Source: Glutinoglossum americanum (lineage: Eukaryota; Ascomycota; Geoglossomycetes; Geoglossales; Geoglossaceae). From it: a DNA stretch of 64,000 bases. Positions within the stretch are counted from its first letter, which is position 1; each line of letters starts with the position of its first letter. The notes beneath the pieces are model-generated. The model made no database searches, was not told the origin of the DNA, and saw only the letters and a list, made by a program, of their open reading frames with translations. The stretch lies in contig JAGHQL010000001.1 in NCBI GenBank assembly GCA_020080175.1, forward strand, positions 1 to 64,000, read 5' to 3'. Below are positions 1 to 64,000 of this stretch, piece after piece. The translations under genes were made by a program, and so were the position numbers.

Positions 1-854
1 GTCAACAGCGCTACTTTAGATGGCACAGGTTCTTCCCCCCCCCGCCCTACCCCACTACTACCTTTAAAAAAAAAAAACGCCATCCGCTCAGCAAGACAAC
101 CGTGGCCCAATGCAAGAAAAAAAAAAAGCCATATGCGAACCGGAAGCTCTGCGCCCCGCTTTATGCATGATAGGGGGGAGAAGTGGAAGGAAGGAAAAAC
201 AAAACGCCGTGCGCTGATGAATGATGCTGCGGAGGAGGGGATGCTGGAGTTAGGTGTCATGCTGTTTTTTTTTTTTTTGGTCTCTTATGTATGCTGTATG
301 TTGTAGTTTGTTCGTTCGTTCGTCCGGGGGCAGGGGGAAGAGGTGTGTGTGTGTGTGTGAGGATAAAAGCGACGACGGGGTGATGGTGGTGGTGATACAG
401 GTTCCCGGCTCTCCGTCAGACAAGACGGGCGAAACCAGGATGATACAAAAAAAAAGAATAGTTTCCCTTTTTTTGCAGATTCGAAAAAAAAAACCCCCCA
501 TTTTGTTTTTCGCCCCCCTTCCCCCTTCTTTTTATATTTCTTTGACGTTCCGGTCATTAAGGCATTAAACCCCCCCTCTCTCTTCCTTTTTTTTTCCAAA
601 AAAAAAAGGAGAAAGCAAAAAGAAGGGTGAAACTCCGTCCCCGCCCACAAAGACCCCAAGTTGAGTTTATGATCCCGACGCGCGATGTGCGATGCTTCGA
701 TGCGCCCCGGTCCCTAGACTAAAAGCAGGAGAGGGAGAGAGGAAACCGCAGAGCGAAGGGGAGGAAAAAACCAAACAAAATGAGGTTTCTCTCGGATGAT
801 AAAAAAAAACTCATATGTGTTCCGATAAAAATAATCCAATCCCGTCCCTATTAT
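1..854. other. Intergenic, homopolymer-rich 3' flank
   Basis: No gene is supported here. The stretch holds many A, T and C runs, a short TTCG repeat near 308-325 and a GT repeat at about 343-359. Open frames on both strands are low-complexity translations of these runs. It probably includes the 3' untranslated region of the minus-strand gene ending at 855. Confidence 0.6.
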
Positions 855-3800
855 TCAAGGAGTCCCCTCTACGTCTCTGAGCCACTTCCTAACCCCTTCT
901 CTCAGGGTGCTCTCAACCTCCACCTTCTTCCGGAATATGCTCCCGAACCCCCTCGTAGTCTGTTCTTGCGGCGACTGGGGCTGCTCTTCCCTGCCGAGCC
1001 CGTTATCACACGCCACGCTCCGCACGACCTGCTCTAGCGCGCCAAGAACCATGTTCTTGCACTCCCCACGAGGGATCTCGAGTATTGGCGTCGACGTGCC
1101 TGGTAGACCCGCGGAGTCCGAATCAGCACGGTTGATGCGGCGGCCGCGGTGAGAGCTGGAGCGCGATGAGGTGTTGGAGTCGGGGGTTGGGGAAGAGCGG
1201 TGTTGCGGTTGGTGATGGGCGATGATTTTCTCTACGGCGTCGACGAGGGTACCGTCCATGTCCATGATGGATTCCTCTATCAGTTTCTCTTCGAGGTGGC
1301 CATCAAGCATTTCAACACCAGGGTTGAGTTGGGATGGGAGGTAGGGGTTTCCATACTGAGAACGGGCCGGAAGACCGCTTCCGTCGGCTTGGCGGATAGG
1401 TGAGGGGGCGGAAGGTGGGCGAACTGGGGCGAGGTTCACTCGTCGTTTGAGACGAAGGCGAGTGATGGAGAAATTACGAGTATCCGCGATGAGGACCGTC
1501 GATACATCAACCCACTTGTCGATGGATCCGCCTTCAATGCTGGGTGTGAGTGAAGCTAGAGATGGGGTCGGCTCAGCTTTCATCGAAGTTTTGATATCTT
1601 CCTCGAAGCCTGCATAAGGGTTGACCGCTTGGAGGGAGAAATCTGCGTGGTATTTCTTCAACCATCCAGCGACATTAACGGGAGTCTCTTGTTCCAGGCT
1701 GGAGAACGGACAAGCTGAGGTTTGACCGAAGCTTGACGCACCGCCTTCAAGGCTGGCGACGGACATGAATCCGCCCGTGGACGGTGAGCTCATGGGCGAA
1801 CCGAGAGACGGGTTGAGGAAGCTTGGAAGCTGAATGTCGACATCGATGACTCCATCATTTTCATCTACCGACAGCTTGAGCGGAGACTCTAGGATTCGTC
1901 CTGGTGCGGGTATGGCTTGACTGGGAGGGGTACCAATTTGTTCGGAGAAACTGATATTCTGGTCCAGCGAAGGGACCCTTGTTCGATTAGGGGTCTCTTC
2001 TTCATTCAGATGGTGGTGGTTGTGATAGAGTTCTCCCTCAGCGGAGGCGTTGGACTTTGCCACCATCTCCTCAAGGTTGCTGCTCGAGGAGGTCATTGGG
2101 CTTGAGAGCTTCGACCGATGGAAGCCAGATATCCCAAGTCCCTCATCGGCTGTAGTGATCGCGCTGACTTCCGTGGATGAATATCTCCGATTACTCCAGA
2201 ACCCGCTGATTAAACTTCCCCAAAGGCTTCCACTCCCGGTTCCGGAATCGGTACTCTGACCGCTGCAATTAGTACTATTATTTCGCTTTAGTGTATGCAT
2301 TAGATTAAGTGATGCTAGACTACCGCTGCTCTCGGGACGCGGCTCAGGTGCGGTTCCCGAAGATACTGAATCGGTTCGGTGGGTCGAGAAGTGTGGCACG
2401 GTGGTAGCAGGGGTAACGGTGGTGGTTGTCGTGGCAGATGTAGCTCCGTTGCCGGTAGGAATAGGCAGGTTTCTAGATCTTAGAGACGAACCGTCTGATG
2501 GGCGTCGGGAGTGAGGACCGTTATTGACAACCGTCGCGGAATCCTCGGGCGGGCTACCTTGGGCGGAAGCAAGAGAAAACTTTATCTGTCCCTCCGCCTG
2601 GTGATTAGGCCGAGATACATTGGCTCTCTTGTTGATGGTCCGTCGCAGTGACTCCTTCCTCATGAACGACGGCATGGGAGGGGATTGAGAGTATCCACGA
2701 GACGAGGACGAAGTGAGAGGGCGGTACGGCGAAAGGTTTTCACCAGCGTTGCTCGTCGCCGGTAAAAATGCAGATAACAGAAAGATGAGTCGTCGAGCGG
2801 CCATCTTATCCGACGCAACGATAACCGTACGACTGGGGATCGCTAAGTTTTCGCTCGAACTGGCTCTCTGTTGCTGGTGGCGTTGCCGATACCAGGAAGG
2901 CCCGAGTGCATCCAACCATTCAGTGTGGTTCCCAAGAAAGGCTGTCAACAGATTGAAGAAGAAAAAGTTCTGCTCCTTCCCACCAGCCCATCGGCCCACC
3001 CATCTCGCCTCTTCTCTCCATACTCCCCATCTACCCTGGCCTGTCACTACCCTCGGCACCCTTAAACCAAGCACGACTCTGAGGCGCGCAATCTCAATTT
3101 CTCTCTTCACCGTCTCGTCATCTGTCAAGGCACCAGGCCAGAGTTCGACCGTCCTCCGCGTTCTAGAACTAACGACTTGGGGTGCTGCGAGTTCCGCCTG
3201 CTTGAGCGCCTCAACTATCTGCTCTTGTGCCATCGACTGCAGCGACGAAAGAGTCCGCGTGATGACATCCCAGTGCTGAGCAATTATCTCCATACGGTCA
3301 TCCCCATCGCCGCTGAGCGGTAAAGGCGTCTCAAGGCCAAAGGGTGGATCGGTAAACATAGAGCTGATACGCTTGTCAGACTCGAAGGACGACGAAAAGA
3401 TTTCGTGGCCATTCGAAGAATTGGACATGCGTCGACTGTGGTGTTGTAGCGTCCCGGACCTCGAAGCAGGCCCGGATGTTGATTGCGAAGGTGGGGGAAT
3501 TTGAAGTATCAGACCGATGGCGTACATGGCGGTTCTAGGCACCTTGGAAAGTTTTGACGGCGGTGGAGCGGAGGCGCCATTCATCCGTGGAAACGGGAAG
3601 CTGTGAGTACTGCCCACAGAGTTTCCGGGTGTGGGGGTGTGATCTCTGCTTTCGAGAGCTGGAGGGGGTTGGATGGCGATGGAGAATAGTCTCGTAATGA
3701 GAACCGTCTTTCTCTCGTTGGCTCTGCTGCCGGTAGTCGTGTTTGATGCATTCGTAGCCCTCGTCCCAGGAGGTGGATTATTAGGGGTGTATGATTGAGC

Positions 3801-4499
3801 GAGGTGACTTCTTCTCCGTCCTTCTGCTCGCCCGAAGGAACCTTGGCCATCGCCGATGGTAGGGCTTGTATTTGGGCTTCTCGAATGTGTCTTGGCGACG
3901 GTGGGAATGATGTGCACCTTTGTGCTTGAGCCCTTGTAACTCAGAGGCGCAGCGCCAAACATGCAGTCCGTCAGGACCTTGATCTCATCCTCTAGTTTGA
4001 TAAAGCCAGCACAGTGACTCTGGTACACATCCGTAGGGTTCGACGTGGGCAGGGTGCCCCGCCGCCTCGCTCGGAGGAAACCCGCGCTGGCAATACCAGC
4101 CGACGCCAGCGATTGGGAACTTTCGGGCGTGGAGAGCGTAGAATGAGGCTTAGGAGATGTGGCCTGCGAAGGATTCGAATCGTAGAGGATAGCCTTCCCC
4201 TGCGATCCCGTGGCATCCTGTGCGATCAGAACGCGGACGTCGCGCGGAGCTTCCAGATCGAGGTCGCCATAACAGTCGAACCCGCTTGCCGAGGCACCTG
4301 TCGGCGAAGATGCGCCTCCCGACAGAGGATAGAGATGCCCATGGGGCTGGTGCAAGAGGCTGGCGTCAGGAAAGAGGAGGTTGCGCGTGTGCATGTCCTC
4401 TTGAACCGACTCGAGCGAGGTGGTTGGCCGTGTCGAAGGCGCGCCATGTGTAGACGGATTGAGCGACGAAGCAGCCGAAGAAAACAGGCGTCCCAGCAT
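855..4499 (-). CDS. LST4: Folliculin-interacting protein (FNIP/Lst4-like)
   Basis: FNIP/Lst4 proteins pair with folliculin/Lst7 as a DENN-domain complex acting on Rag GTPases in TORC1 amino-acid signalling at the vacuole. The reading frame encodes 1214 residues. Two family blocks are visible: DVRVLIAQD...KAILYDS at about residues 87-108, and LSYKGSSTKVHII at about 186-198. Long Ser/Thr/Pro-rich linkers separate them from a C-terminal part with VSTVLIADTRNFSITRLRLKRR. An in-frame intron may be hidden at about 2942-3067 (126 nt): the translated piece is atypical, rich in G/W/R, and ends in a pyrimidine tract plus GACAG directly before FLGNHTEWLDALGPS. Removing it keeps frame. The start MLGRLFSSA is the first Met. 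A 2.8-kb spacer lies upstream. The family call is firm; symbol and intron are less certain. Confidence 0.82.
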   Translation of the reverse strand: MLGRLFSSAASSLNPSTHGAPSTRPTTSLESVQEDMHTRNLLFPDASLLHQPHGHLYPLSGGASSPTGASASGFDCYGDLDLEAPRDVRVLIAQDATGSQGKAILYDSNPSQATSPKPHSTLSTPESSQSLASAGIASAGFLRARRRGTLPTSNPTDVYQSHCAGFIKLEDEIKVLTDCMFGAAPLSYKGSSTKVHIIPTVAKTHSRSPNTSPTIGDGQGSFGRAEGRRRSHLAQSYTPNNPPPGTRATNASNTTTGSRANERKTVLITRLFSIAIQPPPALESRDHTPTPGNSVGSTHSFPFPRMNGASAPPPSKLSKVPRTAMYAIGLILQIPPPSQSTSGPASRSGTLQHHSRRMSNSSNGHEIFSSSFESDKRISSMFTDPPFGLETPLPLSGDGDDRMEIIAQHWDVITRTLSSLQSMAQEQIVEALKQAELAAPQVVSSRTRRTVELWPGALTDDETVKREIEIARLRVVLGLRVPRVVTGQGRWGVWREEARWVGRWAGGKEQNFFFFNLLTAFLGNHTEWLDALGPSWYRQRHQQQRASSSENLAIPSRTVIVASDKMAARRLIFLLSAFLPATSNAGENLSPYRPLTSSSSRGYSQSPPMPSFMRKESLRRTINKRANVSRPNHQAEGQIKFSLASAQGSPPEDSATVVNNGPHSRRPSDGSSLRSRNLPIPTGNGATSATTTTTVTPATTVPHFSTHRTDSVSSGTAPEPRPESSGSLASLNLMHTLKRNNSTNCSGQSTDSGTGSGSLWGSLISGFWSNRRYSSTEVSAITTADEGLGISGFHRSKLSSPMTSSSSNLEEMVAKSNASAEGELYHNHHHLNEEETPNRTRVPSLDQNISFSEQIGTPPSQAIPAPGRILESPLKLSVDENDGVIDVDIQLPSFLNPSLGSPMSSPSTGGFMSVASLEGGASSFGQTSACPFSSLEQETPVNVAGWLKKYHADFSLQAVNPYAGFEEDIKTSMKAEPTPSLASLTPSIEGGSIDKWVDVSTVLIADTRNFSITRLRLKRRVNLAPVRPPSAPSPIRQADGSGLPARSQYGNPYLPSQLNPGVEMLDGHLEEKLIEESIMDMDGTLVDAVEKIIAHHQPQHRSSPTPDSNTSSRSSSHRGRRINRADSDSAGLPGTSTPILEIPRGECKNMVLGALEQVVRSVACDNGLGREEQPQSPQEQTTRGFGSIFRKKVEVESTLREGVRKWLRDVEGTP

Positions 4500-7281
4500 C
4501 TTTGCTGCGCAGAACAGGATGCGCTCGAGACGGATGTCTTATGAATTCGAAGCCCGGACGTCGTTGTCGGTGTCTCGTGCCGGGCCGACGGAGCGTGTTA
4601 AGTGATCTGAGGACAAGCGGGTTTTCCCTGAATAGCACTAGCTATGCGGCGAACAGCCTTGCGCTACCATGACTGTGGTTCTTTGTGCACGATTGCCAGA
4701 TCCGGGCATGGAATGGACCCCGAGGGGGGATTCGGCAAGGGTAAGTATGGGGTAGCAAGCTGAGCACGGAGGCTCACGCGGGGATGTTGCGATGGTCCAA
4801 GAGCCCAAGGTGAGGTTTGATGTGCGAATTGTGCGAATGCGGATCGTGCGAATCGAGGAGTGGGCGAATACGGATATGATTTAGTCCGACGTGAATTGGC
4901 GGTGAGATTTGATGCGGCGGTTGTGCACGGTACCTCGTCGCACGCAGCCTTGCTCGCCCTCGTTCCGCCTCAACAAGCCGGTCACCTCCTCGAGGGGAGA
5001 AAAAGCAAAGAGACGCCGCGAACAAGCATGCGAATCCTCCGCCGTGTTTCCGTGCATCTGCTTCCTCCGTCCCTGCTCAACACTACGGCAACGCTACAGC
5101 AGAGGCGATTAACAGGTCAAGTGCCCAAGCTAAGCTGCTCTGCTCTCACGCTCTTCACACTCTTCACTGACGATATGGTGACGGTTCGATGCTGCTCTAG
5201 TGTATGTATGCATCTCGGTATGGAAAGAAAACGAGCAGCAGCACAAGTAACACGCATATTGAAACCGGCGAAGCTAAACTGGAAAGCCGGGCCCCTTCTC
5301 CTTCTCCCATTTCTTCCTCTATTTGTGGAACTTTTCTTACACGGGGCCACCATCAGACAAATGAAATTGCATGCAGACCTCAAACTAGGCCAGATACACC
5401 ACAGTGACAAGCTGCACCACGACAGGAATCAGAGACATTCTAATAGTCGATCCGACCCTACCATGCGTCGAACAGCAATCACCGATCGCAATTGAATCCC
5501 CCCGAGCAACATTAACCAGCCAGATGAGAAAAAGAATGGTCGTCACTTTCCACGATGTCTTACGTAGCAATCGCCAATCCCCACCCTCCAAACCAACAGG
5601 GCTGAAAAGCCAAAACGAAAGGTGTGATGAATTGGACGTGATGCCTTGGTTACACATGCTTTCCTGATGAATCCGCCCATCACCGCCCAATGCGCGGTTA
5701 CACAACCTGTTACGGTACGGAGTTATTGGATGCGCCAGTCGCATTTAGGCTTTCCCTCCAAGCCAATCCTCTCGGGATACTGGCGAAGGCATGTGCAACG
5801 TCAAACAAGAAAACGCTACCTCCTGCTTCGTAGGACAAGCAGAAGCAAGACGTCACGGAAAACGATCACAAACCACCACTTCCAACGACCAACGGGAAAA
5901 AAAAAAGAAAACCATCGACAAGAAGGTTCGGCCGTCGTCTTCTCGATGCATAAAAAACACCCCGCCAACGCCTCACTCTCCACGCAAAAAAACAAGCACA
6001 ACACCGAAAACGTTCCCGCCCCTAGAAAAACCCCCATTACTATCCTCCAACCCACAAATCGCCCGCTTCCAGAAGCTTAATTCCAACCCGCCCCGTCCGA
6101 TCGGCCGGCAACCCGCCCAAAGAAAAGGCAAAAATCCTCGGCAAACCGAAAAATGAAGGAAGAACGAAAAAGAAAGGAAGAGAGAGATGAAAGCTCCCTT
6201 CGGGATAAAAAACCGATGAGGGTGGGCGTTTTGGAAAAGAAAGGAAAAGGGTTTAAGCTTCGGCATGGCATGGCATGGGGTTTCGGGAGGGGGAAGGGGA
6301 TGCGCGCGCCGAAGCGTAAACGTTAAATATGCCCTGGAGCGGAAAAATTAAAAATATATATATAAAAATATATAAAAGTAAAATAAAAATAAAAATAAAA
6401 AAAACCCCCCCGGAGAATTAAAAAAAGTCGGTACCCATATACGACATGATTGCATACAGTTCACCCCTACCCTATTTATTTATTCACCTCCCGCCAACCA
6501 AACCACAACCCCCAATAATCTCCCAAAAAAAAAAAAATAAATAAATAAATAAAGAAACCCGCCATGCCCGCAACACCCAACCAAAAAAAATAAAAAATAA
6601 AAAATAAAAAAAACGCCATGACCCTCTCTCCCGCACGTAATCCCGGGGATCAGGACACCGGGCCCCTCTGGGGTCTTGGAATCTCGCGACCTCCATCTCC
6701 TTGGGAAGTGAGGGAAAAGAAAAATAGAAAAAAAAAAAAAAGATCAACCGAATTGCGCTGGTGTCCAATCTTAATCCAAGAATCCCCAAAGCGGTAGGGT
6801 CGTCCCGTTGCCGCGGAGAGAGAGAGAGAGAGGTGGCGTTGGAGAGAGCGTGAGAGGGACGCGGATCAACCGGCAAAACCCCTCCACCCAATATTTTGAG
6901 TTTTGGGTTTTTGTTGGGTTGGGTACGAGGGGTGCTTTCTGGCTTCTGCCTAGAGTTCCCATTTCATCTGTTTTTGTTTTTTTTTCCCTTTATATTTTAA
7001 TAATCTCTTTCACGATTGGGTGGGGTGAGGGTCCCTCTTTTTTGATACGTGCTACAACGTGGTTTTCAAAGGCTTTAGTGAAAAACGGGAACAAACGAGA
7101 AAGTCTGTTCCAAAAGCAAACCGCGGGAAGGGGTGTGTGTGGGAAAAAGGCATCCCCAGTACCATGTCCGCGGGTCGAGATCTCCCGCGTTTAAAATCCC
7201 ATGCCCCATCTCCCCCTTCTTATCTGCGAGGAATGATAAGCGTACCCTGGGTGGCAAAAAAGCAACAACTCATGCACTCCC
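4500..7281. other. Long intergenic region with A/T tracts
   Basis: No coding region is supported. It contains the promoter side of the minus-strand FNIP-like gene, then a low-complexity belt at about 6330-6620 (runs of A with TATATA, AAATA and AATAA units), an AG repeat at about 6816-6832 and a triple GGCAT repeat at about 6262-6277. Predicted frames follow these biased tracts. Confidence 0.5.
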
Positions 7282-9980
7282 TTAAAATCTTAATTGGATG
7301 AAGTAATCTACGATATTCTTCCTGGCCCAAGCAGCGAGAGAGGCTATGGCGGTGAGACCCGGAGAAGGCGGTTGGGAAGGCGGCTCGGAAGACGGCCCTG
7401 GATCCGCTACGAGCGACGCTGTTGCCACAGTGACGGGAATGCTAATAAATGTGCTTATTGGCTCTGGAGAACTTGGGCCAAAAGCCAAGGGCTCCGGCGA
7501 TTGCTCAGCATAATCAGCCTTGATAATATCAGCAGCCTAAGGAAGTCATGTCAGAGCTAGGAGTCCGCGGACGCTATGCTAGTATATCCATTACAGCACA
7601 AAATATAAACCAGGTAATTAACCAAAAAACAAAAGAAAAAGGCACGACATACCTTCTCAGCAACGGCATATACTGTAGCTTGCAAATGGGCAGCAGGAAT
7701 TAGTGGAAATATCCCCGCATCGACGATCCTCAGATTTTGCGTTCCCCAAACAACCAAACGAGTGTCCACAACACCACCTTTCTCAAGCGGTAACATAGCA
7801 CAAGTCCCACTTGGGTGGAATTCTGTGCGGATGCCATTCTTAACGACTTGCATGAGAGCATCATCATCAGCATTAACTGGTGGTACAAACTGAGCTGGCC
7901 GTAATTCCACCATTGGCGGTGTAGCAAGTATCTTGCGGTTGAATTTGAGTGCTTCCACGAGGATCTGAAGATCAACTGGATTCGAGCCGTATCGAGGGTC
8001 AATGATCGGATCGTCAAATGGATCAGAAGAGCCAATCTCGACAGTTCCTCTCGAAAATGGATGCATGATCGAAACGGTAAGACTGCCGATGTTGTTGCTA
8101 ATAATCTCATAAGCACCCACGTTCTCAGAAGACAGCAGTCTGATGAGAGCATTTTTCTGGTCATGGTAGCCAGCAACGACAGTTGGGTCTGAATTGGCAA
8201 CGAGATACTGGTCATCCGCTTGGATATCCGCAGAATTTAATATATCTGCAGACGTATTGGTAATTGATGGGAGAGAGGGGAAAGCTACGCCGTTAGGGGA
8301 GCCAGCCGTCCAAGGCCCTAAAAACCTAGTTAGCACTTGCTTAAATAAAACCCCACCGCAAGGTGACGCGCCAGTTTTGTTGGTGTAATATTCCATCCGC
8401 GCCGCGGCGTCATATGTTGAATTCCTGGCGAGATCAGCAGGCGATACGCTGACATTGTTGTCTATATTTCGTTAAACCATCCGATAAAACATGGGGCACT
8501 TGCGTAAGAGCTAACATGGATAGAAGGTTCCCACCAGGTAGTGATCTTGGAGGTTGGTTCCCACACCTGGCAAATCTATGAGTACAGGAATATCGTAATT
8601 GTCCAGCAAAGGCTTGGGTCCAACGCCTGAAAGTTGAAGCAACTGTGCTGAATGGAGAGCTCCCGCGGCTATAATAACTTCAATATTAGCACCGACAGTC
8701 TCCCTAGCGGCAGATGCTTCTGTAGCAAACTATTCGGCTCATCAGCGTTGCGGAAAACAAATGCGTATCCTAAATGTAGGACGGATTTACGCACTTCAAC
8801 GCCCGCAACCCTGAGTCTAACTGAACGAGCATCCACAGGCCCACCCAATTCACCTTCTTCGAGTCCACCACTGTTGGGTGAAATATCTCCGCTTCCGTCG
8901 AAGAGCACCCGCGTTACATGCCGCCTCGTAACAACATGAAAATTAGGCCGATTTACATATGGATCATAGTATGTGCGTCTAGCATCAGATCTAGTCTGAT
9001 TCTCAGGGTGTATGTCAGTTGGGATAAAGAAAGCACCAGAAGAAGTGCCATCATTAGGGTCGAAGGCTGTTGGTACGCCGAGTAAGTTCAGCGCCTTGAA
9101 AAAATTCTCTGAATTCGCATGGAGTAAGTAAATATAGACAAAACAAGAGGTCTGGTTTGCAAGGTAGCAGATGGCGACTTACTGGTCTGGTTATAAAAGA
9201 ACTTTGGATAGCTAACGCGTACAGGCCCGTTGTAACCGTGTTTAGAGGGCCAGTAGTTAATAGAAAATTCCTGAGCAATCACATTCGAAAAAACAGGAGT
9301 ATAATTCTCGCTCTAGCAAGGGATATAGGTTGGCGAGGAGCGCAAAATGACCCCCTGAAATGTGAGGAACACGTTACCTTAATAAAATATGGGAGCAAAT
9401 CGTGCCAACTCCAGCCTGGATTATTCCCTAAGTCGCCCCAGGTGTCATAGTCGTCGATCCCCCCACGGTTCCAACACATGGCGTTGAGAATACTCCCTCC
9501 ACCAAGGACTTTTCCTTGCGGCATAGGTCGTGTTACGTTGTCGAGGAACGATTGAGGTACAGTAGATAGCTTCCAGTCATATTGACTACCAATATTTGTA
9601 CCGACAAACTGAGGTACTTGAATAAACTCCTCATAATTGTCCCTACATCGACAGAGAGAGCGCGTCAGCAAGCAGCAAGAGTAATGGAACTTCAAGGAAG
9701 GAAAACAAACAGATCGCCTGCCTCCAACACAAGAATCGATTCTGCAACTAGATTGTGAGTTTGGCCCGAACAAGCGACAAAAGTGGGACTTACTTGTGGG
9801 ATCTTCAGATAGCCTATTTGCAACCACCAAGCCACTGATACCACCGCCGACAATCACATAATCGTAAGAAGGTAGAAGCACCGCACCCGGGCCGGTTCCC
9901 AAAACGAAGGAGAAGCAACACAGCAAGGGAGTCAAGGAAGCAAAGAAGCAAGGTGACATCACAGCCTTTGAAAGACTCAA
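7282..9980 (-). CDS. Secreted GMC oxidoreductase (aryl-alcohol/glucose oxidase-like), one frameshift
   Basis: GMC flavoenzymes oxidise alcohols or sugars and pass electrons to O2 or quinones. My model has seven exons: 9980-9794, 9741-9711, 9642-9378, 9312-9183, 9108-8516, 8461-7653 and 7536-7282, all with GT..AG introns (e.g. GTAAGT..TTGCAG). Residues about 8-30 form a signal-peptide-like hydrophobic stretch. VIVGGGISGLVVANRL is the FAD Rossmann motif. GKVLGGGSILNAMCWNRG is GMC signature 1, AAGALHSAQLLQLSGVGP is signature 2, and FHPSGTCAM plus HLQATVYAVAEK carry the two active-site His positions. The ~755-residue product is longer than usual because of a Pro/Ser-rich tail. In exon 5 the frame shifts by one base at about 8726-8733, between NADEPNS and ATEASAARETVG. 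All other parts look intact, so the base may be a recent loss or a sequence error. Confidence 0.85.
8724..8735 (-). other. Single-base frameshift in GMC gene
   Basis: On the minus strand the codons up to ...NADEPNS lie in one frame. The conserved continuation ATEASAARETVGANIE...AAGALHSAQLL lies in the next frame, with a stop just upstream of it. No GT..AG pair of reasonable length bridges the two. One missing base restores agreement with the summed exon length (2270 nt, one short of a multiple of three). Confidence 0.6.
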
Positions 9981-10967
9981 TTATCAATTCCGTATAGGTG
10001 TAGAATACATTGCTTGTGGTGAAAAAGGTATAACCTTGAGCACATCGTTCTAGAGTTGGAAAGGGCGAGCCCAGAAGTCTCTAGCCCTATAATAAGGTGT
10101 GCGGCCCTGCTGTAGAGAGAACAAACTAAACCGTACAGCTGATTTGATAGTGTTTCCCTTGAGTATGGGAGTGGGTGGACCCCCAATAAGTATTACTTGG
10201 GATCCCACGACCATGAGGAGATTGGCCTTCACCTCAGAGGCAAATATTGGTTAGATGCCAATTAATGCTCGAGCACTTACTACGTTTAGCTGCCCCCTTG
10301 CAAGAGAAATTTAATTGCAGCCCCATGGCCAGGCTGTCCGCTACGGTCGGATTTCGTCGTGAGAACCTTGACAAAATCCAAATTAACTAGTGGGGCATAT
10401 TCAAAGGCTATTCTTTATGAAAGCTTAAGCGTTTGCTGGCCTTCCACGTGATCCACAATCACTCCGGTTAGGCCTTCGAAGCTCTTGTTACAGCGTCAAA
10501 CCGGGAATCCCTTGTTTCACCTTCATATGAGTCAGTTTCGTCGTTTCGTCGGATCAACAAACGCTCGGTAAGGCCTAAGTGACTAGGTTTCCTAACTTCC
10601 TCACGAGGAGCATAATTACTATCAACCAAGTAGTAGTCATCCTCTACATCGAGTCACTGCTGAGTTTCCGCAAACATTTCTCACAAATAATTCAAATCAT
10701 ACAAGAGGTTAGTGGCCTCATTTGCTAGCATGGCTTCGGACAGTTAAAGCCTTGCTAGTCACAGACACGAATCTCCTAAATCTCTCTGGGCCTTGAAGTC
10801 TCAAACTTGTTCTCCTCCTCTACAGTCGTCAAGCATTTCTTCTCAATAGTTTTAACCACCATTTGGTTGGAGTCTTTTTTTGAAGATTACGATCTGTTGA
10901 TACCGCAAATTGACGCAACAGCCAAGTTTTCTGAAGTTAAGCCACGCAGGGGCATACATGAAAAGCC
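9981..10967. promoter_or_regulatory. Divergent intergenic region
   Basis: About 1 kb separates the start of the GMC oxidoreductase (-) from the start of the nucleotidyltransferase-like gene (+), so both promoters must lie here. I see no clear coding sequence and no motif I would defend. Confidence 0.45.
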
Positions 10968-13960
10968 ATGGCTGAAATCGATTTGCCGCCATTTCTTGCA
11001 AATGCCTGGCGATTCCATCAGGATGACTGCCTATCGGAGTTTCGGAAGTTCATGACGGAATCACAATGGACATCATCTGAACTCTCAGAAGCACATTTAA
11101 GTAACCAGGTTAAAGCCTACAAATTACGCCTCGAAGAACAAGAGTTATCTTACCGATCCCACGGACGAGCCTCTGCAGGAACTGGAGCTGCCTCTCTACT
11201 ATCTTCGTCCGCAGCACAGCTGATCGAGCTGCTGCAGTCCTCAGACAATTTCCTTCTTGATGTTGAGACTCTTGCGAAGAACCTAAACTCCCCAACGCTA
11301 CTAGTGGTCCTCAGGGATCCGCGCTTACCCTATATTGCTCTGCGCTCGTTCATGAATCTCCCGGCAAACTATGGACCAGCGAGTGCGGCAGAGGTTGCCA
11401 GGTCAAATATTGACATCGACGAAGCCATTCTCGCGAACGAGAGCTACATCCGCTCCAGGGGTGTTGAGAGAAACAAGGATGGGGTGGGGCTGGTTCGTCT
11501 GTCGGATGCCGAAGTCATCCTTGGGCCTTCCACGGTGGAGCTGGACGGAGATAGTCAGATGCTCACCCGTTTAATCGTTCGCAAGGACCCACCGAAGGGG
11601 GGGTTCAACTTTTTTGACGCCAAGCGTCCGCGATTGTTGCGTCTTCAACCCAGCACAGAAGCTTTCATTTCCACTTTCCACCGCATCACCCGCGGTATCC
11701 TCGAGGGTTTGAATTGGAGTAACGTTTTTGTCGCTGGTGGAATGATTTTGACGACACTCTTGCACGTGGATCCGGCAAAAGACGACGATAAGAATGTTAA
11801 TGATTGCGACATCGACCTATACATCTACGGGCTAACGCCAAGTGAAGCTACCGAGAAAGTCAAGGAAATCTATGAAGTCTGGGCCAGGAACCTCCCCCCT
11901 AGTGGCCACCAAAATCTCGTGATTAAAAACGCAAAGACCATCACGTTCCTGAGCGATTATCCTAACCGCCGTATCCAGGTTGTCCTCAAGTCTCTAGCGT
12001 CCCCCACGGCAGCCCTTCTTAACTTCGACCTCGATGCGTGTGCTATGGGCTTCGACGGTACAGATGTGCTTATGCTTCCCCGATGCGCTAGAGCTCTGGA
12101 GACAGGTTACTCCACATTCACGATGGATCTCATTTGGGGTCACCACCTTGGAGATCGCCGCTCCACGCAGGACGCCCGTGTTTTCAAGTACGCAAATCGT
12201 GGTTTCGGGCTCCGCATTCTACCATCCTATGTAAAATCATTGGAGATAGATTATTACCTAGGCCCAAAGAGAACCATGTGGGGGGGTCCGAATAAATCGA
12301 ACCGTAAGATCGAAAGAAACGAACCAGGCCTGAAGACTCTGAAACGGATTGCATGCGTAGCCCAAGATATGGTACGCCGCTTTTACTTTGGTAAAACTCC
12401 CCTCACAGAGCAACCCGATTGGATGGATGATGAGAATTGGAATGAAATAAAAGAGTGGGATCGACATGAAGTGTACAGGGACGATGATGGGGATGACACT
12501 ATGGAGGATAAAGAGGTCCCCACAATCCGTATCAGCGACCTAGATTCCATAAAATTGCATCGCAACCTACCCGGCGGGCGACAAGGGGTAGGAGATTTCG
12601 AGGTTTGGATGAGACACCATGAGGCTTGGGTGCTGGATGCCATTGGGAAAGCCGAGTTCGTCCGACAACCCCCAAGATCTCCCTCTTCTAATGGCGTGAC
12701 GCGGAGGTGGGCTAAGAAATAGTGTAAACCTGCAGACTGGACCTTAACTCTTTGTCAAGCACCGTGTATGACGGGGATTACTACGATGATCTTCCCGAAT
12801 ACCAATGGGATGCCGCCTTCGACGCCAGGCTATTCAGCCGGAGTATAGACGACCACAATGACGAGCTATTTGATCGGCTGAAGGTGGAAATCTGTAGTAG
12901 GGTAAACATCCGTTATAGCGCAACAGGCTGTATGTGCTCGGCCAGTATAACCTGGCGCAATCCATTTCGCAGAGGGCGAATTCCAACTAATTAGATTTTC
13001 TCTCTCAGGGAGAGACTATTTGACCCGTAGGATCCGCCGCCAGGTACATGGCCCGGATATCCAGTCGGTTCTCGAGAAGCAGATTACCATCCCCATTGAT
13101 ATTTCTTTTAAGCTTGAAGACTACATTTCCTCCCTGGTCGGCCCTATCCTAGAAGAGAAGAATATTTACAATGGCAACAAAGATGAGAGGCGCATACTCA
13201 TCCCCGTTCACGAGATAGGAAAGGGAACAACCATCATTCCAGATCTCGTAGAGTCCGCTGAGAAGAATCTAAGATACTGGGTGGTTGGAAATGAGCTGAT
13301 GTGGGCTGGCATCGACCGTGTCATTGACGAGTACGCATCTTTGAATTTTGCCCCTAAAGCAGAAGAGGACAAGGGGGGTTGCATCCCAACATCCCAATAC
13401 TGACGAAGCCGAATAGAACTACCGAAGTCCTCTGGCAGATCTTTCACTGGAATCGGCTTTCTAGAGTTGACCTTGAATCAGTCCTTGCCCTCGCTTGTGG
13501 ATTCCGTCGCCGCATTCCTCCGGTCCTCGACCTAGGACCCATACCAACTCCTCCCACCACCGCTCGGTCCGACGAAGAAGCGGGCAAATCTAGCTCCTCT
13601 ACAGATGCCGCCGGGTCAACGGCAGTAGAAGCGGTGAAGCCTCCGCACATTCTCGTCAAGCCCACTTCCAGCAAGACCATGGGCGTCCTCAGCGAGTACG
13701 AAGCCAGAGTGTTCCAGCAATGGGCTTTCCACGTCCCTCCGATCATTTCCCGCACCTACACCGAACCAGAGAGTTCTTTGTACGACGAATATGAGTACAC
13801 ATATCCGCCCCCGGATAAGTTGTTTTGGAGGGATGGGGATGAGGGGAGTGGGGAGATTGAGTGGGTGGACGTGGTGCCCGGGGGGGAACCTGGGAACGAG
13901 AGTCACGGTGGTGGACTTGGGGGCTGCGTACGAAGCGGAAGAGAGTGTGTGCCGGAGTAG
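10968..13960 (+). CDS. Uncharacterised fungal protein with nucleotidyltransferase-like core
   Basis: Exons: 10968-12706, 12760-12893 and 13009 to about 13960. Intron 1 is 53 nt with a CTTAACT branch-like site; intron 2 (12894-13008) begins GTAGTA and ends CTCTCAG. The first exon encodes 579 residues. VFVAGGMILTTLL at about residues 253-265, followed by DCDIDLYIYG at about 280-289, matches the G-G...DxD pattern of the polymerase-beta nucleotidyltransferase fold, which suggests nucleotide transfer or a relic of it. The C-terminal part is rich in conserved hydrophobic segments, then acidic and Pro-rich. Between 13373 and 13378 a run of six G sits where the frame changes to ...ILTKPNRTTEVLWQIFHWNR; seven G would keep one frame, so an indel or a third intron is possible. 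I do not recognise the family by name; function is inferred from the motif only. Confidence 0.6.
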
Positions 13961-15400
13961 ATCCCACGGTCACTAGGTCAAGAGGGGAGTTGTGCGGCTA
14001 AGAAGCGCCCCCCTAGGACCTCTGGCCCTGCGATGATGGGTGGGCAAGGCTTTCTAATGAATAATGCACGACTGTGGCCACTCTTGGCCACTCCTTTTTT
14101 TTTATCGGTTCTAAATCTAGAATGTGTCTTCCACCAGGTAGCACTCCTCCCTAGGGTGGGTTCTATTTTGTTTTGGATGGGGAGAAGTTCCTCGGTTATA
14201 AAAGATACAAAAGAAAACAAAATAAGCCCCTCTAGAAAGAAAAGCATAGAGACGTTTGAAAAAAAAAAAGGTAAAAAGAAATCCGATGCGGCATTTGTTT
14301 ATTCTCACGGCTCCAACTGCGCCCCTCCCCAAGACCCGCCTCCCCACCAGAAAGAGTGAAAAAAAAAAACAAAAACCACACAAACACGCACTAAAAAGCC
14401 ACGCTAAGGCCAACTCGAATGTTTTTTCTTTTTTTCTGTTTTTCTTTTAATTTTTCCCTTCCCCCTCCTCTCTTCTTCCTTCTTCTTCTCCTCGGGGGGG
14501 GGGAGGAAAAGCAACGTCGCCTCGTTTTTCCACGGGAGGGGGGCGGAGGACTTCTCCATGGGATCTTTTGTGTTTTTTTTTTTTCTTTTCTTCAACGTGA
14601 CTCCCGCGGAAGAAAAAAAAAAAGGCTTCGCGCGTGTGTGGTTTTTTTTTTTTTTTTTTGGTTTCTTGAGTGGGAGGGGAGAATTATGTCTCGGAGCTTT
14701 TATTTTATTTTTATTTTTATTTTTTTTTTTGGGGGGGTGGCCTGTTTTTGGGTTTTCTGATGGGGTGGGAGGAGCGCCACGGGGGGAGAGGGGAAGGTTC
14801 TATGGGTTGGAGGCTGCGCTAGGGGCCTTTAGTGGAGCGTAGTGTAGTCTAGTTTGGGAGTTCTAATGCCGATTACGGGGGTCGTTCGTAGGCTTTGCTC
14901 GCGCGGTTTAGTTTAGTTTTGGAGAGGCGGGGAGAGAGAGGAGGGAGCTGGTCTCAATGGGCAGGTTCCGGGGGTTTGAGTTCAGGTGGGTGAAACGAAG
15001 GGGGTATATGTATTGGAATCAGGGGAGGTGTTTGGTGAAGATGGATGGATACGGCATCGCGTTTGGGCGGTCCGGGCTGGAGAAGGTGCCCCCTCTGGAT
15101 CCATTCGTGGGCAAAACGAGACGTCGTTGACTAGCTTGAGCTTGTCTTGAAGGAGTTACTATTAAAGATAAACTTTTAAAAATATGAAATGAGGTGGAGG
15201 AAGCATGGGAAAAAGCATGGAGTGGCTTGGAACAGAGTAGGATTCGGGCTTGGATTGGGTGCATTAAGTCTCACATCGATATGGTTCTTGGATTGAAGGG
15301 CAGAAACCATTATCGTGAGGGCTGCCGCAGGGCTTAACTAGAGTCTTAACTAGACTTTAGTGGGGTAAAGCCTAAGCAAGATTCCGACGCCGCCCGGAGA
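13961..15400. other. Homopolymer-rich intergenic region
   Basis: No gene is supported. Long A runs at 14258-14370 change to T-rich runs at 14419-14740, with G runs near 14495-14505 and 14732-14740. Translated frames are poly-K or poly-F and are not believable. The right part, about 14840-15400, is unique-looking sequence without a convincing frame. Confidence 0.5.
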
Positions 15401-15406
15401 TTACAC

Positions 15407-16940
15407 GTGGGAAAATTGGTATATCCTGATAAGAGAGCAGTACAAGAGCGGTCCAAACCACAAAAACTTCATGAACCGGAAGAGAATTTGGCATCTCGTC
15501 GGGTATTTAGTGGAACTCGTCTCTACAGTCAAGAGCCGGATAGCACTTGGCTCTCCAACATTAGATCTCTCTCTGGAGAGGTCACTCAAAGTCGCATGCG
15601 TTCCTCCAAGGAAGTTCTTAGGACGAGGCTGTCGAGAGCTTACACATCGGGCAATATCTTTCGATTATAGCCTAATGTCCTAACTACGCGGCTTGAAAGT
15701 TATTTCCGTTGTAATTGGAGACCAAAGATTCATATCGGGGTTGCGATTTGTGTTTGATGGTGGCAATCATACTTGTCTTAGCTACGTGGATGACAGCAAA
15801 GATTCGTGGATAGGCTATAATGGTAAGTCACGGACCGATCTTTCAATACAGATGTTACTTAGCAGTGAGGGGCTTGAAACTATAACGCTAGAAGCCATAC
15901 CTCTACGCCGGCGTGCGGGGCTACCGATGACTGAAGACTGCGTTTTCGCCCGGATCCCATTACGGTATTTACGTGACCTCATGGTAGGTCTCGATGTAAG
16001 ATTTTCCTTAGGCTAAATAAATTGCTTGCAATTGTTAACCATGCTGCAGGCCATGAGAATCGTAAGCATTTCTGCATCGTTTATGCCAATGGCGAAAGAA
16101 AGATATGGGGAGCATGTAAAGGGGCAGCCCTGAATTTCTTTCTGAACGGGATTAGAGAACCTACAACCATGGTGGAAACCTGTCAGATTGGGTCAGTCGT
16201 GAGCAAGCTGAAGGTAGTATATTCTCCTAGGCTTTAGGTGGGTACATAACGCTAACAATCAGATATATAGTTGACAACCAATCTACAAAGGACCCGTATC
16301 TTTCTTGGGCAGTCCAACGGGTTTTTAGAGCATAATATGGAAGCGACAAGTCACAAATATATTGCAGCACATCATGGGAATATCGTGGGCTTCCGTAGCT
16401 GTTTTGTGGTATGTCTACCTCACCATCACACTATAGAATAACACGGATTTTAACGGCTAAGCGTAGGGTTCGCAAGGGGGCCTAGCTTGCCTCTGATTCT
16501 TCATCGACACGAGTATAATCTGCAGATCCAGTTCGCTTGATCACTCTCCGGAGACTTTTTTCACGGATTCCGCGGTGGATGTTACCGTTTCGGTCGATGT
16601 TCATGGCAAGTTCACGTCTCAAATTAAGTTGGACAAGTATCATGATAGCGTTCAAGCGTCTATTGAATTAGTAGGAGCGGAATTTCGAGAACAGGGCCAG
16701 ACCACTGGCTTGCTTTTCAGGTCCTTGAGTTCGGACTACCCAGAGCTTATCGGTCAGTGGATTGAACCAGGCGAAAAGTACCACCCAGCCGCCAATGAGA
16801 GTATTTTGAGTGTGAACATTACAACATGGCGCGGCCCAAGTAACGCCCCACGAGGGGCTTCTTGGATGTATCAGGTCAAAAACATAGCTCTCGTTGCCTC
16901 TCGCCGAACCTGCTATCTAATACCTCCTCCACTTCCCATT
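15407..16940 (+). pseudogene. Unrecognised multi-exon or decayed fungal gene
   Basis: Four plus-strand frames follow each other: 15407-15670, 15693-16016, 16022-16237 and 16575-16910. Their translations look protein-like rather than biased. For example, RFISGLRFVFDGGNHTCLSY resembles the ISG-R-F-F-DG motif of a broad fungal family often found C-terminal to F-box domains. The frames are separated by stops and I could not join all of them with good introns. The last frame runs into a Ty3/gypsy relic at about 16950. This could be an accessory gene truncated by the insertion. The family suggestion is weak. Confidence 0.35.
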
Positions 16941-16949
16941 CGTCTTCCC

Positions 16950-17970
16950 CACCTGCTTCTATGGGCTAAGGCTCTACAGAACCTTCTCTTTCCGATATCT
17001 TGTCTATATAAGGTTCTAGAAGAGAGACGTGAAACACCAAGTGGTTCTTCGTTACCGGTGGAAGTTCCAACTGTCGAGCATCCCTTCCAACCTCCTTTCC
17101 GATCTTGAAGGGGCCCCAGCCGCTCGTCATCCAGCTCATCGGAAGGCCTTCTTGTTTCAATATGTATGCCATTGTAGGAGCCATACCTTTTCCCCGGGTT
17201 TAGAGGCTGAAGCCGGACTATAGTTCTTATAATAGTACTCGGCCTGCCATTTCTAAGCCTTCCTTGAAGTATTCCGTAGTTCCCCCTGGATCATTTTTAT
17301 CTGTTCAGCGTATTCCTCGATGGCCGGGATGTTCTGCCTTAAGTTCCTTGCGGCGGAGCCCTAGGCCGGGGTCCCGTATGAGGTGGTATCGTTGGTTTGC
17401 GAAGAAGAAAGAAACCCCTATGCTGGGCTGCCAAGTATTATTCAAATAGAATTCCCCTAAAGGTAGCCCAAGTGGCCTAGTTGTCTTGCTGATAGTTGCG
17501 GTATATCTGTATATATTATTGTCCGATCGTCTGGTTCATTTTGATCTGGCTATCTGTCTGAGGGTAAAATGCTGTTGACAATTTAACTTGGATACCTAAC
17601 TAGATATAGAAGGCCTTCATAAATTGAGATGGGAAAGGGAAGCTATAGTCTAATATAATAGGAGTATAAGAAGGAGGCCGGTCGCCTCGGCAGGACAGAG
17701 TAGAATAGATTCTTACTTATGGTACATCTAATGTATCTATAAGTTTTGACAGATAAGATTCCTTCTAGGGTCCTCATTGGCCCTATATATATATTCGTTG
17801 TAGTAGGAGGCCTAAGGATGATTCCAGCTCAGGCCCTTCCACTTCCGCTTCTTGGTGACATCTTCCATCGGCCTTATGTTAGGCCCTCGTATATATGCAC
17901 GTGCACAGCTCTTTATATACCATTTGTACTTGGTCGGTCAAGGCCCGTGTCCAAACGATGTAAACCTGTG
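16950..17970 (-). mobile_element. Ty3/gypsy retrotransposon fossil (pol 3' part)
   Basis: Minus-strand translation of 16966-17184 gives ...GPFKIGKEVGRDARQLELP and HLVFHVSLLEPY, the hallmark region between integrase and chromodomain of Ty3/gypsy elements. Sequence up to about 17970 reads in short pieces like the preceding integrase part. Only the 3' portion of pol is visible; no paired LTRs were found. It is an old, heavily broken copy with many breaks. Confidence 0.7.
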
Positions 17971-18849
17971 TAACCACGAGTCCGGTCTAAGATGCACATG
18001 TTGTCGACCTTCTCAGTACATGTAGCTGTGATACTGAAGTCCCCCCTCTCGAGAAATCCTAGGCTTAACCACCCGCTAGATTCCTGCTGCCACCGTCCCT
18101 AGTATCCACAGTCGAAGCACGTACGTACACGGATAATCCACCGTCCTCGCCACAGCATCCGTCCCCCCTCTCCAAAAAAAAAAAAGCAATCGTCTCTAGA
18201 ACGAAAAGGATTACAAAAAGCCGGTTTGGAGGTATATCGACGGACGCTAGATATGATATGGTGAATGGGGGATGGGATGGGTGAGGTTAGCGCAATGCCC
18301 TTTCCATACAGATTCCCGGAATAATTTCTCTTTTCCTCCCGTGACGGATGTAAGGGGAGAGGGTTTTTCTTCGCACGCACGCACGCACGCACGCACTGAA
18401 AGATAAATATAGGGTGTAGGTAAACCCCCATTGGTATATAACCCCGTTTGAATTATATGATTGGTGATGATCGCTTGCTTGCTTTAATGTCGATGACGTG
18501 AATAACTCGCGCGCTCCCCAAATAGAGCTTTCTCGTCTGTCTTGCGTGTGCGGAGGGAGGGATGAGAGGGAACATGGTTGGGTATCGGGAAAAAAATAAA
18601 CCCTAGAAGGAAAGGTTCGTTGCACATGAAAAATCCCACCATGTTTAGGGAAAGCTATAAAGGGTTTCTGAGAGGGAAGAATTTAGTTAAAAACAAAAGA
18701 AAAAAGAAAAGGATAGCGCCGGGTGATATGCAAAATAGGGAATATCCCCTTTCGTCCGTCCCGATTCCCACCCCACGCGAAAAGGGAAATTGTTGCGTGT
18801 ATGCATTAAAAATTTGTCCGTCACTTTTTTCGCTGTTTTTGCGCTAGGT
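17971..18849. other. Intergenic with ACGC microsatellite
   Basis: No coding region is supported. It includes a short tandem (ACGC) repeat at about 18373-18397 and several A runs. It lies 3' of the minus-strand gene ending at 18850. Confidence 0.5.
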
Positions 18850-19650
18850 TCATGCTCGAGCGTATCTTTGCCTCCAATCTAGAGGCAATTGGTACTCGCT
18901 ATTGTCGTCACCATCGTCTTCGACCTCGATGCCTTCATCGTCTGGACTCGGTTGCCGTGGCGTCTCGGATTCCTCAGTTTTTCGTTCCTCCTCCTTCGCC
19001 TTATCCAGCTCCTCCACCGCGATTACCCGAACTTCCTCCAGCTTCTTTTTTGCGACGTCGATCTCTTTCCGGCAGTCGCCGTCTCGAAGGAATTGGTGTG
19101 CTCCCGTCTCGCATTGGCTCTGGGCGGTCTCCAAGGTGGCGTCGACGGTGTCGTATACCGTCTTCTCGCCGCCCGTACTCCGCGATGTTCGCGGTATCAT
19201 GAATCGTGATCGTAGGTCGCCGTCCTCTTCGCCGCCCGCGAGAGCCGACCAATTTTTCATCCGGGCGCTCATCTTAGCCTTTCGAATGTTGTTGCGGGCC
19301 GTGCCGATACCCCGGACCAGCGTCTCGAACGTCTCTTGTACCGAGGAGTCGTAGTAGACTATTACCATGGAGCGAGTGCGATATCTCTGCGAACCGCTTG
19401 CCGCCGACGAGATCGAGGCCGTTTTCCGTTTTCTCCGACGTTGTTGGTCATTGTGTAGTTTTTTAAGTTGCTCCACGTCCTTTAGGACGTTGCGATCAGC
19501 CGAGGCAGATTTGGACTCCGCGTTACTGCTGGCAAGCTGCGATAGCTCAACCTGACGAGATAATATTCGTGCGGAGAGATCGTCGAGTCGTGAGGTCCAA
19601 TCAGGGATGTTTTCGGTAAGGTATGAAAAGCTACTGGAGCCAGTGTTCAT
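18850..19650 (-). CDS. Conserved fungal helical protein of unknown function
   Basis: A single 266-residue frame without introns. The N-terminal third is predicted alpha-helical with heptad-like spacing (VEQLKKLHNDQQRRRKRK). It is followed by a basic Ser-rich stretch (RRKRKTASISSAASGSQRYRTRSMVIVYYD, quoted in two parts: RRKRKTASISS and QRYRTRSMVIVYYD), a segment GIGTARNNIRKAKMSARM, a charged helix KKKLEEVRVIAVEELDKAKE and an acidic tail ending in QLPLDWRQRYARA. The mix of conserved-looking core and charged ends argues for a real nuclear or cytosolic protein. I do not recognise a named domain. The start is the first Met of the frame. Confidence 0.65.
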   Translation of the reverse strand: MNTGSSSFSYLTENIPDWTSRLDDLSARILSRQVELSQLASSNAESKSASADRNVLKDVEQLKKLHNDQQRRRKRKTASISSAASGSQRYRTRSMVIVYYDSSVQETFETLVRGIGTARNNIRKAKMSARMKNWSALAGGEEDGDLRSRFMIPRTSRSTGGEKTVYDTVDATLETAQSQCETGAHQFLRDGDCRKEIDVAKKKLEEVRVIAVEELDKAKEEERKTEESETPRQPSPDDEGIEVEDDGDDNSEYQLPLDWRQRYARA

Positions 19651-22600
19651 CGCGATGGAACTGCCGCCGAGCCTTTCGAAACGGATGCGACGCGAAAGCG
19701 AGGAGATGACCTAATGAGATGCTGGGTGGAGACGTCCAGCGATGATGATGATATAATTTGTCGATGGATGTTTGACGTGGGAGGTGAATGAAGGTGGTTG
19801 GCAAGCGTGCTGGAGTTGAATAAGTGTGGAGTGAGGGATGGCGTTGTGACCACGAAATGCTATGTAAAGCAGCACAGCGCGATGCACCAGCGTATGTATC
19901 TAGCAGATGCACGCTGCGTAGTAGCGTAGCGTCCCGCGTATTAAACGCTCTCCCCCAACGACTAAGACTCGACTTTTTTTTCTTTTCCTCTTAGCTCCCC
20001 TCTTCCACGTGTGCGCTCTAAGCCAAAGAAAATGGATGCAACGCCACTGTCTCACTCGACTTTCTCCCTTGAAAAAACTGACTCGGCTTTTTCTCGAGTT
20101 CTTGGGGATTGCGAGGCAGTGGGGGAAAGACGACTAAACGACCCGCGGACTCGGGTCGAGGAGCGATGAACAAAGGTAAAAACGAGTGGGGTGGGCAACA
20201 AGCCGTGGACAATTAGGAGCTATTTTTTGTACGAGCGCAGGGTAAAAATGCTGGTCCGATTGATAATATCCGAATGAGCTAATCTAGATTTCGTGTTTGG
20301 GGATAAGGCAATTCCAAGAGATCAAAAGGACCGATCGAGCGAGTATCGTAGCAAGTCGATGGTGCGAAACCGCAGGTGAATGGGGGAAGGAGGCTTGTTG
20401 AAGGCTATCGAAAGCCCGGACATGGGCTTACTGTCCCTCTTGTCCCTCTTGAAGACGACGGGCCAGAAGCGCTCCACCCCACAACGACGGCTGGCTTTTT
20501 CCTCGCAGATGCCTCAAAGCCTGGCGCCTTGACTCAACCGATCCGTTACGATGACAAGCAGAGAGCAAGCATTGGCACATGCACGACTCGAGATCGGACC
20601 AAAGCGTGCAACAAGCACAACAGCGTGTCTGGCCCGGACTAACTCGTTTTGGGTGGGCATGCAATCCGTAAAGCGTAAAGAAATGCCGGTTACGAGAGCC
20701 CTTATCGACAGGGTGGCGCAAAGGGGGGCTTTGTCCCGACCAACGAGGGAAGCGCTGCTCTGCTGCTGGGCCATGCAGGAGGATGATATGCACAAATAAA
20801 TGATTGCGCCTGCATCAGAAAACCCCATGCATCACGAGTTATCCTCCATGTCTTCTCTCAGCGGACCTCTTTCTGCACAACTCGCCGATCCCCTAAGCTG
20901 ACCCTATTTCTGTTTTCTTTTTCGACGTTTCTCCCTTCACTTTTCCGTGTATCTCCCGCGCGCCAGCGGCGCAGTGCAGAGGAGCGAACCTAATTGCCTG
21001 CCCTCGCCGACGGGCAATTGGAGCCGTGGGCTTATTCGATGGAAGGTGGCCGGGCGATCGCTGCCCGATGAACCGCTCGTATACAAACGAACCTTTTTGT
21101 TTTGATGTGGGTTGCGGCGCGGCTGATGCGCGACAGCCAAATCTGGCGCAGACTTCAGGTCGCGAACGCGGGACGGAAATGCAACAAATATCTGTCGTTT
21201 GCTACGCCGCATGATGTGATCACGTTTATGGTGCTCCTTGCTTCGTCTTTCATTCATTCTTTTCTTTTTTGGGATGGGTATCACAACTGGTATCCTTACA
21301 CGCTGCACTGCTCTTTTACGCCCAAATACCTGCCACAAGCAGATGTGCATGCAGCCAATGAATCCCCGGCTCTGTTGGGTTCCGCGCCAACTTCGGGTAC
21401 GGAGTGTTTTCTGTGCAACTCGAGGGCTGTAAGCTACAAGCGATGCTTATTTCGACTTGGAGCTTGGCTGCCCGCATGGCCATTGCGCTTCAGGTGCATA
21501 AGCCTACATGTATGCAGAGTACAAGTACATACATACAAATACTTGTACACGGAGCAGAAGTCTCCTCAAGGAGGTGGCTCTGCTCGTCGACTTGCGACCC
21601 CACTCCGCTAAACAACCCCATTTGCGGGACAGACCGGTGCGTCCAACGTATGCATTAGAATCACTCCCTTGATGGCTGACGGCAGCAGCGACGCAGCTTG
21701 CGGCACATTGCGGCACCATTACGGCACAATTTTCCGGTCCGAAGATCGTTTGCCCCGGATCGGCCCAACACATGTCGTGCCCCTAACCGATGAGACGACG
21801 CCCCCCAGAGAATATTCTAGGGAGCTTAGGAGAATTGCTGGGGTAAACCATGCTGTTACATGAAGAAGTGCCGACTCATACTTTCTCCGTTAAAATCTCA
21901 AGGTTTGGCAGTTGGATTGCGGACACCAAGCCTGCGCAACACAGCTATCTTGCACACTGTAATATTAAAGATCAGCCATTATACCCAAACCCGTGAGTAA
22001 GCTAGTCGACGATCTACGGATTTCGTCGTCGTCAAAACGCTAGCCGTCCAGCACAATACTTGAGGCTACGGCGACATGCATCGTGGTATAACCCAGTGAC
22101 TTGACTGACTTCATTGCCCCGAGGCGGTGAGCCACCTGAATTAAGGTATCCGACTTAAGATTTGCTCAGTGGGTGGTGATTCGGCCACGGAAACCCATGA
22201 ATCTGCACTAGGGCGATAGGCCCGTGTTAGACTAATGATCACCGCTGTTGGCGTTGCTGTGACTTTATGAGACGAGTTAGCACGACTTCACATGGAAGCA
22301 AGAGTGTTCACAAGGCCCCGCATGCCGTCCTTTAAACTTCGTTCCAGCTTGTCTCTACAAGGGTGTTTTGTCCGGTCATTCGATCTTCACCATCCCTTTA
22401 GCCTAAACAGACGCGTCATCTCCGTGCACGGAGAGGTCTAGTTGTATGTTTGGGGAGGGATCCCTATAACTACACTGTTTTGCGGGTATACCTCTCCAAG
22501 TTGGGTGCTCTGAAGGGAGCCCCGTTAACCACATTTTTTGGCCCTCAGTACCGCCTTAAAATTTTTGGCGTTGAGCAAAAGTAGCGTAAGTGCGAGGACT

Positions 22601-22665
22601 TTGGCCAACGCCTTTGTGGACCGTGTCGATAAACCTTTGGACCCTTGCCATGACTGTGCAAGCGT
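19651..22665. other. Large intergenic region, no gene recognised
   Basis: Three kilobases upstream of the helical-protein gene. Frames of 60-170 codons occur on both strands but overlap each other, lack conserved motifs and show no codon regularity. The part next to 19650 presumably holds that gene's promoter. A short ACAT(A) repeat lies at about 21526-21540. Confidence 0.45.
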
Positions 22666-23850
22666 TCAAATGTTAAAGCCGCCGTGCTCCGGCGGATCAC
22701 AAAACCTCCAAAGACCAGCTTTTTCGGCTGCCCTCCGGACGCTAGACACCTCCTCGGGTCGAATCGCACGATTGATATCCTCATATCGCACACTAGGCTT
22801 CTCTGCGGCCATAGGCTCAACCACGCTCGCACCCGCTTGGGGTAGGGGTGTTGACTTTGAGGTAACAGAGCTACGGCGAGGCTTTCCTACATGGGCGTCA
22901 GGGTGATATTGCTCCATGATGTTGATGAATATATCTTTTGAGACGTTATTGGCAAGCCATTGGACGATCTACGGAGAAGTCAGTAGCGCAAGCCTATAAA
23001 AAATGGACTCTTAACCAACCTCCTGGCCTTCATCCTCTTTACCAGGCATTACTAGATGCCTAACTAAAACGCCTTTCTTTGCTAGTCCATCTGGTGTAAA
23101 GCATAAATCACCAGCTTGAGCATGCATAGCCTTGATACTCTCCATAGCCGTCTCAGTGTAATTATCGGCTTTCAGTAGCCTCCTCGATGTGCTATTCTTC
23201 CATACCTTGAAGTCCGGAAGGTATATATCCACCAAACCATCTAGGAGTTCCAATGATGCCAACGAATCAAACGATGATGTGTTGTATATGATCGGGAGCC
23301 GTAGGCCTAATTCGCGTGCGTGTAGGATCGATAGAACAACCTGCGGAACGACATGTTCTGGCGTTATGAGGTTGATATTATGCGCTCGCCCAACCTCCTG
23401 CAGCTTTATATACCATTCGGCTAGTTCTTCAGGAGTGAGATCAAATCCGTTTCTTTGGTGGGCAATATCGTGGTTCTGGCAGAACACGCATCGCAGGTTG
23501 CATCCTGAAAAAAAAACGGAGCCCGAGCCATTATGTCCCTGAATGCAAGGCTCTTCGCCGAAGTGGGGCGCAATGACGTTGACCTTTACCGTCTCTGCGC
23601 CGATCAGACAGATACCGGTTTTCTCATAACGATTGACACCACAGAGCCGCGGACAGAGGTTGCAGTGTCTAAGATGTGAGTAGGCGGCTGACCGTTTCCG
23701 AGCGGCATCCAGCGAGGAGAGATGCTGGTAACGGGGGATGTAGTCGTCGAGAAGGAATGGTGGGGCCAGGTGGAGGTATCTTCGGGAAAAACTACTTGGA
23801 GCCTTTGCCACAGGGCTCAGGGAAACGAGATGGCGGTGGACTTTCTGCAT
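22666..23850 (-). CDS. Radical SAM protein, PflX-like
   Basis: Radical SAM enzymes use a [4Fe-4S] cluster and S-adenosylmethionine to make a 5'-deoxyadenosyl radical. Exons are 23850-23020 and 22968-22666, split by a 51-nt intron (GTTGGT..CCGTAG), giving 377 residues. The cluster motif is GCNLRCVFCQNHDIAH with Cys117, Cys121 and Cys124. A second cysteine set, CNLCPRLC, lies at about residues 63-70, as in bacterial PflX-type proteins (uncharacterised relatives of pyruvate formate-lyase activase). Conserved NLITPEHVVPQ and DIYLPDFKVW follow. The first ~30 residues are basic, Ser-rich and free of acids, compatible with mitochondrial import. The second exon supplies IVQWLANNVSKDIFINIMEQY. It is divergent from ESF1 with 159 bp between starts. 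Its substrate is unknown. Confidence 0.85.
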
Positions 23851-24009
23851 CTCTCGGGGAGTCCAAGTGTGTCATCAGCGGAGGGCCAGGGTCACCAAAA
23901 TATAATCGATGCGGCTGAAAAAGTTTCCCCACCAACAAAATATTTTGTTGCAGTTCGTCGACTGTAGAGAGATACAATTACCAATTGATTAAAGTGTCTA
24001 CGCATCGCT
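23851..24009. promoter_or_regulatory. Bidirectional promoter, radical SAM / ESF1
   Basis: Only 159 bp lie between the start codons of the minus-strand radical SAM gene and plus-strand ESF1. Promoters of both must be here, so the two are likely transcribed from one nucleosome-free region. No specific factor site is claimed. Confidence 0.6.
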
Positions 24010-26359
24010 ATGGGCAAAGCGCCCAGACAAAGGGCTCCGCTAGGTGGTCATCAAAATAAGCCAATAGATGCGACAATCAGTGAGCTTTTCGCTGCCTTGT
24101 AGCCCGCAACAACACTAACTATTCCGCGATATCTACAGCTGATCCTCGTTTCTCCAACATCCACAATGACCCGCGATATCGCCTTCCTAGCAAGAAACAT
24201 ACCCATGTCAAGCTTGATAAGCGGTTCTCGCACATGCTGCGGGATGGGGAATTCTCCAGGAAAGCCTCCGTAGATAGATATGGGCGAAAGCTACCGAAAG
24301 ATACCGGGAAGAGGGAGCTGGAGAGATTTTACAGGATTGATGAGAGCGAGGATGAGTTGGATGACGATGAGGAAGTGGAGAGGGAATTGAGGAGAGTGGA
24401 GGGGAAATATGATCCTGCACGAGAAGGCGGTTTTTCATCCTCGTCTGAATCTTCTGAAGAGGAAGGCGATGACAACGAGGAGGAAGAAGTTGAAGCCGGA
24501 GAGGAAAACTTCGGTTTACTGGACATCCAGGCGCAACAGGAGGCGGATGTGCCTATGGGAGAAGTTTCGTCCCGACTTGCCGTTGTGAATCTAGACTGGG
24601 ACAATATCCGTGCTGTTGATCTTATGGCTGCATTTTCAAGCTTCAGGCCGTCGCAAGGACGGATATTGAAGGCGACGGTTTATCCGAGCGAGTTCGGACA
24701 GGAAAGGATGGAGAGGGAAGAGATGGAAGGGCCCCCGAAGGAAATTTTTGGCTCAAACGCGGAGAACCCTGGGGGAAATGAGGAGGATGTGAGCGAAGAA
24801 AACGATGATGCGATCGAAAAGGCTATGTTAAGAGATGACAAGGGTGAGGAGTTTGATAGTACGAAGTTAAGAAGATATCAATTAGAGCGCCTACGGTACG
24901 TGAAGAAATAATTCTCCTTTGATAATTTGTATTTTCTAACATCCCGTTAAATAGTTATTACTACGCGGTTATCACGCTTGATAGCCCTGAAACTGCCAAA
25001 GCAATATATGATGCCACTGATGGGACCGAGTACTTAGCATCTGCTAACTTTTTTGACTTGCGTTTTATCCCTGACTCTGTTTCATTTGATGGGGATACCC
25101 CACGAGATGAAGTCATTAGCGTCCCAGATAACTACCGACCGAACGAGTTTGTTACAGATGCGCTACAGCATTCGAAAGTTAAACTCACATGGGATGCAGA
25201 CGACGGAGTTCGCAAAGAAATTGTAAGGAAGGCCTTCGGAAGGAAGGAGGCGGAGGAACAGGACCTGAAGGCGTATCTAGGGAGTGATAGCAGTGAAGAG
25301 GAAGACGATGAGCTTCAGGGGGCTGCCGATCGGGATGTGGATGGTGGGACGACTTCAAAAAGGGAGGCAGAGCGGAAAAGGCTACGTGAGCTGCTTGGGT
25401 TAGGTGAAGCGGATTCTGAGAGTAAAAAGAAGGGCGGTCCTGTAGGAGACATGCAGATCACATTTTCGTCTGGCCTCGTGAGCGACTCCAAAAACAAAGG
25501 GCCTGTCTTTGAGGAGCCTGAAGAGACAACTATCGAGAAATACGTCCGGAAAGAGCGGGAGCGGAAACAACGACGCAAAGGGAAAATGAAACAGGCTAGA
25601 ACTGGCATTTCCGAGCCTGCAGATGCTCAGCCTGGGCCTGACGAGGTTGCCGGCAACCAACATGAGCAACAGGGTGACGAGCTAGCCGAGTTCTCCGCAG
25701 GAGGCGCAAACCAAGCTGGAAGCGATGAAGATCTCGGCTTCGACGACCCCTTTTTCACTAACAGCCCTACCGTATCAACTACCGCAAAAACACCTCAGCA
25801 GCGTAAAGAAGCTCGCCGCTTAAAACGCGAACAGCGTGCCCGGGATGCCGAAGCCGAAGCCACCAAGCGCGCAGAACTCGAACTTCTCATGCTGGACGAT
25901 GGCCACATCGCGGACCCCGACGCCGGCAAAAAGCTTCAACACTTCGACATCAGCGACGTACTCAAAGCCGAGAAGGCCAAGGCCAAAAGGGGCAAGAGAA
26001 GGGGAAAGAAACCTCTACCCGCCGGCGCCGCAATCCAGGAAGACTTCAAGATGGACGTCAACGACCCCAGATTCTCGAAGCTGTGGGAGGAACACGAATA
26101 CGCTATCGATCCTACGAATCCGAGGTTCAAGGGTACGGAGGGAATGAAGATGTTACTCGACGAGGGGAGGAGGAAGAGGAAGAGGAAGAGAAGGGGTGAT
26201 GATGGGGAGGAGGCGGCGGAAGGGAGGAAGAGGAAGAAGAAGGGGAAGAAGGGCGGGGAGGTGGATGGTGGTGGGGAAGGGGAGGGGGACGGGGAGAGTT
26301 TGATGAGGTTAGTCGAGAGGGTTAAGGGAAGGGGGGATAGGAACGAACGGCCGCCCTAA
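24010..26359 (+). CDS. ESF1: Pre-rRNA processing protein Esf1
   Basis: Esf1 is a nucleolar factor needed for early 18S rRNA processing in the small-subunit processome. Exons: 24010-24079, 24139-24895 and 24955-26359 (introns GTGAGC..CTACAG and GTACGT..AAATAG, 59 nt each), giving 743 residues. The first exon encodes MGKAPRQRAPLGG..., and the splice creates TDPRFSNIHNDPRYRLPSKK, a conserved Esf1 block. Acidic stretches follow (DESEDELDDDEEVERE), then NLDWDNIRAVDLMAAF and YYYAVITLDSPETAKAIYD, which form the RRM-like core. The C-terminus has the NUC153-type motif DPRFSKLWEEHEYAIDPTNP. The tail is Lys/Arg-rich and nucleolar-like. It is convergent with ARC1. Length fits the family (yeast 628, human 851 residues). 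Confidence 0.93.
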
Positions 26360-26783
26360 ACGCAACCATACTATATATAAAATAGGAGTGATATTTCAGC
26401 ACCGGCCCCCCCTTTTTTTTATAAAAAAAAAAGAATATTCTATGGACTGCTCTGTATATAATCATCCCACAACAATTTTATTTTATTAAGACCCCTTATG
26501 TTGGGTGTGCTCGCATACATACCTCGTACGACGAGCAAGGTATGGTCGATAAACACCCTCATTCGAAGAACATCAGATAAATGCAAACTTCTGTCTTTCT
26601 ATCCGTATTCTCTATGCTTCATCTATGTGTGCAGTGCACATGGTAAGGAACCACCACCTCTTCCCCCCTGCATAATCATGGTACCTATCTTTTTTTTTTT
26701 CATTGCTCTTCCTCGCAGAGAGAAAACGAAAACCGTAGTCCCTCTATCCCGTCTATGGTAGGCGCTTTTCTTGTACGAAATTT
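26360..26783. other. Convergent intergenic region
   Basis: A shared 3' region between ESF1 (+) and ARC1 (-), with an A run at about 26426-26434 and a T run at about 26691-26700. These probably include both polyadenylation regions. No gene is seen. Confidence 0.5.
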
Positions 26784-28277
26784 CTACCTCACCGCCGCTC
26801 CCGTCAAGCTCTTAACTACGCAAACCCCTCCATTCTTTGTAACCAGTCTCCCAACCCCCTTCACGCCCTCCGCTCCCGCTGCACTTCCCTCCCCACCCAG
26901 CTGTGGCACCCCTGCGCCATCAAACCCTACCTCCATGTCCCCTGTGGTCGTAAACCCCGGCTGCAATGTCTCCCAAATCTTCTTCTTAGGATTCAGCTGT
27001 CCCTCCGGCTCCCCTTCCCAGCCCTCGAAGAAAACCCTCTCCCCAGCTTTCGCGTCAGGTGGTGGAGTGACCAACTCCACAGGTCCTTTGTGGCCATCGT
27101 CGGCTTCACCTTCGACAGGTCTTGGGGACGCAGCGAGGACCATGGCTGAGGACTTGACGCCGCGCATAGTGACAGGTTTGAGGTTGCAGACCACTACGAC
27201 CTTGCGATTCTGCATCTCGGAGAGGGGGACAAGCCCGTTTAGGCCGGAGCAGACGGTTCGGACGGTTTCGCCTTCGTGTTCCGAGGTGCCTTCCTTGCCT
27301 GGAGGGTCGCCACAAGCGATCGTAGAGACGTAGAGGGAGTCGGCATTGGGGTGGTTAACAGCTTGGATGATGTGGCCGACTCGGAGGTCAATAAGGGATG
27401 GGGTGAGGACGGCCTCCTTCGCGGGGGCTTTTGGCGGTCTTGGAGCTTTCTCTTTCTTCTCCTTTTTAGGGGCGGTTGGCTTGGCGGAAGCCGCTGCATC
27501 CTTGACGGCTTCTTTGGTTTCAGGTACTTTTTCCTTTGCCTTGCCCTTTTTGCTCTTCTCCCCTTCGACGACTTTCTCGCCCTCGGCTTCCGCAGTCGCA
27601 GCTGCCCTCTCCCTCTTCCGCCTGTCCTTCTCTTCTTTAGGATCCACAGGCTTTTTCACAAAGATAACGTTATCCACATCCACCAACACCTTCTCATCCT
27701 CAGTCAACTTGAGCCCAAAAACCGGTGAGTTCTGCACAAAGTCGATAAAGCGGACTGTGTGGTGGTATCCACTCTCCCCTGTCCTCTGCTCAGGCGTCCA
27801 CTTTGCGACAGTTGGAGCAAGGCGACTGTAGAGCGCTATGTCTGCAACTGAGGGCTTCGCTCCCAGAAGCGTCGATCTAGTCGAGAGGTGGGCATTTAAT
27901 GTCTCGAGGAGGTCAGCGACTTTGTTTGCGTCCCCAGAGGGCGAGGCAAGACGGGCGGATAGCGTTAGCCATTGCCCTATCTCTGCATGTTCGATATCGG
28001 AATAGGTCGCCCCTGGGAATATGTCTTGACACAGGTATGTGGAGATGGTATTGGTGCCGTGAATAGTCGGGCCGGGGGGCAAAGTGAGAGCGGACCGAGC
28101 GTTGGGGGTATCCGAAATTGTGGTAGAAGACGGGAATGCGGAGGGGAAGGAGCGGTAGAGGAGCACGAGGAGGGGCTCAGAGGGAGAGATCGAAAGCGAG
28201 GCTGCCATAGTGGGGAATGAGAGAAGAGCCTTTGGAGCTTGAGAGTTGAAGAAGAATCGCGAGACTAGGCAAGGCAC
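26784..28277 (-). CDS. ARC1: Arc1/AIMP1-like aminoacyl-tRNA synthetase cofactor
   Basis: Arc1 binds tRNA and tethers methionyl- and glutamyl-tRNA synthetases in the cytosol, raising their efficiency. The single exon encodes 497 residues from the first Met, or 474 from a second Met (MAASLSISPSEPL), which looks the better start because the preceding residues are not conserved-looking. Order: GST-C-like helical domain to about residue 190 (...GAKPSVADIALYSRL, typical of GST-C); Lys/Ala/Glu-rich linker at about 215-300 (KKEKKEKAPRPPK); and EMAPII/tRNA-binding OB-fold at about 315-497 with LIDLRVGHIIQAVNHPNADSL and CNLKPVTMRGVKSSAM. The family assignment is firm. It is the last housekeeping gene before the accessory compartment. 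Confidence 0.93.
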   Translation of the reverse strand: MPCLVSRFFFNSQAPKALLSFPTMAASLSISPSEPLLVLLYRSFPSAFPSSTTISDTPNARSALTLPPGPTIHGTNTISTYLCQDIFPGATYSDIEHAEIGQWLTLSARLASPSGDANKVADLLETLNAHLSTRSTLLGAKPSVADIALYSRLAPTVAKWTPEQRTGESGYHHTVRFIDFVQNSPVFGLKLTEDEKVLVDVDNVIFVKKPVDPKEEKDRRKRERAAATAEAEGEKVVEGEKSKKGKAKEKVPETKEAVKDAAASAKPTAPKKEKKEKAPRPPKAPAKEAVLTPSLIDLRVGHIIQAVNHPNADSLYVSTIACGDPPGKEGTSEHEGETVRTVCSGLNGLVPLSEMQNRKVVVVCNLKPVTMRGVKSSAMVLAASPRPVEGEADDGHKGPVELVTPPPDAKAGERVFFEGWEGEPEGQLNPKKKIWETLQPGFTTTGDMEVGFDGAGVPQLGGEGSAAGAEGVKGVGRLVTKNGGVCVVKSLTGAAVR

Positions 28278-28660
28278 AGCTGAACGCAGTAGCGGTGCCA
28301 GAGACAGTTTGGCATGGACCCTAGGAGGCCAAGTGCGTAATGGTCAAATTGGTGAACTTGGCGAACTGGTTGGAGTGATGTTGATCAAGAAAGAGTCAGG
28401 GATGTGGGGTGGGAAATAACGGGTCTTGGCGATATAGTACGACAGAAATCCGTAATTCCATCACTCGCACTCACCCAGCCAACGCCGCTTTAAAGGGTGA
28501 GCAGGGTGAGCCTGGGTGATGCTCATCCCGCGTCGGTGCCCCAAACATAGCCCAGCAAACTTCGCACTGAAAATGGACCCAGTCCCAGAAATAAAGGGTG
28601 TCGGGTACCCTTCTAGCCCGACTATCCTTCGACTCCAGCTTCTCCCAAGTCTATACTATC
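28278..28660. other. Candidate left-edge region with GGGTGA repeats
   Basis: This lies between ARC1 (starting leftward) and the recombinase relic (starting rightward). At 28460-28479 there is TCACTCGCACTCACCCAGCC. At about 28495-28523 three GGGTGA-type units occur, the last reading CCTGGGTGATG, so the two parts are partly inverted copies. If an element begins here, its left end should fall in this stretch. No target-site duplication can be judged without the right end. Confidence 0.35.
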
Positions 28661-31600
28661 ATGGGTCGGAAGGCACCTACGGCAGAAGAGCTACTGCGGG
28701 AAGATACAGCTAGAGGCTATCAAATCGGTATGCATAGAGAGAAGGACATTATAAAGGAAATACCTAAATATGCCAAGAAGACTCTCAAAGATCAAAATTG
28801 AGCTTTAAATCATTATGCAAAGTATGTGTCGCTCCAGTTGTGACATCTCAAAGAACTCTACTAACTTCTTGATATAGGTGGATTGAGGGTGTAGAGATGA
28901 AGAGGGAGGGGGAAGGAGAAGAGAGCAAGACGGAAAGAGTGGAAAAAAGAGTGGATGAGACCGCAGAGATGAAAAGTGCCAGGGTAGAATACTCCCTCCG
29001 GAAGGGAGTGCCTTGTCCGGACCTAGCTACCACCAAAGACTTCCTCCGCTTTCACATCGCCCTTAGTCAAGGAAGAATTAAGGACAAGACGACAGTTGAC
29101 TTGGTAAAGACTTTTGCGAAATGGTTCTTTGCGGGCTTCACTCAGGTTACTGAAACCGTTATCAGTGAGGATTACAGGAGTTCAATTTACGGTGTAAGAC
29201 TCCCCTAATATACCTATTAGGCTACTTGAATAACTAGGCTTTCTCTTAGTGGGTAAGAACTGTTCTAACAAAGGAATGCCTTATTGTGAACACAAAAAAG
29301 CTAAAATACTTGTTCAGTAAACATGACTTGATCCAGTTTCATACTATGTTTTGGATAAAGAATGATGCGAATTTCGTTTACCCACATAATAAGCTACAGA
29401 TTCCATTTATTATTGATATATTCTGCTGGACTGGAACAAGGATTGGTGCGTTCTTTCCGAATCCTGATAATAAGGATAAAGGAGGCCTCTACTATAAGGT
29501 AAATTGTTTCTTCCCTAGATTGAATAAGATTCTAATCCTTTCAGGATATCGAGGTTGTGTTGCTACGTATGTATGAGAGCTAGAAAGTTATTTACTGAAT
29601 AGATCAGCGTTGGGTTAAAAACAACAGTGACTTCAAAAATATTACATATCCCTCCTATACTCTCCTTCTACTGTGTCGCGCTGTCCATCTAATATAACCT
29701 AGATATGGCGCATTCACAAGCCAACACGCGAAATTGATATTCGATAATACTCAATATCTACTTGCCTTAGCTTTTGCTGACAAAGCTTTTTACAAGATAG
29801 ATTCACCCAAGAAATTCTGGTCGCTTCAAATTCCAGAAGGCGAAGAAGTACTTATTCTTTGATGGGAAGTCTCTATAAAGAATCTATCGATCTTTTGTAA
29901 TGCTACCTTACAGAAAGGGGTTTCTGAAGAACCATTACCCAAGGCCACATTCGAATGCATAGTTCGGTCTGTGATGCGAATGTCTGGATACTTTGGTTAT
30001 GCTACAGTTCATGCTATACGTCGTTACATAGGCAAGAAACTGAATGGTGTGTCTCAAGAGATGGCCTTCGATGAACAAATAATCATGCTGATGAACTATT
30101 TAAAAAGGTATACTGAAGCTAAACGTTCACAACACATTACCCAAAACGACTCCCGTGTGTACGGCCAAAGCTATATGGCAAATACTTCTTCCTGCGATGG
30201 AAGGTGGGCCTTTTTAGATGAATCAGCATAGTACGACCACGTCGAGTACTTTCAAGGCTTTGGCAGATTTCGTGAAAAAGGCCTCCCCCATACCCTTCCG
30301 GCTGAGAAAACAGTTGCCTTGAAAAATGATCCACAAATTATTGAACTTAAGGATAGAGTACGACAACTCGAAACAGAGGGCCAGTGCCGAAGACATCAGA
30401 AGTGCAAGAGACAAAGTTAGAAGCTGCTGTAACAGCCTAGAGAGAGCGACTCTACAGAAGTTCCAAAACTAGTGAGTTAAGGATCAAAGAGACTGGAAGA
30501 TCAGAGCACAGGGGAAAGGGCAAGCCGAAGACTTCATGCCTACCGAACTCACTCAAATACTCTTTAGGATGATACCTGAGCGTGGTCGCCTTACTAAGAT
30601 GATGGTTTCCAATATGGTCATTTCGGAACAAGAAAGGAAACAGGCTGTTACAGACTTCCATTCATTTATAACTAGAGATTATACAGTTTTGTATCGCCCC
30701 GGAGAAGAGCCAATTAATGGTACCTATCCTGTAGAGAGCTGTGGGAGAAAAATAGAAGGTAAGAAACTAATCTCTATCAATTTGAACTAGCTAACTAATG
30801 TTTATAGCTTATCTAAGGAATACAGAGCGGCCCACATATACCGTTGTATGCGAAAGGAGTGTACAAATGCTCTTTCCCGTTTGCAGCCTGACCTGGTCTA
30901 TTGCTTTCAGTGCTTTGCTTGGTTCGTCAAAGAAGAATGGGAGGCCCATTGCAGGCAGCATCTTGATTCAATTAGTTCAAGAGGGTGTGGGTCGATTACT
31001 TATTGCCATACCGTCATTTACCCTGCACACTGTCTATTTTGCTTAGGCAATAAAACCCTTTCTGCAGGTGCCAGGCTGCAGGAATGGACACGGGATGCTG
31101 ATTTGATGCCGCATCTTGAAAAGCACATTAGCGAAACCTGTTGGCTATCTGGTTGTCCACACCCTCTCTGCAATGTTCAGATACAGGATGAGACGTCATT
31201 TTGGTACCACCTAAGCGATGTCCATAATCTTCGCAGAGATAACATTAAAGGATGAAAGCGTGACATGAAAGCCATCACCTCGGAGGACAGTAACGATATT
31301 GTTCGAGCCACTGGAGACCTCTCACCAAGTCAAAAGGAAGTGGAAATCAACACAGCTAAAGGAAACTGTTGAGTCGAAGTCACTGATTACTCACCTCCCA
31401 AGCTGTCACCCACCCCTCCTAATGGAAGTCCTCGAAAACAGCTAGCTGTCTTTACGGATCCTGTTATATCTCCAATATTGGCATTGCTTTCTTCTGCCGC
31501 ACCGGATTTAACATACAGTCCTACTAGTCCCGGCAGTACAGTATCTTGTCTGGGCAGTGCAGTACCTTGTCCGGACAGTATAGTATCTTGTTCAATGGGA

Positions 31601-32077
31601 AATGATACCCTCGGGCGAGACGACTATCACGACATAAATAACTTTGATAAGGAAATACGATGGATCGAGCTAGGAGCTAATCCTAAGAAACTTGCAGACA
31701 TCACGGTAATTGATCTTACGGAGGATAAGCCTTTGACACCTGATGACTCGATATCCCGATACACGGCAATATCCTCAACTTGTCCCTCTATAAAGGAAGA
31801 CAGTGATGACAATAGCAGGAGCCTGTCTAACTCTGCCTACTGCAATCAGGTTGAACCTAGTGAAGATGTCCAAATCATAACCAAGAAACCCAGTATTAAG
31901 CTTTGGTTAAATCCACCTAAAAGTCCAAAGGATCCCAAACCTAAGATTTTTTTACGAGTAAAGCGACCAGACCAGGCCCCATCTCAGACGCGTCATCGCC
32001 ATATTGGAAAAAATGATAGACGAGTCAGAAATCCAGCCTCTACAACCAAGAAATCAAGACGGAAATGCTATGCATAA
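28661..32077 (+). pseudogene. Decayed DUF3435 ('FluG-domain') tyrosine recombinase
   Basis: DUF3435 proteins are tyrosine recombinases; the captains of Starship transposons belong to this family. The copy begins MGRKAPTAEELLRED. Catalytic-type blocks are visible: FCWTGTRIGAFFPNP (first Arg, ~29430), ATVHAIRRYIGKK (H-x-x-R, ~30005) and RVYGQSYMANTSS (likely nucleophile Tyr, ~30160). C2H2/C4-like fingers follow at about 30850-31230 (YRCMRKEC, VYCFQCFAWF, EAHCRQHLDS, CWLSGCPHPLC), then a tail with VIDLTEDKPL, a SUMO-interaction-like motif, and AT-hook-like KPKIFLRVKRP. Introns remain recognisable (e.g. GTATGT near 28813, GTAAAT near 29499). In-frame stops occur at about 28799, 29694, 29860 and 30229, plus a damaged stretch at 30400-30480. 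Several fit C-to-T or G-to-A change (CAG to TAG, TGG to TGA), as RIP makes. It is not functional. Confidence 0.82.
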
Positions 32078-33950
32078 AACTGATTTTCTATTTCTCTATA
32101 TACTCTTCACGCAATACTCTAATATATAGTACTTTGATCATTAGTTTCCTGCCACTTTCCATCTTTGTCTCTTGATTTCTATAAAAACTATCTATACAAT
32201 GTAGCTCGGATTTCAGTTTTCCCAAGATCTCATTTAGTTTTGATCGGCCATGCGAATGCCAGTTTCTATACTTCTTGCTATACTATTTATTTGATCTAAG
32301 ACACCATATTATTTACAACCTCCAAGCTTACCTAATCTAAACTCTACCCATTACGGAGAGCGGGTAACTCTGATTTCAACTTCTCAAGTAATAAGAAGGC
32401 TTCGTTCAATCCCCTACAAGACTGGATTGTAGATTTCCTAAAAAAATCTGCTGTTAACATCCAATTATTCATTTCATGCCACATTTGCTGAATGTCAGTC
32501 TGAGCTACCTGTAGTGCAGACTGTAGCTGATCAATATCCTCTTCTACATATCCCTTCAATTCTGACTCTTTAATTGTCTGGTCTGGTCATTGATTGAGTT
32601 TACTGGTTAACCTGCTGTTCTCTGCTTCCAACTATTGTATTTTTACCACGAAGTTAATATCTGACTGGGAAGAAAGAGTATTGTCTTATTTTACTTGTGT
32701 TATACGTTGTGCCGATGTGCCCACAGCTACTACTTCAAATAATGTATCAACATCACAGTATAGTTCCATGCATACACCGATCGAATACTTGCTTAGATGT
32801 TTGCTAAAGAGATGCTACTTTTCTAGCAAGAATGTCTAATTGCAAGAGTCATCAACACCCGCAATAAGACGTACTTGTGATAGCTCGATCGAGATCCCTA
32901 ACTTACTCTCTTTTATATTTCTATCAGCAACTCATACTTGTTAATAATAGTATATGTACCTTACTAATATGCTCTGATAACTGTTATCGACATTGAGCTC
33001 TCCACTTGACATGCTCTAGATTTGCTATTCAAGGTGAAGTCATTTAGAGAGCCATAGAAAAGGAAAAGTATCTTCAGTGCTCTGATTTATTTTAGACTTC
33101 TATTCAGCTTAGAACATATAACTCATTATTCTGATCTCAAGTGATGGGTCCATAAATGACTCCTAGCAACTACCCTCTTAAGAGTATTCTTACTCCCAAA
33201 ATAGCGTGTTTGAAATATAAATGCCCTAGGTGTGGGATACTAAAACAGGCTTCTAGTTATCTTGGCTCAAAAAAGACATGATCGCATTACTAATTACTTT
33301 CCTGTCTACTGCACTTCCAATCAACTAATTTTAGAGAAATCCAGCTTAAAATACATTAGGGGTCTTTGAGAACTTCTACCAAGTAGGTCTTTCTAAAACA
33401 GCTCCTTTAAGAAAAGCTCCTTCAAAAATAGAGGTTACTGAGGGGACTAGAATGAGCTCTCTTCAGATGCTACTTGTTTAGATATTTTTATCTCTGTAAA
33501 TTCCATTTTTGCTCTGAGCAAAGCGATTTTAGGAACTCTAAAGAAATCACTCTTATCACCTCTACTACATATATCTTCTGACTGAATTTAATAAACCTGT
33601 AACTTATGTACTTCCAAAGGTATCTTATTTGTTGTATACAACTCTTTTTCACTCCTGATCAACATTCTATTACTATAACTATTGCTATGCTGAATGGAAA
33701 AATATGAGTAAAATTGGTTAGTTCAGTTACTTTTTTGGTTGCTGCTATCTGCTGTATTGTCTTAGAACTTCAAGTACTATACCAGGAAAATAGTATAAAG
33801 GCAGACATTATAATCATAAGTATGAAAACTTACTCTTCTAGTTTGTTTTGACCTCCTTTTGACTAACTGATTCTGACTCATAGTTTAACTTCACCAATTT
33901 ACATCTGCCAAAAAATTCTTTCACTATGCCATGCAATATCCTGAGTGGTA
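32078..33950. other. AT-rich, RIP-like non-coding stretch
   Basis: Visibly richer in A/T and TpA than the left half, with stops in all frames. A short minus-strand frame at 32344-32559 reads as a coiled-coil-like helix (QLQSALQVAQTDIQQMWHEM) and may be a fragment of a former gene; I do not recognise it. The remainder contains nothing I can name. Confidence 0.45.
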
Positions 33951-33966
33951 ACATTCCTGCATCTCT

Positions 33967-34645
33967 TCAGAGTAGAACCTAGAGCGCTGCAAACATTACT
34001 GCTACTGCTATTCCTAGTGCTGTCAGGCAGGTACACAGTGCCATAAACGTTACTACTATAGTTATTCCTAGTGCTATTAGTAGGGTAAAGAGTGTCACAA
34101 GTGCTGTTACTACAGCTATTCCAAACATCGATGCGATTAAAGAATTAATTTCTAAAAATGTCTTACTAGATACAAAATAGTTCTGTATCAGGTTCAGTAA
34201 TCATACAGAATGCAAGAACCTACCAATGAAAATTTCCGGTATTATTCTGGAAGCTGTTGCAAGAATCATTGGTGACCAAGTTAGGGAGCTTCATCTAGAG
34301 CAGATCTTCGCACAAGTCACTTCTACAAATATTCAGTATGGTCTGATTTTGAGCCTAGTATTAGTAGTAATTATAACTTTCATATTTGCCTATTCAATGT
34401 TTAGCAGACTATTCTATTTTGGAAAAGTTCTAATAAGAGTGGCAATTTGTTTAATATCTGGATTCTTATATATTATTTTCTTTCTCATCTCTACTATTAT
34501 TTTACATATTGTGCTATTGAAGTCTAACCATCTGCTGCCGTCCAGTATTGAGATTTGGAAAGGTGAGATGAGCAGGTATTGCTTGAAAACTGTCTGCTGT
34601 GCTATTATTATGATGTTGGCAGCTGTTTTGCTGGCCTTTGTTTAA
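33967..34645 (+). pseudogene. Membrane-protein gene with one internal stop
   Basis: Continuous plus-strand frame interrupted by a single TAG at about 34181. Upstream of the stop: repeated units of the type TAIPSAVRQVHSAINVTT, VIPSAISRVKSV and TAIPNIDAIKEL, i.e. an Ala/Ile/Pro/Ser repeat of about 20 residues. Downstream: FCIRFSNHTECKNLP, with two Cys and a possible glycosylation site, then a 139-residue part with three or four hydrophobic helices (YGLILSLVLVVIITFIFAYS, ISGFLYIIFFLISTIILHIV, TVCCAIIMMLAAVLLAFV). This predicts an extracellular or luminal repeat stem followed by membrane segments. The N-terminus is not defined. The stop sits in an AT-rich region and may be a RIP product. Family unknown. 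Confidence 0.45.
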
Positions 34646-34649
34646 GGTA

Positions 34650-35047
34650 TATATGTAGATAATAGTAGCAGGCTACTGGCTAACGGAACAGCTTTACAAG
34701 AGCAACCAGTCTCTAGTGGCTCTCTACTAATGTCCCTCCCTATATAGCGAGAAAGCCATCATACCAAGAAATATGAGGGGTACTTTAACTTCAAGCAGCT
34801 CAAAATCTGTACATACGTTGATATTTAACATAATTTAATATAAGTTATGTGCTGTAGCTTCTCCTAAATATTTTGGACCCTGCCTACCTAAAAATTACAT
34901 TTGCATCGTTGCCTTTCAGCCTATTTTACAGAGAGTTCTGTTTTGTGATGTAACAAAGTTCCTTCACTACAGCACCACTATTAAGCTCTGGCCACTTATA
35001 ATACTCATAAAAGGGTCTTATCCAAGCCTCAGAGTCTCACTATGATG
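34650..35047. other. AT-rich spacer, nothing recognised
   Basis: Unique-looking AT-rich DNA between the membrane-protein relic and the left inverted-repeat arm. No frame or repeat is supported. Confidence 0.4.
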
Positions 35048-35374
35048 CTGGGATATTATCATCAGCCTTGTGTCTGCTGTGGCGCACAAATTCATGCTAC
35101 GCATTGGTACCTCTAATCGAAGGGATCACTAGTCTAGGCTAGTGCAGAATAACCCCGCCTCACATATCAATCATCATGGTGTAATTTACCTAGAGTGGCT
35201 GTTGAGCCTGTGGCTGTGCGGAGTCTTGGCAAGCGGCCGACCTTAGCCCCACAGCCTTGCGATTCAACCTTGGTTCATGCCTCCGGTCAACCAACTCAAT
35301 TCTCTAAGAACACCTACAGAATTCGCCACCTCACAAGGGTATGGCCGGAGCGGGTCGGCCGCCCTCCCTGCTGG
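35048..35374 (-). repeat. Left arm of ~330-bp inverted repeat (SINE-like)
   Basis: The sequence from CTGGGATATTATCATCAGCC to GGCCGCCCTCCCTGCT is matched, inverted and at roughly 85-90% identity by eye, by 53319-53646. The GC-rich end (GCCGGAGCGGGTCGGCCGCC) is also found alone at 44053-44090 and 48245-48312. At 48 kb that module adjoins a tRNA A-box-like sequence, so the unit may be a tRNA-derived SINE. The alternative is a terminal repeat of an 18.6-kb element. Confidence 0.75.
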
Positions 35375-36428
35375 CGGAGGCGGAGGGCAGGTAGCCTCCG
35401 GGCTAATTGGTCTTCAGGAAATACCACTAATGCTTGTGCCTACTTGGAGCGGAACAGCGTCGGGGAAGCGCATCTCGTCTGAGCGTATTTCCGCGAATAG
35501 AAAGACCATGACAGTGCAACTCAGCCATGCCTGCATTGTCAGCCCCGCTGAGCTGGGGTTGGACGGCAATTCTTTCTACAGGACGAAAGCAGATCTGAGG
35601 CTCCGCAGGCCGCGAGTGTGCTGCAGCAATATCATCGCCAAACTTGGCTGCATGTGTCACCGCTCGCTACGCCACCCGCGGCCTCCCAAGTACAGAACGT
35701 AAGAAGTGGCTCAGCATCACCAAAAACCAACATTTCTCTATCAACACCTTCGCTTCTTCTACTTCTCTATCTCCATAACGGTATGGCCCTTCTTGTGGTG
35801 GTGGCATCCGGTGCTAAAACCAATTCGATGATCGTTAAATATCACTCGTAGGCATGATTACGCAGCTTTCCCCGTTCTGTATTTGTATAGGTTTAAAATT
35901 CATTATTTATCATTAAGCACCATGTTCTACGCTTGCTATAGCTATACAAAACCCTCCCGGCATACTGGGCGACTAAAAAAAGAAGGTCCATAATAGTAGT
36001 AAGAAAGTATAGGGAGGCCACTAAGCGGTTCGCGGTAGTAAAGTTACCTCGTCCCAAAAAGTCTGTTCCACTCAGAATAGCTACATAGATCGTACTTAAA
36101 AACCCTGCTTGGAGGTAAAATATCGATAGATTTAAGTGAGAGCTTCTAGATGATAAATCAACCCTGTTATGAACCCTTCTACTAATGAACTCCTCTCATT
36201 TAAAAAATAAAAATTGGGCCTTTCGACGGAGTGGTGGGTTTTCTGGGTACGGTCTAAACAGTCTCTCGGACTGGAAATGCCGGGCTTCTGTAGTAGCAGG
36301 CTCACTGCCGTGATTGCTTGTTCGTGGTTCTTAGGGGCTATTCTTCCCAGACCACGCATTTATGGACCAAGGAGGTTCATCCTTCACCAGAATTGGATGT
36401 GAAGACCTTCCGGAACCATCGTTGGCCG
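35375..36428. other. Intergenic, no gene recognised
   Basis: Some GC-rich sequence with short overlapping frames on both strands at 35380-35850, then AT-rich sequence. None of the frames resembles a known protein. It is the 3' flank of the receptor gene ending at 36429. Confidence 0.4.
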
Positions 36429-39400
36429 TCAGATCCAAGTGGCTCTGGGGCCGGATCCAAAAGGTACCCGTGGGTGCCGGTCCGATAGTTGAGGCTGTAG
36501 TGCGTGTAAGCTAGGTGGCTCGGGAGACATCGACACATCCTGGTTTCTTCGAATGACATCTCGACCGTTATGTACTCGAATCTCAGCTTGACTGTGGACG
36601 TATTCATTGTGTGGATCACCTTCGAGAGACACACAGATAGGTTCGGACCTCAACTGTTTCGGATTGCTGCAAGAGATTTCTCGGTGCTGATCTTGGTGAG
36701 GCTGCGGTTGGCTTTTGCTGAATATGTTCGCAAGAAGGCCTGTTGCGCCAAAAATTACTACGCCATCATCGTGTCCGGAAGAAGCATCTATCTCGCCTGG
36801 TCTCCTGGACTTATTAATCAGGCTAGGCTTTTCCAGCTCCTGTATACGCTTGCATTCACATGGGTTGACCTGGTATTGGTTGGCTTGGCTAGTTTTGTTG
36901 CAGCGTTCAAAAACATGAGTTGAGCGCTGCCACATAAATCCCGTAGGAGTAAGTCTCGCCTGGTCCTCCCGGGAGCCCTCGCTCATGTGCAACGCGCGTA
37001 GTACTGAAATATCCATAGCTAGGTAGCCTCTCCCACGCGGAAGCGTCTGGAAGCTACGGCATAATTGATCTGGCTCTTTAGGTTCAAAAATGTCATGGAA
37101 TCCAGAACCAAATAGAACCACTGCTCCAATATCGCGTGCAAAATATGGCCACTTGCCAAATGTAGCTTCCACCTTCGTCGATTTAAGATGTAGCTGACGT
37201 TTTCGCTCAACCAAATCCATGTACTCCCATCCCAAAATCGAGCTCCTTGGATCCCAGCTCAGTTTGATCCTGGGCTTAGTCCTGACCGTGGCTTCCTCGT
37301 ACTGCAGCTTCTCAAGCGTTCTGAGCAGCTCTTCGAACATTTCCCTAAATCGCCAGACTGTCTCTTCATCCCTGCCAGCTTTCCAGTCACGATATAGTGC
37401 TGTATTTGCATTTTTCCACGTAGCATCGCGCACCGAAACGCCCGCATTTTCATCTGCCGGCTCAATATAGACGGGCCGTTTGTCGATCTCGAAGCTACCA
37501 CGGTAGCAACGGTGCAAGATCACATGAAGGATAAGCCTCTCAGCATTAGTGTGCCATGCACGCTTGTCTTTCGTGTCTTGTAAAATTACGTGCAACCCAC
37601 TAGCGTCCTCCAGCGTGGTCTTGTAGGAGTTGGACTTTTCGGTGTTATATACTCCTTGTCTGTTTCTATAATCAAAGTTAGCTGTTCCCGTTCCGATTTT
37701 ACTGAAACCGAGGCCTAGCCCTTTGAACGCGAGTTCGTGTGTAGACTCCTTAGAGGTGTCCGAATAACCTACGCCACTATAGTCGTAGCGTACATTGCTG
37801 GTGCCTGTAGAGTGTAAGCAATCTGAAATAGCATAGTCCTGCGCAGTGGCGAAGATTCAACATACCGAGCCTATTGGTGGCATTAGAGCACCATCCCAAG
37901 AAAGCCTTTGTCGATTGAAGAGCAACTTCGTCCAAGTCTTTGAAAAGGAGACGTTTGTTAAGGCCATCAACCTCATCAAATCCAATTCTCTCGGGATACC
38001 GGTCAATAAGATGCCACTGCACTTCATCCTCACTTCTCTCTACCGGAACAAATATGTGGGATCGTCCTTTCAAGATGTAGCCACCTTCGTGTTCCATGGC
38101 TAGTGATATCCCAACCAGGCCGGCCAAGGTCTCTAAGGGGGCTTGCAAACCGACGCAATAGCGGCGTTGTGCAATAGGGAATCCTCGGACGACTACGCTG
38201 TTATCGACAATCTTATTCCAACAGGCCTCATTGCCCTTGACTGGCTCAACGTGTATCCCAATGTGGAATTGAGGCGGAACTGAAGAAGTGCATCCAAATT
38301 CAAGGTAACCGCAAGCAAGTCCCCCGACAGAAACTCGACATGCTGCTGACAACCACGATAGTTGTTGAGCTACGACAGCTACGAAGTCTCCTGAACCCGT
38401 CACTACGAATTCGCGTTTCCCAAGGTCTACGTTGATGGAATTTCCTAGAGGCGATATGTCGTTATCTGATGTTTATTAGATTGGTCATTTATGGGAATGC
38501 CGAACGCACCAATTGATGAGTTCTGTACGGGAGTAGTACTGCCACCGCTGCTATAACCCCCGCTGGAGACCTCTGGGTGCGTTATGCGACGAACGCTCGC
38601 TTGGATAGCCTCTAGAAGATTTAGGGGATATGAAGGCCAGGTTTGCCTCAGATACGTGAGCACGGCAACCTGTTGTGCGTTGATAGGTTCTCCGGTGATT
38701 GTTAAGACTCTGCCCAAATCTTGCTGGAGGCCGAGTTCGTACTCGCTGCTCAAAAAGTCCACAAGGTCCCAATCTGTTATAAAAGAAACTCGGTGACTAC
38801 TGGAAGAACGTTGTAGACTTCGAAAGACGCGTTGCCCAATAATGCTCATTTGGTCATTGCAATATCTACCTAGCAGCCTTTCCATATTTTTGATGAGATC
38901 CAAAAATGCAGCATGATTGACAAGGAAGCCCTGAATGTCTTTGTACTCCAAAGGCAATGTTTCAGAGCTATCACTGCTAGCAGATGAGATAGCATCAGCT
39001 CCGGATGTGTTCTCAGGTAAGTCTTCGGAAATTTGCCTCTGAGTAATAGGCTCAATTTGAGGTTGGGGGCCATGCGGCAGATGGGCTCCGTTATCTAGTA
39101 AGGGACTTGCTGCCAGGTCGAAATCCCAGTCGTAGAACTTTTCGGCGGGCGTCTTTTGCTGTCTGCCAAGTGCGTCTGCTCGTTCAGCGAGACCAGGAGA
39201 GGCTAGCATGTCTGGGTCACCCCAAAATTTCTCAACACAACGTTTCGATATATCCTGACGAAACTGACGGATTGACTTTGACACCGCCCGAATTCTCTTG
39301 GTGGAGGCATCTTGTTTGACGGAATTTGAAAATTCTTTAAACATAGTTGAGAATTTTTCCAATAATATCCCATCAAACTCCCGGCCACCCGTGGCATTTA

Positions 39401-42400
39401 ACAAATTCTTTGGCAGTCGCTTACGAATCGCTTCACTGAACTCAGTCACAATTGTATCCCTTTGTCCAGGAGTCCAATTCGTGGAAGAGGGCGAGGCGGT
39501 TGATGCTCCGTCATTTGACGGAGGAGTTTCATCAGTCACACGTTGTTCTAGTTCAACCTGAGGCTGTAAAATCTCTTTGTTTGATAGCGGTTTCGGGACG
39601 CTGGCTGGTATGTGGATCCCCGATGAACTTGGGACTGTCGAATATGGTTTTTTCGAAGAACCCGTAAAAATTGATAGTATGTCTGAAGAGGATTCAACCG
39701 TTGGAGGAGCTCGCAGGGGAGTACAGTCTTCAGTAGAATCCGCAGCGTACTGTTGGTATGAAGCAGCGTGGGGAGTGTTGCCGTCCTCTCCGACCTGGGC
39801 ATTGGTACTGACACCCAGGTCGAGCAGCAGCTTGACCATCGCCTCGTGCCTGTTCCTTTTCGCATACCATAGCGGCGTCCGCCCGTCCTCATCCTTTGAG
39901 TCGGCGTCAACCTTGCCTGTCGTGAGCAACAGCTTAGCCACAGTCTCATGTCCATTCCCGGCCGCCCATGAGAGCGGTGTCTGACCGTGGTCGTCCCTTG
40001 AGTCGGGGTCCACCTTGCTGGAACTGAGCAGCTGCTTGACTACAGCCTCATGTCCATTCTCGGCCGCCCGTGAGAGCGGCGTCTGGCCGTGGTCGTCTCT
40101 TGAGTCGGGGTCCGCCTTGCTGGAATCGAGCAGCTGCTTGACTACAGCCTCATGTCCATTCTCGGCCGCCCGTGTGAGTGGCGTCTGACCGTGGTCGTCC
40201 CTTGAGTCGGGGTCCACCTTGCTGGAACCGAGCAGCTGCTTGACTACAGCCTCATGTCCATTCTCGGCCGCCCGTGAGAGCGGCGTCTGGCCGTGGTCGT
40301 CTCTTGAGTCGGGGTTCACCTTGCTGGAACCGAGCAGCTGCTTGACTACAACCTCATGCCCATTCTCGGCCGCCCGCCACAGCGGTGTCTGACCGAACTT
40401 GTCCTTTGAACTGACGTCCACCTTGCCGGAATCGAGTAGCTGCTTGACTACGGCCCCATGCCCACTCTTCGCCGCCCATGAGAGCGGCGTCCGGCCGTCC
40501 TCGCCTGCTGCATCCGCGTCTACCACACCCTCTTGGAATAGCCTGAGCAGCAGGCCGTACATAGCTGGCTCTTGATCTGAAGTGCACAAGATGTGCTGCA
40601 GCCAATATAATTTTGCATAAGAGAAAAAGTGAAATTCATCCACCGAACGAGAATTGAAAAGCTTGCTAGTTTCCGCAAGAGTTGGACCAATGTCATAGTT
40701 AGTCTGTTTCCTGGACTTTAAGAGCTTCAATGTGAGATTTCGAACGCTACTTGACGATTCTAGTGTTGAACGAACGATCCTGGACGGTGCCAATTCGGCC
40801 CTTATTTGTGGAACTACCATATTAGATAGTTGTGTTCCAAAGATGCCGTAACCAAGGTAGGTGATGATAATGTCTGCCATCCTCCTCCTTGCTTCATCAA
40901 TTTTAAATGGTATATTATTTGAATCTTTAAACCCACTAAGGAGGAATTGCCTAATGCTGTGATGTGCGAGTCGTACAGTCAACGTCTCTTCATCGACAAC
41001 TAGGAGGCTTCCGCAGCAAGTCAATATCGAGAACACGTCATTAAAATGCTCCTTCGGTTCCCAGATAGTGTCGCCAGGAACTACACTCAAGGCTTCTCGA
41101 AGTTCTTCTATCGTTAACGGACGGTAAGCCACAGTGACGAGTTCTAATATTCGTCTCTGATAAGGCTTTCCCAATGCTTCCGATCTCAGTAGAATACGCG
41201 TAAATGTTTCCGAAAGATCCTTAGGAAGATCTGCCAAAGCTCGGAAAATGGCGCCATCTGTTTCCATGAATCCCAAAGACTTAATTTGAAGAGCCACCCA
41301 AAGAAACATTCCTTGTGACCCCTTCAGAAGAGTATCCTGTATTTTCAGAATAAGCCCGGGATCTTTTATCACTATCTCTCCAGACTCTATGCAGCTTGCT
41401 AACTCTGTCTCAATAAATGCCTCAATATCAGGATTTTCTTCAGGAATCGAGGCAATTCCAGTGGCAATGAACCTTTCTGATCTTAATATTAAGGCATTCC
41501 TGATTGAAACACAAAGAGCTAATGTAAACGTCTCTTGGAGCTTCCGGAGTTGTCGAATCAATATTTTTCTCTCGGCATAGTCGCATCCATCTAGTCCATC
41601 CAGAATGAAGTATGCTTTGCAGTCAGGTGGAAGAGCATGTTGGAGCAAAGTGGATATACCTTCGAAATCTGGGGCTGAAGTAGTCTTATCGAAGATTTCC
41701 GCCGCCACCGCAAGGTCTGGAATTGGGTGCAGTAATTGTCGAGCCAGAGAACCAATGATCGTCCGCGCCCTCAAGCTTTCGGGAATGTCTTGTCGGCAAA
41801 AAAAGTAAGCCACCATATGACTCTTGCTTTGAACATGTAGATTCATGTCATCGACGATATTAGCCAGTAAAACGGATTTCCCAGATCCTAGCTTGCCGGT
41901 ATATATAAGTGTACAGGAATCTGCTCGGCTTTTCCAGTTCTGATATTCAACATTTCCATTGAACAGAGTTGTGTTCCCGACCTTTCGAGTTTGCTTCCAC
42001 GTAGTCTCATAATCATATGTAGAGCAAAGACCGAGGACTCGTAGATTCATCTTCATCTTTCGCTGAAGTGATACGGATTCGAATCGCTTGCTGGAAAGAG
42101 CCTTGAAACTAAAGTTCTCCTGAGCTTCTTCATCAATCTTCCTGGCCATCAGCAGGTTCGCCTCTTCTTTGATCGTATTCGCCCAGCGATCAAGCTCTGA
42201 TTGGTAGGACTTTATATCGGAGTCACTTAAAGTAGATGCGAATTGCCCAATGGCAGACCTCTTCGTGAACCTCAACACTAGGTGGCAAAGATGAACCACC
42301 ACAATGAAGTATTCAGATAAATATGATTGTATATTCTTCGATTGACAATAGAGCGAGGCCATCACTTGGTAACGGGGCGCGGAACAGCCGACGGTCATCA

Positions 42401-42843
42401 GAAGAGTCGACAACTTGTCGAGGTAGGAAGAGAAGTTTACAATAGACTACAAAGGTATTAGTAGGGGAACACAGCCAAGAAGGTTGGGGGATACCAACGA
42501 GTAACGACATCCGCACCAGCGACCAGACGCCGCACGCAATTATGTTCTGGGAGCCGCCTACGATGACGTCCCCAAGCGCAGCGAATTGCTGGACAGCCTG
42601 AAGGAAATTGGTGAAGCGAGGTCCAAAACACCGCCGGCCGCCGACTCCGGAAGCCCGGCGGTCAATCTCAGCCGTGAGTCGCATGACATCGCTAGGACCT
42701 GGAGGGGAATCGCGCGATTGGGATCTGTAGGCACGGAAGGCAACTTTCTGGTCACTCGAGAGGTCTGCTTCAAACTGCGAAACTGCCTGCGCGAGGCGGA
42801 TTTCGGGCTTCAGCCGTGAAGTATCTGCCCGTAGAGTAGACAT
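36429..42843 (-). CDS. NLR-type receptor: N-terminal domain, NACHT, ankyrin repeats, conserved C-terminal domain
   Basis: Fungal NLR-like STAND proteins sense ligands through repeats and signal through a nucleotide switch, often in non-self recognition and cell death. Four exons: 42843-42499, 42446-38510, 38444-37866 and 37804-36429 (introns GTTGGT..TTGTAG, GTGCGT..CTCTAG, GTATGT..CTACAG). Their sum is 6237 nt, exactly 2079 codons. Order: an N-terminal domain common in such fungal proteins (FGPRFTNFLQAVQQFAALGD...IACGVWSLVRMSLL, resembling DUF7708); NACHT with Walker A GKLGSGKS and Walker B YFILDGLD; seven to eight ankyrin repeats of the [20 protein letters not shown] type; a Ser/Thr-rich linker with KFYDWDFDLAASPLLD; and a C-terminal domain with VAQQLSWLSAACRVS and GGYILKGRSHIFVPVERSED...VQWHLID. 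The last two exons alone lack a start codon, which supports fusion. No break is seen. Confidence 0.85.
39790..40530 (-). repeat. Ankyrin-encoding tandem repeats of the first receptor
   Basis: About seven units of 102 nt (34 codons) coding for [20 protein letters not shown] and relatives. The inner four or five units differ by only a few bases, the outer ones more. High unit-to-unit identity is the pattern described for fungal NLR repeat domains under rapid turnover. Confidence 0.85.
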
Positions 42844-43754
42844 GGGGGGTGACGCCCTGAAAGATTCCGAATAACAGAGCTCACCAAGCTGTATGCGAGA
42901 GCTTCCCTAGGAGAATACAGAGAGGATGGGAACACAGGTGAGGTTGATCGTGAGGGGCACTGTTGCCTAGGGCTACTCAACGCCGCCAATTGATTCACGC
43001 ACCAATCAGAAAGAGGGACAGCAAATGTCGTCGGGACGAAGTCCCTAAAGCATCCCCAAGCATTCCACAGAGTAACTTATACCTAGCCTCCGAACTTGAC
43101 CACCTGCTATTAACCCAGATCCGCGGGTTAGATCCTCGCAGGGAAAATCGGCACCACCGGCACCTTTGTCAAGACATACCCGAACCACAATGTGGCGAAA
43201 CCCAAGCCCTGGAGTACCAATACCGTCCAGTATGTGCCGCTATTTGACACTTAACTTGGCTCAGTAAAGGTGGATTTCAAGAGATCTAATTTTGAGGTGG
43301 GGTAAGAGAAGCCCATCCTGCAAGCGACTGTACTGCAAAACCCAAACCAGGGATCGCAGACAGAGGAACAGCGGCAGGCCCTAACGAGGCGTAAACTTCG
43401 TGCATGCAGTGGCACAATGTAAATAGAACTCAAGGATAGACCTTAGTAGTTGTAACCTGCATATCCCCCGGGAGAGGTCAGGGTAAATGAATTGAAGAAG
43501 AAGACTGTACTGCAAGCAAACACCACTCCAGAGACTTGTCGGGCTGTCACCAGTTTCCTCTGACTACTGTTCCAGAGCCGGATCCTTATATATTCCAAGT
43601 ATCTGCAGGAGAGGGAAGGCTTCACATAGCCATAGATCCGTCGGCCACTCTAAGCAAATTACGCTGAGATGATCACTTGTAGAGCTGAATACCGCCCAAA
43701 AGTATTGTGAGTAGTGAGGTGGTTTTTGGGCTCGCAGCTTAGCTAGCATTCTTG
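42844..43754. other. Upstream region of the first receptor
   Basis: Contains the receptor's promoter side. Short frames at 42963-43247 and 43443-43625 have no recognisable content. Nothing else is seen. Confidence 0.4.
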
Positions 43755-43947
43755 GCGCGAGGGGCCTACCTAGCTCACTGCCGCTTGCTCTTCTCTTCAT
43801 CATGCATGCTTGTACGTAGGCTAGAGTAGGCACGTCGGCATCATCGGCATCCTACCTACCAACTCAGATCTTTCCTCCACACCTACGTACAAGCATGCAT
43901 GATCTAGAGAAGAACGAGCGGCAGCGAGCTAGGGTAGCTACTTGCGC
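43755..43947. repeat. Fold-back (palindromic) MITE-like element
   Basis: Left arm 43755-43820 and right arm 43882-43947 are inverted copies over about 66 bp with roughly ten mismatches (inner ends CATGCATGCTTGTACGTAGG / CCTACGTACAAGCATGCATG). They enclose a 61-nt loop. This can fold into a long hairpin. Size and shape fit a fold-back MITE. The target duplication is unclear. Confidence 0.75.
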
Positions 43948-44052
43948 GGAGACCGCCTCCACGGCGGGGCAGGCAGTTCAAGGTGACTGAGCTCCATTGA
44001 TCTATGGCTAAGCGTGCGAATGATCATGTAGCACTTGATATCGCCATCACTA

Positions 44053-44090
44053 GCAGGGAGGGCGGCCGACCCGCACCGGCCATGGGGTTG
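44053..44090 (+). repeat. SINE-like GC core, short copy
   Basis: Carries CTAGCAGGGAGGGCGGCC followed by GACCCGCACCGGCCA, the same module as in the 35-kb and 53-kb inverted repeats, in the 53-kb orientation. It contains a GGCCG..CGGCC stem. An ACAT microsatellite follows at 44138-44155. Confidence 0.65.
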
Positions 44091-44447
44091 TTGCGATGGG
44101 GAATTACCCTCAGGGTGCACAGCCATAATAGAATCTACATACATACATACATACGTTGCGATGGGGAAGAGGCGAGGAAAATGTAGAATGGGTGATGTTG
44201 ATACACTGACTGATTATCGTGGGCAGTAGTGGTTTTCGGGGAACCCAACAAAAGCCACTTCGGAGGCGGAACCACTGAAGGCCCTACAGCCAAGAAACAA
44301 CTCTCAACTGCTGTATGGAACCTTGCTGCCAAATGGTTGGATATAATAGTAGATCAGTAAGCGTGAGTCGGCGCTAAAGAGTCTATTCCAATGCTGAGAT
44401 ATCTAACGCGATGATTTACGAACTGCAATCTAAAACTTGTAATTGTA

Positions 44448-44521
44448 ATTGCTCATGCGAAGGCCGAGGAAGCGGAGGTTCGTGAGGCGAGGCATGCCAT
44501 AAGCGTGGCAGCGCAACCACA
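44448..44521 (+). repeat. ~75-bp MITE-like repeat, copy 1
   Basis: The unit beginning GCTCATGCGAAGGCCGAGGA and ending GGCAGCGCAACCACA matches 53652-53726 at over 80%. Ends carry a short inverted GTTGC/GCAAC. A TAATT on both sides could be the target duplication. Confidence 0.6.
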
Positions 44522-44559
44522 TAATTTTATTTTAACGATGTACTTCTTGTTAATGTATG

Positions 44560-45855
44560 CTAGTAGTCCGGGTCATCATCCTCCATACGCTTGGTTGCTC
44601 TCTGCTCTTGCTCAACATACTTCGCTTCATCATCAGAAGCCATCCTCTCTGGGGGAGTTTCTGATCTTTTGCGCTTTTTGACCCCAGGGGGAATAGAATT
44701 TTTGACAAGCATTCCCCACCTTCGAACCTTGTCCTCTGCATCAGTAAGATATTGACAAAGCTGCTGCGTGGACAAGAGTATCTCTTGATCTCCATCTCTA
44801 ACCACATCCTCTGTAAGCCCTTCACAAGCAAAGTCAGACAGTTGAAGTCGTAGACCCGGATGATCCGTAGGGTTTCCTTGATCGTCACGGAATGCCTATG
44901 AAGAAATGTCAGAAATCAAAGACGAAATAATATTGTCTTAGGACGAGACATACCTCGTCAGCAATTTCTCGAACTACTCTCAATTCATCTCCATCATCAG
45001 TATGGAACATATGAGTCCGCCATACCGACAATGTCGCTTCCTGCGACCTTTTCCTGCCGTATTCAATATCTAAGCCGACAACAACTCGCACACTAGCATC
45101 CGAGTCTAAAAGATATTCTTCGGCTAGCCGGTCCAACCTCTTCCTCTTCTGTGAATATGAAACTTCAATTATAACACCAGGATATTTTGCATCGGCATGC
45201 AAGAAAGAGGCGTCTGGCTCATGTTTTGACTCTGTGGTAGGTGAAGCGTCATCGACGGGAAAGTGAAAGATGGTAGAACGGGCTGCGCGCACCTTCTGTG
45301 CGAATAGAGCTGCTTTATCTGATCCGCCGCGAATCGTTTTTAGTTCACTTCGTATTGCGTCCTCAACACTATCAATGAGGAGCTCATGTACACTAGTCGG
45401 CATGCGGACAACTAGTCTATGTCTTCTTGCATCATAATCATATCTGCGCGGTTGCCATCATTAGCTTGCACTCTACAGTTCCTTGAGCCCACATACCGTA
45501 TCTTGTCCTTAACGAATCCCCATAGACACTCGTCTTGCTCAAGCCGACGCTCTATCTCATCGTACTCTCCTCTTGTAAGCTGAAATTCTGTCCACGGGTG
45601 TTGCCCAACGTGTCTTCCAGCTTCGATAAGTTTGAAGAGCGTGAGGACTCGAGGAGCTTGCGTGAAGGCTTTCTTGTCGGTTGGCGGAGGTGTCAAAGGC
45701 GCGTCTACAAAACTCGAAGGCGGCGTGATATGCTGATGTTCTTTTAGAGGGGTCTGCGACATAGACATAGCCGTATGTTGGGCTGCATTGCGAAGTTGCT
45801 CGATTGATGTCGCGAGAAGAGTTGCACGCTTTAGTTGACTCGGCAACAGCGCCAC
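44560..45855 (-). CDS. Accessory fungal protein with PD-(D/E)XK (Uma2-like) nuclease-type motif
   Basis: Exons 45855-45497, 45443-44954 and 44895-44560 (introns 53 and 58 nt, GTATGT..GCGCAG and GTATGT..TTCATAG) give 394 residues. The first splice creates KDKIRYDYDARRHRLVVRMP. In the second exon, HEPDASFLHADAKYPGVIIEVSYSQKRKR has the spacing D...(E)V of PD-(D/E)XK nuclease folds (quoted parts HEPDASF and GVIIEVSYSQKRKR), preceded by VHELLIDSVEDAIRSELK. The third exon holds GLRLQLSDFACEGL and a basic nuclear-signal-like PPGVKKRKRSETPP. Proteins of this kind are common and multicopy in filamentous ascomycetes; activity is, as far as I know, not established. The nuclease fold is inference. A truncated duplicate lies at 47.85-48.1 kb. 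No break is seen. Confidence 0.72.
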
Positions 45856-45929
45856 ACTAGACCAACTTGGCTAGTGGGTCCGGCAGTGCTTAACCGCCAC
45901 AACTCCCGCCCAACATATTGCTGGTTCCA

Positions 45930-47316
45930 ATACTAAAAACAGTTGCCTATTTCCTCTAAAATTTTAGTCCTAGTTATTACCCTAAAGTATTGGAAAGCAT
46001 TGGTAAGAAAGTTGTCATCTTAGTAGTGTCATCGAACATACTGGAATAGCTGCGTCAACTATAAAAACGCATATCCTTACTGTGAAATGCATTGCAGCAT
46101 ATTAGTAGAATAAATATGCCCAACATTATTCGAAGACCTCGTCAGTGTCGCCCGCTACGTTCATTAGAGCGGAGCCGAGACCAGACCCGTCAACTAGGAA
46201 CTAAACCAACGTACAAAAAGCGCTGTCGTATCTTCACACTCTCTGATATCTTACACTGGTCCTTAGAAGCAATCGCCACAATTATGAGACTTCCTCGAAC
46301 AACTGTTCAGTCTGTATTAAGATCCAGAGTGGAGGCTCCGAAGAAGCAAATAGGCAGAAAGCCTGCTATTACATGCAGGATTCGAGAATGCCTTGTTGCT
46401 CGTGCGACCCTTGACGCTGATCATCGTCGAATGACATACAAGGAAATCGCCCGGCTGGAAGGTGTGGAGGCTGGTCGGAAAGCCCTCGTGACAGCATTCA
46501 AGATAGAGTCATATAGCCGTCGCGTGGCCACCTCGAAACCTCTTCTTACCGAAGCACAAAAGCAGGTACGTTTAGCATGGGCAATCAAGCACTTGAGCTG
46601 GAAACCAGAGCAGTGGGCTCAGGTCGTCTGGACTGACGAGTGTTCCTTCTCGACCGAAGGATTTGGAAAGGTATATGTCACCAGGCGACCAGAAGAGAAG
46701 TATAACGATTCTTGCTGTGCTCCTAAGTTTAGAACTTATTCTTCTTGGACCATTCATGGAAGCATTTCGACGTTTGGCAAAGGAGACATGGTGGTCATTG
46801 AGAAGGAATGGGGCAGAGTAACAGGTAACGTACATAGAGAAAGGGTGCTTCCTTGTGTATACCAATTTATGAACTGGGTGGCACAACACCCTGAGAATCG
46901 TTCGAGGCACGCCGTCCTTATGGAAGATGGTGCTTCTCAACATACTGCTAAGTTCACGACGCAGCTCCATAATCTAAATGGAATAGACAAGATGTGCTGG
47001 CCCGCTAATTCCCCTGACCTGAACCCAATAGAGAATATCTGGCGTCTATTAAAACAGAGAGTGACTAAAAGACTCCCATGTACCCTTATAGAGTTAAGGC
47101 TATGTATAGAGGAAGAGTGGGCAGCATTGCAACTCTCTGATTTGGCGAGATATATTGGGAATATGAATGAACGTTGTCAAGCTGTGGTAGATGCTAAAGG
47201 AGGGCATACGAAATGGTGAATTTGTAAATTGGACTTGAAAGCAATACTGATAATATTTTCTAGAAAGGAGATCTAAGACATACTTCCAACTAGATTTTTA
47301 GTTTTCCAAGCCATCT
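45930..47316 (+). mobile_element. Tc1/mariner-type DNA transposon
   Basis: Built around the transposase at 46092-47219. Candidate terminal repeats are imperfect: ACTAAAAACAGTTGCC at about 45934-45949 and the inverted ACTAAAAATCTAGTTGG at about 47297-47313. A TA precedes the left one; the right flank is not a clean TA. The ends are therefore approximate. Confidence 0.55.
46092..47219 (+). CDS. Tc1/mariner transposase (DD34E)
   Basis: Catalyses cut-and-paste transposition at TA sites. The uninterrupted frame has 375 residues; a second Met eight codons in (MPNIIRRPRQC) is an equally good start. An N-terminal helix-turn-helix part (LEAIATIMRLPRTTVQSVL, about residues 56-75) is followed by the catalytic triad: VVWTDECSFS (first Asp), VLMEDGASQH (second Asp) and NSPDLNPIENIW (Glu). 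There are 34 residues between the second Asp and the Glu, the Tc1 spacing. No stop or frameshift, so it may be recently active, which contrasts with the decayed recombinase at 28.7 kb. Confidence 0.88.
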   Translation: MQHISRINMPNIIRRPRQCRPLRSLERSRDQTRQLGTKPTYKKRCRIFTLSDILHWSLEAIATIMRLPRTTVQSVLRSRVEAPKKQIGRKPAITCRIRECLVARATLDADHRRMTYKEIARLEGVEAGRKALVTAFKIESYSRRVATSKPLLTEAQKQVRLAWAIKHLSWKPEQWAQVVWTDECSFSTEGFGKVYVTRRPEEKYNDSCCAPKFRTYSSWTIHGSISTFGKGDMVVIEKEWGRVTGNVHRERVLPCVYQFMNWVAQHPENRSRHAVLMEDGASQHTAKFTTQLHNLNGIDKMCWPANSPDLNPIENIWRLLKQRVTKRLPCTLIELRLCIEEEWAALQLSDLARYIGNMNERCQAVVDAKGGHTKW

Positions 47317-47541
47317 CGTTGTATGCACTTTGACCCCGCTCTCCACTCCGAAGTGCTCCATGGCTAGTCTGCTCACTTTCCTGCTGTCGATATCACCACT
47401 AGGGCTACTCTGAATCAGTCTGCTTTGACTGCACGCCACTTGGGTTCGATCAACCTGGGCCCAGGGATGTGCGGTGCAAGTGTGTGGCTATCTGCCGGAA
47501 TGCAGCCTCTTTATCCTTTACTAGTGAGATTGTGATGATGC

Positions 47542-47757
47542 TCATACCATTGTTCGTGCACACACAAATGTCTTCATAGCGAGGATAGCTGATTGTGAAG
47601 GGTTGAGGCAACAGCTATTTGGCTCCACCATGAGTATTGTGAAAGGGAATATATGACATCGTTTCTCATATGTAATATGTGTGCCAGGATCGCAAAATAG
47701 GCAACGTTGAGGTGCAGGATGCGGCCTAGGACACGGCCTGCAGATAATATCTGGCAT
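47542..47757 (-). mobile_element. Tc1/mariner N-terminal fragment
   Basis: The minus-strand frame begins MPDIICRPCPRPHPAPQRC and continues ITYEKRCHIFPFTIL. This aligns with MPNIIRRPRQCRPLRSLER and PTYKKRCRIFTLSDIL of the transposase at 46 kb. Only the first ~45 residues are preserved; the remainder is missing or diverged. It is a second, older and inverted copy. Confidence 0.65.
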
Positions 47758-47854
47758 ATTGAAAATGTGCTTGCAAGCCTGCGAAAAATCGAACAGGATT
47801 CTAATAGTGCAGGGCTTAAGATCAGCTATATTTAGCGTAAATTTGTGTCTGCCA

Positions 47855-48110
47855 TACCGATTAAGCTGAAATTCTGTCCACCATGTTGCTTAACGTGTCT
47901 TCCAGCTTCGATATCTTTGAAAAGCGCGACAGCTTGGGAAGCTTGCTTGGGTGAAGGCTTTTCTTGTCGGTTAGCAGAGGCACCAAAGGCATATAATATG
48001 CTGATGTTCCTTCAGGGGGGTCTGCAATATAGATAGCCACATATCATGCAGCCAGTTAGTCCAAATCGCGAAGTTGAATGTTGATCGTCGCTAGGACCGG
48101 TTCGGGATGT
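47855..48110 (-). pseudogene. Truncated duplicate of the PD-(D/E)XK-like gene
   Basis: Minus-strand sequence matches the first exon of 44560-45855 at nucleotide level: blocks for PLKEHQH, PTDKKAFTQA, LFK..IEAGRHV and WTEFQL are recognisable. Small indels destroy the frame. The 5' flank (CATTGCGAAGTTG region) also matches for about 60 bp. The remaining two exons are absent here. It was probably duplicated and then eroded. Confidence 0.65.
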
Positions 48111-48244
48111 GGCTCGCGGATGTGGGCTTGTGGATGCGGCAGTGCTTCTTCGCCACAACATAACGACCAAGAAGTTTGTTGTTCCAAAGCCAACCATAGT
48201 TGCCAATTTTCTCTCCTTTCTCCATTCTTCAAACTCAAAAAGTA

Positions 48245-48325
48245 GATCCTCACAAGGCTGTGGCCGGAGCGGGTCGGCCGCCCTCCCTGCTGGCTTACCC
48301 GCTTTGCCACTAGGCCACCTACTTT
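48245..48325 (-). repeat. SINE-like head with tRNA A-box-like motif
   Basis: On the minus strand: AGGTGGCCTAGTGGCAAAGC (A-box pattern TRGCNNAGYNGG) then GGGTAAGCCAGCAGGGAGGG and the shared GGCCGACCCGC module, close to a weak B-box. This is the copy that ties the GC-rich module to a tRNA-type promoter. It is followed by ~65 bp of non-shared sequence. Confidence 0.5.
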
Positions 48326-48779
48326 GACACTCACGGTTATCACGCTCTTATTCTTCATGCTAAATAGCGGCATTATACATATTGTCAAGATAAGCCTCGA
48401 TGTAGGCGTAGGGTTCGGTGGGTCAGGTCAGAGCGGCATATGCAGGTTGATATGCGCCACTGTATTGCGCCCGACAGCTCGCCGGATTTCAGCTCGTGAG
48501 GCAGAATCAGTCGCGATATCTCCACCCTGTCTTCCATTCCCCTTCTCCTTCTCGTGGGCTTTCGCATTCCATCCTACTTCTTTAAAGGGATATAATCTTC
48601 CTGCTCCTTGTGAGATGTTAAGCGCTTGATTTCGTTTCAAGCAAATAAGCCCGTCGAACTTCGCCGAGAAACCCCTGCAACAGAACGGAACTAACCGAGT
48701 TCAGTCGAACACCTGTGTCCAAATTCACCCCTAAGACTCACGTCCTGATACACTTCTCTATAACTGAAGTCCTTAGGCG
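48326..48779. other. Upstream region of the second receptor
   Basis: No gene is supported. It presumably contains the promoter of the PNP-NACHT-ankyrin gene. Overlapping short frames have no recognisable content. Confidence 0.4.
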
Positions 48780-51700
48780 ATGCCGAAGAGAGAATTTGAG
48801 CTTGAGAATAACCAAGAGGCCATATCGGGCAAAGAGAAAAAGACGAAGACAGATTGTGATGGTACTCAGACACCACCCGCCAACGCCTTTGGGCAGGGAC
48901 TGGTTCTTGATAATTATACAGTTGGCTGGATCTGCGCTATAACTACGGAGTATGTTGCTGCGCGGGCTTTTCTCGATGAAAAGCATGAAGGACCTGAATC
49001 TGTATCTCTCAATGACAACAACGATTACACTTTGGGCAAATTTGGGAAACATAACGTCGTTATCGCTGTCTTGCCTGAAGGGGAATATGGCATATCCTCT
49101 GCAGTAGGCGTCGCAAGAGACATGCTCCACAGCTTTCCCAACATCAGAATCGGTCTGATGGTTGGCATCGGCGGTGGTGCACCAAGTCCAAAGCATGATA
49201 TTCGTCTAGGTGACATTGTAGTCAGCGCTCCTCGCGATGGAAAGGGTGGTGTGTTTCAGTATGACTTCGGCAAAACGATTCAAGATCAGAGCTTCCGACC
49301 AACAGGGTTCTTGGACCAACCACCAAGAATCCTGCGGACTACAGTCAATGGACTCAAGGCGCGGTATGAAAGTGAAGGCCATCAGTTTGAAGAGGCTATC
49401 AACGGTATTCTTGGAAAGAACTCAAGACTACGAAAGAAGTATCAGCGACCGGAATCAAGTAAAGACAGGCTGTATCAAACTGGAGTTACACATCCTTCAG
49501 ACGACGAAGTCAGCTGTGCAGCAGTCTGTGGTGACAATCCGTTAAACCTGATACCGCGACACAAGCGGGCCGAAGATGAGGATAATCCAGCAATTCACTA
49601 TGGTCTAATTGCTTCAGCGAACCAGTTAATGAAGGATGCTTTGCTTCGGGATAAATTTGCAAAGGAAAATGGCGTTCTATGTTTCGAGATGGAAGCAGCA
49701 GGGTTGATGAACCAATTTCCCTGCTTGGTCATTCGTGGCATCTGCGACTATTCAGACACCCATAACAACAAGGAGTGGCAAGGATATGCAGCAATGGCAG
49801 CAGCTGCATATGCGAAAGATCTTCTCTGTCGAATTCCACCTAACAGGGTGGAGGCTGAGAAAAATATCATCGACATTCTCTCTGGTCAGTCCGAAGGTGT
49901 CTAAGAATTATCCTATAAACACATATTAATTGTTTGTAATTGTAGCAGGCATCCAAGAGGGCGTTGGAAAACTCCTCCATGTACAGCATGATTACGAGCA
50001 TGGTACCATTCTCGATTGGCTCACGCCGATCGACTATAGTCCTTTGCAGAGTGACTTTTTGAGCAGACATAAAGAAGGAACTGGGCAATGGCTGTTGAAC
50101 TCAAAGGAGTTCCAGACATGGCTTAGCACAGCCAAGCAGACTTTGTTCTGCCCAGGTATTCCTGGAGCAGGAAAAACGATAATGACATCCATTGTTGTGG
50201 ATTACCTTAGCACGAAATTTGAAAATGATATCAATGTCAGTATTGCATTCTTATATTGCAACTTCCAACGGCATCAAGAGCAGAAGCTTGCAGATCTACT
50301 TGCAAGCCTACTAAAGCAGTTAGTTCAACAACGACCTTCCATACCTAAAAATGTTAAGAGCCTTTACGAGCATCACAGGGAAAAACGAACCCGCCCCTTA
50401 TTCGACGAAATTCTAAAAGAATTAGACTCTGTCGTCCGGTTGTATTCAAAAGTATTCATCATTATCGATGCCTTAGATGAATACCAAGCTTTAGGTGATG
50501 ATCGTCGCTCATTTCTACGTAGCATCTTCAACCTCCAGGCCCAAGCTCATGTGAATATCTTCACTACATCACGCTTCATCCCTGAAATCGAGTATCAATT
50601 TGAAAAGTTCAAACGGATAGAGATCCGGGCGCAGCATGGCGATATCTTAAGATATCTAAATGGGCGAATACCGCAGCTTCTGCGATCACGAATTTCGGAA
50701 TACCGCGATCTTCAAGATTTGATTAGGAAAGAGGTGACGAAAGCCGCTGATGGGATGTGTGTCCACCTCCTAGAGACATCTGGCCTTGGCCCAATTAACC
50801 TATTTATCTCAGGTTTCTTCTCGCTCAGCTGCATATGGATTCTCTGATGGGCAAGCCGACAGCTGGGGATATTAAGTTGGCTTTGTGGGATCTACCTAAG
50901 GGAATGAGAGGACTTGATATGACGTATGAACAGGCGATAAAAAGAATTAATGGCCAAGAGGAAGGTTTTCGAGAGCTTGCAAAACGTGTTTTGTCTTGGC
51001 TGATTCACGCTAAGAGACAGCTCACTGTTACAGAGCTGCAACATGCCCTCGCCGTTAGAAATGGCATGAAGGAGCTAGATAAAGACTTCATTCCGGAGGT
51101 CGGAGTTCTACTATCTATATGCGCTGGGTTGGTCATAGTCGGTGAAAACAGCATTATCCGTTTAGTACATTATACGACACAAGAATATTTTGAACGCACA
51201 TGGGCTTTTTGGTTTCCCAATGCCCAGATGGACATTACAAGTGTCTGCGTTACCTATCTATCATTTGACGTCTTTGAGACGGGTTTCTGTCAATCTGATA
51301 GAGAGTTCGAGGCACGATTACAGACGAACGTCCTGTACGACTATGCAGCGCGCAATTGGGGTCATCATGCTTGCGTAGCATCGATTGAGGAAGGCTCGAT
51401 TGAGAAAGACTTGATTCTCAACTTTTTGAGGAGCAGAGCCAAGGTCTCCGCCGCTAGCCAGGCGATGATGACTTCCGGAAGCTACTCTGACTACAGTCAA
51501 AGAGTCCTGAGGCAAATAACAGGAATTCACGTTGCAGCATACTTTGGACTAGCAGGGGCAATAATGGGTTTACTAAAGAATGGGTATAATCCATATCTCC
51601 GGGATTCATATGGTCAGACGCCGCTGTCACAGGCTGCAGAGCGGGGGCACGAGGCAGTAGTGAAGCTGCTGCTTGAGAGGGGCGCTGAGCTAGAGTCCAA

Positions 51701-53050
51701 GTCTAACTCTGGTCAGACGCCGCTGTCACGGGCTGCAGAGCGGGGGCACGAGGCAGTAGTGAAGCTGCTGCTTGAGAGGGGCGCTGAGCTAGAGTCCAAG
51801 TCTAACTCTGGTCAGACGCCGCTGTCACGGGCTGCAGAGCGGGGGCACGAGGCAGTAGTGAAGCTGCTGCTTGAGAGGGGCGCTGAGCTAGAGTCCAAGT
51901 CTAACTCTGGTCAGACGCCGCTGTCATGGGCTGCAGAGCGGGGGCACGAGGCGATAGTGAAGCTGCTGCTTGAGAGGGGCGCTCAGCTAGAGGCCAAGGA
52001 CGATGAATATGGTCAGACGCCGCTGTCATGGGTTGCGGGGCGGGGGTGTGAGGCAGCAGTGAAGTTGCTGCTTGAGAGGGGCGCTCAGATAGAGTCCAAG
52101 TCTAACTCTGGTCAGACGCCGCTGTCATGGGCTGCAGAGCGGGGGCATGAGGCAGTAGTGAAGCTGCTGCTTGAGAGGGGCGCTGAGCTAGAGTCCAAGT
52201 CTAACTCTGGTCAGACGCCGCTGTCAAGGGTTGCAGAGCGGGGGTGTGAGGCAGCAGTGAAGCTGCTGCTTGAGAGGGGCGCTCAGCTAGAGTCCAAGTC
52301 CAACTCTGGTCAGACGCCGCTGTCATGGGCTGCAGAACGGGGGCACGAGGCAGTAGTGAAGCTACTGCTTAAGAGGCGCGCTGAGCTAGAGTCCAAGGAT
52401 GATGAATATGGTCAGACGCCGCTGTCGTGGGCTGCACAGCGGGGGCACGAGTCAGTAGTAAAGCTGCTGCTTGAGAGGGGCGCTGAGCTAGAGTCCAAAG
52501 ACGATGAATATGGTCAGACGCCGCTGTCATGGGCTGCAAATCGGGGGCATAAGGCAATAGTGNNNNNNNNNNNNNNNNNNNNNNNNNNNNNNNNNNNNNN
52601 NNNNNNNNNNNNNNNNNNNNNNNNNNNNNNNNNNNNNNNNNNNNNNNNNNNNNNNNNNNNNNGTCATGGGCTGCAAATCGGGGGCATAAGGCAATAGTGA
52701 AGCTGCTGCTTGAGAGGAGCGCTCAGCTAGAGTCCAAAGACGATGCATATGGTCAGACGCCGCTGTCATGGGCTGCAAATCGGGGGCATAAGGCAATAGT
52801 GAAGCTGCTGCTTGAGAGGGGCGCTGAGCTAGGGTCTAAGGATACATATGGTCGGACGCCGCTGTCATGGGCTGCAGAGCGGGGGCATGAGGCAGTAGTG
52901 AAGCTGCTGCTTGAGAGGGGCGCTGAGTTAGAGTCCAAGGATACATATGGTCGGACGCCGCTGTCATGGGCTGCACAGTGGGGCCGCGAAGCAGTAGTGA
53001 AGCTGCTGATTGAGAGGGGTGCTGAGAAATCTAGTTTGACCTGGCTATAA
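48780..53050 (+). CDS. NLR-type receptor: PNP_UDP, NACHT, ankyrin repeats (assembly gap inside)
   Basis: Exons: 48780-49884, 49946-50756 and 50813-53050 (introns GTCAGT..TTGTAG and GTGTGT..TCTCAG). The N-terminal 370 residues form a nucleoside-phosphorylase-like effector domain: [48 protein letters not shown] and [10 protein letters not shown]. Next, the [13 protein letters not shown] (Walker A) and [11 protein letters not shown] (Walker B), then the winged-helix-like [21 protein letters not shown] and [20 protein letters not shown]. The C-terminus is an array of at least 14 ankyrin repeats, [20 protein letters not shown], ending SSLTWL. Frame is continuous to the 100-N gap at 52563; frames before and after it differ, so the true gap is not 100 nt modulo three. 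PNP-NACHT-ankyrin is an established fungal NLR architecture; the PNP part may be enzymatic. No damaging change is seen outside the gap. Confidence 0.88.
51606..53025 (+). repeat. 99-bp near-identical tandem repeats coding for ankyrin units
   Basis: Units of 99 or 102 nt beginning GGTCAGACGCCGCTGTCA and encoding [20 protein letters not shown]. Units 2-4 are almost base-for-base identical. Linkers alternate between SKSNS and SKDDEY types. At least ten units lie left of the gap and four right. Confidence 0.9.
52563..52662. other. Assembly gap (100 N)
   Basis: One hundred N inside the ankyrin array. Bases on both sides are the same repeat text (GGGGGCATAAGGCAATAGTG), so the assembler could not resolve the repeat number. 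The true length is unknown. Confidence 0.98.
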
Positions 53051-53318
53051 TGCCTTCACAGTGAAGTCCATTGCATTACATATGTATATTTATATAATAA
53101 CTTTGATGGAGAGGCGCTTGGGGAAGCTGATATTTATATATTGCTAGAATATAGGTGGTTCCAGCATGTTCCAGTTGTTGTGATATTGCTGACAAACTGG
53201 TCTGTGGCTAAAATATGATGACAAACCGGAACTTCCCTTCAAATTAGAGTTGAGCACAATTTACCAACAATTTTTGCATTCTTAAACGAGCGAGTGTTGC
53301 CCCAACTACACATTGCTC

Positions 53319-53646
53319 TAGCAGGGAGGGCGGCCGACCCGCACCGGCCACAGGGTTGTGAGGTGGCGAATTCTGTAGCTGTTTTCAAAGAGTTGAGTTG
53401 GCTGACTAGAGGCATGGCTAAGGTTGAGTTAGATCGCAAGGCTGCGGAGCTGAGATTGGCTGGCTTGCCAAGACTCCGCACAGCCACAGGCTCAACAGCC
53501 ACTCTAGGTAAATTACACCGTGATGATTGATTATGTGAGGTGGGGTTCTCTACTAGCCTAGACTAGTGATCACTTCGATTAGAGGTACCAATGCGTAGCG
53601 TGAATTTGCGCGCCACAGCAGACACAAGGCTGATGATAATATCCCA
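53319..53646 (+). repeat. Right arm of ~330-bp inverted repeat (SINE-like)
   Basis: Inverted counterpart of 35048-35374. It starts AGCAGGGAGGGCGGCC and ends GGCTGATGATAATATCCCAG. Shared internal landmarks are GAATTC near the GC-rich end, GGCTCAACAGCCACTCTAGG and AGTGATCACTTCGATTAGAG. A MITE-like unit lies immediately outside its end. Confidence 0.75.
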
Positions 53647-53651
53647 GTGTA

Positions 53652-53726
53652 GTTACTCATGCGAAGGCCGAGGAAGCAGAGGTTCGTGAGGCGAGGCAGG
53701 CCTTAAGCGTGCCCGCGCAACTACAC
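53652..53726 (+). repeat. ~75-bp MITE-like repeat, copy 2, with target duplication
   Basis: Related to 44448-44521. The sequence from GTTACTCATGCG to CGCAACTACAC is flanked by CAGTGTA at 53645-53651 and again at 53727-53733, a plausible 7-bp target-site duplication. Terminal GTAGTT/AACTAC are inverted. It was inserted at the edge of the inverted-repeat arm. Confidence 0.6.
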
Positions 53727-53733
53727 CAGTGTA

Positions 53734-54359
53734 ATACTATCACCGAATACAAGGCCATTACATGTATCCTCAGCTCCAGTTGTCCCCTCGCGCATGTATT
53801 CTAAAATGGTAGACTTTAAAGGGTTGTAGCTTCACTGACCGGCAATTTGCATTAGGACAGGGAAATCAAAAAACTGTACGTCCTTACCAAACTTAATATC
53901 ACTATTACTTTGTTATTCAGCTATCTGGTTGATCTTGAGGGAGCCACCCTGGATAAAGATGAAGAAGAAATAAGACCGGAATCTGGTATTGTCAAGTCAT
54001 TCATGATTACCAGCCAATAGTCCCGCCGCCGGCCTAATTAGAAGTTGAGGGGCTTGGACTGGGTTGCCTTCAACCTTTCTATTTAGAAAAACACCCTTCC
54101 AACAGGGTCTAATTTCGACATCGAGTAGTGCGATTCAGAGTTGCCGCCCTTCTTACAATTTTGTCATTCGTTGTTGAGCTTGACTGGCGTTAATAAAAAA
54201 AATCACTAAGGCTAATGCCGAAGCAAAAAAGGATAGCTTTATACCTCCGCCAGAGTAATCAGGAACGAGTGCTTGGACCTAACAGAAATCTACCGAGTAG
54301 TACTTAACGGTATGTATAATACTTCATAAAGGATCGAATTGTTTACCTCAAGTGATACC
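53734..54359. other. Intergenic, nothing recognised
   Basis: AT-leaning unique sequence without a supported frame, 3' of the minus-strand gene ending at 54360. Confidence 0.4.
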
Positions 54360-54872
54360 TCAAGAACTGTGAATCGTAGGCTTTGACCAATTACGAACAG
54401 GAGGTGGCGATGGCTCTTCTAAAAACAAAGGGAGCCCCCTTGTAAGATAACCCTCAATATTTGGCACTTCCTCTCCAGGTAGCTCTACTCGATGGCACTC
54501 CTCAGGCAGCTCAACTGGAGCAACAATCGGTAGGCTAGGTGCATAGTGATGGTGGTGGATCTCATAAATGATAACCACAGGCATTGGAGACTCTGTCGGC
54601 ATTGCAGAATAACTTGCTCTTGCACATTTTGGCCTCGAGCAGATGCCCGGGATGGGGACCTCTCCAGGAGCAAGAGGATGCTGTGTCTGGTAACGAGATG
54701 ACCGGGCCTTGCCACAGACGGAACAAGTATGCTGGGGAAGAGATCGGCTGTGACGAGAACCTCTGCAGATACAGCGAGACTTCTTTTCTGATTGATACAC
54801 TATCTTGCCCATTACCCGCAAAGAACTATCAATAATATGTTTGAAGTGGGTAGTGTTTTTCTCCAAGATCAC
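54360..54872 (-). CDS. Small fungal protein with zinc-knuckle-like cysteines
   Basis: A 170-residue frame, or about 150 from the later Met (MGKIVYQSEKK). CSVCGKARSSRYQTQHPL and GICSRPKCARA (about residues 50-88) give a C-x2-C...C-x4-C set suited to zinc binding. IYEIHHHHY and VELPEECHRVELPGEEVP follow, and the C-terminus is Pro-rich. Similar short CxxCGxxRSxxYxxxHPxxPGxxPxPGxC proteins occur in many filamentous ascomycetes without known function. It could be a fragment of a longer gene with an upstream exon. Start uncertain. Confidence 0.5.
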   Translation of the reverse strand: MILEKNTTHFKHIIDSSLRVMGKIVYQSEKKSRCICRGSRHSRSLPQHTCSVCGKARSSRYQTQHPLAPGEVPIPGICSRPKCARASYSAMPTESPMPVVIIYEIHHHHYAPSLPIVAPVELPEECHRVELPGEEVPNIEGYLTRGLPLFLEEPSPPPVRNWSKPTIHSS

Positions 54873-54956
54873 AACTAGTCGACTCGTCAGAGGGGCTTAA
54901 TGTTAAAAAAATAAATAAATGATGGAGTCTGCGGGAGCCGAAACCGGCCCCCCCCC

Positions 54957-55022
54957 TTCTAGGGAGCCACATCTAGCACCCCTCCTATCATTAGAAATAA
55001 ACTTGACGTTATCTAACTCTAG
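54957..55022 (+). repeat. ~65-bp dispersed repeat, copy 1
   Basis: TAGGGAGCCACATCTAGC... through AGAAATAAACTTGACGTT aligns with 56196-56262 at about 75%. Both follow a pyrimidine- or purine-rich tract. Family not recognised. Confidence 0.45.
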
Positions 55023-56195
55023 AAATTCGTCCCTCCTCTCCTCCCATCCCCACTAATGAATAGCACTTTTCCCGTTATTGAATTGCATTTATTCCCTACT
55101 TAACTTAGACTCACGGAAGTTATACTAATTTAGGAGTAGTATTAAGCTTTTGCACTTATTTGAATAAAATATCGAGTAATTGTATTTGCTGGTTAATGTA
55201 ATTCCCAAAAGCTGAATTCCAAGTGATAGAAAACAAAATTTAAATATTTCAAAGTCTTTCCGCTCTGCCGTCTATTGACCCGGGCTAGAATACCCTACTT
55301 GCTGTACTTGTCGTCAATGACGCTCTCCTTAACAAGGATTTTCTCTTTAGACATGCCGTCAAAGCCACTATCAAAACTCTTCCTTTCTGCTGGGGGTTCC
55401 GGCTGGGATGCGGTACGTCTCCTACGGCAGATTTGGTGGAGCAATTCATATGGATCCAACAGGTCTTTAGTAGAAGCAGTTTTCCCAGCAGTGACGGAAG
55501 ATTCAGAGAGCACGTCGACAATTTGAGGGGCCTCGTCATCATTTTTGGGGCATCGGATCGCCATACCACATCCCAAGGAGATCTTTCTAGGCCATCGTAA
55601 TTGGAATGCGAATCCACACCCGCTGAACATTGTGTTAGATTTCTATGTGAAGTTAGCAGACATTCCGCCTTTCAAATTTCAGTGGGACAGGACTTGATCT
55701 CTGGTAAGCAAATTATCCGGGATTTCAACCTAGTCTACCAAGCTGAAAGACGTGAAATGAAGCTCATTTATAAGAGGCAAGGAAATTTGGAAATAGGATG
55801 CTTGGCTTTTGGAGACCTGGAAATATCTGAATAAATGTACTTTATATTTATAGTAACTGAGATGTTAGAGATGTTGCTAAACCTGACTGTTGAGAATGTG
55901 ATGGTTACGTGTAGGATTAGCATATAGTGGGGCAAGTGGGGGCAAAATACTTGTTCCAAATATTTTTGGCATCATAGAGCCAGTTTGGGCTCTAGGAAGT
56001 CAGTTAAGCCACAGTATTCTGCCGGAATAAGTTTGCACTCAAGAGCGTGCAGCACTCAAACTGTATCGACTGACATAGTAAGATCATGCTCGTCTTGTCT
56101 ATTTTCTGCGGAGGACCAGCCAGCGGGGCGGGCCCGACGCAAAAAAAATAAGTGGAGAATCTTGAACCACTCGGAGCCCCATTTGGATTAGGATT
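55023..56195. other. Low-density region with two short frames
   Basis: Frames at 55295-55630 (-, ...DLLDPYELLHQICRRRR) and 55601-55834 (+) overlap at their ends, and I do not recognise either. They could be fragments of old genes. Nothing else is supported. Confidence 0.35.
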
Positions 56196-56262
56196 TAGGG
56201 AGCCCTATCTGGCTCCCTCCCATCACCAGAAATAGACTTGGTGTTTGGGTTCCAGAGAGCCG
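56196..56262 (+). repeat. ~65-bp dispersed repeat, copy 2
   Basis: TAGGGAGCCCTATCTGGC... through AGAAATAGACTTGGTGTT, the counterpart of 54957-55022 in the same orientation, 1.2 kb away. It may mark the ends of a small element or be two independent insertions. Confidence 0.45.
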
Positions 56263-57318
56263 GTTTGGAATGGATACGGATTTGGCTCCCAGAGCAATGC
56301 TCCAGCATATCCCAACATGATTGAAGTATGATGGCACGTTACAGGAAATTCATTACGAGTATCCCTTGGCCTTGTCATGTGTGATGCACAGTTACTCTAT
56401 CTTCAGGGCCATATTAGGGAAAAGCTTTTTCAAGAAGAGAAAAGCCTATGGAAAAGAGTCGGCCACCAGAATCTACTCAGACGAATCCAGCCCCTTGTGG
56501 TAGATGTGGAGCTAGAAATATGCAGAAGCTGGGAAAGACTGATGTTTGAGGACCGGCAGACAGATCAAGAAGTTGATGTCGACCCAACAGATTGGTTCAG
56601 AAGTGAAACGTTGGAAAAGTTATAGAATATCCCCCATCACCAGTCGCCTGAGCAATGATTTCCCGGGATAAAATGACATTATGAGATTCGTTATGTAAGG
56701 GCGGTGTTGGGGTCTTTAGGGAGGCGATGAGGTATGCGGAGGAGGTTAGGAAGATGGGATTTGTGGGGGTTAGATTGTTTGGATGAGTAGAAACGTTCCA
56801 TTTCATTTCTTAATATGAAGCCGTGTATAATGGTCCCTGTTACGGAGAACATGCCACCCGAGTCGGAACTCAACATTTTCGTTCTTCGCAAGATTTACAA
56901 ATGACGTCTCACTCTCTGAACCTTGAGGTAGGGTGTCCGGTTTCGTGATAAGCCCCAGAGTCCTTAGGCGCTTATGATCGATACGTATTCGATTCGCAAT
57001 CCACGGCTGATATCGCCTGGTTGGGGCCAAGCCTCAATCCTGCACTTCATAAATGGCGACACTCTCCCTCTCAGCGAGCTCCGTCCAGCTAGGCTCCCCC
57101 CCATTTACATTCCCACCACCACCTCCCCTCACAGCTCCTCTATCACTCCGCGCCACAAGAACAGCCTGGCATTATCTCCAGCGAATACCCCTGAGCGGAG
57201 AACCATGAGGCCGTGCCTCACAACACAGTTTAGAGCTTAGATTTAATATCGTCCCCTTCTCGTGAAGCATCTCCCTGCCCCTCACCATCACACTCACACC
57301 TGGATGAAGTCTCCGCTT
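56263..57318. other. Intergenic with one unrecognised frame
   Basis: The 82-codon plus frame at 56377-56625 (HIREKLFQEEKSLWKRV..., ending DPTDWFRSETLEKL) looks protein-like but matches nothing I know. The remainder has overlapping short frames only. Confidence 0.35.
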
Positions 57319-58097
57319 CTAGCGACCTCTCCCTTCCTCTCCCTTCTCTTCCTCCATAACATCACAAGTCTCCTTATTCCCCTTCCCGCCCAAAAACAGC
57401 ATCGCTTCAGCCGCCACGGCACTGACTCGAATGGCATTCGCGACTGGTGCAGTGCCATAGCCATTCACTGCAGCACTTTGTAGGAATGAGAAGACATGTT
57501 GAGTTGGCACGTTGCCGAGCGTAGCTTGGAGCTTTGAGGCTAAGGATACTGTGAAGAGGAAGCCCAACAGAGGTTAGTGCGCTGAAGGTGTTTCAATCCT
57601 ATATGAGAAATGATGAGGAAAAACAGTAGAATGTTCTAAAGCAAGTGTTATATTCTTACCAGCCATGGGGCCGTTAGGACTAAACCTCAGTAAAATGCAG
57701 TCTGGTAAGGGTGAGCTTTAATAGAGTCCTGCAGCTTGGCTCCAAGGGCGTTATAGTCAACGGTGAGAACTTGATCTTTCCCTCGCCCGAGAATCTTAGT
57801 GATGGTCTGAGGGATATCCATCCCAGTCACATGTTGGTTGACACCTACAAAACCGGCCCCGAGAGCATCGATACCCTCTTTAGGAACAGCCCGATAATCA
57901 ATATCCGGAACTCGTGCTCTTACGTTACTCAAGGCATCAAAGTCCATCTGAGATAGACCCTGGTAGTCGATTTCTGCAATATTAGCTTTGGCGTTATCGA
58001 CCCCTTCGGTGCCTTTTCGCCTTAAGTGGTTGAGCTGGTCCCAATCGATGCCGATAGCTGTTGTGGTAAGTATAAGAAAGATGAGTTTAAGCCTCAT
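57319..58097 (-). pseudogene. ISG12/IFI6-like membrane protein gene, probably broken
   Basis: ISG12 (IFI27/IFI6) proteins are small hydrophobic proteins, mitochondrial and pro-apoptotic in animals; fungal relatives are uncharacterised. The 5' part (58097-57687) starts MRLKLIFLILTTTAIG, signal-peptide-like, then a hydrophilic segment (IDYQGLSQMDFDALSNVRAR) ending KAHPYQTAFY at a TGA. The 3' part (about 57557-57319) encodes LGFLFTVSLASKLQATLGNV and SFLQSAAVNGYGTAPVANAI, the Gly/Ala-rich ISG12 core. The bases between include GLVLTAPW in frame after the stop and a GTAAGA donor, but no splice joins both parts cleanly. Either a decayed gene or one with a misread intron. Its start lies only 42 bp from that of the next gene, divergent. 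Confidence 0.55.
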
Positions 58098-58139
58098 TTC
58101 TTGGTGATGATCGCTGAATCGAAGATAAGGCAAACAGGC

Positions 58140-60956
58140 ATGAGCCAGAGAGGTGCACACCGGAGAGGAGTCTTCGAAGACTATGTTATGTCAGTGTATC
58201 CTAACCGGCCAGGCCGAAACAAGACTAGCTTGCCTAAGTGGCCAAATTTTTGGCCACTTAGACACGCTAGTCCTATTTTAAATAGAGAGCATTCTGATCC
58301 TGATCTTCCAGATGCCACAGTCACCACAACAGCGGCAATGGATGCTGTCCAGACTCTTGGGTACATTGCTGCCCAGTCTGGCAAGTCTATCAAGGAGGCT
58401 ATTACCGAGCACTTAAGGCCTTGGACGAAAGAAAGACAACTAGATGAACTTCTCAAAATGTTCGATAATAGTTACGATCTCGACGAAATAGTGTCAGAGC
58501 TGGTCTCTGAGGCATGGAATTACATCGAGAGCCATGAACTCTGGACGATCCGATATCAGGATCTTGAGTCTCTTAAGAGAGACTTACAGTATGACGACTT
58601 TGTGGCCAAGCGAATGGATCACCATAAAGCAGTGACTAGCAGGAAGCGGATAGAGGGAATGACCATCTACAAAACTTGGGGCTACCTCCCTCAAGATGCT
58701 TTCCCAGACAGTATCAGTCCTCCGTGGTTTGGCGATAGGTTGCTGCGTAGCCTCAACCAACTCAGCAAGCATTGCTCTTTGAAGGAAGCCATACCATTGT
58801 TGGAAATAGCTATAAGAGATCGTCTGGATGACCCAGATGTTGCTAACAGGAGCAAATCCATTCAATATCTTACTCTTAACGATGTCACCAAGGTCCTCAA
58901 ACGTGTTAAATATGGTGGTGGGGAACTCGCAAAGCAAGCCAACACCAGAGAATCCCTGACGGATATGGGCATATTAGGTATATCTGATCCGCTGGTGTAG
59001 TTCTAGGCTGACTGTATATGTACAGACGCGGAAGCATCGCTTAACCTCACAACTGGGCCGAGCGCGGAGGGAGAAGGGGGCGGTGGCAAGGACAAAGATG
59101 ATGAGGTAGAGGCCGCCGACTCTGTGGATGAGGAAGGGGCCACCGACTCCCTAGATGAGGAAGGGGCCGCCGACTCCGTGGAAGAGGAAGGGGCCACCGA
59201 CTCTCTAGATGAGGAAGGGCCTGCCGACTCTGTGGAAGAGGAAGAACAAGAAGACGAGCAAATCGAGATGAAAAAAGTACCTCAAGAGGGTAAAGTGAAG
59301 ACGAAAGCAGGTACGACGATGACAAAACCACCAACAAAGGTGCTCCAGTGCGGATGCGCTTCTATTTGTTCTGCCCTTTTACCAAGAATCCCATCTGCCA
59401 GCGTTCAGCTCGATGAAGAAGAGGGTCTGGGGTTGCTTGAGTGGTCGCATGATTTGCAGTGGGCAAACTTTTGCAAGAACCATCTTAGACGTCTTGCAGG
59501 CGGTGGTTTGGATATGTATACCAATATCACAAAAACCGAGCTCCTCAAACGTCTCAAGCTGGTGTTTCACTATCGTGCCGATCTTAGCATGGTACGAACT
59601 AAGAAACCGCGATATTTCCGACGTACAAGTCGAGTTCCTGGTAGCATCATGGCTAGACTTGGTCCGTATATGTACACACCAAAAAAATCAGATACGTTTA
59701 CCTTCGACGCCAAACAGGTGTTTAACCGGTTTGCTGGCTGCGCCAATGCATGGGATACCTTCCAAGAAGATGGTACGATCAATATCGATGGCGTGTTCAG
59801 TTATATCCTTGAGCCGGAGATCTTCAAGCTCATTGAGGAGGAATTTGATATGTACCTGTATCATCTCCGCGATGAGCAGGACGGACAAAAACGCCGGGGA
59901 TGGATGCGCCACATGCTTTATTCTCTTGTCCAACAGCTTGTCCGGCAGGACCCTGTCTATTATGCACTCATGGCAGCCTCGCGGCCAGACAAAAATACCT
60001 GGTTGATATGCTATCCCTACTACGTCAAGTATCAGGTTGAGGGTGAAAGTACTGGTTTCGCTCATCTGGATATTAATGTCGATAGGTTTGTGGAAACGGG
60101 TCGTGGAAAAAATATCATTCAAGGATCCCTTAGCTTGGACGACGAGAACGAGCATGGCTGCACTTTGTTGGTGTTTGGATTCCACCGTCATATTCACGAA
60201 TGGTGGGCGCGGGTAAAGCAACGAGGACAGGACAGTTCAGGCTATACAACAAATGCAAAGAAGACATATCTTCCTGTTGACCAGCAAGACTTCGGCAGAC
60301 TTGTTCCTGTTCCTTGCAAGCGTGGAGCGGTGCGGATCACTATGCCAGAAATACTTCATGGGTCAACCCCAAAAGCGAAGAACATTCGGCGAACACTATT
60401 CAATTGGCCTACTGGAATACGTGCAGACCACCAGACATTAGACATGGAAGAAGCAGAGACGTGGAATCAAGTGGCGCAATGTCACCAGTCTATGGAGGCG
60501 CCAATGAAGAGCACAAGCGGAGAAGGATTTCGATATGGCCGACCATTGTTTCCTTTTCCCGGCGTGACAAAGTTAAGCAGTACGAGCTGCGTGGGGGACT
60601 CTTTGATCGGAGTCCGGCGGTGGGACGACATACGGGTTGAAGAAGAACGGAACATTCTCCTTGGAGCTGATGATGAATCGGCCTTGCAACTAGCTAAAGA
60701 GATTCGTGAACGTCTTGTACGGGCGTTCTTCAATGCGTTTCCTTACGTCCGGATGAACGAAGAGCGAGCATACCAAGATCGTTCTTACTTCCGGAACAAG
60801 TACCGGCCCCGCCCTGAAGCAGAACGAGATGAGAGCAGTCTTTCAAGTGAGGCATTGAGCAGTATGTCACTTGCTGATGACGATGAGGACGCGGAAGATT
60901 TTGAGGAGGGAGATAGCGAGCTCGAAGTAGGCATGGAGGAACCATTAGAGCAGTAG
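58140..60956 (+). CDS. Large accessory protein with 2-oxoglutarate/Fe(II) oxygenase-like core
   Basis: Exons 58140-58977 and 59026-60956 (48-nt intron GTATAT..GTACAG with CTGAC branch) give 922 residues. N-terminal ~280 residues: unknown helical region (VQTLGYIAAQSGKSIKEAI, FVAKRMDHHKAVTSRKRIE, GMTIYKTWGYLPQDAFP). Then a low-complexity acidic segment of 12-residue repeats, ATDSLDEEGAAD and variants (about 59110-59260). The C-terminal part has GFAHLDINVDRF (H-x-D, ~60058), VRITMPEILHGSTPKAKNIR (distal His and Arg, ~60330-60395) and RRTLFNWPTGI. H-x-D...H...R is the metal/2OG pattern of the double-stranded beta-helix dioxygenases. Substrate unknown. The acidic tail (ADDDEDAEDFEEGDSELEV) and KRRG motifs suggest a nuclear protein. 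Start chosen at MSQRGAHRRG, the first ATG after the divergent gene. No break seen. Confidence 0.62.
59110..59260 (+). repeat. Acidic 12-codon coding repeats
   Basis: Four to five 36-nt units coding for (G)A(T/A)DS(L/V)(D/E)EEG, alternating two variants. They lie inside the linker of the oxygenase-like protein and are probably variable in number between strains. Confidence 0.75.
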
Positions 60957-63900
60957 ATAATATGTAGAAGCATCTATAGAGTACAATGACAATGTATATT
61001 TTCAACATCACCTTTTTGAATGCGACTTGCAGATTCAGTAATCACTCCAGACATCTGATATCAGTCCCTGCTTCAACAAAAGAGGCTCCAATCTTAGGAA
61101 TGACCTCTCCCAAAAATGTTCCAACTCTAGGAGCTAGACGAGAGTCGAAGAGCCCATACTAGAGGTCAAACCGCCTATTACCTTACCGGGATACTAAAAT
61201 TAGCATCTCAATACTGAGCGTCAGAAAACGGGACCCCTCTCTTTCTCATCGACGACCTTTGCCCAACTAAAGTCACCAGAAAGACTAGCAATGACTGAGA
61301 ACAAGAGGAAGATAGATCTTAAGAGGAGGAAGAAAGCCGATCTGGGAGCTGGATGCTATTTTTGACAGTAGGCTTGGTTACTTGTATTTCACGCCGAGGT
61401 CCCCCCACGAGGAACCAGTTTGGGACACCTCCACTAGCCATATTATCAAGGATGCTAATTGAAGCGTGCTGATTGTCAGTTCTTCCCCCACTTACTCTAC
61501 AGCCGAACCAGAACGGGCAAAATGGTACGGGGCTCGGTTTTAAGGCTGTTGGGGGATATTGCAAAAGGGCTTATTAAAACTTCGTCATTAAAGCGGCGTC
61601 TTCCGGCCTTCGCTTTAGCAAGATAAGGTTTTCCTGGGGTTTTCCGAAGCGCTCAGCACTTGGGGGGGGAACGTAGGCCTTAGAATCATTCACAAATGTG
61701 TGCGGTAGCGCTTTCCTAGAGGGTCTGCACGTATGATCGTTGGCGAACCCAGGCCCTGATGGCCGTAGTGAAGTGGCGAGTTCATGGCATTTCTGGAATA
61801 CGTGCTGCGCATGCCTTTATAAGGAAGCGCTAGTTCCGCGATGGTAGCTCCGGAGAGAGTGGAAAGTGATGCTTCCTGCGAGCTCCTCCCTTGCGATCAT
61901 TCCATCCAACGGAGTGTTTTCGGAATGTCGGACCAGAGCCCCGATGATCCGGTGCTATCTTCTTTTGCCATCTCCCCACCTTCAAACCATGCAGGCAGCT
62001 AGCCACTCTCTTGTTACAACGGCTCTGCTCTTATTATCTTCTCGAGCAAGTTGAACATTTAAATCGTAGTCGTAAGCTGTCGGCGATAATCGCATGTGCG
62101 AAGGGACTCCGGGTGCGAAAATTTCTACTAACAATTAGCGGATAATATTGAGACATAATAGGATAGTAATTCACCTTTTCTACTCGGGAGAACCTTCCGA
62201 ATGCTTCAGGAACATCCAATAGGAATTCCAATAACTTCTCGAACAAATTGTCATGCTGGGCAATAGATTCTCAACAGACTCCGCAGGAAATCCAGCTGCA
62301 TACCTGACCCAGCTTCCAAACGGAATCTGTTTGAATTGCAAATTACTTGCCCCGCCGATGCAAGTGTCAGCGTCCATCCTGCCTACTGCTTCCAGTGGTG
62401 TCCATGTCCAAACCAAATTCGGGGAAAGGGGTCGTTGCCAAAGCCGCTCCAGTATTCCGTGAATCTCTTGACCAACGCTCAGATCAAGAAAAAGCTCTTG
62501 CTAATCTACTTCCAAATGAAGAAGCACGGGAGGGGTGTCTAATGTGGTCTCAAGTCGATTTCGTAGTATAGGACCTGGAAGGCTGTCATTTTAATATAGC
62601 TGGAATTGGAAAAGACGTTTGAGGTCGTCCATATTATCGCCTTGGAGGATTTTCACAGCCTCACTCTTTAACTAGCTCATTAAGACAGCGCTTTTCCTGA
62701 TGCATAGAGGAGTAGGTTCTGATGAATGCAACCTCGGCGACACTCCCGTATAGGAATTAGGGGGCAAAAGGAAGGGAAAAGCTTGCTTCACAAATACACC
62801 TTCATGGACCTGACAAGTAGCATCAATTAGTAAAACTTTAGGTGTGATTCTGACTACTGATCCGTCACATTTGTGTGTAGTAATTTTTAATTTGTTTTTT
62901 TTTTTTTTTCGGGGGAGAGTCAACGTCCCCCCTGCCAGACCTGATCTGTGGCGTTGATCTAGTGCAGGCGAGTTGGCTGTAAGTTCATGCCGGTGTATGA
63001 ATTTACCACCTAGTCCATGTGGCTTCTCCAGGCCTTTTGAGGTCTTATCCCTTGCCGATCTTTGCTCGCCATTGGAGGGCTGCGGGAAGGCAACCCTGTC
63101 ATGCTTTAATGATAGCCAGTAACTCCATGACCTGCCGAGACGCTAAGATGTCATAAGCATACCCCTCTGAGATTATACCCCGGAACTCACCATGGTTTGT
63201 CTCATCATGCACCTGGGCTAGCACACCGAAACACCAGCCCTAATGTCTATTATCTACACTTTTTTCTCACAGCCCAATCAACACAAGAGATAGCCTTCAC
63301 TATACTCCAACTCCTTAGTCTCATACCCTATCCAATACGAGAAATCCTGCCATTTTTCTCCTCAAGCCGGGTCGGATGCTGACGCAATCAGTAATATCCA
63401 AGGTCAAGTAGTTCGCAATTCTACCTTAATCGCAAGGGTACCGCTGACACTGTGCGATGTAGTCAACCGGAGAGTCTTTCTCAAAAGGGGCGCTAAACAC
63501 TAAGGCACTCGGATACTGTGGGCCCTTGTAGATAGTTCGTAAGTAGATCGACAAGTCTTGAGAGGAGGATTGGAGAAATGGATCCTATGAGACAGCCTCC
63601 ACCATTCCTGAGGGATTCACACCTTAGTTGAAACTATTCCCAGTGTGTCATAGACTTTAGGGGGAAGGACTGGTCTACGCCATCCAATGCCCGCTGACCA
63701 ATCCAAGTGAACCCTTAAGACACTACACTACCCAGTCTAGATAGTTCTGGCATCTTAGGAATCAATATTGTCGTGTTAGCAAAACTTTAACCGTGTAGGC
63801 ATCGGTCTGCCTTTCTAGGTAGAAAGGAAGCGTTCTAATGCCATCTGACGCTAGCTAGGCTGAAACGGAGACGCTAAACCCTTCCGTTCAAATACTCCGC

Positions 63901-64000
63901 AAAACCCGCACTGCCATACGCTGGGCCGAGCCAAGGAGAGGCCATCCGTATCCAATGGATGAAGCCTGTACTGCTCATAACGAATTTCCAAACTAGGCCA
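60957..64000. other. Right edge, no gene recognised
   Basis: Short frames on both strands only. The minus-strand pair 62034-62246 and 62180-62416 overlaps; one frame contains LFEKLLEFLLDVPEAFGRFS, weakly like N-terminal helices of fungal STAND proteins, but no NACHT follows. A minus-strand stretch at about 63440-63550 reads YLRTIYKGPQYPSALVFSAP, protein-like but unplaced. A T run lies at about 62897-62911. Confidence 0.4.

Follow-up and report, generated by a model that had tools for sequence, protein, structure and literature searches.

Immediately beside the ARC1 gene of Glutinoglossum americanum, the remains of a Starship-captain-type recombinase gene were found at the edge of a compartment whose base composition differs from that of the conserved side. 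The sequence analysed (hereafter the window) comprised positions 1-64,000 of the forward strand of contig JAGHQL010000001.1 (assembly GCA_020080175.1), and the stretch 28661-32077 on its plus strand is almost certainly a pseudogene of the DUF3435 tyrosine-recombinase family, a relic that is ordinary in kind. Recombinases of this family cut and rejoin DNA at short target sites and move the element that carries them. The most probable history is that a captain-type recombinase gene came to lie beside ARC1, by recombination as we infer, and then died there through stop codons and frame changes; the dead gene now edges a compartment of differing composition and gene content. Broken captains mark possible entry points of giant transposons, and thereby provide borders at which the arrival of gene clusters from outside can be tested. 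A captain-type relic alone is no proof of a Starship; its location at the edge of a compositionally distinct compartment makes an empty-site comparison worthwhile.

The family assignment was obtained with a read-through of 533 amino acids, in which the open pieces were joined, three intron-like segments (28822-28877, 29194-29249 and 29499-29544) were taken out and each stop was written as X. This read-through matched PF11917 with E = 1.4e-23 and 83.9 bits (cut-off 25.8), colinearly over profile positions 3-311 of 418, which bears out the DUF3435 tyrosine recombinase relic proposed in a preliminary description of this DNA. When eight open pieces were scanned singly, all remained under the PF11917 cut-off; two matched this profile weakly and in the correct order (E = 0.006 at profile positions 145-218 and E = 0.032 at 264-312), and two others gave sub-threshold chance matches to NMT_C and DUF6387. 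The recombinase part of the pseudogene, containing the three intron-like segments and several in-frame stops, occupied 28661-30417 (+). The gene structure, with introns few and short, would suggest an ascomycete. Its first ATG is at 28661 and the bases 28350-28660 read as non-coding, so that of the extent originally given for the relic (28350-32077) the end was retained and the start was not.

The catalytic Arg block (CWTGTRIGAFF, Arg codon 29439-29441) was recognised by eye in the translation of the piece 29250-29498 (+), and the HxxR block (HAIRR at 30010-30021, with His at 30010 and Arg at 30019) was seen in the piece 29863-30228 (+), which matched PF11917 on its own with E = 0.006 and also holds the Tyr candidates (30160 and 30172, by eye). 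A structure model of the catalytic part, made from the single sequence, was too poor (pLDDT 39.3) to pick the nucleophile Tyr. A frame-broken continuation at 30476-31252 (+) translates into a putative finger part, with three C2H2-like Cys/His spacings visible by eye within 30791-31252, for which Pfam scans gave nothing above cut-off; the Arg, H-x-x-R and Tyr blocks named earlier can be followed by eye, and the finger domain named with them is reduced to a C2H2-like pattern. It is followed by an open C-terminal tail (31373-32077, +), Pro/Ser-rich and then basic, which has no stops in 234 codons, against 11 and 25 in the 233 codons of the two other frames, and which only its position and strand tie to this gene.

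With the DUF3435 (PF11917) recombinases, which include captains as well as solo genes, the relic shares the profile and, by eye, a C2H2-like C-terminal extension, and it differs from them in being a pseudogene. Cryptons are also fungal tyrosine-recombinase elements. They have been compared with DUF3435 in PMC12134995, and the relic is set apart from them in that Pfam listed DUF3435 alone for the read-through at E values up to 10. No second copy of the relic was seen within the 64-kb window, and searches found no relatives in viral_contigs (with one open piece and with the read-through), genome_contigs or, by tblastn, plasmids, which are prokaryote, phage, plasmid and viral collections where fungal DNA is not expected. 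A PDB search with the relic likewise found no relative, the best matches having the look of chance (delta crystallin, E = 0.5), and four relic pieces gave weak PHROGs matches of unknown function.

The claim that the recombinase is decayed was upheld by eight stop codons along the frame that was traced (28799, 29581, 29596, 29695, 29860, 30229, 30418 and 30430) and by frame shifts after 30418 and around 30760-30810, beyond which stops were met again at 31253 and 31370 (by eye). The stop at 29695 may lie inside a further intron-like segment, in which case the true lesion count would be one lower. As the catalytic blocks are now divided by stops and frame changes, the Arg block being on one open piece and the HxxR and Tyr blocks on another, a full protein and self-driven movement are not expected, and this copy should not yield a full recombinase unless further introns exist (the search for additional introns was limited to patterns and inspection by eye). 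A functional gene whose remaining introns had been overlooked would agree with the good fit of the three introns and with a tail open over 234 codons, but is very improbable in view of the eight in-frame stops, several of them within the profile-matching stretch, and of the frame changes. RIP was considered as the cause of decay and was not clearly indicated, the RIP index CRI being -0.35 to 0.02 over 29-35 kb; CpG loss was found instead, in the AT-rich block described below.

On the conserved flank, the ARC1 ORF (26784-28343, minus strand) matched PF01588 tRNA_bind (2.3e-21) and PF21972 Arc1p_N_like (3.2e-14), with a probable start codon at about 28208 (by eye). The relic is the first feature after ARC1 and the two are divergently oriented, so that it reads away from the conserved gene as had been described. 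Ten of the 15 ORFs of at least 180 amino acids left of 28.4 kb were scanned, and Pfam matches above cut-off were obtained for six of these 10, including ESF1 and ARC1; two GMC oxidoreductase pieces were also among the matches above cut-off. Any left end of an element carrying the relic is required to lie in the intergenic stretch between ARC1 and the relic (28209-28660), and the principal compositional change point of the window, at 28620, falls within it.

This change point was obtained by segmentation on two-base composition with gene positions unused. Position 28620, 41 bp from the ATG of the relic, came out as the best place for a single division of the 64 kb, with a log-likelihood ratio of 198.9; the 30 control shuffles of 200-bp blocks reached 65.9 at most. 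Change points at 35061 (ratio 216.1, control 58.6) and 32064 (91.2, control 52.7) each fell 14 bp from an edge of the AT-rich block, and the three positions correspond to the relic and the block behind it. Those at 40534 (62.1, control 38.9) and 39456 (52.2, control 34.5) lay at the ankyrin array of the first NLR gene, and segmentation of the left 28.6 kb gave no change point above control (77.2 against 93.8).

A border confined to the 6.4-kb unit of relic and AT-rich block was considered and dropped. With 28661-35047 removed, the best change point was at about 40535 (ratio 114.8; control maxima 82.3 and 58.4) and the junction scored 107.0, and when the ankyrin arrays were removed as well, the best point lay 0.64 kb to the right of the junction (123.9, with 120.0 at the junction and a control maximum of 61.3). 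A contrary result was given by one sub-test, in which 1-28660 and 35048-40535 were joined alone and the junction (53.5) stayed below the control maximum (61.9). Since the change point remains near the junction without the 6.4 kb and the ankyrin arrays, the compartment at 35-64 kb is itself unlike the left side, and the border, which the preliminary description had placed at the relic as one between core and accessory sequence, is real, with the change at or near the junction. The compositional difference does not reveal its cause, as a gene-poor region bearing receptor genes and transposons would also give it.

Directly behind the relic lies the AT-rich, CpG-poor block (32078-35047), with a GC content of 0.357 and a CpG observed/expected ratio of 0.33, compared with 0.94 in the left 28.2 kb. 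Its CpG loss is strong and comes without a clear RIP-like signature, and a six-frame Pfam scan of the block returned one sub-threshold coiled-coil match only, on the minus strand. The block may be a separate insertion.

To the right of the relic, 30 of the 122 ORFs of at least 70 amino acids beyond 32 kb were scanned, and Pfam matches above cut-off were found in five of these 30. The Pfam matches identified a first NACHT-ankyrin NLR gene (38448-42446), a Tc1-type DDE_3 transposase (46086-47216) and a second NLR gene with PNP_UDP_1, NPHP3_N/NACHT and ankyrin pieces (48777-52562). Six-frame Pfam scans of 32078-35047, 42907-46086, 53050-57699 and 60900-64000 gave nothing further above cut-off, and in 35048-36431, 47217-48776 and 57700-60900 the scans took in some of the ORFs only. 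No housekeeping families were seen in the 30 of 122 ORFs scanned, and for these the earlier statement that the compartment to the right of the relic lacks housekeeping genes holds.

The relic is very probably the remnant of a mobile element. An old resident DUF3435 gene, inherited vertically and having lost its function in this strain, could have kept intron-like segments of the kind observed, but the composition of the relic is sharply unlike that of its conserved neighbours, and such an origin is improbable. Starship cargo exceeds 15 kb, and its notable genes include DUF3723, FRE, PLP and NLR genes. The mobile-element remnant could be a captain at the 5' head of a derelict Starship, with the NLR-rich DNA to the right, past 64 kb, as its cargo, a reading that we hold tentatively, at rather less than an even chance. 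A Starship has its captain at the 5' end and is flanked by short direct repeats (PMC12153272), and the present relic stands first after a conserved gene and reads toward two NACHT-ankyrin NLR genes and a Tc1-type transposase, in a region (35-64 kb) with a composition unlike the left side and a change near the junction. NLRs are implied as notable cargo in PMC12134995, PMC11623301 describes derelict Starships in which the captain is pseudogenised, and for Verticillium PMC12289983 reports 211 captain-like genes in 56 genomes that had been assigned to no Starship (127 lay in the plastic regions) and that its authors suspect of marking unrecognised Starships; PMC11905480 also bears on the Starship question. 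As in the derelict Starships of PMC11623301, a broken captain-type gene here edges a distinct NLR compartment; the relic differs from that account in having no boundary repeats found in the window and no demonstrated shared cargo. The right-hand NLR genes are compatible with a Starship and not diagnostic of one, and a gene-poor region with NLR genes and transposons would stand out in composition even if it were not a single element. Also against a Starship head, no DUF3723, patatin-like or ferric-reductase domain was found in the 30 of 122 ORFs or in the partial six-frame scans of the right side.

Position and orientation make a weak argument, since DUF3435 genes are more often solo than captains, and in trees the captains lie scattered among them instead of forming one clade (PMC12134995); as captains are not monophyletic, a captain phylogeny would not decide Starship status. 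DUF3435 relics and solo genes are both described as common (PMC12134995, PMC11623301). The remnant may equally be that of a cargo-free insertion of about 3.4-6.4 kb, consisting of a solo recombinase or of a captain alone, which later decayed beside a compartment that was there independently; this, too, falls somewhat short of an even probability. It is favoured by the greater frequency of solo genes, by the segmentation, which sets the relic and the AT-rich block apart as units, and by the correspondence of elements below 15 kb to captain-gene indels in PMC12153272.

Repeats at the ends of an element bear on both readings. In curated A. fumigatus Starships, direct repeats of 2-12 bp were present in 19 of 20 and inverted repeats in 18 of 20 (PMC12153272). 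In the window, an exact direct repeat of 4-12 bp accompanied by 10 or more inverted matches out of 16 was sought, with the left end placed in 28210-28660 and the right end in 31000-63984, and no pair rose above background, the best score being 17 and all 13 same-size control regions scoring 17-20. This result counts against a Starship head, and it qualifies the earlier naming of the relic as a Starship captain, for which the position beside ARC1 and the orientation fit and an element end above background was not found within the window. As Starships range from about 20 to 700 kb (PMC12153272), the window may stop short of the 3' end, and the negative searches leave room for a right end beyond 64 kb. 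The target motif TTACN7A was absent from 26647-29095, the intergenic stretch included, and occurred in the 64-kb window 100 times, against 98.7 expected.

For an insertion of the gene alone, a candidate 9-bp direct repeat, ATATAGTAC, was found at 28432-28440 (+) and at 32124-32132 (+), the right copy starting 46 bases behind the stop codon of the tail; these are its only two plus-strand occurrences in the window, and they bracket just the relic gene. The repeat may be due to chance, since a 9-mer is shared with the intergenic stretch by 12% of 287 windows of 101 bp in the AT-rich block and by 18% of 2885 such windows in 35-64 kb, and at this level of chance sharing it is a lead only. For the larger, 6.4-kb unit, with edges at 28.6 and 35.05 kb, no repeats of at least 8 bases were common to 28209-28665 and 34950-35150, which speaks against its insertion as a unit. 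A convincing target-site repeat was not found within the window for any unit considered. An RNA gene (tRNA, 5S rRNA or other) was rejected as the site of insertion, as 0 tRNAs and 0 Rfam families at gathering score were found. The more specific proposal that a derelict Starship extends from 28.6 kb past the 64-kb limit and brought the NACHT-ankyrin cluster to ARC1, with the CpG-poor, non-RIP-like decay hinting at a lineage outside the usual Starship hosts, is unlikely and is offered as speculation.

Several repeats were observed within the right-hand compartment. Two inverted copies of a repeat of about 325 bp, with 88.6% identity (35048-35372 and 53320-53647), enclose 18 kb with both NLR genes, and the left copy ends where the AT-rich block ends. 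They were set aside as element ends, being located 3' of the two NLR genes and having partial copies at 44 and 48 kb. A GC-rich motif of 32 nt, with 0-1 mismatches, was present at 35342-35373 (-), 44051-44082 (+), 48261-48292 (-) and 53319-53350 (+), all four sites lying to the right of the border; no other site in the window matched with up to 3 mismatches, and none was seen in 100 shuffles. Similarity between the copies of the motif starts at a CTAG/CTGG edge, and a 24-base part of it had no exact match in viral_contigs or genome_contigs. A Helitron-like reading of the motif was rejected, since its hairpins fold no better than those of shuffles (z -0.2 to 0.71). Within the ankyrin array of the second NLR gene, 52563-52662 consists of 100 N, probably an assembly gap, which leaves the length of the array uncertain. 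Either side of the Tc1-type transposase there is a repeated gene fragment (45576-45765 and 47862-48033), and the apparent start of a second decayed transposase was seen by eye at 47545-47889.
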